Assembly: GCF_018873765.1 (NCBI RefSeq)
Contig: NC_057923.1
Location: 8,754,413 to 8,818,412, forward strand
Length of the DNA stretch: 64,000 nucleotides
Direction of reading: 5' to 3'
Origin: Telopea speciosissima
Lineage: Eukaryota > Streptophyta > Magnoliopsida > Proteales > Proteaceae
Shown here: piece by piece, positions 1-64,000 of the stretch
Numbering within the stretch: position 1 is the stretch's first letter
Layout of the letters: each line of letters opens with the position of its first letter
Position numbers and translations under genes: made by a program
The notes under the pieces: model-generated
What the model was told of the DNA's origin: nothing
Database searches by the model: none
The model's input: the letters and a program-made list of their open reading frames with translations, nothing else

Positions 1-137
1 ATGCGCAGCGTCTCATCTCAGGTGCTGCACATGGCTGCCCGGATTGACAGGAGCCGAGTCCTAGCAGTAGAACTGAAATTCCACACTACTTACTACTACT
101 GCTAAGCTCTACTCTCTCTATTCAGAATTCCCAGATT

Positions 138-1739
138 CTAAGAGTTTTCTGGCACTGATTGGTTCGCCACTTTGCCCCTCTTTTTGGAAGAAGCCCGGCG
201 GTACCAGTAAAACAGAGACTTGTCCTTGTTCATCAGTTTCATCTGCTTCTTGTTGCCTGAGACCGACTTCTCCTTCTCTTCTTTCTCTGTTATCACCTTC
301 TCTTCTTCTTCTTCGGTATCCTTGGTAGAAGATTTACCCTTTTCCTTAGCCATCTCAAGAGCTCTAATTAAGTTCTCCAGGGAAGTTTTTGCTTCTCCCT
401 TTATGGTTTTGGGCATCAAATTCTCTGCAACATCAGCAGGGCTCATCTGGGTTTCTTCCAACAACCCACGAATCCTATCGAACAAACTATGTGATTTAAT
501 GTCCAAGTAATTCTCTGCAAGTACCTTAAACCCTTCAAAGCAACAGTAAGACAGCTCAATATGCATATCCATTCGACCACTCCGTATGAGTGCAGGGTCC
601 AGTTTCTCCACATGGTTTGTGGTGAAAACGATGATTCGTTCCTCACCACAGGAAGACCAAAGCCCATCTATGAAGTTGAGAAGCCCCGAGAGAGTTATAT
701 CGCTGGTGTTGTTCTTGTCATTACCCTCTTCTTTAGGTTTTGGGAGGTTTCGATTTGGGTCATTTTCATCTTTCTTCTCCTTTTCCTTCTCCTTCTTCCT
801 CTTGCCGGTGAGATCGAGCGAGCAATCGATATCTTCGATGACGATGACGGACTTGCCGGAGGTCTCGATTAAGAGCTTTCGCAGCTCCGTATTGTTCTTC
901 ACGGCGGTGAGTTCGAGGTCATAGATATCATAGTTCAACAGATTTGCCATGGCGGCGATCATGGTGGTCTTTCCGGTACCTGGAGGGCCGTACAATAAGT
1001 AACCCCTCTTCCAAGCTTTGCCGATCTTGGCGTAGTAATCTTTGCTGTTACAGAAAGTGAGAAGATCATCTTCTATTTGCTTTTTCTTCAATGGGCCCAT
1101 AGCTAGATTCTGGAAGGTGGCCCGGTGCTGGAAAGCCACGTGGGTCCAGGAACCACTACCCCTCCAGCTATGGCCGGAGTTGTTAGTGTAGAGCCGCCGC
1201 TGGCGGTTGCGCACCACCACATCCTTCCCTTCCTCGAGCACATGGCGGAGGTAAGAATTAATGACGAGATCTCGGTGGCGCTTGTGAAAAGAAAGCCTGA
1301 AAGAACGCTTTTCCTCGGAGTGATTATCGCCGTAGAAAGGGTTTTGACGGTTGGTGGTGGAGACATGGGATTTCCACCAGAACTTGACTCCTTGAAATTG
1401 ATCGGTGACTTCCTCGTGGTTGTCGAGATTGAGAACCAATTTTGCAGAGTTGGTGGTGATATCGGCTTTGAGTCGCTTGGCTTGTGTGGAAGAATGGGTA
1501 CTGAGGTAGGCTTCGATGGAGGTGTAAGCCTCGTTCCGGCTAAAACGACCGCCGCTTTGTTCGTGGAAGCTGATTTGCATGTATGGATTCACCATATTCA
1601 TAAGCTGGAAAAAGTATATCTGTAACAGATCACGGAGATGTCTAGGGAAGTACTGTTGAAACATGGCTGACATGAACATGATTCCTGCAACTATTGATCC
1701 TAATCCAGCCCATGTCTCACCACCCATCATCATCATCAT
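138..1739 (-). CDS. BCS1-type AAA-ATPase (plant AATP1/HSR4-like)
   Basis: Intronless 533-residue protein. Residues about 12-28 are hydrophobic and fit an N-terminal membrane anchor, followed by a plant AAA-ATPase N-terminal region to about residue 130. The AAA core shows Walker A GPPGTGKT at 251-258, Walker B VIVIEDID at about 298-305, and a second region of homology TNHVEKLDPALIRSGRMD at about 374-391. A lysine- and glutamate-rich insert (about 312-345) separates Walker B from the rest of the core, and the C-terminal tail is highly charged. In Arabidopsis this family (for example At3g50930/At3g50940 types) sits on mitochondria or ER and is often induced by pathogens or salicylic acid; that role is known for the family, not shown here. 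Five consecutive ATG codons open the frame and any of the first could initiate. Its upstream flank runs into transposon-rich spacer, so no shared transcript is suggested. Confidence 0.93.
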   Translation of the reverse strand: MMMMMGGETWAGLGSIVAGIMFMSAMFQQYFPRHLRDLLQIYFFQLMNMVNPYMQISFHEQSGGRFSRNEAYTSIEAYLSTHSSTQAKRLKADITTNSAKLVLNLDNHEEVTDQFQGVKFWWKSHVSTTNRQNPFYGDNHSEEKRSFRLSFHKRHRDLVINSYLRHVLEEGKDVVVRNRQRRLYTNNSGHSWRGSGSWTHVAFQHRATFQNLAMGPLKKKQIEDDLLTFCNSKDYYAKIGKAWKRGYLLYGPPGTGKTTMIAAMANLLNYDIYDLELTAVKNNTELRKLLIETSGKSVIVIEDIDCSLDLTGKRKKEKEKEKKDENDPNRNLPKPKEEGNDKNNTSDITLSGLLNFIDGLWSSCGEERIIVFTTNHVEKLDPALIRSGRMDMHIELSYCCFEGFKVLAENYLDIKSHSLFDRIRGLLEETQMSPADVAENLMPKTIKGEAKTSLENLIRALEMAKEKGKSSTKDTEEEEEKVITEKEEKEKSVSGNKKQMKLMNKDKSLFYWYRRASSKKRGKVANQSVPENS

Positions 1740-1759
1740 CTCCTCCTTCTTAGCGGGAT

Positions 1760-2187
1760 TTTGATCAAATTCTCTAGTTTCTCACCAAATCAAACACTCG
1801 AGTTCGATCTGTTCTATCTACTATTTTATACACTTGGATATGGGCAAGCGAAGTGTCTCACTCTGAGTCTTAGTCTCACACACTCTCACCTCGTGGGAAG
1901 AAATAAAAAGGCCAGCACTCTTCCCTTGTTCATTTGTTTCACCTGCTTCCATTTATTTATATGGAGGGAAAAGAACAGGTGTCATCATCGGATTGTAAGT
2001 GTAGGTGGGGGAGGACAAAACTGGGCAAGAGTTCCCTGCCTGGTCGTGTAACCCCTGTACCGATGCGTGGGCGATGCGTGGGCTAAAAGAAAACACACAA
2101 ATTTTTTTATTTCACAAGAGACGGAACAATAAATCGGTGCACTCTTATGTGGGTGCACGAACCACACCACCAGGTAATGTTCTTTTT
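1760..2187. other. 5' flank of the AAA-ATPase, no further gene
   Basis: Promoter and 5' UTR side of the minus-strand AAA-ATPase. The last part (about 2140-2187) ends with a CCAGGTAATGTTCTTTTTC stretch resembling the right end of the GGGAAA-ended MITEs seen elsewhere in the window, so another degraded MITE may lie here. No credible coding region is seen. Confidence 0.4.
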
Positions 2188-3064
2188 CTAAGGCAAACCA
2201 CCTAGTCATCGAAAAATGACTGTTGCACTTTGGTCATTTCCATTTTTTCAAGGGCAGACATTACTTACGTGTCTGGGTGCAGGGCGACGTGTGGTGTGCG
2301 ACTAAGGGTGTCAATTGGGACGGTTCTCGATACTTGGGACAGGACGGTACCGATATCGGTACCAAAAATGTCAATCCTAGTACCGTCCCATTTACTTAAC
2401 GGGACCAAACCTAGATCCCAGTCCCAATAACTAGCGGGACGAGATGGTACCGGTTCCTAAACAATTCTAGACATTGTAGAAAAAGGAAGAAGTTTAATTG
2501 TTCGTAATGGAAAAATTCGATTGTGTTTTCCTCTTTGATTTTCCAAACAAAACCTTATTATCACACATGTCACTGTCACATGGTACTACTAAGTGGAAAA
2601 AAGAAAAACCTGGTACATAAAGTTGCTTGCTTGCAGGAAGAGAGAGTAGCACTGAACCAGAATTTTGAGAGGCGATACTTCAAGAGCTGCGGCTGTTCAC
2701 TTGTTCCTTTTCGTATTCATAACGTAATTAATGAAACCCTAATGCATCATAAATATAATTCTTATACCTTATTTTTTCTCCCAAAAAAAAAAAAGATCTT
2801 ATATATTTTTTCTTTTTAAACGGTACTAGTATGTCCGGTACCATTCCGGTACCTTATTGGTATTTTGGTACTGGTACCGTTGGGAATCCCGTCCTAGAAT
2901 CGTCCCGTCCCATTTATCATTCGGTACCAAAATCAGATACCAGTACCGTCCCATTTACTAATGGGACGATACGGTATCGGGTTTTAGTGGGACGGTATTG
3001 GGACGGTTCCCGGTTCCGGTCCCAAATTGACACCCTTATGTGCGACTGGGTGGCGTTCTTTCTC
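2188..3064. mobile_element. GGGAAA-ended MITE split by a hAT-like insertion (outer element)
   Basis: The right end GTGCGACTGGGTGGCGTTC plus TTTCTCCC (3041-3064) matches the right ends of GGGAAA-family MITEs near 20.4, 22.9 and 27.2 kb. A weaker inverted match, AACCACCTAGTCATCG, starts near 2190. A hAT-like element (2303-3038) interrupts it, flanked by the duplicated outer sequence TGTGCGAC. The left boundary is uncertain. Confidence 0.5.
2303..3038. mobile_element. hAT-like MITE, 736 bp
   Basis: Terminal inverted repeats TAAGGGTGTCAATTGGGACG (left) and AAATTGACACCCTTA (right) are flanked by an exact 8-bp duplication TGTGCGAC at 2295-2302 and 3039-3046. The 8-bp duplication fits the hAT superfamily. 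Both arms carry repeated GGTACC/GGGACGGT-like words; the middle about 350 bp is unrelated AT-rich sequence. No transposase is encoded, so the element is non-autonomous. Confidence 0.82.
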
Positions 3065-3089
3065 CCTTTTTTCCAAACTCATATAAGAG

Positions 3090-3470
3090 GGAAAAAAGAA
3101 CTCTGACCTAGCAGTAGAGTGGGATGACATGACCGCCCCCACCCCTCATGAAAGGCAAAAATCCTGCTTTGTTGAAGTTTCTGCGTGTGTGTTCCCATAA
3201 GGGTGTAAATCGGTCCGGGATCAGGTATTTGGTTTGGTTCCGATTCGGTTCCAAATAGTGGCAATGAGATCCAGATCCAGACCAAACCAAATTAATAACA
3301 CATATTTCAAATCCAAGACTTTAATCAAATTATATTCGGCTCAAATTGGTTTAGGTTATTCAGTTTGGATCCGGATTTGGATTCGGTTCCACATTGATAC
3401 CCTATGTTCCCATTGTCCCTGCGCTCGTGCTGGTATCATAGTCCTAGATAGAAAACTGGAACTCTTCCCC
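3090..3470. mobile_element. GGGAAA-ended MITE split by a second hAT-like insertion
   Basis: The left end GGGAAAAAAGAACTCTGACC and the inverted right end (reads GGGGAAGAGTTCCAGTTTTC on the other strand) form imperfect terminal repeats. The flanks ATATAAGAG and ATAAAAGTG match at 7 of 9 positions, consistent with an aged 9-bp target duplication. The hAT-like element at 3198-3404 sits inside it. Confidence 0.62.
3198..3404. mobile_element. hAT-like MITE, 207 bp, nested
   Basis: Ends TAAGGGTGTAAATCGG and TTGATACCCTA (inverted) lie between exact 8-bp duplications TGTTCCCA at 3190-3197 and 3405-3412. Interior is rich in GGTTCGG/GATCCAGATC-like words. It belongs to the same group as the elements at 2303, 29648 and 58066. 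Confidence 0.82.
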
Positions 3471-3634
3471 ATAAAAGTGAGGGATGTGTTCTCTATCTAA
3501 GAGTGTGGTCCCTACCATAACGCAGGGCCAATGGGAATATGCATGGAAGGCGTGTGGAGGCATCAACAGAGACTAGATTTCAACCTTTCATAGTGGGTGG
3601 GGCGGTCAGTTAGCCCCATCCAGCGTCTATTGAA

Positions 3635-3836
3635 AAATAATCCTCTCTAATTCTCTAAAGTTGTGCAGTGTGGCAATGCTAGGTGTAGATGTGGACATGT
3701 GGTAACTCGGACATCCAATGATTCGAGTTCAGCATAAGTTAATAACCTCAGACCGTTGGATGTCCGAGCTGTCAGGTGTCAACATCTCCACCTAGCACTG
3801 TCGCACTACACAGCTTTAGGAATATGAGAAGATTAA
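3635..3836. mobile_element. Foldback MITE
   Basis: A long imperfect inverted repeat: AATCCTCTCTAATTCTCTAA, then the words GGCAATGCTAGGTG and CGGACATCCAATG, are mirrored by CGTTGGATGTCCG, CACCTAGCACTGTCGC and AGAAGATT. A diverged partial copy of the left arm occurs at 11729-11795. No clear target duplication was found. Confidence 0.6.
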
Positions 3837-4143
3837 AATCCGCTTCTGCCACACTCCAGAAAGTCTGTTTTTTTTTTTTTCATGAGAAAGAGATGAGGAT
3901 GATGATGTGGATCCAACCTCTTTATTGAACTTTTCTATGAAATGAATTCAGATTACAAGAGGGGAATGTACCAAGACATAAGTGTGAATTTTACTTACCC
4001 CAAATGAATTTTGAAACCTAATTTAGGAAGAGATAGTTCCTCCGGTTTAACAAATGACAATGGAGGAAGACGCCATTATAGAAATAAGGATCACTCTCAC
4101 TGCCCCGCCATACGTCTTCTTAGTTTCTAGTGGGCCATTAAGC

Positions 4144-4178
<35 letters not shown>

Positions 4179-5820
4179 AATTTCAAGGTAGAAGACGGCC
4201 AAGCTATGTAAAAGACAAAGATGAAAGATGCCATAGACAGATTCTAAGGAGCTGTAAAGGGACCAAGTGGGCGACTACTCACTAAAGAGGGCATGTGGGA
4301 TGGGAGGGGCAGCGAGGGCTTGGGCTGCGTTAGGTGCTGCCGTGGGGTGTACGTTGGCAGTACTCCAATTACCAATCTCTACAAACAGGGTGAGGGCCCC
4401 AGGGCCATCGACCTGGGCATTGTTTCTGCCGCAAGTCGAAAGTGTTTTAATTAATGAGTCAATTATATTTCAATAGTCACCATCGATGATGAAGTGGAGA
4501 GTCTACACATCTTGTTCAGGTTCGCCTTCCACGCGCCCACCCCAACAGAACTGCCGACGAATGTAGAAGAAAGAAATCAAAGATCCAATTGGTTTGGTAT
4601 TGTGTATGTGACATCACCATACTCACGTCATAACGTTGGTCGGTTGGGTTGATCCTCTCTTAAAATTTTTAAAGTCATTAGATAGAGAAATGAAGAACCA
4701 TCTCGGAAATAACCATTAAAGTAAAACTGATGATAAAATGAGAGAAAAGTCCTCTAAGAAGATGCTGTAAGATTTTCATTTTGTGGATTAGCATAGTTCT
4801 ATTTTATTTTCATAAAATTGGTTTAGTTGTGTTGATGAGAACTGTTTTAATGGTATGAGTTCAGTTACTATGTGTGGACCTAAAGTGTTGTTTCCTTAAT
4901 GAGAAGGAAACCTTAGTTTCTATGCAGGGTTGGTCCCTACCCTCACCATTATAAATAGTTGTCACTGACTCATTAAGTGACTAACCTAAGAAAATTTAAA
5001 GACAAGTGAAAGAGGGTAGACCAGACCAACGCAGTTCGTGTGCGATAGAGATCGTTAAGAATTCGATTTCCACAACCATGGATCCAGGTACGTCAATCAC
5101 ATCCCTGGATTTACTTGTATGATCATTGATCTCCATGAGTATTCCGCATGAATTATTTTATCAGATGCAAGATGCATGTTTCTGTTAATATCAAATGAAA
5201 CAATATGTTTATTATAAATTTTATTTCAATCGGTCCGATTTTGGTTATTTGGATTTGTTTCAGTGGGTTTACATTTTGACAAGGTGAAATAAAAAAAGAA
5301 TCGGATGAATTTAACCAAAATCTGAATCATTATGCATTCGATCTGGTTTTACTAGTTTTTGTTTGATTTTCGTTATTCAGTTTATAATCGATTTACATGC
5401 GGTTCGTAGTACCAATTTTAGGAAATGACAATGAAGACAACTTTAGCTTTTCAAACCCTATATATTCCTATGTTTCCCCATTATCCCCCAATCTCCTCCT
5501 CCACTCATCTTGTTTCCCATGCCTATTTGATAAAAAAAAACCATTCCATTTTCACACTTCCTTCTTTTCCTTTCATGTTCTTTGTTATTTTATTTTTTTT
5601 TCTTCTCCACTCTAACATGTTAAACAAGCTATTTTTTCCATTAGCAGGTAGAGTTTTATTAATCCATTTTAATATGACCCATCATTTTCAATCCGTACTT
5701 GAACATATATATTATATAATTATTCCCAAGACATTTTACTTATTGAAGACGATGTGGATTAGGTAGAAAGAGGGTTTCAAAAACTTGAAAGTCATTTTAT
5801 GCAAGTTATATATATATTTT
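3837..5820. other. Spacer, AT-rich, with a CT microsatellite
   Basis: About 2 kb with no convincing gene. A (CT)n tract lies at about 4142-4178. A TATA-like ATTATAAATAG near 4950 is followed by CACAACCATGGATCCAGGTACG near 5085, which could be the remains of a promoter and leader, but no downstream reading frame continues. A degenerate block at 5225-5410 resembles 33300-33480 and is probably an old repeat. Confidence 0.35.
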
Positions 5821-5990
5821 GGGAGAAGGATAGATATGCTAGCGGTATATGATATGCTAGGACCGTATTTGTCTATCTCTCTCTTCTACCCTTTGAAATA
5901 ACTCTCTTACCCTTCAAAGGGGGAAAGAGAAAGACAAGACACATAGAGCGCTAGCATACGGTATACTGCTACCATACCCAGCCTTTTCTC
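5821..5990. mobile_element. GGGAAA-type MITE, 170 bp
   Basis: The left end GGGAGAAGGATAGATATGCT and the right end (inverted: GAGAAAAGGCTGGGTATGGT) form imperfect terminal repeats. Flanks TATATATTTT and TATATTTTTT match at 9 of 10 positions. The interior carries TCTATCTCTCTCTTC mirrored by a purine-rich copy. The related copy at 11038 shares GTATGCTAGCGGTATA. Confidence 0.65.
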
Positions 5991-6001
5991 TATATTTTTT
6001 T

Positions 6002-6150
6002 GGGAGAAAGTTCCACACTCCCATTATTCTATTTCTCTCTTCCCCCATATGAAAAGACACATCTGCCCCTTTGTTTTGAAGAGGAGAGAGATAGACACAT
6101 GGAAGTGCTGGTATAGACCACATTCCCGGACAAAAAAATTGCTTCAGACT
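6002..6150. mobile_element. GGGAAA-type MITE, right end damaged
   Basis: Begins GGGAGAAAGTTCCACACTCC directly after the target duplication of the element at 5821. The interior (CCCCATATGAAAAGACACAT, GAGAGAGATAGACACATGG) closely matches elements at 26556 and 28940. The right end ACAAAAAAATTGCTTC is only loosely like theirs, and a foldback element follows at once. Confidence 0.6.
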
Positions 6151-6310
6151 CGGCTTCTGTTCAGCACCTGCCCAGGCTACACGTGCAGTGCCGGACACAG
6201 TGAGACGTGAAAAGACCGCCTCACACCTTGCCCAAGCAGGGGTGAGACGGTCTTTTCAAGTCTCACTGTGTCCGATGCTACACTTGCAGCCCGGGCAGGA
6301 TGCTGGATAG
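6150..6310. mobile_element. Foldback hairpin MITE
   Basis: Near-complete inverted repeat: CAGCACCTGCCCAGGC, GTGCAGTGCCGGACACAGTG and GAAAAGACCG are mirrored by CGGTCTTTTC, CACTGTGTCCG and GGGCAGGATGCTGG. Same style as elements at 6952, 10646, 22001 and 26063. Target duplication not resolved. Confidence 0.6.
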
Positions 6311-6951
6311 AATCCTTTTGGAAACTACTTTCCATATTTTTTTTATGCTAATATGGGTCCTATGTAAAAATCTCTTTTTATCCTTGCATTAAATATAATA
6401 TTAAATAACTTTTAAGAATGAAAAATAAAAAGTTAGATTACAATCTTCTTTGTAACTAAACGACAAGATTTTCCCCATACAATATTTTGTAGGGAAATTA
6501 AATAAAGTAGTTAGCATCCACTTCAGCCACATATATGTACTTATGATATACGCAAGCACTATCACATAGAAGGTAATGGTTGCAGCTTCTTTCCCAAACT
6601 AACTAGCTCTTGTCACTTCAACAACCGCACCATGGCTTCCCTTGTTTCCATTAAAGGGGCCATAATTTACTCACACCAGTTTTGGACTGTTTGTATGATT
6701 CTCTCAATAAAATTTTCTTTAGAATTTTAAAATAACTCTAGTGACCCTAACGCACTACTACAAAGAAAATGAATAAGAAAATAGAAAAATTGGCCCACAT
6801 TGTAATCATAGAGTGGAAATAATTTGGATTCATGTTGCGTGATTGTTTCCTCTCCTTATTTTTCTCCATTTCTATGTTGGGAATAACCCTACAGTAGATA
6901 ACTCTGTGATCTTGAATGCCTTCATCATCAGTTGGGTCTCTTCATTTACAA
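6311..6951. other. AT-rich spacer
   Basis: No gene or clear repeat is seen. The sequence is AT-rich with scattered short open frames that have no recognisable protein content. Confidence 0.4.
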
Positions 6952-7140
6952 TTTGGATCCTCTATTGTCGAGCTGCCCTGCAGTACCCTACTGTCGAGAA
7001 ATAGCAAGACAGGAAATGACCGCCTTACCTCCACTCGGGCAAGGTGCTCGGGCAGAGGTAAGACAGTCATTCCTCGCCTTGCTGTGTCTCGACAGTAGGG
7101 TCCTGCCGGGCAGCTCGGCAGTAGAGAATCTGGATCCCTC
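6952..7140. mobile_element. Hairpin MITE with probable 9-bp duplication
   Basis: Almost the entire 189 bp is an inverted repeat: TTTGGATCCTCTATTGTCGA and GAGCTGCCCTGCAGTACCC are mirrored by GGGTCCTGCCGGGCAGCTC and AGAGAATCTGGATCC. Flanks CATTTACAA and CATTTAATA match at 7 of 9. The arms include GAAATGACCGCCTTACC, a word also found inside GGGAAA-type elements. Confidence 0.7.
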
Positions 7141-7149
7141 CATTTAATA

Positions 7150-7558
7150 GAAGAAGTTTTTAGATTGGATTCCATCAGACCTACAGTGTTGGTAATACAC
7201 ATGTGTACCGTCACTCAAAAGTATCCCACATTGGAGAACTTTGGCATTAGATGTCTACATCCACTAAGTGGGTCTCTCCACTTAATAGCTTAAGCTTTTG
7301 AGTTATGATAGTTTAAGTATATGATGTCCAAAAATCAAATGGTCTAAATGGGCCTAATATACTTTCCTAAAAAACATCTAATGCATGATGTTTCGTCTCT
7401 CCTTTGTCCACATCGTTACTGTTTAATTCATTTCAACCAAAACATCATTGAAAGATACTTTTTATCTTTTGCATTCTTTATGTCGTGAATCCCACGTGTT
7501 TCATATCACTTTACATCAATTGCATTTCTAATCAAACACCCCAATTAAATTTTTTTTT
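7150..7558. other. Spacer without recognised features
   Basis: AT-rich sequence between two MITEs; nothing recognisable. It ends in a run of nine T, which served as the target of the element that follows. Confidence 0.35.
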
Positions 7559-7984
7559 GGAAAAATTACATGATTAGCTATTTTTGGGTTTTCATTTACA
7601 AAACTATCCACCCTATGTTTGAGTTAACAAAAATAGACAAAAACAAGTTAAGGTTTACAAAACTGGACAAAATAGTGTCTCTCCCTCTCACACTTATTTT
7701 TTTAGACATTTTTACCCCTATCATTGCCTTCTCGCCCAGGCATCCTCCGTTCCCTGCAACCCTACCCTTGTCCCAGCCACCACCATTCTCTGCTACCCCA
7801 AGTAACAAAGGAAAAAAAAAAAAGAGATTTTTTCAGAGGGAAATTGCTGAGGAAGGAAGGAGAGTCACTGTTTTGTCTAGTTTTGTAAAATTAAACTTGT
7901 TTTTGTCTATTTTTGTTAACTCAAACATAGGGTGGACAGTTTTGTAAATGAAAACCCAAAAGTAGCTAATCATGTAATTTTCCC
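7559..7984. mobile_element. MITE with about 120-bp terminal inverted repeats, poly-T target
   Basis: The arms GGAAAAATTACATGATTAGC and (inverted) GGGAAAATTACATGATTAGC continue as matching sequence through GTTAACAAAAATAGACAAAA. Runs of nine and eight T flank the 426-bp element and fit a target duplication of Mutator-like size. The interior is C-rich and has no transposase. Confidence 0.78.
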
Positions 7985-8057
7985 TTTTTTTTCATGCTGT
8001 CTTTATATTTTATTTTATTTCCCTTTACACCTAAAACCGAATAGAGCATAGGCATCT

Positions 8058-9686
8058 CAGTTGACTTCCTCAATGTTATTGCATATGAAATCTTTCATGG
8101 AAGAGGTAGAGTCTTCAAAAAAACGGAGTCTTCCAAGGGTGGAAGAGGAGTCCTATAAAAGGAGAGAGGTGTCTACCAAAAGCAGTAGTGATGATCCAAG
8201 CGACAGTATAAAGAGTACAATATGGAGCAACATGTGTACAAGGACTAAGCGAAGAGCCAATTTAGAGAATGAGAGGAGAGAGAAGGATGTATCGGGGGCT
8301 TGAGGTACACTAAACAAAGTTTGATCCAACTTTCACTTTGTTGATGTAACTGGTTTCGCCGAATCATGTAAATCATTTGCCTCTTATGTATGTTCTTTTT
8401 TTTTCTTGTTCTCGTTGATATTGTATATACGTTTTTGTTTGCCGAACGCAATCCTATGGGCGTATACAGCTTTGTGTGACACACACTTTTGTGTTTTTCT
8501 CACACTGGGAGCATAATGTTGTCCCCCCCCCCCCCCAACAAGTGATGTCAAAGCTAATGGTTGTCGATGATCAGGGAGATAGTGAGAACACACAATGTTA
8601 TTGAGAGTGGTCAATGAGATTTCTTTAAAAAAAAATGTAGGGAGTTACCATGAATTGCCATGGTAAAGGTAGCATTTTGTAGGATAGGAATGGTGTGGTG
8701 GGCATTCCTACAACATGGTTTGAAGGAAGATGATACATCCTCAAGGTGAAAACGGAGATTAAGAGATTAGAGGGTCATTGTTTAGTCATTTGAAATATTA
8801 TCACTAGAGATGTGTTGGTTGAAGAATCTGGTCGAAATGATGAGATTTCAATCATTCTATGTTGGGTGAAGAATGGAGCTGAAATGATGTGCATGTCGAC
8901 TATTCAAGGGACTAGCACTATAGGTGTGTTGGGTGAAGAATGGGTCGAAGCTGAATAGGTGTGGTTGGTCATTCATTCGAGGGACTAGCACTGAGGATGT
9001 GTTTGGAGAAGAATGAATTATCGATCATTCCATGAACGTAGTCTTCAAAAGAGTGGAAGAGGTGGAGTCTTCTAAGGTGGTTGAAATCTTCAAGTGAGGT
9101 GAAGACTTCCAAGATAATGGAAGAGGTGGACTCTCTAGTTTCCCAAAAAAATAAAAGAAGTGAAATCTTCCAAGTGGTTGAAGTCTTCAAGAGAGTGGAG
9201 TCTTCCAAGGGTGGAAGAGGAATACTAGTCCTATAAAAGGAGAGAGCTAGGTGCTACCAAAGGGAGTAGTGATGATCGAAGTAAGCAGTCAAGATGTGAG
9301 GATCCAAATGAGAACCCAAGGGGTACAACGTGGATGCAACATGTGTACAAGGACTAAGCGAAGAGCCGATGTAGAAAAGATGACAGAGAGAGAAAGGTGT
9401 ACCTGGGACTTGAGGTTTGGGTATCAAATCACAGCTATTATACTGTATCTATTCTCTTGATTCTTAGTGAAAGTTGGATCTCACTCTATTGATGTAGGTG
9501 GTTTTGAACCACGTAATTCTCTTATCTCTTATGTATGTACTTTATTTTTCTTGTTCTCATTGATCTTCTATATATGTTTTGTGTCTATAACACAGTTCTG
9601 TGGGTGTATACACTTTTGTATATTACACACGTTTTCATGTGTTTCTCACATTGGGAACCGAATGTTGTCCCCCCCCTGCCTCAACA
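8058..9686 (+). mobile_element. Broken small Copia-type LTR element (fossil)
   Basis: Two direct copies of a long terminal repeat can be followed: a partial one to about 8540 and another from about 8990 to 9686. Both contain GTCTTCCAAGGGTGGAAGAG, CTATAAAAGGAGAGAG (a TATA-like promoter) and ATGTGTACAAGGACTAAGCG, and both end in CAACA. The first is followed by TGATGTCAAAGC, close to the TGGTATCAGAGC primer site typical of plant Copia elements. The internal part is only a few hundred bases and shows no gag or pol, so this looks like a non-autonomous or heavily reduced copy. It is old and broken; repeats starting TGTTGGGTGAAGAAT are also duplicated between the LTRs. Confidence 0.6.
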
Positions 9687-10645
9687 TTTTTGAATAGTGT
9701 TTTCTTCATCTCTCATTTTCTACTATATAAATTGATGAATATTCAATGTTTAATCCAATTAACAATAAACAATTTCAATTTCCTTCAATAAGAAATCTTG
9801 TCACTTTAAAAATTTTCCTCGTTGTTGCCTTCACTGGAAGGGGTTTTCTGCATGGTAAATATGAAAATGGTTTTGTTAATAATCTTTCCTGATCAGGAGG
9901 TAGTTTGGTGTCAATATGGTGGTACCCTAAATTTTGAATGATCACCACTCTAAATCTTAGCATTTGGATTCATTTGAAGGATTATCACCTCCAATTCGCA
10001 GGCACCTCCTATTCCTCCAATTCAAATGACACCCATAATATATGTTTTTGGTGAAAAGGGTCATCCATTATTTTAGAAAATTGACCCTAATTGGATAAGA
10101 TTTCTATAATTTGGGTCTAGTGGTCATTTCGCAAGAGAGAGGAAGTGACATGCACCTATCTTTCCTATTTGCCTAGTTGCTTCAATTATTATTTATTAAA
10201 TACAAAGTATGATTTTTTTTTTATTTTTTTTTTGGGGTCAAATCAGACTTGCCATGTTGGTTTATTGCTTTCCTGATTTTACAATAAACTACAAGGAGTA
10301 TTTTAGTATTTATTAACAAGTAAAGATTGAGAAGCAAATAAATTAAAGATAAGGGAGAGACCAATCAGGACGACAAACAACAAGCACTCTCCACTTTCCT
10401 TGACAATTTTGACCTTTTGTTAATTATTTTAAGACAACTATTAAGGTATTAAAAGTGTAAGATAATTGCAGCAAATGTTAGGTAAGGAGGGGATAATAGA
10501 AGAGAGAGAGAGAGAGGGGAGAAAGAGTTCACAACCCCATTCCTTTAGGGGCTTAGGCATTAATTAATTAATTAAACCAAAAATTAAGCAATGGATTTTA
10601 GAATAAGAGGTGGCCCTCTTTCTTTTCTTTTTATGCCTCAATATG
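9687..10645. other. AT-rich spacer with GA microsatellite
   Basis: No gene is seen. A (GA)n tract lies at about 10499-10517. Confidence 0.4.
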
Positions 10646-10793
10646 GTATTAAAATCCTCTGCAGTACCGGTGGGCCGGCAGTGCACATCCAACGGCATAG
10701 CAGAGGCCATGTGTACCATGTGTGCCACCTGGCCTTTGCTGTGTTGTCAGATGTGCATTGCTGCCCCGCCGGTACTGCAGAGGATCCTGATCC
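10646..10793. mobile_element. Hairpin MITE, 148 bp, exact 9-bp duplication
   Basis: Exact 9-bp duplication CTCAATATG at 10637-10645 and 10794-10802. Almost the entire element is an inverted repeat: ATCCTCTGCAGTACCGG, GTGCACATCCAACGGC and GCAGAGGCCA are mirrored by TGGCCTTTGC, GATGTGCATTGC and CCGGTACTGCAGAGGAT. Confidence 0.85.
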
Positions 10794-11037
10794 CTCAATA
10801 TGTGGGAGAAGATTTTAAAACTCAAAATGGGATCGGTCTCCATTAATTCTGATTTGATTTTGAACGGAATTATCCTAGAATCAATTGGACTCGTATAAGA
10901 ATCGGACTAATTTGATTAATAAAGATTGTGTTTGGTATGCATACACAATAATAATGCATTCTAAGAAATTAAACCAAATGCAACCTTAAATCTCACCCTG
11001 GTCTTAAGTATCTGGACTCACTCTCTATTTAATATAT

Positions 11038-11180
11038 GGGGAAAGGTTGGGTATGCTAGCGGTATACCGTATGCTAGCATCCTATGTGTCTATCTCTCTC
11101 TTCCACCCCCCCTTGAAGTGTAAGGGAGTCATTTCAAAGGGGGGAAGAGAGAGATCATAGACACATAGGGTGCTAGTATA
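11038..11180. mobile_element. GGGAAA-type MITE, right end incomplete
   Basis: Begins GGGGAAAGGTTGGGTATGCT and shares AGCGGTATACCGTATGCTAG, TGTGTCTATCTCTCTCTTCC and the mirrored GGGAAGAGAGAGAT block with the element at 5821. The right terminus is not the expected inverted copy, so it seems truncated. Confidence 0.6.
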
Positions 11181-11340
11181 CCCCTATATATTTGTTCTCT
11201 CATCTTCTCAACCTCAACATTTTGTGGGTTCCGATCACCCCACCCCTTGAAGATATAACTCTAAATTGGATTAAAGAGAACGAACGATATAGTTAAACAT
11301 TGAAAGCATTTGAAATTGTATTAGTGAATTTTTTTAAGTT

Positions 11341-11470
11341 AAGGTTGTGTTTGATATGCATTCTAGGTCGATTTTGCATTCTCAGATGATAAAAACAATT
11401 ATTTTTAACATTCGAGAATGCGAAATTGACCTAAAATGCACTCCAAGAATGCATACCAAACACAACTTTA
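11341..11470. mobile_element. MITE of the TTTGGTATGCATTCT type
   Basis: The terminal repeats AAGGTTGTGTTTGATATGCA and TGCATACCAAACACAACTTT are inverted copies. Related fragments flank it at 10925-10987 and 11474-11548, suggesting three pieces of one family in 600 bp. Superfamily not assigned. Confidence 0.65.
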
Positions 11471-12912
11471 GACTGCATTTGTTATGATTTTTTGGAATAC
11501 ATTACTGACCTAGAATGCATTCTAAGAAAATATACCGAACAGAGCATTAATATCCATAGAATCAAGTTTAATTAGAATTAATTTGGATCCAAGTTTTAAA
11601 CAAGATATTGGATTTCACAATTTCTGGAAGTTAGCATCTTCTTCGTAAATGAGTCAGGAAATCACAGTGTGAGTTTCAAGGCATGAATTCATGATGCCAT
11701 CTCTGCAATCATACGCAAAGAACTCTCGGAAAAATTATCCTCTCCAATTCCTTAAAGTGTGGCAGTGCGGCAGTGCTAGGTGGAGATGCTGACACTATGA
11801 TGCCGACACTTCGATACCAATATGATACAATACACGATATCACTATGATGATCATGCCATAATCGCGATATAGCGCGAATCCGTGATATGATGTAATCAT
11901 CATAGCAATACTTCTGTGATATGGCTTTTTGATGATACCAAAAAATAATAAGAATTAATTTAAAAAATTAAAAATTAAAATAAAAATCGATAGGTTTTGA
12001 ATTAAAAAAAATAGTAAGGGTTTAACCAAAAAAATTGATAGCTTTTAACTAAAATATAGAAAGGGATTGAAGAGAGAGTACTTGAGAGAGCACATGAGAG
12101 CGACCAACCCTGGGATCCTCTCCGGCACACGTGGTAGATGGAGAGACGTCATTGGGAGATCCCCATCCACCTCCCCGTGCTGGAGATGATCCAAATCCCC
12201 TACACCATTGGTCTGAACTTGGAAGGGCTTTAACGCCCGCACATTCTACCAAGTGCACTAAGCAATTGAGAAAGTTGAAAGTTATTTAATGAACCATTTA
12301 ATGCAATTCTTATTAAATTACATCTAACTACATTTAATGTTTTTGGGAATAAGACAAGGGACAATTGAATGAAGGTGTCAAAGATTACGAGGATACTTTG
12401 GTAAACCCAAACCCAATATTGAGAAATTTATAATTTTCCCTTCTTTTCAGTCAAAGCAAGCACAAAACTATCTTTGGCTGGGAGAGAGAAGAAATAAAAT
12501 ATTGGAAATGTATATCAAAACCATACATGATAACACAAGTAAATAAGGGGGGATAGACTATTTATTTGAATAGTAAATGAACCCAGTCAATCATATTGAC
12601 AATAAACATCAAATATAACATTACAAACCTGAAAACCCATGGAGAAAGAATCAATGGGGCTTAGTCATACCACCAGACATTTTTCCTTAAAACTATAGAT
12701 GCCCCAATATAAAACAGTCCTGTAGTCCCCTCTAGATTGCTTCATAATTATTAGAGAAATGGGTCAAACCTTCTCTTTATATAAGAGAGTAGAGACATCA
12801 CCAAGATATGTCTTCAAAAAATATGCCCAAACATCAATTCTTTTCTCCATAATATTTATGTATTTTTTTTTTATTGCTGCATCATTATTACTATCCCTTC
12901 TTCCTCTGCAAC
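11471..12912. other. Repeat-derived spacer downstream of the thaumatin-like gene
   Basis: Holds a partial foldback arm (11729-11795, like 3635), a degenerate GATATCA/GATGATCAT-rich block (11790-11930), and a small foldback (about 12112-12202: GGATCCTCTCCGGCAC mirrored by GTGCTGGAGATGATCC). The last 300 bp are probably the 3' flank and UTR of the minus-strand thaumatin-like gene. No other gene is seen. Confidence 0.4.
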
Positions 12913-13846
12913 TCATTCATCAACATGAGCATGAACATGGTCACCCAAAGCAGGAGGAGAAGGACAAAAGGTTATGATATACTCTTTGGAGGTGCAGCTC
13001 ACCACTGGTGAGGGTTTATCAAAAGCATAACTGGAATATGAGGGACAAGCATCCTTGAACATCTTCGAATACATATTCGGTTGGCACTTCTCTGGGCTCC
13101 CATAAGCATTTCTACAACAGAATGTATCCAGATTGAAAGCCAAACATGCACTTTTGCAAGCCACCACCGTTCCACCATCATTCAATACCTGTAGCTCCAC
13201 TGGGCAAACACTATTGATGTTCTTCAAACATCCTTCAACAAAACAGTTAGATTTTGCATTCACGGCGGAGACAGATACAGGGAGATTGTATCCATCAACC
13301 AAGCTAACATCATAGAAATTCAAATTGCTTTTACTTGTTGGTAGCAAGGAAACCTCCACAAGTGTAGCTGGTGGCATGCCAATGGTCCCATTGCAAGCAA
13401 ATCGTCCCTGGCAGTCACCAGTTTGGCAGGCTGGCTTAGAAGTGAAGTCACACTCTGTTCTTGCCCAGAACCGGCCACTCCATGTGTCTGGTGCTTGGAC
13501 GCGCTTTGACTTGCCTGTCTTTAAGCTGAACCCACCATCAGCTATCACTGCTTGGCCTGCATTTGGGGCAGTAGCCGGCCATATTGTAAATGGACATAGG
13601 TTGAGAAAATAGAACGTGACTACAGCCCCTTCTGCATGTTCTGCAACTGCAACATTTCTGAATGAATTAGCTAGATACCATTTAATCCTATAATAAGTTG
13701 AAAATTAACCTTTCAATCAGAGAAACAGAGTTGTACTATATGTTAAAGAAATTTGTGACAAGTTTGAGAGTGTTACCAGATAACATACAAAGCCATATCA
13801 GAAGGGGAAGAAGGGATGATGCTGTAGACTGCCTGAACTGCTTCAT
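12913..13846 (-). CDS. Thaumatin-like protein (PR-5 family), two exons
   Basis: Exon 1 is 13777-13846 and exon 2 is 12913-13640; a GT-AG intron of 136 bp joins them in phase 1, giving 265 residues. Exon 1 encodes a signal peptide (MKQFRQSTASSLLPLLIWLC). The mature part has the family start FYFLNLCPFTIWP, then GRFWARTECDF and the thaumatin signature core CQTGDCQGRFAC at about 95-106. It contains 16 cysteines, the number expected for eight disulfides. The canonical G-x-G before the signature is SKPA here, so the PROSITE-like pattern is only partly met. A short intron after the signal peptide is usual in this family. Such proteins are secreted; some bind beta-glucans or act in defence or development, but the specific role here is unknown. 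The length and start agree with relatives. Confidence 0.9.
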
Positions 13847-14848
13847 TTTGGCTGGTGCTGCAGCAGTCGGAGGAATTCCAGACGATGGATGGGCTTTTTG
13901 TAGTTAGAGTACTTGGGCGATTGTCCTTGTCCTCCCTTTGAATTTGCCTGCAGTTGGAGAAGTTCTAGAATGACAGATGGACTTTTGTGCTTCAAAAACT
14001 TCGACACATGTCCTCTTTCTTTGATTTTACTTCAAGTTTTTAAGCAATCTTTAGAGATAAGTTGGAGACATGCTTAAGAGGTTAGGTTAACCTTCACTAG
14101 GAACCTCTCTTTAAGGAGAAACAAGATGGGTTTATAAAAAGTGAAGAGTTAGACTTTAAAAGAAAATTTTGAACAGAGCAATAGGAGAAGTCGAAATAAT
14201 ATACGTATTTTAGGGCCGTAAGCATCCAGGTATGGGTAGGTGTTTACATTTCAATGAGCCCAATACAGAAGAAACAGTTCAAGAGTTACAAAATCTGAAA
14301 CCATAGAAGTGTATTCAATCATTAGAAAAGAGGCTTGATTGAGTATCGTCTCCATTCAGGGACACGCGGAAACATCCTGCATCAACTCTTCAAATCTATC
14401 CATCTATTATTAAGTGCTTCCAAAGCATAAAATTGCCCATCAAGCAAAACTGTAGAAACATGAACTTAAATGAATTATAAACTATTGAATTATGATTCCA
14501 AATGATATCCATTTCCATCTGCTTCTGTGTATTACTATACATTACAGAACCTGCTGATGTCAACAATGTTTTCTGCTGGTATAACCCACCTACACTTCAT
14601 CATCCCCCAGCCCAAATAAAAGAGGGGGAAAAAAGACACAGAGAAAGAGAAAAAGTAAGAAAAAATAATGAATGAATTGGAAAGGGAACATGACCAAGTC
14701 CCCAAACATCCAAAGGAATATACACAAGACAATGCTATATAACTGCAAAACTTCGCTCCACGTGCCTGTCGTTTCTCACCTCCCCACATCATCCCAGATC
14801 ATCGTTGTCTCTGTCAACCAATCATCAGCTGCAGAAACATCATCATCA
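13847..14848. other. Spacer between thaumatin-like and galactosyltransferase genes
   Basis: Contains the promoter side of the minus-strand thaumatin-like gene and the 3' flank of the minus-strand galactosyltransferase. No repeat or extra gene recognised. Confidence 0.4.
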
Positions 14849-17800
14849 TCATCTCATATTGCAGCATTGAGGTCGTCCTTCTTGTTGCAATTTGTCCCAC
14901 ATACAGGTCATCTGCCTAGGAGACTGATAGTGTGCTGTGAGGTAGTCATCAATACACCCAAATTGGCAGAACCTCGAGCTGTGAACGTACTCCACCGGCC
15001 TTGTGCTGTTGAACTGTTCTACCCACATTCCCATACTCACATCTTCCATTTTGAACAGCTGCAGTGTGTGCATTCTAGCTAATTAGAGAAAGAAGAGGGG
15101 AAAGAGAGAAAGAGGGAGGGAGGGAGAAACAATGTATGTTTACTAACACTGAGCTGTTCAAAAAATAAAACTTACTCTTAGCTTGTGACTCTCAAACTCG
15201 GATACAACAAAGTGTGCAATATCGGATGACACAATGTAGCCAGGCCCATTCGCATAGGGTGGGTAATCTTCTTCTGGCCATTCCTAAAACAATCCAAAGA
15301 TAAACAAAAAAAGGGTCAGGAAGTAGTCAACAACTCAAAATTTCGAACTTCTTTATGTTATAGTACGAAAACTCGGTTGAAATCACCAAGATTTGGCAAA
15401 TTATTTCAGTTTTGACAAAGGGTGAAACAAAATCGGGTGTGACTCAATACAAATGCAGGGTTTTGACCGAAATTAAGGTTTCGATACAAAACAGGACATG
15501 TAAAATTTTTTCAATAGAAATGGATCGAAATTTCAACCCCTTTCGTGAGTTTCAAGTGGTTTCGCTTGTAAACCCCCCCCCCCCCCTTCCAAGGAAAAAA
15601 AAAAAACAGATTAATATATTTTGCAAAATCACCTACATTTCTTGATGGAGCAAAGTGTTTTGGACTACTACAATGCATCTTCAACAACGATCTACCACAT
15701 TTGAACAAGATTTTTATAAAATCCAAACTTAGAGGCATACCCTTTTTCCCCCAAAAGTTTTGAGTCTTCTTGGAACTCAATGTCATATTGACATAGAGTT
15801 GGAGGAATGGTTTTGTAGGGATGTTTTAACCTTGCTTCTACACTTGTACTTGACTACTTGTAACACTAGTACAATTGTATTTGTAATTGTACTTGCAACC
15901 GTTAACAATGTTTAATATTAAATGGTTTTTCTTCATTCCTAATGCATATTTTAGTTGTTTTCATTGAATTTTGTGTGTTATAGTACTAAATTACAGTAAG
16001 GTACGGAGTAAACTACCAACCTAGGATACAAAACCAAACTTAACCCTTTTTTTGTGTGTGTGCTTGTTTATTTTAATAACCTAAAGGTTCTAATATATTT
16101 AGAAATGCTTAATTAGGATTTCCTGAAGTTTCATGCCAAAATATGATCATTAGACCGAATTTCAATTGAAACCCAAAGTCAAAATCTTGAATCTTACTCC
16201 AAGTAACACAAGCCTACAATTGGAGATCTTCACTAGTAACAGAGGCTGAACAGTAGAAATTGTGACTCAGAATAACTCATGAATCATTTGAAATGTGATT
16301 GTGGCAGCACTGCCAGGGATAAGACAAAAACTTGAAAATAATCTTTGCTCTCTTCCAGCTTAAATTCAATATTTCATATGTGGCTACTATTAAGTCCAAA
16401 CCTCCAGCAGAGAAAATACAACAAACAAGATCCTACAACTTCCACCCAATTCTGCCATACAACTCATCACATGTCATAACTATCCATAACCAAGTAATCT
16501 GAGCAAATCTGAGGTGATAATCACTTCACAGCCTGGTAATAGCTAGAAAGAAAGAATTTCACTAAACTAGTAGAAGTTAATCAAAAGGGCACCAATTTTC
16601 AAAGTCATAAATAATCCATGACATGGATGTAAAGCTTTTCAATAAAATGCATCCAACATTGTGTTTCTGTTGAAAGGAAACTAAATTGCAATCACAAATA
16701 TGGCTATCCTAATAGTGTCACTAAAAGGAGAAAGTGAAGAAAATAAGCAATGGATTTGATATCAGTCTATACTCTTATAATTGGATGTTAAGAAAGCACG
16801 ACCAGGCAATAAAGTACAGGATAAATGAGTCAATAAGATTTATACATAAAGAGCAGAATACAGGGTCAAAAAAGTACCTCATATGTCACTGCCCATTTAC
16901 CCGCACGCAAGGGCTTGTGATAGTAATTTATGTTCCCTACATATAGGCTCCTATCTCTGGGGACTTTCTTTGCTTCCCTGAGCACTGGATCTATCCTGAC
17001 AAATGTGTCATCATCACACTTCATGATATACTTCGCAGATACCATGCGAACCTGTGAATCAACAAAGGTATAAGATTAGAGTGATATCTACGAAACCCAT
17101 ATGCTATGTAAGTTTCAAACTCTTGAGTATATTTCCAAACTCACCCCATATTCACAGATGGCAACTGTCTTCAGAACCACAAGGTCATAGCTATCCATAA
17201 AAGGAACTATAACAATATCACCAAAGAACTCTGCTTCTTTCTTTAGCTCTATATTTATCTCTTTTCTTCCATTCTGTCCAATGCATAAAGCCCAAAGAAC
17301 ATAAGCACCCCAAGACAAAAGCTTATGCTAAAAAGATTTTCATTTTTTGTAAACCAAAGCAGCATATGCAATGCAGGTCTGCCATACCAGTGCCACAAAG
17401 AACCGAGCAACAACTTGTGAAGACCTGATGAGTTTTGTCTGCATCCAGGATTTCCTAATTGCCATTCTCTCAGAAAAATGGTTACCAGCAGAGAGGATAC
17501 CAATGAAAAGCTCCACAGACTCATCAGGAAGCGGCGGGGCTTGCCATCTACTCGACATCTCGAGTAGCTTCTGTGGAGCAAAACTTGGATGTGATGTTGG
17601 CAAGGAAGCAGCAAATATGGAGTGTATATCAATATCCCCATTCAGCGATAGGCCAGTGGCATCCTCAAGAACAAATCCCTGTCAACATTAGCCAGTTAAA
17701 TTAGATGAATAACCCAGATTCATTGGGATAATGATACATCAACAACGAGGCTTTATGAAGGTACTCACAGTGCGATAAGGGAAAGAGGTAATATGCCTTC

Positions 17801-18099
17801 CATCAACATTGAAATGATAACCTTCCAATCCTGCACTAAGCGTGAGTACGAACAACTTGCCCTCAGCAAATGGGTATGGCCAATCAACTGTAACCTTCTT
17901 TGTTCGGCCAATCAACCGGTTTAACCACCATATTGCTTTTGACTCCTCCGAGTGATTGTCATCATCACGGATCCATTTCTCACACTTGACCAGTTCATCA
18001 ACTATACAAAGCACAAGGAATTATTCAGAGTGGATATGGGCCATTCTTGTAAAGTGCTTGTTGTGTGTGTTCATGTTTTCTTTTATTTATTTTGTGTGT

Positions 18100-18130
<31 letters not shown>

Positions 18131-19360
18131 GCGGGCTCAACAGGCAGGTTCAACCCTACCGAGGATGGTTTTTGTACAGCGCCCATGAGATTACCATTTC
18201 AAATGAAGGTCACCTCTCAACCCCCCCCCCTCCTAGCATGAAAGATGGGACAACTTCCTCCTGTATTTGCTAAAGAATGGGTAACACAAGAAGTTCATTG
18301 ACAAGCTATTGCTAGTATGACCATTTACATATAAATTTACTCAATTGCTTCTCGTTTACATTTTTTCTCTAGGGATATGTCTTGAAGTAGTCAAAGTCTA
18401 AAACAACTAATCTGAAACAGCATTCACAAGTCTCAACAAAAAGCAGATAACGAGAGAAGTTCAATCAATCCACATACCAGTTTCCTCGTCAGCCTTAGAT
18501 TTCCAGCCCTCGCACCGAAGTGCTGACCCCCACTGCATCCTATAGCAAGTATTCTGTTCGATAACCGGCTTCCCACTCCAGTCTCCCTTCAACCTAGGAT
18601 TAAAGTGCAAAATCCTTGGAGGTTCTTCACCATCAACAGTCTTCAGTCCCTGCAACTCCACCATGAACTGTGAGACCATAACTGACTGATCATCTCCTTT
18701 AGGGAGGGTAATCTTCGGGTCAGACTCAGCGTGAGCCGGAAGCGGTGTCCCCACCAACGTAATGTGTGATCCCAGAGTAAGCCCGCATGGAAGAACTATA
18801 ATTTTACCGCGATTCTGAAATTCGGACCCAGTAAGCGAAATTGAATGTGGACAAAACTCGGATCGATTCTCCTTTTTCCTCTTCTCCTCTTCGAACTTCC
18901 CATTCTCCGACTCCAGCTCTTCCCATAGCTGTTTCCCTATTACCCATGCATCCCTAGCGGACTTTAGAAGCCCAGAAAACCCATCTTTACTACTACTAGA
19001 TGTGCTGTCCTGAAAAATTAAACCCGAGATTGTCTTGTGCTCTCCCATCCGTCTCTCAAGTGTTCTGGGCTGCGATGGTTGGAAAGTACTCTGTGAAACC
19101 CTAAAAGGAACCTTAGAAGGTCGATTTGGTGCTTCTTTTACCAATGTCTCCTCTTCACTCTCAAGCCGGAAAGGAAGAGATAACGCTTCGTTGAGAAACC
19201 CATTGAAACCATCAGACGAAATGGAGCCAACACCGCCGTTAAACACAAAAGGGATTTCTAAGCTCACCATTAGAAGATACAAAAACCCTACAACGATCAA
19301 AAACTGAACGGACCTCTGCCTACTGAAAGAGACGAAAGCATCAAACTTTCCTCTCTTCAT
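14849..19360 (-). CDS. Hydroxyproline O-galactosyltransferase, GALT2-6 group (GT31)
   Basis: Seven exons in transcript order: 18478-19360, 17769-18001, 17388-17678, 17145-17273, 16878-17051, 15176-15283, 14849-15058. All introns are GT-AG and the joined frame is 675 residues, the usual length. Residues about 19-34 form a single signal-anchor helix, as in type II Golgi enzymes. A galectin-like domain follows (about 195-370; [20 protein letters not shown] lies near its end). The GT31 domain starts at [20 protein letters not shown]. The metal-binding motif is CDDDTFVR with Asp at about 525-527, followed by [13 protein letters not shown] and [10 protein letters not shown]. Enzymes of this group add the first galactose to hydroxyproline in arabinogalactan proteins. 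I chose the ATG at 19360 ([17 protein letters not shown]) because it matches the family start; an in-frame ATG at 19519 would add 53 unlikely residues. Confidence 0.92.
18085..18133. repeat. (TG)n tract plus G run inside intron 1 of the galactosyltransferase
   Basis: A (TG)n stretch runs directly into about 18 G residues, broken by one C. This low-complexity tract is unstable in sequencing and likely polymorphic. It lies within the 18002-18477 intron. Confidence 0.8.
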
Positions 19361-19982
19361 CCTAAACTTTCTCTCCTTCCCCACCCAAAAAACAAACACA
19401 GCCAAAACCAACAAAAATCTCAACTTGTTCGGTTTCGATTGGAGTGAAAACGAAACAAAACTCTTTCGAATCAAAAACTTTAAAAAGACAATAAATTCGA
19501 AGTCGATATTTCTCTTCAAATCCCTCGCACTGGATCTTGAGGTTAAGAAGAGAGAATTAAAATAACTTAAAGGAGTTAGGACAGCAGCTCAGGAAGAGGG
19601 GTACAGTGCGAATGCAAAAAACATAAAAATAAAAAAGGGCGTTTCAGCCTTTCAGGGTATGAAGCTTTCTAGTGGAGAAGAAAATTCAAAACTATTTATG
19701 GAAGAATATCTCGGTTTCAAATTATAAATTTATAATAACGAAAAAGGAAATATTATCCGATTTTATAAAACTAAGGGAAAGAGAACACAAACAGTTTTTT
19801 ATTGCGGTTTGCTGGCTTAGACGCCGCGTAGAATAGCATCTCTTCTTTTATAGATTCTTTTCTCATTTGTTATTATGGAGAAAGTCCTCCCAAGTGCGCT
19901 AAAAATATGGGCAGTGGCGTGGAGAGGATTCTTTAAGTGTGGTTGATTGGGTAGTGCATCGCATTTGAGAGGATAAAATTTT
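19361..19982. other. Promoter and leader of the galactosyltransferase gene
   Basis: AT-rich sequence upstream of the minus-strand start. No confident TATA box or other gene was assigned. Confidence 0.35.
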
Positions 19983-20166
19983 GGAGAAAGAATGTTAACC
20001 GATGTTGTGTCTCGGTGTGTACCTGTGCCAAGCATAATCGTGCACAAAATGTCTGGTACATCCCTGCTCTTTTTCATCTTTCCATGGTGTGTCGGTCATT
20101 TCGCACACAGCTGTGTCTGACTAAGGTACATGTCGAGACACAACATCGATTAGTGTTTTTTTTCCC
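19983..20166. mobile_element. GGGAAA-type MITE
   Basis: The left end GGAGAAAGAATGTTAACCGA and the inverted right end GGGAAAAAAAACACTAATCG continue as GATGTTGTGTCTCG in both arms. The interior contains CATCTTTCCATGGTGTGTCG and GTCATTTCGCACAC, similar in style to its neighbours. No clear target duplication. Confidence 0.65.
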
Positions 20167-20183
20167 TTGTTATTATTATGATT

Positions 20184-20375
20184 TAAGGATAAAGAAATGC
20201 CTCTTGGTCACGCCATACATGCCACCCCTGTTGCGCTCTAACACAGGGACACACAAAATGATCACTGCACCCCTAGTCATTTTTAGGGTTCCAAGAGGTA
20301 TGGCGATCATTTTATGCATCCTTGTATCAAGGCATAGAGATAATGTGTGTTGTGCAATCGGATGGCGTTCTTTCT
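20184..20375. mobile_element. GGGAAA-type MITE (AAAATGATCACTGCACCC group)
   Basis: The left end AAAGAAATGCCTCTTGGTCA is imperfectly mirrored by TGCAATCGGATGGCGTTCTT. The interior has CACAAAATGATCACTGCACC and the mirrored TATGGCGATCATTTTATG. It lies immediately before a second member. Confidence 0.6.
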
Positions 20376-20383
20376 TTTGATTA

Positions 20384-20533
20384 GGGAAATAGAACGCCAC
20401 CCACCCCTTTGCTAGACGTAGGTTTGCATAAAATGATTGCCACAACTAAAATAACCGCCACACCCCTAGTCATTTTCATCTTTCCAAGGGTATGACAGTC
20501 ATTATCCGTGCCCTAGACATGCTGGTTGGCGTT
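20384..20533. mobile_element. GGGAAA-type MITE (GAACGCCACC group)
   Basis: Begins GGGAAATAGAACGCCACCCA and ends TGGTTGGCGTTCTTTCG, an inverted pair. Interior words AAAATGATTGCC and ACCGCCACACCCCTAGTC are shared with the elements at 20184 and 22706. Confidence 0.68.
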
Positions 20534-22000
20534 CTTTCGTCTTTTTAGTTACTCAAAAAAAATGTTAAAAAAAAATATAAAGAGAAAAATCAAATTTGAG
20601 AAGATTTGAAAATTTCAGTTTTACACGGCGACAGGCTGGAATTGACACGTGGAAACTATCAGGTCAGACTGTCAGTAACGTAATAGACTCAAAGTCTACA
20701 GCTGTGGCTATAGACCGCCTAATAAAGAAACAGTTGGATCAGAATCTCCTCCCGTCCCGTTCATTATATAACAACCACACGATATGAATGAACCATCATT
20801 GCTTTCAACTTTGTTACCACTAGAATGCCAATCCAACGGCTATGGATCAGTTCAATACGAGTAGGTGTATTATTGATGATGTGTGTTTTTGTTTTTTCTT
20901 ATTATCTGATTTAATTAAGCTAATATATATTATCTTAAGAAAGATAACCTAATTAAGAAAGAAAGATTAGAAGATTAGAGAACCGTTGGAAGTGGCTGTC
21001 TTTCAAAAAAAAGACGGGCCCTAGACTGTAATGAGTCATGACTCATGAGCCATGACTTATATTACTCATGAAGAGGTAAGTTGGGACTTAGGAGGTATTA
21101 TTTATTATTCTTTTTTTCTTTTTTTTTTAAATGAAATTTTATAATTCTCAAGATACGATCTTCCTTTTCAGAGATGGTTTCTTCCTGGAAAGGTTAAAAA
21201 AGCTTTAATTGAGGTTAGCTTTATTCCCTAATAAATCTTGATGTAGACTACTTACTATTAATGGAGAATTTTATCATTTTGATTTGATTAAAAAATAGAT
21301 AACATGGTTGGAAATGGAATTGCTTAAGCCAGTCAAAGACTCTCTTAGTCCTTGTCTTTTTTTTGAGATGATTGGGTCAAGCTTTCTTTAATGGCTCTCA
21401 TCCTATGGGGATTTTGTTTTTGCGATTGAGGTTTGACCTTCCGAAATCAAAATTGAATAACTAACCTTCTAGAGATATATATATATAATCGGATTTGGAT
21501 ATTTCCTGACGGGATACAGATACCCCTAAATGGATACTGATGTGAATCAATTTCAGATTTTCGACCATTAATTTACATCCTTAACTTGTGTAGTGCCCGA
21601 GTGAATATGATTCACTCTCAATTCATGTCTCTTAGATGTCTCAACTCTTTTTCTTATTTTTTAAAACTTGTTAAAGAACCCTCAAGATCATTAGTTACTT
21701 AATTTTTTATTATTAATCGGATATCTGTTTGAATCAACTAGATTATGTTTCGGCTTATTCGAATTCGGATCCAAATACCTCCTGACCGGATATGGATACC
21801 CCCAAACGAAGACGAATATGAATTGAATTCGGATTTTCAACTATCGGTTTACATTCCTACCCACTTTAACAATTTGATTGCTCTTAATATAAGTCTAAAT
21901 GGATCACATCCGGAAATATAAAGGAGGTTGAGTTCAACTGGACTAATGTAGGTCCATCCTAGACAGTAAGGATTTGGACCTTGGCCAAGCACATGCCCAT
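20534..22000. other. Repeat-derived spacer with hAT-MITE-like fragments
   Basis: No gene is seen. At 21485-21600 and 21715-21865 two tandem fragments each end in TTTACATYCYTA-like sequence preceded by periodic GGATATGGATACC-like words, like the right ends of the hAT-like MITEs at 58066 and 29648. The remainder is AT-rich. Confidence 0.4.
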
Positions 22001-22177
22001 CTGGAAAATTATCTCCTCCAATTCCTTATCCGACCCAGTTCCTCAATTCCTTTAATAAGGGGTGGTGGATCCCACTAGGGCAGAGTGTTCGGATAGGGGT
22101 AAGGTGGTCATTTCAATCCCCCTTGTTAGAAGAACTGGGGAACTGGGCCAGGCAGGAAACTGGAGGAGATAAAGATC
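22001..22177. mobile_element. Hairpin MITE, 177 bp, exact 9-bp duplication
   Basis: Exact 9-bp duplication CATGCCCAT at 21992-22000 and 22178-22186. The arms TTATCTCCTCCAATTCC and CCCAGTTCC are mirrored by GGAACTGGG and GGAGGAGATAA. The interior has GTGGATCCCACTAGGGC and AAGGTGGTCATTTC. The 9-bp duplication suggests a Mutator-like mobiliser. Confidence 0.82.
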
Positions 22178-22705
22178 CATGCCCATCCTTCATTTTCTGT
22201 TAGGACAATGAGAGATAGTGCAACTCTTCTTCTTTACCATAATTTTTCGTAAGACTGGTTGGTTGCAAGGGTAATTGAAAAAAAGGAAGTGAAAAAAAAA
22301 AAACTTTTATAATAATTATCCAACGTGGTTGTATAAACTACTTAAATTTCTTATCTTATTTAGTAATGGTACTTTTTAGATGTATTTTTTATTTTATTTT
22401 TTCATTTTCAAGGAATTTAGATGCAAACTAAAGTGAAATTTTAATAACCAATATGAAATTATTTGGACTTGGTGAATATAACCTTGTGGGGTAGATTACA
22501 AAAGTTCCTTTATTAGATTTTAAAATTTTGCCTCCCCCTTCAATTTCCCTTGCAACCAAACAGAGCATAATAATAATTAGTCTAACCTGATATAAGTTAA
22601 GAATGGGCTGGACTGATTTAAGTACCGTTAATACTATTTTCATAAATGATTTCATAAAGGCTGGTCTGGTCACAAAATAAAAGGAAATGAAGCCAAGGAA
22701 AGTAA
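22178..22705. other. AT-rich spacer
   Basis: No gene or defined repeat recognised between two MITEs. Confidence 0.35.
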
Positions 22706-22878
22706 AAATGAGGAGAAACAATGCCACCTAGTCGCGCCAAACATTCCGCCTTTGCACCTTAGCACAAGGGCGTGTGAAATGACCGCCACATCCCTGATCA
22801 TTTTTGGATTTCAGGGGGTATGGCAGTCATTTTGCCTGACTCTTGTGTTGTGCGATCGGGTGGCGTTCTCTTTTCCAA
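22706..22878. mobile_element. GGGAAA-type MITE (GAACGCCACC group)
   Basis: The left end GAGAAACAATGCCACCTAGT and the right end CGATCGGGTGGCGTTCTC plus TTTTCC are imperfect inverted copies. The interior CGTGTGAAATGACCGCCACA is mirrored by GGTATGGCAGTCATTTTGC. Confidence 0.68.
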
Positions 22879-25800
22879 AAAAAAAAAATACTTTTATAAT
22901 CATTCTTTTACATGATCTTTGAAATTTGTATAATCATTTCCAAACATGATTGTGTACACTACTTAAAATGTTTACCATATATAGTAATTACACTCTATAA
23001 TGTAATTTTTATTTCACTTTTCACATCCAAGGAATTTGATTCTTAAGAAATCAAAGAAGATAAAAAGTTTCTCACGCAACCAATGTACTGGATGCCTTTT
23101 TACAATTGATTTATTTTTATTTTCTGTCTCTTCTCCCAACATTGTGGTGCCTCATGTAGATGATATGGTTTTTCTTTTATATATACAAAGCGCGTGTGTG
23201 TATATATATATATACACCATGTTTCAAGCATATGACCTGATAAATATAATTGACTTTCTAATGATAACTAATTATTCGCTATCCATGTTATTATACATTA
23301 TTCTTTTTTATTCTACAATAATACAAACACTCAATGGAAGAAAATCTCCCAACTTGAAGAAAAATCCCTAGATCTTTCAGAGTGCAAGAGAAAACTTTAG
23401 AGAGTTAGATTTTTAGTTTTTATTTAAACTACATTTCCCATTTCTTTGGTTCTTAAGACACAATCAACAAGAAAATTCGATAAAAATGAAATATATGTTT
23501 CTATAAAATCAAATATTAAAACACCAATGTATATAAATTATGGGTAAAACTTAATGAGCTAGAAAATTCTTCATATAATGAGTTATATATGTTTAGTAAA
23601 TTTTTTATTAAAGAATTGAAAGAATATGCTTACAAAAATAATTCAAAAGTATGTTTTGAAAGATTTGTTTGAAACTATTTGCACTCTTAAGGAATCAAAT
23701 GATTCTTTAGAATTCACCCAAAAAAATTTTTGATTCTTTAGAGCATGAAGTAAGTACTGTAAGGATTTCTTTTAATAGTTTTTTTTTTTTTTTATTTTTT
23801 TAAATTCTATGGTGTCATATTAATGTTACAAATTAACATTTAAAGCGCACACCATAAAAAAATTATGCTATTTCATGATGTATTTTTAAAATTAATTCGA
23901 TCAATTGCATATGGATATCTTTCTCAATGCATAGAAGGATCCATTTTTTTGATTTTTCAAAATACGTACACAATGATTATTATAATGAAGGAAATTACTA
24001 TGTCAAAATATTCAAAATTGAAATATACCAACACTCCTCATTGAATGTTCATTGACATCTTCAACCAAACCTCAAGAGTGTTTTGTGAAGTAGCATTAGC
24101 AAAAAGCTAGATCAATTCTTTGATGTTATCATTTGTGTATAGACGTGATGAGGTTCAAACACTCAAACTCATCAACATCTAATGTGGTCCCTTTAATTAT
24201 CTACTATGTTCAAAAAATACAAGAGTTTACCAAAAATATATATATATATATATATATACAAGAAAGAAAAGAACCAGATTTGATCATTTCTACTATTTGA
24301 TCTAATTACTATAAATTATGTAATAATAAATATTTATTGAAATAATTTATTAAGTGCAAGTGTTTTTTGTTGATAAGAAAATTAACTTTATTAAATTAAA
24401 GAACGGGTCTAGCTTCCTAGACAACCCACACTTTGTGTACAGGTAACCCCAAATATTCCAACTCACATGTCAAGTTTCAGACCAAATGGGTTTGCACATG
24501 TGAAAAATAAAAATCTTGAATACTATCATGATAATGGAAAATTTTTTATTTTGAAAGTACATAAAATAATACAAGGGGATATATTATTAATTTTTGCCCT
24601 CGAATTTGACACTTGGACCGCATGAGCTTATGCCCTATCCATCCAACAATCAAAATTGCCATATTATTTTTTTCATGTAGTCACAAATAGTAGTTGGACC
24701 ATATATGATGGCCTTCTTCGAATGTGAACTGTGTGAGGAACCTTTTACATTAAAAATTTCCTCCCATCTACAACCCATTAAAAAAAATATTAACCCTCGT
24801 TGGATTGAAGAAGTGAGAGAAGAAGTCATCCCTCTACAAAAAGGAGAGAAGTCTTGAATGTGGTTTTTGCTTTTGTATGATTGTTCGTTTTCATTCTCTA
24901 TTTCAACCAGCAAAATGAAATAAGAAATATAGTTTTATGGCACAATTAATTGCCAAATTTAACATCTCTTGCACAATTAAAAAAAAATAAAAATTGGGGC
25001 ATGAGATCGTTGTCTGGTCATATAGCGTTTGTACCAACGTGAGGGTCAATCAGAGCGTGCGTAGAAGGAACTGCCTGAATGGGATTTTTTATCTCACTGA
25101 GAGTTGAACAGTAAATTCAAGTGATCATGTGTTTGGGTGCAGAAACCTAACGACTAGATAGCATTCTTTTTCCCAAAATTCTTATAAGAGAGTTTTTCTT
25201 CATCCACAGTGAAGGAAACGACACACATGGACTTGGGGTCATTCTTACTCCCCTTATTATCCATCGGTGAAAGAATTCCTCCCTCACCATGACTTGAGAA
25301 AAACTGGATATCCAATTTATTTATTGGTGCCAAAAATCCACCAAGATAGAATAAAAATAAAGCGAATTATTATTGTCACAACAATCTATTATTTTTCAAA
25401 TGTCATAGCTCACAAGATATTTATTCTACCACATAGACAAAAGATATATTCATTTCGACCGTCAGATAGAGAGGGCATGATCTAAATTAGCCACATCTCA
25501 AATTTCAAAGTCTAATCAATCAAATATCCCCTTTTGTATTAGCACACATTTTGTGTATATCTAAACATGTGTATCGCTACTCTAGGCATTATTGTGTTCT
25601 CCCTCAACTCTGAATGAGAACAGATGATTTAGATTTAAAAAACGATAACAATTAGATTACTTTAGGTTTAACTTGTGATTTACAGAAATATCATATTCTC
25701 ATATTACATGGATAAATGTCTAATAAATAAATAACATATATGTTTCTAAAAATCGGTTAACCTTTTGGGATTGGTGTGTGCTTTGTGTGATTACACTTTC

Positions 25801-26062
25801 ATAAAAAAAATTTAACATACATGTTAGCATATAGTTAGATGTTGTGACCACTAGATTCCAGGCCACAAATATCAATGCTGATACAAGTACTACCAAGTCA
25901 TTTCAGACCGCGCAAAGCTGAAAAGAAATTTCAACAAGGACAAGAATAATGAATAGGGTCAAGTGGGGTGATGATTGATAGCTCCCTCAATCCAAAACTA
26001 ACAACTCAGGCATGATAGGCCAGCAAGGGTTTAGGGTTACATATGGACCGTATGGTTTTAAT
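22879..26062. other. Gene desert, very AT-rich
   Basis: About 3.2 kb with no credible coding region. Contains TG/TA microsatellites near 23195-23214 and a (TA)n run near 24237-24258. A block at about 25010-25165 ends in CTAGATAGCATTCTTTTTCC and may be another degraded GGGAAA-type MITE. Short open frames here have low-complexity AT-driven composition. Confidence 0.4.
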
Positions 26063-26222
26063 GGGACCTTTATCCGCTGTTGTAACTGGAGCGCTGCTGT
26101 GTGCATCGTGCGATGTAGTAGCGGCTATTTGTGCACAGTGGGGCCCATTGTGCACACATGGCCGCTGCTGCGCCTCATGATGTGCACAGTAGTGCTCCAG
26201 TTACAGCAGCAGATAAAAATTC
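26063..26222. mobile_element. Hairpin MITE, 160 bp, exact 9-bp duplication
   Basis: Exact 9-bp duplication GGTTTTAAT at 26054-26062 and 26223-26231. Nearly the whole element is an inverted repeat: TTTATCCGCTGTTGTAACTG, GAGCGCTGCTGTG and TAGCGGC are mirrored by GCCGCTGC, AGTAGTGCTC and CAGTTACAGCAGCAGATAAA. Confidence 0.85.
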
Positions 26223-26393
26223 GGTTTTAATGTTGCAGATTCCCAATGTGTCTGGGATTTAATGGGTAGATGTGAATATCAAATATTACCATCTTATGAT
26301 CATCCAATTCTTATTTATGATACTTGTTTAGAAATTGGGATTCGAATTCTTACACTAGTGGATGGGCTTCTTTTACATATAAATAAAATTATA

Positions 26394-26544
26394 GGGCAAG
26401 AGAACGCGACTTGGCCATGTGGCATAAGGACCAATGGGAGCATGCACACAAGCATCACAGGGGGTGGGATTTTGCCTTTTCATGGGGGCATAACAATCAT
26501 CTCATGGCCCCTATGCCACACGACCAAGTAATGTTCTTTTCCCC
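26394..26544. mobile_element. GGGAAA-type MITE
   Basis: The left end GGGCAAGAGAACGCGACTTG is imperfectly mirrored by CCAAGTAATGTTCTTTTCCC at the right. Interior arms GGCCATGTGGCATAAGG and CCTATGCCACACGACC also pair. Flanks AAAATTATA and AAATTTCTA match at 7 of 9. Confidence 0.65.
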
Positions 26545-26555
26545 AAATTTCTATT

Positions 26556-26729
26556 AGGGAAAAAGAACATTATCTGGGAGTGTGGTCTACGGTCTACCCC
26601 AGCACTCCTATGAGTCTATCTCTCCTCTCCATATGAAAAGACACATCTACCCCCTTTTTTGGAGAGGAGAGAGATAGACACATGGGAATGTTGGCATAGG
26701 CCATACTACCAGACAGAAAACTTTTTCCA
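26556..26729. mobile_element. GGGAAA-type MITE
   Basis: The left end GGGAAAAAGAACATTATCTG and the right end CAGACAGAAAACTTTTTCC form imperfect inverted repeats. Flanks ATTTCTATT and ATTTTTATT match at 8 of 9. Interior CCATATGAAAAGACACATCT and GAGAGAGATAGACACATGGG match the elements at 6002 and 28940. Confidence 0.7.
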
Positions 26730-27062
26730 TTTTTATTTTTTCTCTTTGAACTATAGCTTTTCAGGAACTTTGTTGGCATTAAAGGTTAGCGGCATCGGGC
26801 AAGGTTTACACCAGCACTCCTATGTATGTATGTGATTGATGTAGGGATCAAACGGATGACCTTGGGACTTGTTTGGTATTCTCCTAACAATTTATGCTCT
26901 AAGTGGCTGTAAATATAACTTGCGAGGATAGATATGTAATTTCGGTGACCAGTAATATAGCTTATATGACCAAGTGGGTATGTTATCTAACTTTGTGGAA
27001 GATGAGTAGATGATTTTCTGTTTGATTAATTTTTCCTTTTTATTTTTCACAAAAAAAAGTAT
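26730..27062. other. AT-rich spacer
   Basis: About 330 bp without a recognised gene or repeat. Confidence 0.35.
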
Positions 27063-27242
27063 AGGAAAAAGAACGCTTCCTTGTCATGTGGTACCTGCGC
27101 CTAGACAATAAGGGATACAAAATGACCACCCTGCCCCTATAAAAAAAGACAGAAATCCGGCCTCCCGTGATGCTTCCACCCATGCTCCCATTGATCCTGC
27201 ACTTGCACAGGGGCTATGCGATCAGGTAGCGTTCTCTTACCC
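27063..27242. mobile_element. GGGAAA-type MITE (GAACGC group)
   Basis: The left end GGAAAAAGAACGCTTCCTTG is mirrored by GCGATCAGGTAGCGTTCTC plus TTACCC. The interior ACAAAATGACCACCCTGCCC carries the AAATGACC module. No clear target duplication. Confidence 0.66.
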
Positions 27243-28133
27243 AATGAATAAATTATACGTAATTTATGCATTAGGGTTTAGAACAGTAAGTAATTCCATG
27301 TTGAGGAATTATAGACTAAACCAGAGATGATGACATCCCTGTGTGAAACAAGGAAAATAATTTTTAGGGTCTTCAATGCTTACACGCATCTGTCTAGTTG
27401 CGGAAACCTTTTAATGTTTAGAAGTCCTTTTCACCAATATCGTTGTTCTGACAAAAAAAACAAAAAAAAAGTGATTTGTCTCCATGGATGCTTAGAGATG
27501 GCAAAGTTGTTTTTTTAATTCCCCTTTTCTTCCTTGTAAGTTTCAATGGTGGAGGAGAGGAAAGTTGTCTTAGTCTCATGGAATTGTTTGTAACATTCAA
27601 TGAAAGAGACTCCTTCGTAAGGTCTTCCTCGAACTTTCCCTCTTCATAATTGATTGATACATTCAAATGGGCACAATCAAAAACATTTATTTTCTTTTCT
27701 GTGTTTTTCTTAAAAGAATATTTCTTTTGGAGTAGGAGAGGAGGAAAAATTTGTATGCTGCCATGGAGAAGAGGTAGTAAAAAATAATTTACATCCCAAT
27801 GGCGCTACCATTGTGCTTGGATGGGTGTTAAGGAACAGAGAAGGGCATTCTGGATCTTTTACATTTAGGGGTAAAGTAATGATGACCTTAGATTTTTGTG
27901 GATCAACTTTTCATCGTAGTTGAGGAAAATTTCTATTTTTTTGTTATTTTTATTTTAAATGCATAGAAAAATTAGATATTTTTGACCATTTATCGATCGT
28001 TGTATATGGCATATATCGTCGAACAACACTTTTCACTATTAATTAAGGATTTTAAATTTTTTTATGAAATTAAGACTCCATTTGTTTGAGAGAAAAAAAA
28101 AAAAAAAAAGGAACTATAGTTGCTTATGGCATC
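27243..28133. other. Spacer
   Basis: No defined gene or repeat; it ends in a poly-A run (about 28092-28109) just before the kinase fragment. Confidence 0.35.
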
Positions 28134-28232
28134 TACCTACACATGTTGGGGGTGGTTTATAGAGACTTAAAGCTTGAAAATGTCTTGGTCAGAGAAGATG
28201 ACCATATTATACTTTTAGATTTTGATTTATGG
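28134..28232 (+). pseudogene. Fragment of an AGC-type (AGCVIII-like) protein kinase catalytic loop
   Basis: An uninterrupted 33-codon stretch reads as kinase subdomain VIb-[16 protein letters not shown], then [11 protein letters not shown] and a final LLDFDL. These match the plant D6PK/PINOID-like AGC kinases, whose consensus here is [20 protein letters not shown] and a DFD instead of DFG metal-binding motif. The Pro of KPEN is Leu here, and no kinase sequence continues on either side, so this is a relic. It lies in a gene desert next to a poly-A run, which could hint at retroposition or transposon capture. Confidence 0.65.
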
Positions 28233-28939
28233 ATTTAGTGTTAGGATTTAAAATAACTAATAAAATAAAAATCCCTATGAAACAAATCCTAAATTACATG
28301 AAAATCTTAGTATATTGTTGCTGCCAAATTGAGTTAAAAAAAGGGAGGTAATATTGAATATAAAGAAGAAAAAATATATTATGGGGGTCTTGAGGGCATG
28401 AACAACTTAGGCTACAGGTAGGGCATCCTTACACTCTATCTTTAATCCCTTACGATGTGCTATGAGGTCTTATTTATATCTACAGGTTAGGGCATCCTTA
28501 AACTCATACAAACCCTTTCAAAGAACCAAAACATTGTTCTATAGGGATCAAAGAGTCCAAGTTGAGCTCAATTTGAACTCTAGAAGCTCCAAACAACATC
28601 AACAACAACAACAACAAAAAACCCGAAAAATTTCACTCTTGATTTGAGTCAATGTCAACGTTTTGAAGGGCTTCATTGATGTTTAAATGGAATCTATTGA
28701 TGTCGCGACGGTGTCGATGAACCTCCTACCGATGTTGACATGGACATTCAAAACATCGATGGACCCTCTCCAAATTTTGATGGGTCGGATTAGGTCTGGT
28801 TTGATTGGGTCAAACAAAATTAATTTACTTTAAATATTAAAAATATCATAGCTTTCAAAATTCAAACCATAAGTTCAAATTGAGTGATTAAATTGCATTG
28901 GAAAGGTTATTTCGATTATAACTAATGGTGTAAAAATCA
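28233..28939. other. Spacer after the kinase relic
   Basis: AT-rich; contains a CAA/CAG-like stretch near 28590-28620. No gene recognised. Confidence 0.35.
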
Positions 28940-29105
28940 GGGGAAAAAGAACTCTGTCTGGGAGTGTGGCCTACGCCAACACTCCCATGAATTTATCTCT
29001 CTCCTCCCCATATGAAAAAATAGCTCTTCCCGTTGTTTTAAGGAGAGAGATAGACACTTGGGAATGCTGACATAGGCCACACTCTCAGACAGAAAACTGC
29101 TTCCC
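28940..29105. mobile_element. GGGAAA-type MITE, 166 bp
   Basis: Starts GGGGAAAAAGAACTCTGTCT and ends AGACAGAAAACTGCTTCCC as an inverted pair. The flanks share an exact AAAAATCA (28932-28939 and 29106-29113). The interior resembles the elements at 6002 and 26556, defining one subfamily. Confidence 0.8.
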
Positions 29106-29113
29106 AAAAATCA

Positions 29114-29639
29114 AATACCACTTTAGTTAAAAAGTACTACATGGAAAATTTACTTAAAAGTGGATCCCATATGACTGAAAAATAGATTCTAGCATAAAAT
29201 AATAGACAAATGAGCTCGTTTTTAAACCATTTTATAATACAAAGGCTTTAGTGATGAAATAAATATAATCATGAAGTTTGGACCAATGCTAAAGGAATTT
29301 GACTCATTTTGACCCGATCAATTTTTAAGGGTATTTTGATCATTTTATAGACTACCTCTCATAGCTGCTTTGAGAGAACATAAAACATTAGTTGGGAGTT
29401 ATATAAGATCACTAAGACTACAAAATAGATCCCACACACTATTCCAAGGCATTTGATCAACATTGCTATGAGCGTATCCAAGGTGACAAAATGAGGTGTC
29501 TACACTCATATTAAACGGGACTAGGTCCTAGTTTTAGAACTTTTTAATAAAGAAGATGATTTTGGGATTGACCCCATGGGACCAGAACCGATTAGAAACT
29601 GTCCTGATTGACACCCTTACTTATGCATATGTCCTAGAT
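29114..29639. other. Spacer with a possible hAT-like end
   Basis: No gene is seen. Near 29600, CTGTCCTGATTGACACCCTTA resembles a right terminus of the hAT-like MITEs, but its partner end was not identified. Confidence 0.35.
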
Positions 29640-29647
29640 GAATGACC

Positions 29648-30226
29648 CAGGATGTCAATTCTAGGCCCGCCCAAGCTTGACCGGGAAAACCCGAGAGTTG
29701 CTCGGCCTGTTTTGTCGGATTTGAGCCTGGGCTGAATAACAATTGATCGTTCTCAGTGCAAGGGTCCAGCTCAACCGAGACCGATCGACTAATAGCCCGA
29801 CTCAGCCCAACATGTTTAAAGCCCATTTATAACCCGTTTGTGTGGGCTTTAAAAGAATTGCTTAAGCTTGTAAATCAGACTCTGGCCATTGAAAATCCTG
29901 ATAATGTATAATGCATAGAGATAGCTCTGACCTTCATTAGCTAACCTTAACCAACTCACATCGTACCCAAAACATTATAAACAACATCACTAACGACCAA
30001 CATAAATTGACATGATCAATAAATGAGATAAAAATGTCATTAGCCCGTGTAAGGCCCATTTAACCCGATTAAAGATTGAGACCCGACTGACCGTTTATAA
30101 ATGGACCATGCCTAATCTATGAGGCCCAATTACTTAAACAGGCCAGTAATGGTGCAAGGTCCAAAAGTGGGAAAGCCCGATTAGGCCCGACTAAAATCGA
30201 CTTAGTCCAATCGGTTGACACCCCTA
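29648..30226. mobile_element. hAT-like MITE, 579 bp
   Basis: Exact 8-bp duplication GAATGACC at 29640-29647 and 30227-30234. Ends CAGGATGTCAATTC and GGTTGACACCCCTA are imperfect inverted repeats. Both arms are rich in GGCCCG/CGGGCC words (AGGCCCGCCCAAGC, TTAGGCCCGACTAAAATCG). No coding capacity. Confidence 0.82.
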
Positions 30227-30280
30227 GAATGACCTTCTTACACAACCACAAAAAATGACCTTCCTATATATATAATCATA

Positions 30281-30450
30281 GGGAAAAGTTTGGGCATGCC
30301 ACCGGGCTGCCTAGACTGCATGCCTAGACTTGTGTCAATCTCTCTCCCCCACCCCATGGAAAGGATGCTCATGCTCATGTGTCTCTTGCGTTGTCATTGG
30401 TTTGGAGCTGCTAGCTCCAGGAAAGCTAGTGGCATGCCCAACCTCTACCC
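30281..30450. mobile_element. GGGAAA-type MITE, 170 bp
   Basis: The left end GGGAAAAGTTTGGGCATGCC and the right end GGCATGCCCAACCTCTACCC are inverted copies. Flanks ATAATCATA and ATAGTCATA match at 8 of 9. The TCTCTCTCCCCCACCCC core is like its relatives. Confidence 0.77.
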
Positions 30451-30709
30451 ATAGTCATAATATCTACCACGTGAAAGGATGGAATAGGATAAAATTTTGT
30501 AGAAAGTAGGTCACAACTCTAAAATGTCTTTTGCTCAAATGTCAAGTTTCTACTCAAGTGGAAATGAAGATGCAAAAAATTTAGGATTTGAAATTCTATT
30601 AGGAAACTAAAACCTTAGAAAATTGTTGAAAAACAAATAAGGAGAGTGTGGTTCCTATATGTCATGGTTACAAACTTTTTCTACATGCCAACATTAAATG
30701 CTAACAATC

Positions 30710-31532
30710 AAGGTTTAAAGTATCGGAATTGGGTATCGTAATAGAAGGATGATTTTAAGATACATGATATCGAATCGATGAGACACACGATACACTAAAG
30801 ATATACATGGAAATTGTCAAGAAACGTATGGAAATGTTTAGGATACATGTAAACTATAATTTTGAAGCATAATCACTATAAATAAGTAATATGTAAAATA
30901 TATCCCGCATACAAAGGAGAACAAAGTACGCTAAGACAAGCACATTCAATTGATTATGTATAATTAAAGGATGAGGTTGCTTACATGTTTTAATACCAAA
31001 AAAGATGTCATTTTCAATTTAGGGGAAATTTAGGGTTTAGATACATACATTATTGCCCAAAAAAAAAAGAAGAAGAAGAAGAAGAAGCTAGTTTTGATGC
31101 AATCATTCAGGTTGTTTCTCACAATATAATGATCCATTGCAAATGCGATACTAAAAATCAACATTTTAGCAAAAAAAAAGTCAAAATTTGATAGATAGCA
31201 AATTTGGTTTCATTCCTTGATTGCATGTATTTAATTCCTACATGATGATGAAATCAACACTACTGGAGTCTCTTTTGCTTGTAGAAGCAAGGAATTAAGT
31301 TGATATTTCAAGAAAACAGAAATGATAGAATGATTTATATAGGAGTTTTCGGTTAGTGTTTTGCAGTTATGGATTGTGTTCAGTAATTTATAAGAAACGT
31401 ATCGAGTGTTAGGTACTAGTAATATCGGGTCACATATCGACTGCTGCAGTCGATACATTTTTAGGTATCTCTATCGATACCTTAAAGATATGATACGTAT
31501 TGACGGATACGATAAGATACTTAAAACCTTAT
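30710..31532. mobile_element. hAT-like MITE with GATAC-rich arms
   Basis: The left arm AAGGTTTAAAGTATCGG and the right arm GATAAGATACTTAAAACCTT are inverted. The flanks share TAACAAT (30702-30708 and 31533-31539). Arms are full of ATACGATA/TATCGAT words; the middle is unique AT-rich DNA with a GAA repeat near 31068-31085. Confidence 0.6.
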
Positions 31533-31539
31533 TAACAAT

Positions 31540-32103
31540 TGCCACATGATAGAACAAATGAATCCCAAAATTTAAGGATAAATAGGCCTCTAGCTCCCTT
31601 GTTCAAATGTCAATTTTCAGTGCTATCGGAATCGCCATGTAGCAAAACAAAGTTTTGAAAATTCATAGTTCTGAGAGAGTGTACAATAATATTTAAAGGG
31701 TCGTAGAGAAGACATATGGTTGAATTAGGTGACTAATCTAGACCATGATTCTCTCTCCGATTGTCAAAATAACCAAATCAGTTGGCCATATTGCAAAAGT
31801 ACCTTGTTTTTGACAAACGAGACTTGATATTCAAAGATGTTTAACTCTTGTCCCATCAAAACGAAGACATAGCGGTTTCACCCTCGCATGTGGCATGATT
31901 TGTTGGACTAATTCATGTGGGCTATGGAAGGGCCAAACCCTACTGATAAAAATGATGGCAAAATAGTCCCAAGATGGCTATTTTTTATAGAATCTATGGG
32001 TACAACCAATTTGGTCATGTGGGGGCAGTGATGTGGCAAATCTAGCCGTGGATATCTAAGGAATGGTTTGGATAAGATTAAGTTTAATCTTATAGTCTTC
32101 CAT
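31540..32103. other. Spacer
   Basis: No gene or clear repeat recognised. Confidence 0.35.
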
Positions 32104-32872
32104 CAAGGTTCCTAATCTCGGGACCGATACCGATCCAATACCATTTCGGATCGGTCAAAATCGTCTTAGATCAGTAAAAATGGACTAAAATTCAGGTTTT
32201 ATCGTATCGGTTGTTGTATCGGTCATAAAATATTAAAAAATTTAAAAAATTAAAAAAATAAAAATAAAAACAAGATTGAAAAACTGTTATGGCTTCCCTA
32301 ATCCTATTTTTTTAGGTTGAGTTTATCTTTTCCATCTTCTCAACCTCACCCACTACAACTATTATCTAAAAAAATCTCCAGGTTTTGTGGGATCAAATCA
32401 ATGTTTTCATGGAATGAAATCTTTCCATAAAAAATTACTAATCGAAAACGGTAAGATCCACCCCCCTTTTCAGTTGTGGATTTGAGGCTAAATCTCTAAA
32501 TACCGGCGTGAAAGACTCGGACGAAAAAGAATATGAAAATCTATGTTTTAAAACCCTAACCACCTATACGGCTATACCAGATTAATGTTTAAATGGAATG
32601 ACATATTCCATTAATTGATTCTTTGGTAAAAAATGGTAAGATCTCCATTTCTTCTCTCGAATTTGAAATCCCAAATATATGAATCATTGTTTGAAAGGCT
32701 CAGGACGAAGAAACAATATGGCTTTTAAAAAAACAATTAAAAAAATGGCAAGTATCAGATTTGGTCAACCGATCCAGTATAACCTTGTCAAATCGCTGTA
32801 ATCTCGGAATCGACCTCGATTGATACTAATCCGATCCGACCGATATCGGCCAATCCGAGATTACGAACCATG
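32104..32872. mobile_element. hAT-like MITE with GATCCGACCGATATCGG-like arms
   Basis: The left CAAGGTTCCTAATCTCGG and the right CCGAGATTACGAACCATG are inverted copies, each followed inward by periodic CCGATACCGATCC-like words. Flanks CTTCCAT and CTCCCAT match at 6 of 7. Same style as the element at 56246. Confidence 0.65.
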
Positions 32873-34128
32873 CTCCCATATAGATGCATATGGTAGACTT
32901 TCATACTTTTTTTCAAAGCAGCTATGGAATCGTCAAGTGAGAAATAGGATAAAGAACTCAGTCAGAATTAGAGATTTTTTCACTTGGCATTGATTTTTTC
33001 TCTTTTGGTTTGGATCGGATTCGGCCCCAACCTTGTTACGCTGAGGTTAAGCTTTTCTCGGATTTCCTCTTGAAGCGGCACAACTCCCAATCTTGGCTTC
33101 TAGGCTCCAAGCCTTTTTATGTCCGCACACGCACACCCCCTTTAGTCATATGAAAACTCTTGGTAGACTTATGTTTTTTCCTTGATCATGTAGGTCCCTT
33201 GATAAAATCATTATGGTCTTGTGATTGGTGTGGTATGGAAGATTCTTCTCACGCTATCCATATAGAGAACTCTCTTCCATTTTTTAGAATCGTTTTGCAT
33301 TTAGTCTAGTTTTAATGATTTCTATTCGATTCTCGTTATCCAGGTTGCATGCGGTTTGTAGTGTTGGTTTTAGAAAGCAGCTTGCAATCCGGATTTGTAA
33401 CGTGTTAAATTTCAATTCACATTCGGTTTACATGTGGTTTTTAATATTGGTTCACATTTGGTTTCACCTTTGTACTCTTTATTTCTATTCCTTTTACACC
33501 TAATTTGAGAGCAAAGCAAGTTTAGAAGAACTAAAGATTGCCATCTCAATATATATTGCGGATTCTCTTACTATACATTCTGACATAAGAAAAAGCCACC
33601 TTATAAATACCTACAATCCCTAAGAAACACAAAACCAACCAACCAACCATTGTTTGAACATAAAACAATATTGAAAATTGAGTTTATTTGGTCTGATTTT
33701 GTATGTTCCTATTTGGTTTAGAACGGTTGGTTTTCCGTTGTAAGTCAATTCCAAACCGCGAAAAGAACCTAGGAAATCAGAATCGAGTCATTTCTCTATA
33801 AACCGGTTCGGTTCGATTGTAAAAAATCTGGTCGGACCTTCCAGTATTCTAAGGTGAGGGAAGAAGAAGAAGAATGTTCGAGAAGGTAGCGAAGTGTGCA
33901 TGCACAGATCTCAAATCCAATGGGCGCCCTCAAGCCTCAGTTGTCAATAGTCAAAGACTTTGAAACTGGAAAAAAACCGTAAACGTAAAACTTTTCTTCC
34001 GCGTCGACTCTGACTCCTCAAAGAACCGTTCTGCATTTTCTTCTCTCCATATCTACTACCTTCCCTCCTAATCCTCCCTCTTCTCCAAGGCAAGCATCAC
34101 CAGCAAATCTCTCCAGCGACCAATTTTA
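32873..34128. other. 5' flank of the prolyl 4-hydroxylase gene
   Basis: A degenerate repeat at 33300-33480 resembles 5225-5410. The last 250 bp (from about 33880) are less AT-rich and probably hold the promoter and 5' UTR. No gene is seen. Confidence 0.35.
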
Positions 34129-37100
34129 ATGGCTTTTCGGGTTTTCCTATCTCTGTTGCTCATCTTTCTCTTCTCATTCCCTAGCTTCTCTCACGCATTC
34201 CTGCGACAACCAAAATGGTTGAACGAAAAGAAAATGTAGCCCTTCCTCTCTCTCTCTCTCTTCCTGAATTTTTCTCTCTTTGTGGGTATGGAGGAATCAC
34301 ATTTGGTTTTCTTGTTATTTTCAGAGATGGATCTGTTCTTCAATTGAAGACAAGTGCTCCTTTTGCCGGTTTTGATCCCACACGGGTCACACAATTATCT
34401 TGGCATCCCAGGTCTTCTTTTTCCTCTTCTTAAACCTCTCTTTTATTTTGTTTAATTCGGATTGTAGTTGGTTACTGAGCTTGTTAAATTGTCAATGTTT
34501 GGAGCTCTGTAGGGCTTTTTTATATGAGGGATTTCTGTTAGAAGAGGAGTGTGATCACCTCATTAATCTGGTATGTGATGATTTCCTCTTCTTTTAACCC
34601 TCCATGTCTACCTTGGATCTTGGTTAGAAAATATCATTTGATTCATGACACCTCTGACATGAATTTGTTGTTTGATCGTTTGGGGAATAGGCGAGAGATA
34701 AGCTGGAGAAATCTATGGTCGCGGATAATGAATCAGGGAAGAGTATCGCGAGCGAAGTTCGGACTAGCTCTGGCATGTTTCTCAATAAGGCACAGGTCAG
34801 TGGTTTTACCCTCTTATCTTCGAGGTGTCGTTTTTGCCATGTTCTTTGATTTTGGAATTGAAATCATGCCTTCTTTTAATTTTACTTCGAATCACATCGT
34901 CATGGTGGAATAATCCTTATGCTATAGCCAAATGTTAGGGGAAGCTCCTTACCCTAGCCGAGAGATATGTTGCAGAAACGATGACTCATATATCTTTGGC
35001 ATGTTCGGGTGGATTGTAGGGTTAGGGGTGGAGCCATATTGTTATTATCACCTTTGATAGGTTCAGCTGAATCATTTAAGCAATGAAATTTTCAATTATT
35101 CAACCAATGTACCTTACTACAAGAGGTAATAATTGTTGAAAGTTATCCTGCCATAGAAGTGGGTGGTAGGGGTTTCTGAACTTTGTGGTCCATGTTACTC
35201 ATTCATGCAGGGAGAGAAGTATTGATGTTGATATCATAAGCTTTTTTTTTTGCATGTTCTATAGCCACTGACTAGGACTAGACTCAGCTCACAATGTAAG
35301 ACCATCAGTACATTGAATGATACAGAACATCTCACAGCTTTGTGATTTCAGATTTCCCACTTTCCCATTAATCTTCTTGAACATAATCATTTCTGACTTT
35401 GAACAGCTGTTGTAGTTTTCAGCATCTCCCTAGAATGAGGGACTTGGAAGGAATTCACTTAATAGGGATTCTTATCTCACAGATGATAGAAATCAAGGGG
35501 AATCATCACTGGATCTTATTGACTAATGATGAAAGAATGAATCACTTGTTGCATAATATCTTGCCTTGTGGTTCCCTCTGCTCATTAAAAAACATAAGTG
35601 AAAAGCCATGAGGCCTGGGGACGTTATCCCACTTAGAGGCCAAAGTCAACATGAAATTGCTCTTTCACTAAGGCCTTATTCCATTCATTCCCAGTGAGTT
35701 TTTGTCCAAGCACTGATGAGGTCTCCATTAAGTGTTGTTGTTGACAAGTTTTTACCTATAATGATGCACCAATAATTGTTATTATGAACCTGATATAAGA
35801 TTTATTACTAAGGATAAGAGAGAGGACTCTTCTTTGTGATAAATTGTAACAGCAAGCTGCCGGATTTGATTCATGCCATGAGGTTGTGAAGAGATTTATT
35901 CTTCAATTTCAATTCTTATAGAAAGAACTTGAGACTATACTCTATACAACAATTACATAGCCTTATCCCAACTAAATGGGGTCAGCTACATAGATCCTTG
36001 CTCTCCAATCAACTCTATTTGAAGTCATGCAAGATACGAGGCCTAAGCTATGCATGTCTTTCCTCACCACTTCGCTTAGGGTTATTTTAGACCTGCCCCT
36101 GGCTCTTTTAGTTCCTTCAATCTGAATCAAATCACTCCTCCGAACTGGAGCATCCCAAGGCCTTCGTTGAACATATTAGATTTGATTCATGCCATGAGGT
36201 TGTGAAGAGCTGTATTCTCCATTTTCAATTCTTATAAAGGAACTTGAGACTATAGTGAGAAAAAATGTTCAGGTTTGAACCCAACCAACGATGGAACTTT
36301 GATTATTTCTTTTTTCAAGAATCAGCGAATCGAATGATATTTCTGTTCCAAATTCTGCCTCATCTCTTAGTAGATTTTGATCTCTGTCTCTACTGTGAGC
36401 CTCGGTGTTCAGTTTCAACTTACTTAAGCATTAAAAGAGGAAACTGTTTTGGCATTGATATGATTGCATTATTTATCCATGTCTTTGATTGTCTATGGAC
36501 AGAACTTATTTGTAATATTAAATAAGTGATGTTACGTTAGTGCATTATATCCTGCTCTGTTAGATAGTTGGAGAACTGAGCAGGGAACCTTCCATTGTGA
36601 AGAGTTATGGTGATGTCAAAACTCCTGAGGCTTTAAGAAATGTGAAATTATTTGAGATGAGAGGCTGTATTTAACAACCAAGAGGTGTTGAACATGCTAT
36701 AGACAATAAGTCAGTTGCTTATAGTTCGAATTTGCACCAGATGCCGCCTCCCTTTCCTACTCCTATTCCTTTTCTTCCTATTTGTCTGTGTTTTTTTTTT
36801 TTTGGGGGGGGGGGGATAATAACCTTCTTGAGAATATTTGCTACTCCGTTGTGCACAAGAGTATATGTTCGTTGTTATCAATGATGACCATTTAATCAAG
36901 AAAATCTGTTTGCTTATCAGCCAGCAGTTGGATTATGAGTCAGCAAACAAGACATAACTACAATGAACCATACATTTTGCCAGTCGCAAGAGTTGAAATC
37001 AGGATCAGTGAAAAAAATTTTTGTTGACTGTTGAGTGATGTGTAGGGAAAAGCATCCTATTAAGTATTTAATTTTATTTGAGGAAATTAAATTAGAGGAG

Positions 37101-40100
37101 AGAAGTCGAGATGGAAACTTGAATTTTTAAATATATCAGTTATAACTATGTGGTTGACATCAATAAGTAAAGATGGATTCAAGAATCCATGATAAACAGT
37201 AATCTAGACCTCAGGTTGAATTGAATTTCAATGGTTTACGCTCTTCAGGTATAGAGGCAGAATATCAAAAGTTGAACTTGGTCCAAAGGTCTGAGGTCTG
37301 ATCTCAAGTTTCAGAAGAATCCTACTTAGGTTAGGACTTCTAAAATCTAAATTAATATCAGTAATTGGATGGTTTCTGTTCAGCAAATAAGCTCACTCAA
37401 TTTAAGTAACAGCAGTTAATAGAATTTAGGATAGGAACTGTCTGATGATCTGAGATATAATGCAAAACTGAATCTACTAATTGAAACTGGAAATCAGGAA
37501 ATAAACCTAAGAAATCCAGCAATTATAGTAACATTAGGAATCTGAGACCAGATTCAAGATTTGAAACCATAGATAGATTCAGGGTAGAATCCGATTGTAC
37601 AATACGAAAGCAGAATTGAATTTGAAACCATAGATGGATTTAGGTTAGAATCTGACTGTACAATTTGAAACCATAGATTCAGGGTAGAATCCGATTGTAC
37701 AATATGAAAGCAAAATCCGATTGTACAATAGCAATAAGAAAGAAACTGAAGGTTTTTAGATTTATAGCATAAACATGAACTAAGGTTAAGAACTGACCCA
37801 TTGCAGGAATTAAAGAGTGAAGAAGAAGAGGATATAAGAAAGATATGACTTGAGAATCACACCAAAGCCTTGGCCATACCCTATTGACCCACCTAGCATC
37901 CCTCTAGCCAGCAACTGCATCCCACAACCATTGATCTGAGTCTCACAAAGTATTGAGCAGCAAAACCACACTTTATTCATAATAAAATCCATATGCCTTA
38001 ATGGCTGGTTACAAACGTATATATAAACTCTCCAAATATGACTCATAACATGACTAAAGTGGCCTAAACCAACTAGTAATTAAATTGGTTACTTAATTGA
38101 CCAATAAAACACTTGAAACAACTCCTAAACTGACTCAAGAACCTCCAGATGTTTTTGGAGTCCTAAACCAACTAGGGTCTTACATAATAAAAGAAAATCA
38201 ACTCATAACAGGACTGGATTTATAGATTCCTAATCCAGCCTGAACTAGGACACATAAACACAATCAAAATAGGAAAAGAAACTGAAAACAGAACTCTACT
38301 TAAAATAGAACTCCCTATTAAAGTAGGAATAGGATTCCCAGTGAGACTAGGATTCCTAGAGAAACTAGAAATTCTGAAACTCCTGAAATCAGAAGTTCTT
38401 CTTCTTCTTTTGCCTCTGCTGCTAGTGCCCAAATAATTCATCAATAAGATTATTTCGTTTATCACTCCCAGAAAAGAGAGAGGAATGAGATTTTCTCAAA
38501 GCAATTAGATAGCCACTAGTGTCTGTCAGGGACAATGGGGAATTGTAAAGAAATTTTACCTTCACCATATCATAAGTCTAGAGTCTTGTGCATCTAACAA
38601 GCACTTCAATCTTGATAACCCTGTTTCAGATTGATCTTGATAACCCTGTATTGGTTACCTGCGAGGGCCAGTACTTTTCAGCACAATATCTTCGTGCCGT
38701 GGACATCTTTCTTAGAAGTTACATGAGAAGCTAATTTTATGGTAGCTGCATTCCTCTTAAATACATGATATTTTTTTAGGGGCTGGGGAATTTATCAAGT
38801 GGGTGTATTAGGAAATGTGGCCATGTTTTCGTAGTTGTTGAGTATTTTGTGATTCTCAGACTGGTTTCTCGTCTTATCAGTGTCAATTTCAAGCTTATTC
38901 AACCTCCCAGTCTGCCCCTTCTCAAGCAAAGGGAACTCCTGAAGCACCATGTGATGGAGAGTCAATGATTGGATTTTAGGAATGCTTTTCTTTGATCTTT
39001 GTCAGAATGGTGCTGCACATCCATGATGAAGATGATGTATAGCAGTAACCTTCTATGTTCTCCCCTCCCCCCCTTTTCCTATTTTAATCTAATGAAATAC
39101 TGGCTGGAATGACGTCGTTGCCTTTATGCTTTCTGTTTTAGTTGGTATCATCAAGCCATCTATTTTTGTTCTAATTTTTTTTGTTGATAGTTGCCGTGGC
39201 TTTAAAATTTTGAAAGCTGAAAGTTTATTTGTCCAATGTTTTTTTTGTAGGATGAAATTGTGAAGAGAGTCGAGGCAAGGATAGCTGCTTGGACCTTCCT
39301 TCCTGAAGGTGATTCTATACCACATTTCTTTTTCTTCTTCTTCTCAACCCCCTTGGGCGGGAGGAAATATTATCTTATCTTACCCTGAAGTTGTGATCCA
39401 CAGAGAATGGGGAGTCGATGCAAATTTTGCACTATGAAAATGGCCAAAAGTATGAACCACATTTCGATTATTTTCATGACAAGGCCAATCAACAACTTGG
39501 AGGCCACCGAGTTGCAACAGTACTCATGTACTTATCTAATGTTGAGAAGGGTGGGGAGACTGTATTCCCCAACTCAGAGGTAGGCATGTCCTAGTGGCAT
39601 TCTGGTCCCCACCCCCTAACCTCTCCCCCCCGCCCCCCTTTTCTTTGTGGTTGGTGATATGGTTTTGGGGGGGGGGGGTTGTGGGAGGTATTACTATTCT
39701 TCCTCTGTTTTGTTTTATTTAAGTTACAACAATTTCTATCTGCAGGGTAAAACGGTTCAACCAAAGGATGACTCCTGGTCTGACTGTGCGAAAACTGGCT
39801 ATGCAGGTATAGTTATGCAGCCTTGAGGTCCAAACAATTTCTTGTGGGTGTGCTTATTACCTGTCTAATCTTGTGGAACTCTTTTCTGAAAATGAGAATC
39901 TCTTTCAATTTGCCTACAGTCGAGAAATTAAAAAAAGATCAAAAATTTAGGGTACTCCAATGGCATACAAGCTTGAAATACATCCAAAAAAGAGAATGCC
40001 GAAGAGGCTTGAAATAAACCAGCTGTGGCTAAAATTTATTGACATTCATTCTGGGGATTTGTTTTATGGAAGATATTAATCATAATGCATAATGGCACAA

Positions 40101-40815
40101 TGTGCAGCAACGCCAAGCATGAATAACTAGGGACATGCCTGAAAATATCAGGCTTGGAAGTGACAAGATGCCAGAATTCTTATTTTTCTTGAGATCTACG
40201 CCTGTAATTTTATGCATTAGTTTCGTTGTCCATCAATATTAAAGATGCTCTGTTGCTAGTTGAAAGACAGCCTTTGCAAGGATATAAAGGACGTACCCAG
40301 TGCATGAGGCACTGGGAATATTATTGCAAGGATATCTGAACCAATATAAGTACTGAAGATATTATTGCGCAGGAGCAAGGATATCTGAACCAATTATTGT
40401 GTTTTTTGATCATTTCATAGTACTATCTGAGAGTGTCATGTCACTAAAAATTGAAAATTGGTGAGGTTAGAATCATATTATTAAATCTGCTAACTCCTGA
40501 ATGGGTCCATTTGCAGTGAAACCGAAGAAGGGTGACGCATTGCTATTTTTCAGCCTTCATCCTGATGCAAAACCTGATCCAAGCAGCTTGCATGGGAGCT
40601 GTCCTGTCATTGAAGGAGAGAAGTGGTCTGCAACTAAGTGGATTCATGTGAGGTCCTTTGATAGGCCAAAGCATTCAGGAAGCGGAGAATGTGTTGATGA
40701 GAACGAGAATTGCTCCCGATGGGCTGCAACTGGGGAGTGTGATAAGAACCCACGATATATGGTGGGCACTGGAGACTCCTATGGATTTTGTAGGAAAAGT
40801 TGCAATGTTTGCTAG
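34129..40815 (+). CDS. Prolyl 4-hydroxylase alpha-like, with C-terminal ShKT domain
   Basis: Eight exons: 34129-34235, 34325-34411, 34513-34570, 34691-34795, 39251-39308, 39404-39579, 39746-39806, 40517-40815. They join in frame to 316 residues, the normal plant length. An N-terminal hydrophobic signal-anchor (MAFRVFLSLLLIFLFSF) is followed by the 2-oxoglutarate/Fe(II) oxygenase domain. The iron ligands are His158 and Asp160 (PHFDYFHD) and His243 (LHGSCPV); Lys253 (GEKWSATKW) is the 2-oxoglutarate-binding lysine. Residues 274-316 are a six-cysteine ShKT domain. Plant enzymes of this type hydroxylate proline in extensins and arabinogalactan proteins in the ER/Golgi. The exon 1 donor AAAAT|GTAGCC is weak but is the only one I found that keeps the frame. 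Intron 4 is 4.45 kb and carries a LINE fragment and tandem repeats. Confidence 0.92.
35863..36254. repeat. 76-77-bp direct repeats flanking a LINE fragment in intron 4
   Basis: GATTTGATTCATGCCATGAG and the following sequence through AACTTGAGACTATA occur at 35863-35939 and again at 36179-36254 with a few differences. They bracket the RTE LINE fragment. They could be an unusually long target duplication or a local duplication that trapped the LINE. Confidence 0.8.
35940..36178 (-). mobile_element. RTE-type LINE, 3' end fragment
   Basis: On the minus strand the sequence encodes the degraded C-terminus typical of plant RTE LINE polyproteins: RGRSKITLSEVVRKDM, then DWRARIYVADPI. It continues into the common 3' end GACCCCATTTAGTTGGGATA. 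The tail ATGTAATTGTTGTATAGAG is a degenerate (TTG)n-like end. About 240 bp remain of an element normally over 3 kb, so it is a 5'-truncated insertion. Confidence 0.78.
37559..37735. repeat. Short tandem repeat in intron 4 of the prolyl 4-hydroxylase gene
   Basis: Units containing TTTGAAACCATAGAT, AGGGTAGAATCCGATTG and TACAATA repeat about three times with a spacing of roughly 40-60 bp. Surrounding sequence (37240-37560) has looser related words. Confidence 0.65.
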
Positions 40816-42331
40816 TCATAGCACGATTATTCACCCAAGAGTTTGTATACTGAGTAAGGGGATTAATTCCTTAGTTGTTGTATATAACTTTCATTGTAAT
40901 TAGCTGGCAGATTCAACTTTTGAATCATGAGAGCTCTTTGTGCCTGTGAGAACATAGTCCATGTAAGAATTGCTTCCTGGAATGAAATAAAAAGTGCCTT
41001 ATCTCCTTTCACCTTGTTACATGCCGAAACCTTGATGGTTCTTCAGAAAAGTCTCTTGAACTAACACAAACCTGATCCAGCCCTACTGAAACTAGTTCTG
41101 GACCTCTGGTAGTCTTCATCACCAGAGAGGTCTGCCCGTTTGGGACTGGGAAGTGGGCAAGGATCCCATGTCCCATGCATATGCTGCCATGTAGTCAGAA
41201 GTTTAGGTCTCCCTGTATCCCCCTATTCTTTCTTTATTTACCTTCATGATGGAAGTTACAAGGTTCCCCGTCCCCATCTTTCTCCCCCACCCTGTCGTGC
41301 TGCTTGATTCCCTTCTGCATCATTGGCCAGATCCAAGAGGTATGGATAGAGATAGATCTATGGATAGGGTTGAATCCCTAGATCGAAGGTTGTTGCCTGA
41401 AATTCAGTTCGAATACTCATAGCCAGTAAAGAAGGTAGTTCAAGCGGTCAAAAAATAACCTAACCTTGGGGTTTGCGCCAAAAGTGGAAAAAAATTTGAA
41501 AAATAATGCCTCTAAGTGCATGAGCAAAGAAGCTTGTTTAATGGTATCTGATACATTGAAAATGTATTAAAGTATCTTCCATTGGTTCGTTATGGAAGTG
41601 TTTCCTTTTTTTTTGGCTAAACTAGTTCTGGAAGTGTTTCGAAAGCATCTTCCTTTGGCTCCCTGAAATGGGGCACTAGAAGCCAGAAAAGGTACGTAAC
41701 TGAGGCTCCAATGATCAGCCCAGATGCATAGCTTGCACCGTTCGATTAAAGCTATCCTCCAGGGAATGCCTTTTTTCTTACTGTTAAAGATCAGATTGCT
41801 GAGCTAAGGTTCTTCTGCAAAGTGAATGGTAGAATGGCCTTGAAACTCTCCCACCCACACTGGGTATCTTAAGAGTACTCTGTTGTTCACTGACTGCAGC
41901 TTCAATTGAAGAAATACTTTATTCATTTACTATTGTCCTTTTGGTCCACTAACCAAGAACAAGGATTTTAGGTTCAATTTATCTAATCATTTTGAAACTG
42001 TTGGGGAGATTCTTGAACATCTATGGGATCTTAGGACAAGTCTATAAAAACATCTCTTGGTACTTCACCACCAGGAGAAACACTATCAAGTATCATCATT
42101 AGGACAAAATTGTTCTTTCCAGCACTACATACTGTAAAGGGAAAGGAGAAAAGGAAAAGAGAAAGCACACCATGATCTTTGACCATCTCCTTTTCTTTCT
42201 TTATCATTTTGTCTGGTTTATTGCCAACCCATTTTATTCCTTAAATCTGTTTCTTTAACATCTATAGAAAGAGAGAGAGAGAGAGAGAGTAATCACCTGA
42301 GGAAGAACTTCTTTCCACTTTGCAGACAAAG
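40816..42331. other. 3' flank of prolyl 4-hydroxylase and 5' flank of LRR gene
   Basis: Likely 3' UTR with a possible poly-A signal AATGAAATAAAAA near 40980. A (GA)n tract lies at about 42267-42289, just upstream of the LRR start. No other gene is seen. Confidence 0.4.
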
Positions 42332-44266
42332 ATGGGCACCAAGCTCTCATGGATTCTTGTCATCTTAATCTTCATTCCCACAGGAGATTGCAAGAGGATA
42401 GTAGGTAAGGAGTGCAACTCACAAGATCTAATGGGCCTGACTAGTTTCAAGGCTGCAATTCATGTTGACACTTCCGGTCGACTAGAGACATGGATTGGCC
42501 GAAACTGCTGCAAATGGAATGGGGTGTATTGCAACAACAGGACTGGAAGGGTGGCAGAAATCCGACTCCCTGGTTTCATATCCACCAATGATTTCATTGC
42601 TCAAACCCAGATGGAAGGTTGGTTATCTCCTTCAATAACACTTCTCAACTCTCTTGAAGTCCTCGACCTCGGTGGACTCATCAGTCTTACTGGAACCATC
42701 CCATCATCCATCGGTTTTCATCTTCCAAGGCTCAGAAAACTCTATCTCTACACCAACAATCTAACTGGGCCAGTCCCAGAAAGCATAGGTAACCTGTCTA
42801 GACTTGAAGAGATCCACTTGCATGAGAATCTCTTATCTGGATCAATTCCTGCAAGCATTGGTTTGCTCCAGAATCTCCAGAGATTTCTATTATATTCAAA
42901 TAAGCTTTCAGGTCCCATTCCAGAGTCTCTTACAAACTTGACAAATTTAGTGAGTCTGGATTTTCAGGGTAATTCCTTAACAGGGCATTTACCAGAGAAG
43001 ATAGGTGCATTACAAGTCTTGGAAGAGCTTGATCTTTCAGATAATCTTCTTAGTGGGAAATTGCCGCTGTCCATAACTAACTTAACTGCCATCTCAGTTT
43101 TGTACTTGGATACGAACTTGCTCGAGGGGGAGATTCAATTCCCATCAAGTTCTGGTGAAATGCCATTACTAGGCTTTCTGAGGCTCCATGACAATCATCT
43201 CACTGGAAGCATACCATTCAACATTGGGAATCTTGTTTCCTTGCAAAGGGTGTCACTAGCTAACAACAGGCTTGAAGGATCCATTCCTTCAACTTTGGGG
43301 AATCTATTGGAAGCAACAGAGATCTATCTGTATGGAAACAGGCTATCTGGTCAGATCCCGAGCTCAATTGGTCGACTTTCTCAGCTAATGCTTCTAAGTA
43401 TTTCTAATAATTTGATTGAAGGACCATTGCCCAGTGAGATGTCTTCCCTGCATAACCTTCAAACGCTTGATCTGTCCTTCAATAGATTAAATCTCTCTTC
43501 TATTCCCAAGTGGTTTGGGGGAATGCCATCGCTTTGCCGGATCTTTCTGGCTGGTGCCGGCATTCAGGGTGATTTTCCAGAATTCTTAAGAACAACTCTG
43601 AGCCCATTACTGGAACTGGACTTCTCGTTCAACCATCTGACTGGAATTATACCAGAGTGGCTGGGGAGTCTCACTAGGCTCTACTCATTGAACCTCTCAA
43701 GGAATTCACTAGTTTCAAAGATTCCCAACACAGTCACTAGCTTGCGGGACTTGGCTGTAGTCGATGTACACTCAAACAAGTTATCGGGACCAATTGATGG
43801 TATCTTCGAGATTGGAAGCAGGTTCTCTGAAGGATCACTGACCTACATTGATCTATCTGATAACAGTTTCTCTGGTGAAACTGAGCAAATTGGAACAGGG
43901 CAGCAGTGTCAGATAAAGTTTCTTAATTTGTCGCATAATTATTTAACAGGCCGATTGCCGGGTTCTATAGGGAGATTGGTCTCAATGAGGAGCTTGGATT
44001 TGAGCAATAATAAGTTGGGTTTTGAATTACCAGAGTCTCTGGCCAATGTAAGCTCGTTAGAAAAACTGAAGCTGCAGAGGAACAGGTTCACAGGTCAGAT
44101 ACCGAATGGGTTTCTGAAGCTGACGGCGCTTAGAGAATTGGATTTGTCAGATAACCTTCTGGTGGGAAGAATACCAGAAGGCAGACCATTGAGTGATTTT
44201 CCGAAGAGTTCTTTCTCTGGGAACAGAGGGTTGTGTGGAAAGCCTCTTTCTCCATGTAAGTTCTGA
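42332..44266 (+). CDS. Secreted leucine-rich-repeat protein
   Basis: Intronless, 644 residues from the ATG at 42332. The signal peptide is MGTKLSWILVILIFIPTGDC. An N-terminal LRR cap follows with CNSQDLMGLTSFKAAI and the paired cysteines NCCKWNGVYC. Roughly 20 repeats of the plant extracellular type (LxxLxLxxNxLxGxIPxxIGNL) run to near residue 620. The C-terminal cap is GNRGLCGKPLSPCKF, after which the protein stops: there is no transmembrane helix and no kinase. The architecture resembles the Arabidopsis At5g23400 type of secreted LRR proteins, some of which are described as receptor-like or polygalacturonase-inhibitor-like. Function here is unknown. The gene lies 1.06 kb upstream of the MYB cluster in the same orientation. 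Confidence 0.9.
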   Translation: MGTKLSWILVILIFIPTGDCKRIVGKECNSQDLMGLTSFKAAIHVDTSGRLETWIGRNCCKWNGVYCNNRTGRVAEIRLPGFISTNDFIAQTQMEGWLSPSITLLNSLEVLDLGGLISLTGTIPSSIGFHLPRLRKLYLYTNNLTGPVPESIGNLSRLEEIHLHENLLSGSIPASIGLLQNLQRFLLYSNKLSGPIPESLTNLTNLVSLDFQGNSLTGHLPEKIGALQVLEELDLSDNLLSGKLPLSITNLTAISVLYLDTNLLEGEIQFPSSSGEMPLLGFLRLHDNHLTGSIPFNIGNLVSLQRVSLANNRLEGSIPSTLGNLLEATEIYLYGNRLSGQIPSSIGRLSQLMLLSISNNLIEGPLPSEMSSLHNLQTLDLSFNRLNLSSIPKWFGGMPSLCRIFLAGAGIQGDFPEFLRTTLSPLLELDFSFNHLTGIIPEWLGSLTRLYSLNLSRNSLVSKIPNTVTSLRDLAVVDVHSNKLSGPIDGIFEIGSRFSEGSLTYIDLSDNSFSGETEQIGTGQQCQIKFLNLSHNYLTGRLPGSIGRLVSMRSLDLSNNKLGFELPESLANVSSLEKLKLQRNRFTGQIPNGFLKLTALRELDLSDNLLVGRIPEGRPLSDFPKSSFSGNRGLCGKPLSPCKF

Positions 44267-45321
44267 TTCATGATGAATAACAATTCTATCTCTTCTGCTT
44301 AATATTTTCAAGGTCCCCCCCCCCCCCAACTTCAAATAGAGTCTATCGTTGACTCTTTCAGTGTTGTACCTCTGCAATGCTTATCAGTGAAAAAGCTAGA
44401 AATTTTTGTCCTTCTGGATTGTTAGGATTCTGGTGTTAGAACCAATAGGACATCAGGGTCCAGATTGAATCAGTATAAGTAAACTGGTTTCAGACCAGGT
44501 TTAACTGATCACATGGAGGATAGGGTGGTCGTAGGGCCAATCCTTCTGGTGCCTCTCTCTCTCTCTCTCTTTCTGTTTTATGAAAGCACACTATAACCAT
44601 GATCTACATGTAAGACGATCTCTCTGTTCTATGAAAGCACATTATACCCATGATCCACATGTAAGAGGAGAGAGAGAGAAGGGGGGCTCCAATCTGAAAT
44701 ATCTCCAAACACAAGATCAACCAAACTAATCAGATAAACTCATAAATTCCGATCTGATGAATCGATCCCAAGAAATGAACACTTCCTCCACACTGATGCC
44801 TCACCAAGAAATAAATGCTGAAGGATGGTAAGGTGGTGTCCCAAGTCTCAACAGCATCTTCATACAAATAGGGTGTTAAATAACTGCAACAGAATTCACC
44901 ACTCTGTTTTGAAGTTGATAAGACTTTTTTCTCCCTTGTGATTATTCCCTAGTTTGTGTGAGAACCTCCTCATTCACAAGGGATACTGATTAATGTAAAC
45001 AACCTGAATAATTCACCCAAAAAATTTTAAAAATTTAGTCAAGGCTCATTGAGCCATGCATATGAAGCATCACTATTTGATATTCCATCTCAAACCGTTT
45101 CCTTGAGAAGATGACATAATCATGCAATTAGTTGTTAAATTGGAGTGAGCCTCTTGCATTTCTCACCTCCAAACTTGTAACGATTAAACCCGTCATCCTC
45201 TTCTCATCTGCAGCAGTACTTTAAACAGGTCTGAAGTTGCATCAGCATCATTTCTATCTCCTTCCTTCTCCTTCATTCTTTTTCCTTGGTTTATTGATGA
45301 AATTTATATCATTGGAGTGAG
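44267..45321. other. Spacer and promoter of the first MYB copy
   Basis: A C run lies near 44317. At 44555-44685 a (CT)n and a (GA)n tract bracket two tandem copies of TATGAAAGCACAYTATA plus CATGATCYACATGTAAGA. From about 44870 the sequence is similar to the region upstream of the second MYB copy (47930 on), showing that the duplication included promoter DNA. Confidence 0.5.
45067..45099 (+). promoter_or_regulatory. Conserved promoter block with AACCGTT, MYB copy 1
   Basis: ACTATTTGATATTCCATCTC followed by AAACCGTT lies about 225 bp upstream of the first MYB start and is nearly identical to 48216-48250 upstream of the second copy. AACCGTT resembles R2R3-MYB binding cores, so autoregulation is possible. 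This is inference from conservation alone. Confidence 0.35.
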
Positions 45322-46995
45322 ATGGGGAGAACACCCTGTTGTGATAAATTGAATGTGAAGAAGGGTCTTTGGACTGCAGAGGAAGACGCAAAGATACTTG
45401 CATATGTGTCGGAACATGGTACAAGTAACTGGACATTAGCACCAAAGAAAGCAGGTTAGAAGTTTTCAGCCAAAGTTGTTCAATGTAATACCAGATATCT
45501 TTTAAATGCGGATTAATGTATGTGTCATTTGATTTCTACAGGACTTAAAAGATGTGGAAAGAGTTGTAGGCTTCGGTTACCTGAGGCCAGATCTCAAGCA
45601 TGATAGATTTACTCCTGAAGAAGAGATGTTGATTATTAACCTTCATGCAGCCATAGGGAGCAGGTGGATTGCTTAAATCTTAATATGGGCTCTTGGAATA
45701 ATTTACTTAATTTTTTCTTGTACAAAGAAAAGATATATCTTGCTGTTGCCTTCTAAGTCACCTGTGCTACTATATTTTTTCCCAAGTTCATAACAGAAAC
45801 TTCCCAGTGAACTATTTTGAAGTATGCTGGATTGCGTTAATGGTTGGTACTTGGCACCCCCAACCGTCATGTTGCCTAGCACCAACATATATTTCCTCTG
45901 GGAAGCAGGAGAAAGTTGTGTCACCCATAACCTAGCTGATCATAACAAACTCAACTTTCTATGATATATAGAGGAATACAGGACTGAATAACCTCTTTCT
46001 GTTACTAATGCTAGGATGTAACTCCCCCTCTGTGTCTAACAGAATTTCCATGACTTATTTGGTGCAGGTGGTCTCAGATAGCAGCCCATTTGCCAGGAAG
46101 AACTGACAATGATCTCAAGAACTACTGGAATACTAAGCTGAAGAAGAAACTCTTGGAAATGGGAATCGATCCTGTGACCCACAAGCCCTTCAATCAGATC
46201 CTCGCTGAATATGAAAATATTGCTCATCTCCCAAAAGCTATAACCCAAATTGGCTCCTTCAATAGAGACTTAAGAAACACATTCATGTCGAAATCAGAAG
46301 TATCTTCAGTCCTGGAAGGAAGTGTTTCGAGTCTTATGACCCATTCAACGGTGGCTATAAGGACTCCAAAGATGGAATCAGTTCAAGATGGCCTCCTAAT
46401 CAGCGAAAGAAGTAACAATAACTGCTCATGGGACCTTCAAGATCAGCTTCAGACCATGAGACTAGTTAAAGAAGCCACAAGCTACACTAACGAAGAAACC
46501 ATCCATCCACATTTCTTCAGTGAAGGTTCTTCTTCATCATCATCTTCCAGCGCTACTGCCATGCAGGTGAATTGGCCACTACCCTTTGCTTGCGAAGAAC
46601 CATCTCTGCTTCAGACTGCACCAGACCTTCCCTGCAGTTGGAATGAATTCCTAATAAAAGACCCCTTTCTTCCTCCTGCACCACAACAGAGGCATGAACA
46701 AGAAGACTTTCAAGGAATATTGTCAACCGGCTCATCAAGTGAAATACAAGTACAATATGAGATACGAGAAAGCAACTTAATGGATGAAGGTAGCAAAAAA
46801 TTTAGTGTAGAACAAGTGGGTTATGACTCATTCAACAATATAGGTGAAAGTTATCCAGGAACAGTTGGAGGTGAACCCAGAAATATTTTCAAGGGATCTT
46901 TGTCATCCAATAATTCCTTTATGGAGGCGATAATCGACCAAGACAGTCAGATCTCATGGGAGTTTCCTTACATTTTTGGTGAACCATTTTACTGA
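45322..46995 (+). pseudogene. TDF1/MYB35-like R2R3-MYB, copy 1, disrupted
   Basis: Exons 45322-45454, 45542-45663 and 46068-46995 align with copy 2. Exon 1 ([20 protein letters not shown]) and exon 3 ([40 protein letters not shown]) are open. Exon 2 is 122 nt instead of 130: the eight bases TGGACTAA encoding part of RWTNYLRP in helix 3 of the R2 repeat are absent, which shifts the frame and leads to a stop at GCATGA. The rest of the exon, splice sites and 300-codon exon 3 are intact, so inactivation looks recent, or the gap is an assembly or sequencing error. Family role: tapetal development and function (TDF1, upstream of AMS/MYB80) in anthers. Promoter DNA is shared with copy 2. Confidence 0.8.
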
Positions 46996-48462
46996 ATTTT
47001 GTAGTTAAGTAAATTGTAAAACTGAGCCTTTGTAGTGTGTTTCTGGATGAGGGTTTACATATTTGTCACCATGTCTTGGCATTGGATCCTGCCTTCACCT
47101 TAAGGAGGGGGGGTTTATGAGGTGGAGGGTAATATTGTGGCACCCAAAAAAGAAAAAGTTTCTAGTGATGGACTTGTATAAATAACAAATGATTCATTTA
47201 TAGGACACAGCTTTCTGTCGTGTGAACCCCAGCAAGTCCTTATTCACGACTTGAGATCTGGGAAAGTTGGAGCTTGCAAAGGACTCAGGTAACCCAGTTC
47301 TTGAAATTATCCACTGGTATGTACTACCACCAAGGAGATCACCTTATATCTAGAACAACCTTTGACCACTCTGCCTTCAGAATCAGGGCAACAGTTTTAA
47401 GAGGCATGATCCAGTGTACACAGGCAGGTCAAGGGGTTCAACCGAAATTAGGACAATCCTCTCAGCCATCTCACCTTAGTCTGTGACCAACCAAAGCAAC
47501 CTGAATGATGAAGCCTAATTATCCTACTTGGCCAAGCTCATAGTTGCATCAGCTAACAAATCAGTGGAGATAGAATTCGGATCCCTGCGGGTTGTGGCTT
47601 GCAAAGTAGATGTCACCTTCTACCTATCGTCTGATTTGTAATACATCAAGATTCTAAATGGATAGCTTGGTTTTAATGAAAAAGAACCAGAAATGATGGA
47701 GGACTCATCCTTTACACATTGAGATGATAGCAATATTCAACATTTTCTTTCAGAAATAATAATACTGGTATAAATGCCATTATAATACTTCTTGAAGTCT
47801 GAACTAAGTTGATACTGGAGCTTATACTAACCGTCAATTATCCTCCATTGTAACATTTTTTGGCCTTCTTATCACTATAATGACAGCACCAACAGTTTGG
47901 CCAATGTAAACTACATGCTCTACTGTTCATGCAAACTGGGTGTTAATAGCTGCAACAGAATTTACTACCTTATTTGTTTTCATAGCATACTCAATAGTTA
48001 AAATTAATGGGTGCTTTCAGTGTTCTGATTACTCACTAATTAGGAAGACCTCCCTTTAATAACACACAACATATACACACCAATAATAAAATTAACAGCC
48101 CCCTATAAAGAAATAAACTTGGTTAGATCAATGTTTAACCAAATAATTCACCCATCTTGAACCTGACTCAATGCTCTTGCGAGCAAAGCATATGAAGTGT
48201 GAGGGTTGGAAGGAGAAGCATTACTATTTGATATTTCGTCTCAAACCGTTCTTGAGAGGATGACACTATTTGTGCAGTTATAGTTAAATTGCAGTGATCC
48301 CCCATGCTTTTCATGCCTCAAAACTTGTAAACTTTTAAACCCATCTTCCTCCTATCCTCATCAGTACTTGTAAAGAGTTCTGAAATTGCATCATCACCAC
48401 ATCTGTTTCCCTATCAAACCTTATATTTAGGTTTCTAGACAAAGTTTAGATCATCAGAAAAG
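46996..48462. other. Spacer and promoter of MYB copy 2
   Basis: 3' flank of copy 1, then a region from about 47835 that is repeated at 54920 upstream of copy 3 (shared words CCAACAGTTTGGCCAATGTA, ACATGCTCTACTGTTCATGC). No other gene is seen. Confidence 0.5.
48216..48250 (+). promoter_or_regulatory. Conserved promoter block with AACCGTT, MYB copy 2
   Basis: GAAGCATTACTATTTGATAT followed by TTCGTCTCAAACCGTT, about 215 bp upstream of the start, matches 45067-45099. The spacing to the ATG is almost the same in both copies. It is lost in copy 3. Confidence 0.35.
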
Positions 48463-50711
48463 ATGGGGAGACCGCCATGCTGTGATAAGTCAAATGTGAA
48501 AAGGGGTCTTTGGACCGCAGAGGAGGATGCAAAGATACTTGCATATGTATCAATGTATGGTACGGGTAACTGGACATCAGTGCCAAAGAAAGCAGGTTAG
48601 GAGGTCTTCACTCTTTAGACGAATTGCATAAAAAAATGTGTAATTTTGTTTTATCTAACTAAAGTGGATTCATGGTTGTGTGAGCTGAGTTCTACAGGAC
48701 TTAAACGATGCGGGAAGAGTTGCAGGCTTAGGTGGACTAATTACCTAAGACCTGATCTCAAGCATGATAGCTTCACACCCCAAGAAGAAAAGTTGATTGT
48801 CAAACTTCATAAAGCCATTGGAAGCAGGTGGATTACTTCTACCACTCATTATTTTCTGGAATTATTTATTTTCTTGTTTCTTTTCCCCCTTTCTACCATG
48901 GTACTGCATTTTATCTTCCTTTGTCCTTTCCTGCTCTATTGCTAATGTTGTAATTTCCTTTTAAGTGTAGAATTTGGTTGAGATTTTGTAGTTGTCATCT
49001 GAGGGAAGCAAAGGAGAATGTCAAGCAACTCCTGTTAGTTTGTGGGTGAAGGGTAGAATTTTCTGGTTTCTGACGTGTTTCCTCTCTCTCTTTTCCAAGG
49101 TTTCAAAATTTTTTTTTCTTGGTAAACCCTTAGAAGCATGGTTTCTTTGTTATTCAGCTAATCTCCCCAAAAGACAATAGCTTCTGGTCAGGAGCATGGT
49201 GAAAGGGAGTGCAGCCATTTAGAAGCACCATTCAAAATTATATCCAAGCTACACTAATTGCTAACTACCTCACAAGACACCACTTGAATTAGCCAGAACA
49301 CAAAAGATAAAACATCTAATGCAAGATCATTTAATGGGGTGATTCATTCCCCCCAGATCCCCCTAATGTTCTAACAAGTAGCGATTTATTTTTTTGACTG
49401 TTTACTATATCTCCTTTCATCCAGATCACCTCTTTGTCTTAGGTAGTTATGTGATTTTATTAGAACAGACTCACAGCTATAGTTAAAGAACCACCCCCAA
49501 GAGCTGCACCAAATAAAAATGTTTTGATGGATAAGTAGTTGGGCCACATGAATGGTCTTGACCTATAGCATCAGCAACCATTATGTTGGTGGGCAGTGGC
49601 ACTAAGATATATTTCCTCCTTAAGCATGGCATTTGCGAAGCAGCAAAAACATGTCAGCCATGTCTGAGATGATCATAACAAACTTAACTTCACATGACAT
49701 GTAGAGTAACAACCGTACCACATAGCCTGTTTGTTACTGAAGGAAGGATAATGATTCTCTCTCTCACACACAAAAATTGGATGGCTACTTTGGTGCAGGT
49801 GGTCTCTAATAGCAGCCCAGTTGCCAGGAAGAACTGACAATGATGTTAAAAACTTCTGGAACACTAAGCTAAGGAAGAAGCTCTATGACATGGGAATTGA
49901 TCCCATGACCCACAAACCCTTCTCTGAGATCCTGACTGACTATGGGAACATTGGTGGTCTCCCGAAAGCAGTTGGTTCCCTTAATAGAGACTTAAGGAAT
50001 GCATTCACATCCAAACCAGAAGCATCTTCAGCTAGTGGCATCTCTAATATCACAAGCCATTCAATGGAAGTGATAAGGACTCCAATGATGGAACCAATTG
50101 AAGATGGACGGTCAGACAGCATTAGCAATAATAACTACTACTCGTGGGACCTTCTGGGTCAGCTTCAGGCCATAAAACTAGTTAAAGAAGCCACAAACTG
50201 CAGCAATCAAGAAATCATCCAACCCAATTTCTTTAGTGAAGGATCATCTTCATCATCTTCCTCTTCTACTGCCATACAAGTGAGTTCACCACCACCACCC
50301 TTTCCTTGCACACAATCACCTCCACCTCAGACTATACCATCCCCTCCATTCAGTTGGAATGAATTCCTTCTAGAAGATGTGTCTCTTCCTCCTGATCAAC
50401 AACAGCGACAACAATACATTCATGGGTTGCCATCAACTGGTTCTTCAAGCCTAACACAAGTACATGATAAGATGCAGCAAAGCCAATTAACCGGTGGTGA
50501 AACTAACAATAATTTCAGTGTCGTTGGAGACATGGATTATGGTGCATTCAATGACATAGGCCAGAGTTATCCAGGAACGGTCGGAGGGGAACCCATCGAT
50601 GTCTTTGGCGACTCTTTGTCATCTAATAATTCGTTCGTGAAGGCTATATTGGAACAAGACAGCCAGATGTCGTGGGAATTCCCTGATATTTTGGGGGAAC
50701 CATTTTACTAA
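48463..50711 (+). CDS. TDF1: TDF1/MYB35-like R2R3-MYB transcription factor, copy 2, intact
   Basis: Exons 48463-48595, 48698-48827 and 49799-50711 with GT-AG introns give 391 residues. The R2 repeat runs from about 14 to 61 ([40 protein letters not shown]) and R3 to about 112 ([20 protein letters not shown]). Just after the MYB domain is the subgroup-specific stretch [20 protein letters not shown] and LNRDLRNAF, which identifies the TDF1/MYB35 group. The C-terminus has Ser- and Pro-rich stretches and an acidic end ([14 protein letters not shown]), plausible as an activation region. In Arabidopsis and rice this factor is needed for tapetum function and pollen; in Asparagus a TDF1 homologue lies in the male-determining region. 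Whether this copy has the same role is inferred. The symbol marks family assignment, not proven orthology. Confidence 0.88.
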
Positions 50712-51095
50712 GTATGAATAGATCAACAAGTTGCTGAACCAAACCTTAGTAGAGTTCATCAATGAGGGTTTTCATACTAATAGTGATATATATGATCTTT
50801 TAGATAAAATAGAATGTTTCTACAGTTTCAGTTAGTGGTAAGAAGAACTCCAATTTATTGTTATTAGTATTATTATTATTTTTACTTAGTTATGTGTTCT
50901 AATGCACAGAAACTCAATGGGAATGGAAAGGGTTGGAGGTCCTGAAGGCACAAGGAATCCAAGATTGTCCTTTTTATTATTACTAACAAGAAACCCATGA
51001 AACGCAGGGGAGGTAGAAAATAACCATAAAAAATGATTTACGGATGATAAGTAACCTGGTAAAATCTGCCAAAACATTCAACTATTTGGATAGTG
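50712..51095. other. 3' flank of MYB copy 2
   Basis: Probable 3' UTR followed by AT-rich sequence; no repeat recognised. Confidence 0.35.
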
Positions 51096-51420
51096 TTACC
51101 TTCCATGCGCCTCGGCCATCTTTTCATCTTTGCAAAGACCATTCAGGACAATGTTGAAGGTTCTTCGTTTCTGGAAAATTTCCATGGCCCACCTTGTCAT
51201 CGGAAGGAAGAAAAAAATTGTAGCTTCTTTCCTGAGCAATCAATTCAACAAACACTTGAATAGCCCCATCTATATGGCGTTTTTGCACAGAGAAAGCACC
51301 GTAGGTGCAGGTAACCTTTTTGGAAATACTGTAGTGAGAGATTAAACCCGGAATAGGGAGCAAAACTCAACGCAGAATCAAGCAAAGTGGTCCAAATTTG
51401 CATCGATCTCTTGAGAAATT
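51096..51420 (-). pseudogene. Degenerate PPR-protein fragment
   Basis: On the minus strand, 51188 to 51096 reads AMEIFQKRRTFNIVLNGLCK then DEKMAEAH and a stop, close to a plant pentatricopeptide repeat (TYNxLIxGLCKxGKxxEA). At about 51283-51234, in another frame, KRHIDGAIQVFVELIAQ resembles the end of the preceding repeat (GxxDGAIxVFxEM). The frame is not continuous between them and no organelle targeting sequence or longer repeat array is visible, so this is a relic. The upstream part to 51420 is weak. Confidence 0.5.
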
Positions 51421-52177
51421 CTCCAACTGAGTCAAAATTACTAGACCAGAGACTCCCTGGAATGTAGGACAAGCAAAGAAAGAAAAACCAGGATTAGCCT
51501 TTAGATGGGAAGAACCACATGAGTGGTCGTCCCTGAAGAACGCAACGTGGGAAGCGACCTTCTGATCATCTGTGACTTTAATTAGCAGTAGTTTCAACTT
51601 TCACGCTTGCAGCGAACTACTAGTAATTTGTAACACTTTCTAGCTTCTCAGTAGTGGAATTTGCAAGTTTGCAGGAAAAGGAAGTGAAATTCGGATTTGG
51701 GTATCCTCACGAGATGTTCAACACAATTTCTTAGGTTTTCATACTTCACATCACTACCTCTTTATATGGCATTTAATCGTAATCCAAGCTTAACAAATAG
51801 AAAAAATTAACTGTGATTATGGTTTGAGGTTTCCGTCGAATCAATCAAAATAGGTTGAGATCTATCCCATTTCTTGCAATCCTCTTTTGAATCGCCTATG
51901 ATTCATGTATGATCTTTATTTTTCTGTCATTTTTAATAGTACAAAACACTCAGAATTTTAACTTTTGTAGCAAGTTCCCCAAGTCTATTCAATCAAAAAC
52001 TGTAAAAAAAAATCACATGGGAAAATCTTAGTTTTTTTATTCTCGATTCCAATTTCAAGGGTTCCGACAGATTCCGGCCAATTCAGATCCATTTGACCAG
52101 TACAATCCAATGTTTGATTCTGGGTTCTTGAACCTTAATTGTGAATCCAACTAGCCATGAATTAGTTTTTTTTTTTT
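51421..52177. other. Spacer
   Basis: No gene or repeat recognised; ends in a poly-T run used as the target of the next element. Confidence 0.35.
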
Positions 52178-53751
52178 GGGTGAGTCTGTTTGTAACCAAG
52201 CAGGTTACAAACAGACTTTGTAACCGGACATTATATGCCCTTAAATGTAGTTGATTCCAATTTCAATAGATGGGTAAATAAAGTAATTTCACACTTTTTA
52301 AGTATCAGGTTGTTTAAATATGTTAAATCCATTTAGTTAAAGGGTAGAATAGGAACTCCGTATACCTAGCCCCTAACTCAATATTGTTTGATCGAATAAA
52401 CTTGCCGGAGCGATCCTTCCCCTTGGCCACCATGGATTCAGGTTAGAAGAATGGATTCTACCAAAAAAAAAAAAAAAGGGTAAGAAGAATTAGAAGAAAC
52501 ATTACCCAAATTATCATTTGTATCGATCACCGACTGCCATTTCTTTTCATTCTCTATTCCACTTTTTCAGAGCTTGTGATCAAGTTTCTACCTTTGAAGG
52601 TCTTCAATCTCATTTTTTTTAAAAAAAAAAAAATTTATGTACGCCATTGAGGAGACTGAGTAGTAGCCAATTTTGCTAAAGTGAACAAACGTACAATTGA
52701 GTTGCTAATGCAATGGAACCACCAATGGACGTCTAAAATCCGAATCAACAACAACATTGGCCCTCAAGACAGAAAGAAAATGATGATGCCCAGTTTGAGG
52801 GTCTCGAAGAAATCGGCGGAGAGGGCCGAGAATGGGAGAGACCATTGATCTACCGTAGTGGTTGCGCTGTTACTACCGATGAACCACAACTACCACTGCT
52901 AATTATATTGAAAGCATGAGCAGAAGAAACATTTAAAATACTAAAATCTTGAGGTTGCTCGCTGTTAATTATGTAGGCTAGGTGAAATTGAGTGCTTGCA
53001 TACTCAGGAATCTGAATCTTTCTAAATGCGAAACCTATTGGAATTTATTTTATTTTATTTTTTTCTGCTTCTCTGGAGGTGCAAAAATTTTAAGCATGAA
53101 GAGATAAGCAGATACATAAATGGGAAAGGGGGATTTCAGTCTATTGATTTCTCCATCTTCTTTTTATGACATATCTTCTCAGCAAGTTTCTGCAAACTTA
53201 TAGGAAAAATCCACGAATTCATCGGTTGTGGAAGCTGTCTAAGTTTGAAATGGAGAGTAACAGGAAAAATTCTCACCGATATCATTCCTTGGGTGTTCTC
53301 AACGGTTCCTTCTACAATAGACACCATCACGCGATCTCTCTTCAACGCCACGGTTGTCAGGGAAGGGGGTAGTTGCAGATGGGGTTGGGGCGGGCAGCAA
53401 ACAGAGGAGGGGGTGGGACCATGGAGGCAGGGGTTGGTGAAGTCAAGGAAAGGGTGGGAGACAGAGGGGGTGCTGCGTGGAGTTGTACATGGATGGGATG
53501 GGAAGAGGGAGCCAACGCCGGAGAGGGAGAGGAAGTTAAGAAACTAGTACGAATGACGAACCTGCATATTCCGGCTATTACCGACGAGTCCAGCAAGTTA
53601 CTTCCATTCCATGCCATGTATATGACAATAGAAACTTTTAACATTTTTTTCCTACCATCTACCAAAAGAGAAATGACAATTTAATCCCTAATGTGGCAAG
53701 ATCAATACATGTCTGATGGGCATAAATGAGAGGTTACAAACAGCTTTTCCC
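52178..53751. mobile_element. Long GGGAAA-ended element with GC-rich interior (possible Pack-MULE)
   Basis: The right end, read inverted, is GGGAAAAGCTGTTTGTAACC; the left end is GGGTGAGTCTGTTTGTAACC. The left end is doubled as a small palindrome (52185-52217). T-rich runs flank both ends. The 1.57-kb interior is less AT-rich than its surroundings, especially 53330-53560, where one strand reads as Pro/Ser-rich (SSPSPALAPSS, MVPPPPLFAARPNP), like an N-terminal region of a plant gene. No transposase is present. Capture of host gene DNA by a Mutator-like element is the natural explanation, but the source gene was not recognised. Confidence 0.5.
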
Positions 53752-54499
53752 TTCTTTTTTTTTTTGCATTTAATACTTTCTGAAATATTTAATTTGTTAA
53801 TGATTAGTAATCCAGCTAGTAAAACAAAATATCATTAAAGCAAGGGTGTGTGTACGTTTATGCTAATTTGGAATACTTTTGTACAAAAAAGTGTTAGTGT
53901 GGTAAAACTGGAAAAAATATTTCTACCACTAAAACAAAAAGAAACATGTATGAAATGCATATTAACATAAGTATATCTTCTGGAGGTAGAGGTAGAGGTG
54001 GAGGGGGAGGTGGTGGTGGAGGCGGAGGCGGAGGCAGAGGCGGTGGCGGTGGAGGTTGAAGTTGCATTGGCGATGGTGGTGCGGTATTGAGGTGGTGGTG
54101 GTGGCGATAGTCAAGTCATTATTAGTTATATTATGTTTTAGTCTTCTTCTTTTTTTTTTGTGTTTCTGTTAAAAAAAAATCATCTTTAATTTGTTTCTCA
54201 AAGCTATTCCAATTGTGTTTTTTTTACCTGGTTCATTAAGAATAAAAAAACACAAAAACAGATCAAATGTGACATACATGTTCTGTTCCAAATGTATTCC
54301 AAAAAAACACCAAAAGTATTTTTTTTACGATGCCATATAGACCCCAAGTGACTTCTGCAGCTCCACAAAAATGAAACCCCACTACTATACGTGGAAATCT
54401 TGATCACTTATGACAAGTTGACATGTGGCAAGCCTAGAATGAGTAACTCAAATTATTACTATATAGACTCACCAAGTCATCTCTGCATTATGCCAAAGG
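53752..54499. other. AT-rich spacer
   Basis: Contains the GGN tract listed separately (53983-54105) and T-rich runs; no gene. Confidence 0.35.
53983..54105 (+). repeat. (GGN)n trinucleotide tract
   Basis: Uninterrupted GGA/GGT/GGC triplets such as GGAGGCGGAGGCGGAGGC and GGTGGTGGTGGTGGC. It would encode polyglycine in one frame but has no supporting start or flanking protein. Confidence 0.8.
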
Positions 54500-54813
54500 T
54501 GTTAGGGTGCACGACCCTCTCGTAGAAAAGTCTGGGCACACCCCCTTCTTGCAGAAAGGTCTGAGTGTTTCGGCATCAGGCAGACAAGCCTAGACCCTCC
54601 ACCACCATGCTAAGAAGTCAAATCCATGCACCATTTCTCCTATAAATAAGAAGGTGAAGCTCAAGGTAAACTTTTATCATGTTGTCTGGATTCTAACTTA
54701 AGCTCAAAGAGTCCCCTACAGAGTCCAACTCCGTCCCTCTTATACACATTCTCTATTTTAAGGTGTGCAATTCTCCCAGTGACAAGTCATCCATTCAGAT
54801 TTGAGCGGCAACA
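54500..54813 (+). mobile_element. Probable solo LTR of a Ty3/Gypsy-type element (fossil)
   Basis: Starts TGTTAGGGTGCACGACC and ends GCGGCAACA. It has a TATA-like CTATAAATAAGAAGG and downstream words TTAAGCTCAAAGAGTCCCCT resembling LTRs of plant Gypsy elements. CTATTAGACGTAGG just after the end is faintly like a TGGCGCCG primer site. No internal region is found, so it is a solo or truncated, old and broken copy. Confidence 0.48.
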
Positions 54814-54919
54814 CTATTAGACGTAGGAATTGAATCACTAGATTAAGTTTAGATCAGAGAATGCAATTCCCATGATGGTCTGGCAATTGCCCTTTATAAA
54901 TTGCTAAAATAGCAATGTA

Positions 54920-55800
54920 TAATCCTCAATTATCCTACATTATAACAATTTATGGCCTTCTTATCACAGTAATGACAGCACCAACAGTTAGGCCAATGTA
55001 GACTACATGCTCTACTGTTCATGCAAACTGGGTGTCAACTGTCAATAGCTGCAACAGAATTAATTCCTTGCTAGCTATAATTATTTGTTTCCATAGACTT
55101 CTTATCTATAGTTATTAACAGAAAATCCCTATAAAGTAATAGCTTGGTTAGATCAAAGCTTAACCAAATAATTCACCCATCTTGAACCCGACTCAATGCT
55201 CTTCGAAGCCTAGCTCAAATGCTTTTGATATGATATTTCATACATTTCATGCCTCCAAACTTGTAAAGAGTTGTGAAATTGCATCATCATCCTCACCATC
55301 ACCCCTTCTATTTCCCTATCAAACCTTTTATATATCTTTAGGTTTCTTGACAAAATTTACATCATAGAAGATGGTTGCATATGTATTGAATTATGGTACA
55401 GGTAACTAGAGATTAGTGCTACAGAAGCAGGTTAGGTGGTTGTTTTCAATTCACTCTTGATATATAGTTTGATCGAAACAAAAGTAGATCATAGTTGTGT
55501 GTGATCTGAATTCTATAGGGGACTAAAGCGATGCGGGAAGAGTTGTAGGCTTATGTGGACTAATTACCTAAGACCTTATCTCAAGCATGATAGCTTCACA
55601 CCTCAGGAAGAAAACTTGATTGTCTACTTGATTTTGTAGTAGACATTGAGGGAAGCAAACAAGAATGTCAAGCAAGGTGGTCTCTAATAGCATCCCAATT
55701 GCCAGGAAGAAGTGAAGAACTAACAATAATGTAAGAAACTTTTGGAATACTAAGCTGAGAAATAAGCTCTATGAGATGAGAATCGATCTTTGCCCTTCTC
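54920..55800 (+). pseudogene. TDF1/MYB35-like remnant, copy 3
   Basis: Upstream DNA from about 54920 matches the promoter region of copy 2 (47840-48440). At 55371 ATGGTTGCATATGTATTGAA is exon 1 with about 75 nt of its 5' coding part missing, and the tryptophan codon of GNW is TAG. Exon 2 (from about 55520: CGATGCGGGAAGAGTTGTAG, TGGACTAATTACCTAAGACC) is recognisable. It is followed directly by a scrap of intron 2 (GGGAAGCAAACAAGAATGTC, matching 49002-49024 of copy 2) fused to exon 3 (GTGGTCTCTAATAGCATCCC). Exon 3 decays after about 120 bp. Retained intron pieces show DNA-level duplication, not retroposition, and copy 2 is its closest relative. Confidence 0.85.
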
Positions 55801-57167
55801 TGAAATTAATACAATCCCTGATCGCATTGGAGAAATCGTGGAATCCCAGAGAGCACACCTGAAGGAACTTTGCCGTTCAGCCCGAGTCAAGGAGCAGCTT
55901 TAGAAGCAGCAGCTGTCGAACCCGGATGACCGGATAGAATGGAGAAACTGACTCGGTCGACCAGAATGAGTTAGTCCAGAATCTTCATACCCTACCTAAG
56001 CAATTCTTTCTTCTTTGGAACGGATCTTCTTAGTGCATGGTTGGCAGCCATGGCAGAGGAGAAGATGAGTACGTTCTATGCGCTGATTACGGAGAACTGC
56101 TTAGGGAGAACTGCTGATGGTGCAACAGGTTATAAGTTAAGTTGGCTCATTTAATTCAAATAGTTAAATTATGTGCTTTGTCAAGAGGAGAATGAATCTG
56201 ATTCTTTTTATCGTGTAGATTTTCTAAACTCATGTGGTTTGCAGACATGGTTCTAAGTATCGGTATCGGTATCGGTATTATACATGCGATAGGTACCAAT
56301 TTTGTTAGCCACTGATATCGATACTGTGCCGATACCGTATTGATAGCACGGTATGGACAAGGAATAAAATGGTCAGAAAACTCATTTTTTAATAAAATTT
56401 GGAGGTAATTTTGTCCGATGCAATCGATCCAGGCCGATACCGTATCGTTTTCACATCGTTTTTAGGATTTACCGATACCCATTCGGATACCGTGCACCAA
56501 AACCATGTTTGCAGAGCCCTTGAGTATAAAAAAACTAAAGATTTTTTGTGTTGCCTCTCTTCTTCATCTTTTTCAGTCTTTTCTCTTGATAGATCTGCTC
56601 AACATAGAATTTTTGCTCTTGCTGCTATTACCTTTTACTTTATAAGGAATACTCGAAATCAAGGTTTCCTGTTTTTGTTTGTCATAAAAAAAATAAATAA
56701 ATAAACCGAATGGTTCCTGGAAAATGAGAATAAATATTTCCTTGGAAATAATCATAACAATGTCAATTACTACCTCAACAATCATGCAAGTAAAGTTGAA
56801 GAAGGCCTGGGAGATTGAAACCTGTCCTCGTCAACAACTGTACATTCAAAAATATATATAACTTGAATTCTTTCGGTTTCCCTCTCCTCTTTTTTCCATT
56901 TTCTGATTTTTTTTTAATTGCTTCAACAATGTCTATATGGACGAGAAGAAAGCAAAGATGTCACGACTAGATCACCGTAGTCACCATGAGTAACTCTCAA
57001 GCTCAACTATTCTCTCTCTGCAACTTCCCCAATGTTTGATGCTGGTTCCATTGGTTGAACTTCAACCCATCGCTTCTATAGTAATAAATACAAATTGAGA
57101 CATGCAGAAAAGCAAACAAGCTTGATCAGCATTTTACAAAGTGAAAAAGGTTACATTATCTTGGCTG
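55801..57167. other. Spacer between MYB remnant and DUF1336 gene
   Basis: From 55800 to 56130 the DNA is less AT-rich; a short frame at about 56069 (MAEEKMSTFYALITENCLGR) is not recognised. The hAT-like MITE at 56246 and the 3' flank of the minus-strand DUF1336 gene fill the rest. Confidence 0.35.
56246..56507. mobile_element. hAT-like MITE, 262 bp
   Basis: Exact 8-bp duplication TTTGCAGA at 56238-56245 and 56508-56515. Ends CATGGTTCTAAGTATCGG and CAAAACCATG are inverted repeats. The left arm continues as (GGTATC)n-like repeats and the right arm has CGATACCCATTCGGATACCG. Confidence 0.85.
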
Positions 57168-60100
57168 TTATTGTGGCGAAAGGGGTTCTTGACCCAACCC
57201 CAATTGATGATAATTTGGGTAGTCAATCCCATTCAACCTAACACAACACAAGATCTGCTCTGGCAAGTCTTCAGCCTTGTTGCCCTGTGCCACCAAAAAA
57301 ATGTAACACAGCATTGATGAACAACAGATTATAAACTCAGAAGCAATTTAAACTTGTTATGAATCTCAAATGGAAAATTTTACCTGAATTGTCAGGCCAA
57401 AATCCAATACGCAGAGCTTCAGTCTGTCTTGGAATGCTTCAAAACCTTTCCTAGAGATATAACTGAATCTGTGCATATCCAAATCAATCTCGAAGTAGTT
57501 TTCACCCTGTACAAGATTTCAGGGTAGTCATGCTAGTGAGGAATATACAGAGATAACAGCAACTATTTTCTAGTGTTCTTTTAAGTTCAGTATTTCTTGA
57601 CTTGCTTGTATTGACTGAATTATGGTCATGATATTCCCAAAAGCAGCATGTAAACATTAGAAGGGAAATTTTTTTTTTTTTTTTGGGGTGGGGGCGCTGG
57701 GGTGGGGTGAGATGAGAGGTAAAGGAGGATGTGATGCTACTATTTTTAATTTTATCCAAAAATGACTCCATGACCTACAAGCAAATCCCTAGAGAGTTGA
57801 CAAATAAATAAAAAGCAAGTGCAAGATAAGGTAGCAATCAGACAATTGAATTCTGCAGAAAAAATGGAGGGATCCCAAACTGTTAGTTGGCTACATTAGC
57901 CAGACTGCCTTTAATAATTGGTGACCAATTTAATGCAAAATAGTAGAAAAGATAGCTACACATGAATGCAATATTATTGACAACACAATTTCTATTACAA
58001 CATTCCTGACCAGGACAAGAACAGATTTATATATATATAAAACTCCAATAACACACTCCGAGGACTAGGGGTGTAAATGAATAGCCGAAATCCGTGTCCA
58101 TATCCGTTTAGCACTATCCGAATCCATCCAAAAGCTAAACGGATGCGGATGCGGATAGGCTATAGCTATCCAAAAAGCTATATTTACATGTAAACGGATA
58201 AAATATCTGATCCGTATCCGTGTCCGTATCCATTTAGCACTATCCGAATCCGTCCAAAAGCTAATCGGATGCGGATGCGAATGCGGATATAACACTATCC
58301 AAGTCGAATCCAATCCGTTTACATCCCTACCGAGGACCACAGGTTTCAAATCAGATTTACAATTTTACATGCGAATACCCAAAGTTTTAATCGCAACTTG
58401 ACTCACTTCAGTTTTTCTCAACTGTCCCAAGCAATTAGATTTGAAGATATTTTCTTTTTAGTCTCACAGAATAGGTCTGGCCCAACCTGAGTTGCTTTGA
58501 ATTTTATGCTTCTATTTTTTTTTTTTAAAGATGCTTTGAATTTATGCATGTCACTAAATTGGCCGCCGCTTTGAGCAGAATTTGGAAGAAGCCTCAACAA
58601 TGATAAGATGCCCAAGAGAGAATGGGGATCTCGGGAGGCAAGAGGCAGGTCAAATGATCTTATTGTGATATGAATGCAAGAAGGAACTGTTCATGCCATT
58701 CTGGATGTAATAAATGAATAATTTGTTGGAATCCCCTACATCCTTGAGCTGCCTCTTCAAGACAAAACAAAGCTTTAGAGGATATATTCATCTTGGGGCA
58801 AAGAATATACAAAATGATCTAAATTCTCACTGTTAACAATCGGAACTGAATTGTAGTCCTCAAGGAATTAAAATATAGAAGAGAGCATTTCAGCCCATGT
58901 TTAGACCAATGATACTTTGTCACCCTATCTCTCACAAGGAAGGCAACTAAATGTTACTTCCTATGAGGTAAAGGACAAGGAAGATTCAAACTCAACGCAA
59001 TTAAACCATATACAACAAAGAGTTGGGGGGGGGGGGGGGAAGAGGGGGAGGGAACACCATTAGGATCTGAATTGTCATGAAAAGCAAAACTGTAGCTTTA
59101 CAAATCACAGTATAGCAATCTGACTGAGAAAACATAAGCTTACCAAGTAAAATTCATGCTGAGGACGTGAAAGAACAGGTTTTTCATTGTAAGCATGCAT
59201 AAGCTTCCTCTCAGCTGCACTTAAATGAAGATCATCCACATTTACTACACGACCCAAGATCTTTAACCTTTCCCGGAAGGGAACTATGGTATCTACAGGG
59301 AAACCTTTGACTTTTTCTACTTCATCATCAATTATCCTCTGTTCAAAAACAAATATTGACATAAACCAATAAATGCACTGAGAATCAGGAATAGATAAAT
59401 AAACCAAAAATAATCTTTCCTTTTCCAATATGAGAAACAAATAAATGTCATGTGTCTTGCACCAACAACAACAGGTAATACTTACAATAACATTCCAAAC
59501 ATACATGCTTCAGAAACTAGCCACATGAATAAATTAATATTGCTCCATTAGAACCAACAGGATAGATTGAGAAGTACCTTGCTAAATAGCAATAGGTATT
59601 AAAGATATGAAGCAGAGAAACTCAAAATTACAGAGGTTCTGCCTTACTCTGATATTTTCTTGGAAGTGAGGAGGAAGTTCTTTAGCATAACTATTAGAAA
59701 GCCGAAAGTACAATACAAAACTCATCCCTTCGCCATCTGTCTCACTTTGAAAAATTGTGGTAGGATATAATGGAATCTGCAGAAACCAAAATAGCACAAC
59801 AGCATTAGTAATAGTGGTAGTCTCTTTGTGGGTAATGTACTCTTTATTTGACAATTTGAGATATGACAATATTTCCCACATATAAGAAGTAATAAATTCA
59901 AGTGAGACAAATAGAGAAAACCGAGAAGAGTGAAAAAGCACTGGAAGTTGATGATATGAATACCTGAATATTTACAACAAGAATTGGTGGTAATTTGCCA
60001 GATGAATAATTTATAGGAGGGAGCTCCACAAACCGAGCGATATGATCAATTTTCCTCGGTGACAAGAATACATCAACACCCAACGGAGAATAAGCCGCAT

Positions 60101-61830
60101 AATTTGGAGCGAATTCCTTCTTTTTGTCCCTGACAGAGGTATTACATGGATGAGAAAATAAGAAAAGAATTGATAAGAGTTCAGATACTAAATGGAAGTA
60201 TGGTTTATATGTTTGATATAACTGATAGAAAACATAACCAAAAGAAAACTGTTCCTCTTACCTTAAATAATTCTCTCCCCGGACTTTGAAGGTACCAGGG
60301 TCAACATATGACCAACAATCAAACATTTGCTTCTCTACTGGGCAGAATGGAACTTGGGAACCTGCTATAGGTCTTTGCAGAAGCATCTTTGAGGATACTG
60401 AAACAGAAACATAGAAGGAAAAATATGAGTTACCTTCATTTAAGGCTTGTCTGCTAATCCAGCCTGCTACAAGGCCTACCAACATATCACAGCTTATAAA
60501 AATCGAGGCCCACAAATTATCTGTATGATTCATGTGAAACCATATATATTTAACAACCTAAAAGATGGATACTAAATTACTAACACATGGTTGACGAAAA
60601 CTATCAGAGCAATTAAGAGAATAATAGTTTAGGCCTTTCCACATGTATACATGACAAATGATAATTTCGCAGTCAGCACAAGGTGAACGCTCGCATCTTG
60701 AATTTCAGTAGCAACCAGTGTAAACAACCACATAAAATAGTTAGAGCGCAACAGGTTAGATTTATGTTTGACTAACAACCAAATATCAAAATAAATGGAA
60801 GCACTCACATATTTCAGGATTGGGATGTCCTTCCTTCAATTTGAAGGAAAGTTTTGAAGCAGACTTTTTCCTTGCACTTGGGGGACCAGGGCTCAAGGAC
60901 CTTCTCTTTTCAATAGAGGGGACAGTGGAAGCGAGACAAGGCAAGCAGGTGTTTGGAAGAATTCCACAATTGTCCATTATTCCTCCCTCTCTGCCAGAAC
61001 TTTCATCCACAGAGAGGCTAGAGACTTCGTCAAGGGAGATAGAAGACTTTCCTCCACTTAAAGGGCCATGAGGTTTGGCTTGGGAGTCAGCATCATCAGA
61101 ATGCATGACCCGAGTACTTGCATTTTTAGCAACTTCACTCACAGAATGGCATGCTGAATTTCCATTTAACGGTTCCCCTGGCTTATGTTTCCGATCAGTT
61201 GACAGAATGCTTGGATGATTGCCATTACAGTCATGAGCAGTATCTCTCAGAGATGAAATTCTTGAGACAGATGCACTCTCAGAGCCATTTAATGACAAAG
61301 CATCTGCAGAAGGTAGACAAATCATGCACATCAACAAGTGGTTTCCCAAAAGTTAAGGCTAAGTTGGTCAGAGTAGGAAAGGGAAAGTAAGGTGTGGTGA
61401 AGGCATGAAGGGAAAGGATAAAAGAAAAATAAGCATTTTCCACCACTTCCCAACTACCATCAGGAGGATGATGTGAATTTTGAAAAAAAACAAATAGTGG
61501 AGTTTTTTGCTTTTCATTTTCCATGTTGCAGTCGGGTTGGATTTTCAACAGATAAGTTTTAGAAAGTTTGATGGACAAATGGAAAAGGCATGATTAAGAT
61601 CTTCTTTCACAACCAAACATATCAAAAGTTACTATTCAAAAGAAAACAGTACAACATCCCCCCATTTCTTGTTATTTCCTCATTCCACTTCCAACTAAAC
61701 ACACTATAAAAGAGACTTTTATGCATGGTGAGCTTCACAGTCATACCATCAGCAACACTTTGGAAATCGTCATCACAGTCGGACTCAAATATTGCAACAG
61801 AGTCAAACCACGCCTCCTCAGTGCTTCCGG
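57168..61830 (-). CDS. DUF1336 (EDR2 C-terminal-like) protein, 5' end outside window
   Basis: Eight exons in transcript order: 61747-61830, 60809-61303, 60262-60397, 59964-60129, 59648-59776, 59144-59338, 57384-57506, 57168-57284. Phases are consistent and give 481 complete codons including the stop, plus a split first codon. The first visible exon begins within the family motif [11 protein letters not shown] and continues [12 protein letters not shown]. Exon two is Ser-rich and contains [20 protein letters not shown]. The DUF1336 domain follows: [108 protein letters not shown]. The protein ends near [17 protein letters not shown]2 itself is a negative regulator of disease resistance; members like this one lack its PH and START domains and are mostly uncharacterised. 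The missing first exon, usually encoding a basic N-terminus, should lie beyond 64000. Confidence 0.88.
58066..58329. mobile_element. hAT-like MITE, 264 bp, in an intron
   Basis: Exact 8-bp duplication CCGAGGAC at 58058-58065 and 58330-58337. Ends TAGGGGTGTAAATG and GTTTACATCCCTA are inverted. The interior is periodic (ATCCGTATCCGTGTCCGTAT, GGATGCGGATGCGGATA). It lies in the intron between DUF1336 exons 57384-57506 and 59144-59338. Confidence 0.87.
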
Positions 61831-64000
61831 CTGATGTCATCACATTTTTACAGAAACCATGTCAGCATGATAAGTAAGCAAAAAAAAATAACATATTGGG
61901 TACTAGAAATAAGTTGCACAAGAATCACATGCATCTTGGTATTGATATTAACTGATGATAATATGCAGAGAAACGTTAACTAAAAACAGCGATGCTGACA
62001 AAAGGATTTAAAGAACAACCTTTTACCCTCAATGACTATCACATTGTGAAACTAAAAGTGGGAGTGTACAAATCTGCTTGAGATGATAGTAAAATTATTT
62101 AAACAAATAAGGTGAAAATGATTAATACATTGGTAAAATTAAACTCCAACATCCCTTGAGTCCTGCAGTAAATTGGCAGCAAGGATTACTTGTTTTAACT
62201 TATTTACATAAGGCAGAAAATTCATCTCTGAGATGTTAAGTGGTGCACTTTCAACTCCCTGGTTACTTATTAACAAATCCATTAGTGATGATCTTCACTG
62301 GTAAAACCTTTTAGGCTCCACACACCAGATTTTGGAGCTTAATTGCATCTATGGCGGCTAACGTACAATATGCGCTAACCACTAACCAAGCAATTAGAAG
62401 AATAAATTTCCATGCCTTCTTCCTTAAAAACTTCAAACCTACAGATAGTGATGCCAAAAATGATCACATAGAGTACCGCATCCCCCCTCCCAACCAAAAC
62501 AAAAAAAAAAAAAACAAACAGAAGGTAAACTGATGCATTGCACAGATAGGGATATCAAAAGGCAAATTGACACCTACTGAGCAAAGGAATCAACATCTAA
62601 AGTCTAGGAATGACAATATCAAGCTTCCTGGTATCCAAGGCCTCTCCAACGAAACCATATGTCTCAAAGCTCTCAGCCTTGGTGGAAGAGAGTAAAGGGA
62701 ACACATTCTCCTACAGATGTTACTTGAGGAAGATCAAAGAGACGCCTTCTGCTCTCTGAAGAGTTGTTCCCCCTCTTCATCATCAGTTTTCCCTCAAAAA
62801 TCATTTGTATCTTGAAAAAGTTCCCCAGCAAATCAATTACCCAACAAAGATACTCCAAGATGCCTCCATCAACTCTCCCATCCTTGAAAAAATAGAAAGG
62901 TCAATGGTTTCAGGTGTTGGAGAGGTCTGAATACAACAACAACAACAAACTCAACCTTATCCCAACTTAATGGGGTCGGCTACATGGATCCAAACAAAAC
63001 AAAGTAGGGAAAACTGAGTTCTAACTAAAAAGAGAAAGAAGAGGGGGGAAAAGAGGAATGGGGAAAGAGATGAGAGATGAAAAATGGGGAGGTCTGAATG
63101 CTATAAGTAATTATCTGGGCAGGACTGAGGTGCTGAACTTGTTGCTTTTGGTTGTTGTAGCTGAAAACACCATACCAAAAAAAAAACCCAAGGGAAGAAC
63201 TAGTGAGACAAGAAACTGCAGTTTCTACAAGCTATTCAATATAACTATTTTATTATGTACTATGAAGTCTCCTTTAAAAGATGATAACTTAAATGAATGT
63301 TTTCCTTCCCCTAGTCCCATATAACCTAAAAAGGAAAACCCTGGCTCCCAGAGTAGGATTTCATCAACTACCCCATCTAACTCTTCATTTGACCATGGAT
63401 CAGCTTATCAGCCAAGAATCACAGAAGTTTTTTTTAAACAAAAAGGACGGATTAAACTTTCTCACAAATATCCATAAAAAACATTAGATCTATATAATAG
63501 ATAGTCTGAATTTAATAGTAAAAATTTTGTTAGGTTTTACAAATATACTACATTAGAGCATCTTTGCAAGAGGTAACAATTAAATCAAAACAATTAAGTT
63601 AAAAACACATCAGCTTGATGAGATCAAACAACGTTGCACTGAACACAGCTCAACTTGCAAGTTTCAGAAGAGAAATAATATACTTATAATGTATTTTCAA
63701 GTTTTCTGAGTAACCGGATGAGCCAGTCGAGGTAATTCTACAAGCTGATGTTATCAATCATAGTGAAAAGTTCTTGAACATAACTAATTTTCTTGATTCT
63801 AAGGTTCAGTAAAAGCAATGTTTTTAGAATTTAATATACACCAATAATTATTTGTGAACAGCAACATTATTATGTTTCCACTGAAACACAAAAGATCAAA
63901 AAAATTAGCATCATATTAAAATTCATAACAGGACTCCCACATATAATATTCAGGAAAGGAAGGTGGACAAGAAAAGGTATGATGATCATTTCTCCGCAAA
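61831..64000 (-). other. Presumed long first intron of the DUF1336 gene
   Basis: No exon encoding the family N-terminus (MGxCVS-like start, basic KRR stretch) was found here on the minus strand, so this 2.2 kb is probably intron. A minus-strand frame at 62858-62673 (KRGNNSSESRRRLFDLPQVT) is not recognised. Poly-A and poly-C tracts occur near 62480-62515. Confidence 0.45.
62932..62992 (-). mobile_element. RTE-type LINE 3' tail
   Basis: On the minus strand this reads GGATCCATGTAGCCGACC, then CCATTAAGTTGGGATAAGG and a (TTG)n tail. It is the same 3' end as the fragment in the prolyl 4-hydroxylase intron, with the expected (TTG)n terminus. Only about 60 bp are present. Confidence 0.72.

Follow-up and report, generated by a model that had tools for sequence, protein, structure and literature searches.

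Three head-to-tail TDF1-like R2R3-MYB copies lie at 45322-46995, 48463-50711 and 54920-55788 of the window, the whole 64,000-nucleotide stretch of the Telopea speciosissima genome analysed (contig C8). Their history appears to be a commonplace loss of duplicate genes, unusual in the order of the copies' ages. Probably, a tandem duplication preceded a large block duplication, both tandem copies were kept, the counterpart of copy 1 was lost from the sister block on contig C3, copy 1 itself suffered a late deletion, and copy 3 is an offshoot of copy 2.

The initial annotation had described one frame-broken, one whole and one collapsed copy in head-to-tail order, with promoter DNA duplicated along with each; exon structures, matches and upstream alignments bear this out. 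Copy 1 (45322-46995, + strand) has exons at 45322-45454, 45542-45663 and 46068-46995. Copy 2 (48463-50711, + strand), an intact gene of 391 amino acids, has exons at 48463-48595, 48698-48827 and 49799-50711, in which no frame break was seen; PF00249 matched it in two stretches (E 7e-35), as an R2R3 protein should. The likeness of copies 1 and 2 is not due to chance, either in the exon 3 protein (60% identity, E = 5.9e-105) or in DNA (E = 1.3e-173). Upstream DNA is common to copies 1, 2 and 3: the region before copy 1 (45064-45321, + strand) aligns with those of copy 2 and of the single TDF1 gene of the C3 block (the C3 gene), a further piece with shared DNA lying at 44859-44902; the region before copy 2 (47511-48462, + strand) aligns with that of the C3 gene; and the upstream remnant of copy 3 (54920-55374, + strand), which ends at the copy 3 ATG, holds pieces matching copy 2 pieces in 47828-48466. 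The E-box CATATG was found upstream of copies 1 and 2 and not upstream of the C3 gene and copy 3, a pattern too weak to use. A dispersed repeat that has close relatives at other places in the genome (52178-53738, no strand assigned) separates copies 2 and 3, and the cluster is flanked by an LRR protein ORF upstream (42293-44266, + strand) and by gene pieces with an EDR2 C-terminal domain downstream (59147-61813, - strand).

Identification of the cluster as the TDF1/MYB35 locus is well supported at the sequence level, on the basis of neighbouring genes and of kinship to MYB80. In an R2R3 tree of 12 sequences, made up of MYBs from the T. speciosissima genome, copies 1, 2 and the C3 gene formed a group, with two MYB80-like genes next to it (89.8/85). 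The MYB80 label of these two genes is provisional, and a presumed Arabidopsis TDF1 R2R3 sequence grouped with the copies (96/94), which serves as a lead only. MYB80 is the nearest other MYB to TDF1 (PMC8519818, partial text). Arabidopsis TDF1 is At3g28470, and At3g28480 is given in a partial source as a type 2 prolyl 4-hydroxylase. As expected for the At3g28470 neighbourhood, two positional markers share the 64 kb with the cluster: gene pieces of a 2OG-Fe(II) oxygenase with a ShK domain (type 2 prolyl 4-hydroxylase; 34132-40812, + strand) and an AAA-ATPase matching the At3g28540-like lid family (138-1781, - strand), the closeness of At3g28470, At3g28480 and At3g28540 in Arabidopsis being taken from locus numbers rather than from a map. 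The leucine at residue 77 of copy 2 is also present in copy 1 and the C3 gene and absent from the two MYB80-like genes; it stands one off soybean L76 by numbering, not by comparison with the soybean sequence, and a change of that leucine gives the sterile soybean ms6 (PMC8519818, partial text). The neighbouring genes, together with the MYB80 kinship, agree with the initial description of a tapetum-type TDF1/MYB35-like MYB.

The Telopea copies resemble TDF1/MYB35 of other plants (At3g28470, OsTDF1, GmTDF1-1/MS6 and HvTDF1) in being R2R3-MYBs with MYB80-like genes as the nearest other MYBs in the tree and with matching neighbours, but differ from them in forming a tandem cluster of three, of which two are broken, beside a fourth gene on C3. 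Soybean likewise has paralogous TDF1 genes in one genome, GmTDF1-1 and GmTDF1-2, one playing the major part and its partner showing weak expression (PMC8519818, partial text). The soybean pair is recent and 92% identical (same partial text), whereas Telopea copies 1 and 2 share 60% in exon 3 and probably stem from a duplication older than the block.

The C3 gene lies on the other contig of the same genome and encodes 385 amino acids without a break, giving two intact TDF1 genes on different contigs. Among the 145 matches listed when the copy 2 protein was compared with the genome (a lower bound, scoring having covered 106 of 758 first-look candidates), only the three cluster copies and the C3 gene stood out by identity and extent. 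Copy 2 and the C3 gene probably serve as the working TDF1 genes and, since both are intact, fertility need not suffer from the loss of copy 1.

The window pairs with the C3 block in inverted orientation through 86 matches in all, 50 inverted ones lying on a single diagonal that spans 145-62905 and covers 21,992 of the 64,000 bases; this block duplication was probably a whole-genome duplication. Ks between copy 2 and the C3 gene was 0.412 (95% bootstrap 0.32-0.52), to be compared with 0.407 over 172 codons for the MYB80 pair. Flanking pairs scatter, which counts against the proposed history: three ORFs, two probably of one gene, gave 0.35, 0.53 and 0.56 against C3, and the AAA-ATPase, which has four copies on C3, gave 1.07 with the closest of them. 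The LRR ORF is represented in the C3 block only by a decayed tail (Ks 1.22, 73 codons) near a copy-2-type upstream region, and the thaumatin ORF of the window had no match on C3.

Copy 1 carries a single 8-bp deletion in the R2/R3 linker, leaving an exon 2 of 122 nt compared with 130 nt in copy 2. Read directly, it meets a stop after 64 amino acids, 60 nt upstream of the last exon junction, and its function would have been lost. Exon 3 is open over 308 codons, and no second break was seen in copy 1, which makes one lesion in about 390 codons. Ka/Ks along the copy 1 path was 0.30 (0.21-0.44). Copy 1 probably stayed under constraint and was then broken recently. A lone lesion in an otherwise constrained coding sequence, an upstream region that can still be aligned and the 0.76% heterozygosity of T. 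speciosissima (PMC13080361, partial text) would also suit a gene intact in most plants, the deletion being a rare allele or an assembly error. We regard this as possible but unlikely, as the genome holds no second copy 1 sequence (none of six genome matches to 45322-45700 was a second haplotype, the best after copy 1 being copy 2 at 74%) and an 8-bp loss outside a homopolymer would not be a typical read error.

Copy 1 probably goes back to a tandem duplication older than that of the block, because its Ks is 0.71-0.76 to either relative against 0.41 between copy 2 and the C3 gene. The values were 0.714 to copy 2 (95% bootstrap 0.55-0.94) and 0.755 to the C3 gene (0.58-0.95), and both exceeded the copy 2-C3 distance in all of 2000 resamplings. 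Noncoding columns gave 0.39 and 0.40 for the copy 1 pairs versus 0.27 for copy 2-C3 (495 columns, 4/4 segments). In 14/14 windows along the coding alignment, copy 2 was closer to the C3 gene than copy 1 was to either. In none of these windows was copy 1 more similar to copy 2 than the C3 gene was, on which ground gene conversion of one tandem copy by the other was rejected. Copy 1 also fell outside the pair of copy 2 and the C3 gene in the R2R3 protein tree (support 91.9/91), rooted with the two MYB80-like and seven other MYBs after 6 of 13 other MYB loci were dropped for gaps, and under a codon model (support 94). AU tests of the two alternative rootings gave p values of 0.0765 and 0.0771 for protein, 0.0987 and 0.0983 for all codon positions, and 0.326 and 0.244 for positions 1+2. 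The rooted topology alone is not decisive, and the age order consequently depends largely on synonymous distance, a measure that presupposes similar rates.

A recent tandem birth-and-death, much as the initial annotation pictured it, with copies 1 and 2 born on C8 once the block had been duplicated, copy 1 being a fast-evolving, dying gene, would fit these rootings, not rejected at 5% (AU p 0.077-0.33), and copy 3 as one further round of duplication and decay. We consider it improbable, since the copy 1-copy 2 Ks is far above that of copy 2-C3, the nearness of copy 2 to the C3 gene holds all along the alignment, and copy 1, with its one lesion, has a Ka/Ks of 0.30 and not 1. Such an origin of all three copies is disfavoured by Ks and is kept as a rival in view of the rooting tests. 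The suggestion of the initial annotation that copies arise and die here repeatedly finds no support: by Ks and Ka/Ks copy 1 probably predates the block and was long constrained, and copy 3 alone has the look of a duplicate that came later and failed.

Copy 1 could be older still. The presumed Arabidopsis TDF1 R2R3 sequence joined copy 2 and the C3 gene, if weakly, and did not fall outside all three (83/72). The 4DTv was 0.229 (0.133-0.362) for copy 1-copy 2 against 0.170 (0.094-0.265) for copy 2-C3, with overlapping intervals, and the ratio of the two is near that of the peaks at about 0.14 (grape-Macadamia) and 0.10 (recent Macadamia duplication) (PMC8906886, partial text). These two observations, each thin support, hint at a possible but unlikely reading: copy 1 may belong to a second, ancient TDF1 lineage that split from the ordinary TDF1 about when Proteales left other eudicots or before, worked alongside it over most of its later history, and would now be decaying in waratah, perhaps still segregating there, and intact in other Proteaceae.

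Of copy 3 there remain, at 55375-55788 (+ strand), parts of the first two exons, parts of both introns and the beginning of exon 3. Seven pieces within 54920-55788 match copy 2 at 75-92%; what is gone comprises most of exon 1 past the ATG (48467-48531 in copy 2), the end of exon 2 and the greater part of both intron 2 and exon 3. It was nearer to copy 2 (0.157) than to the C3 gene (0.216) in 0.9995 of 2000 resamplings, which is the ground for dating it after the block duplication; its distance to copy 2 fell below the 0.164 of copy 2-C3 in no more than 0.65 of resamplings. Copy 3 has the appearance of a partial duplicate derived from copy 2 at a later time, and the younger duplicate appears more ruined than the older copy 1. 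The three stages of decay proposed earlier stand as differing degrees of decay, but their order is recast, copy 1 being probably old by Ks and copy 3 apparently later by its distances.

Sex linkage of the locus, by analogy with the male-specific, Y-linked TDF1 of Asparagus (aspTDF1/AoMYB35; PMC5665984 and PMC5296871, partial texts), can practically be dismissed, and with it the suggested copy difference between sexes: T. speciosissima flowers are protandrous and outcrossing and shed pollen onto their own style tip (PMC3112089, partial text), hence are bisexual, not dioecious, two intact TDF1 genes lie on two contigs, and the cluster sits in an ordinary collinear block. The gene family is the same, but Asparagus has a single Y-specific gene (PMC5665984, partial text), and Telopea a cluster in a bisexual species and a second intact gene on another contig.

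In the order of events that we infer, an ancestral TDF1 would have been duplicated in tandem before the block duplication from which the C8 and C3 segments stem, and each tandem copy would have gone on coding for protein. The copy 1 counterpart would have disappeared from C3 together with its stretch of DNA, leaving a single TDF1; on C8 both copies would have persisted until the 8-bp deletion removed part of the copy 1 linker and truncated its protein. Copy 3 would have arisen later from copy 2 and fallen apart. Copy 2 and the C3 gene would act as DNA-binding MYB regulators in the anther tapetum, at a step between DYT1 (upstream) and AMS and MYB80 (downstream).

We found no report of a tandem TDF1 cluster in titles and abstract openings of the papers listed, including PMC8519818, PMC5665984 and PMC6357683 (partial texts), without claiming its absence from print; the literature searched gave no paper on Proteaceae together with MYB35, and PMC12604464 and the passages of PMC10952600 consulted hold nothing on TDF1 duplicates. 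TDF1 is a central tapetum regulator, needed in other plants to nourish pollen, and has been tied to male sterility or maleness in soybean ms6 (PMC8519818), lily and Asparagus (PMC5665984, PMC5296871; all partial texts). If our account is true, a tandem partner held under constraint from before the block duplication until one small deletion broke it would make a clear-cut example for the question, which could be asked across Proteaceae, of why a key regulator keeps, and later drops, a spare.

Three TDF1-like genes (R2R3-MYB genes of the TDF1/MYB35 type) lie head-to-tail at 45322-55788 of the window, as the initial annotation had proposed, and each was found in the state ascribed to it there. 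Copy 1 (exons 45322-45454, 45542-45663 and 46068-46995) has a single frame break: its exon 2 measures 122 nt vs 130 nt in copy 2, the alignment maps the one gap, an 8-bp deletion, to the R2/R3 linker, and exon 3 runs for 308 codons without a stop. A null would be the expected outcome, since straight translation ends after 64 aa at a stop 60 nt upstream of the last exon junction, and the position of that stop also makes nonsense-mediated decay of the transcript possible. Copy 2 (48463-50711) is intact and encodes 391 aa with two MYB repeats, and copy 3 has collapsed into seven pieces (54920-55788) that match copy 2 at 75-92%. Upstream DNA is common to all three copies, in agreement with the proposal that promoter DNA was duplicated with each. 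The upstream blocks 45064-45321 and 48215-48462 are common to copy 1, copy 2 and a further TDF1-like gene on contig C3 of the same genome (the C3 gene); such blocks, for example TTTGATATT and CTCAAACCGTT, fall in an alignment gap in copy 3. Among these four, a CATATG E-box was present upstream of copies 1 and 2 only.

An Arabidopsis TDF1 sequence, which we take as a lead only, clustered with the copies and shared 78-80% identity with them over R2R3. In the R2R3 tree the TDF1-like cluster was adjoined by two genes presumed to be MYB80-like. The window appears to resemble the Arabidopsis TDF1 locus in that it also contains 2OG-Fe(II) oxygenase pieces with a ShK domain (34132-40812), which fit a type 2 prolyl 4-hydroxylase, and an AAA-ATPase matching the Pfam family named after At3g28540. 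AtTDF1 is At3g28470 (PMC10118275), and PMC11275109 counts At3g28480 among the type 2 prolyl 4-hydroxylases; judged by locus numbers, these two and At3g28540 lie close together in Arabidopsis. The closest relative of TDF1 is given as MYB80 (PMC8519818).

In a genome-wide search with the copy 2 protein (106 of 758 first-look candidates scored), the sole standout outside the window among the 145 matches listed was the C3 gene, on the minus strand, matching at 75% in exon 3; it is unbroken and encodes 385 aa. A 120-kb C3 stretch around this gene gave 86 matches to the window, 50 of them inverted on one coarse diagonal (145-62905 of the window vs G000:C3:9.98-10.03 Mb) and covering 21,992 of the 64,000 window bases, a third, with sparse coverage at 8-16 kb and 24-32 kb. 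Off the diagonal, some matches were dispersed repeats and one block (2303-3038) lay in the opposite orientation. No second TDF1 was found in the 120-kb stretch. To judge from the alignment, the C3 counterpart of the stretch bearing copy 1 is missing, because on C3 only about 70 bp separate the end of a decayed LRR tail (the counterpart of window 43993-44247) from sequence that aligns with the window from 47511 on. The LRR gene (42293-44266) is open in the window; on C3 only the decayed tail was found, its matched piece containing 4 stops. In the C3 stretch, four relatives of the AAA-ATPase (138-1781) stand in tandem (G000:C3:10027518-10049595), and the matched piece of one of them contains 2 stops. 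We infer that this block would be part of a whole-genome duplication, since a recent one has been reported for Macadamia (PMC8906886) and an ancient one, on limited evidence, for Eidothea (PMC13080361).

Ks values (Nei-Gojobori, Jukes-Cantor, own script, bootstrap intervals) were 0.714 (0.55-0.94) for copy 1-copy 2, 0.755 (0.58-0.95) for copy 1-C3 and 0.412 (0.32-0.52) for copy 2-C3, the last being below both copy 1 distances in 2000 of 2000 resamplings. Noncoding distances over 495 columns were 0.392 and 0.395 for the copy 1 pairs vs 0.269 for copy 2-C3, with 4/4 segments in agreement. Copy 1 fell outside (copy 2, C3) both in an R2R3 protein tree of 12 sequences (support 91.9/91), in which 7 of 13 other MYB loci were kept (<12 gaps), 6 dropped and the two MYB80-like genes added, and in a codon-model tree of five sequences (support 94). 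These comparisons make it well supported, if not proven, that copy 1 is older than the large duplication behind the C8 (window) and C3 segments. Two alternative rootings were not rejected by AU tests on protein (p 0.0765 and 0.0771), all codon positions (0.0987 and 0.0983) or first and second positions (0.326 and 0.244). Ks of flanking C8-C3 pairs was scattered from 0.35 to 1.22. Three stop-to-stop ORFs, of which two probably belong to one gene and may include intron sequence, gave 0.35, 0.53 and 0.56; the AAA-ATPase gave 1.07 vs the closest of its C3 copies, and the LRR tail gave 1.22. The thaumatin ORF of the window had no match in the C3 stretch.

In a three-way tree of 377 codons, Ka/Ks along the path to copy 1 was 0.30 (0.21-0.44), compared with 0.16 (0.07-0.42) for copy 2 and 0.33 (0.20-0.63) for the C3 gene; thus constraint on copy 1 was about that on the intact C3 gene. 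The copy 2-C3 intron 2 alignment spans 717 columns and shows 159 substitutions and 20 gaps, of which 16 have a length not divisible by three. Together with the copy 1 codons, it gave a computed expectation of about 178 disabling lesions in copy 1 per unit neutral divergence. Since the copy 1 codons held no disabling lesion besides the 8-bp deletion, its break is computed to have occurred no more than about 0.017 units of neutral divergence ago (95%), provided that the deletion was the first lesion and that indels arose at equal rates. The synonymous branch since the block duplication is about 0.19-0.22 per lineage.

Over 651 columns, the difference was 0.157 for copy 3-copy 2, 0.216 for copy 3-C3 and 0.164 for copy 2-C3. 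Of 2000 resamplings, a fraction of 0.9995 placed copy 3 closer to copy 2 than to C3, but the copy 3-copy 2 difference was below that of copy 2-C3 in only 0.65. It was the smaller of the two in 3/3 upstream segments and the larger in 3/3 segments with coding sequence, the latter being expected if copy 3 lost constraint. Because of its nearness to copy 2 and this segment pattern, copy 3 most likely branched off copy 2 at a later time; that this happened after the block duplication is less firmly supported. The older duplicate, copy 1, is better kept and the younger, copy 3, more ruined, so decay does not track age here. The three stages of decay first described hold as differing states of the copies, but Ks and the copy 3 distances give an age order unlike that of a simple decay series. 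A dispersed repeat of about 1.56 kb (about 52178-53738) lies between copies 2 and 3, with relatives at 90-93% identity on C1, C3, C7 and C9; GTCTGTTTGTAACC and GGTTACAAACAGC, near its ends, resemble the short terminal inverted repeats found in DNA transposons.

A sex-linked reading of the cluster, raised initially, is ruled against by the flowers of T. speciosissima, which are described as protandrous, exclusively outcrossing and shedding pollen on their own style tip (PMC3112089), and which are hence bisexual, so that a role in separate sexes is not expected. The window and the C3 locus are, with good confidence, best read jointly as TDF1/MYB35, with copy 1 a tandem copy split off before the block duplication and broken recently, and copy 3 a later offshoot of copy 2. 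In the Arabidopsis tapetum DYT1 directly targets TDF1, which acts upstream of AMS, MS188/MYB80 and MS1 (PMC10118275, PMC8519818); by family and position, this role would fall to copy 2 and the C3 gene. Ks between the two MYB80-like genes (G000:C2:51.148 Mb and G000:C7:60.604 Mb) was 0.407 across 172 codons, with one gene shortened by the chosen end point; to two decimals this is the 0.41 of copy 2 vs C3. Two tapetum regulators, TDF1 and MYB80, were perhaps retained in duplicate after the same event.
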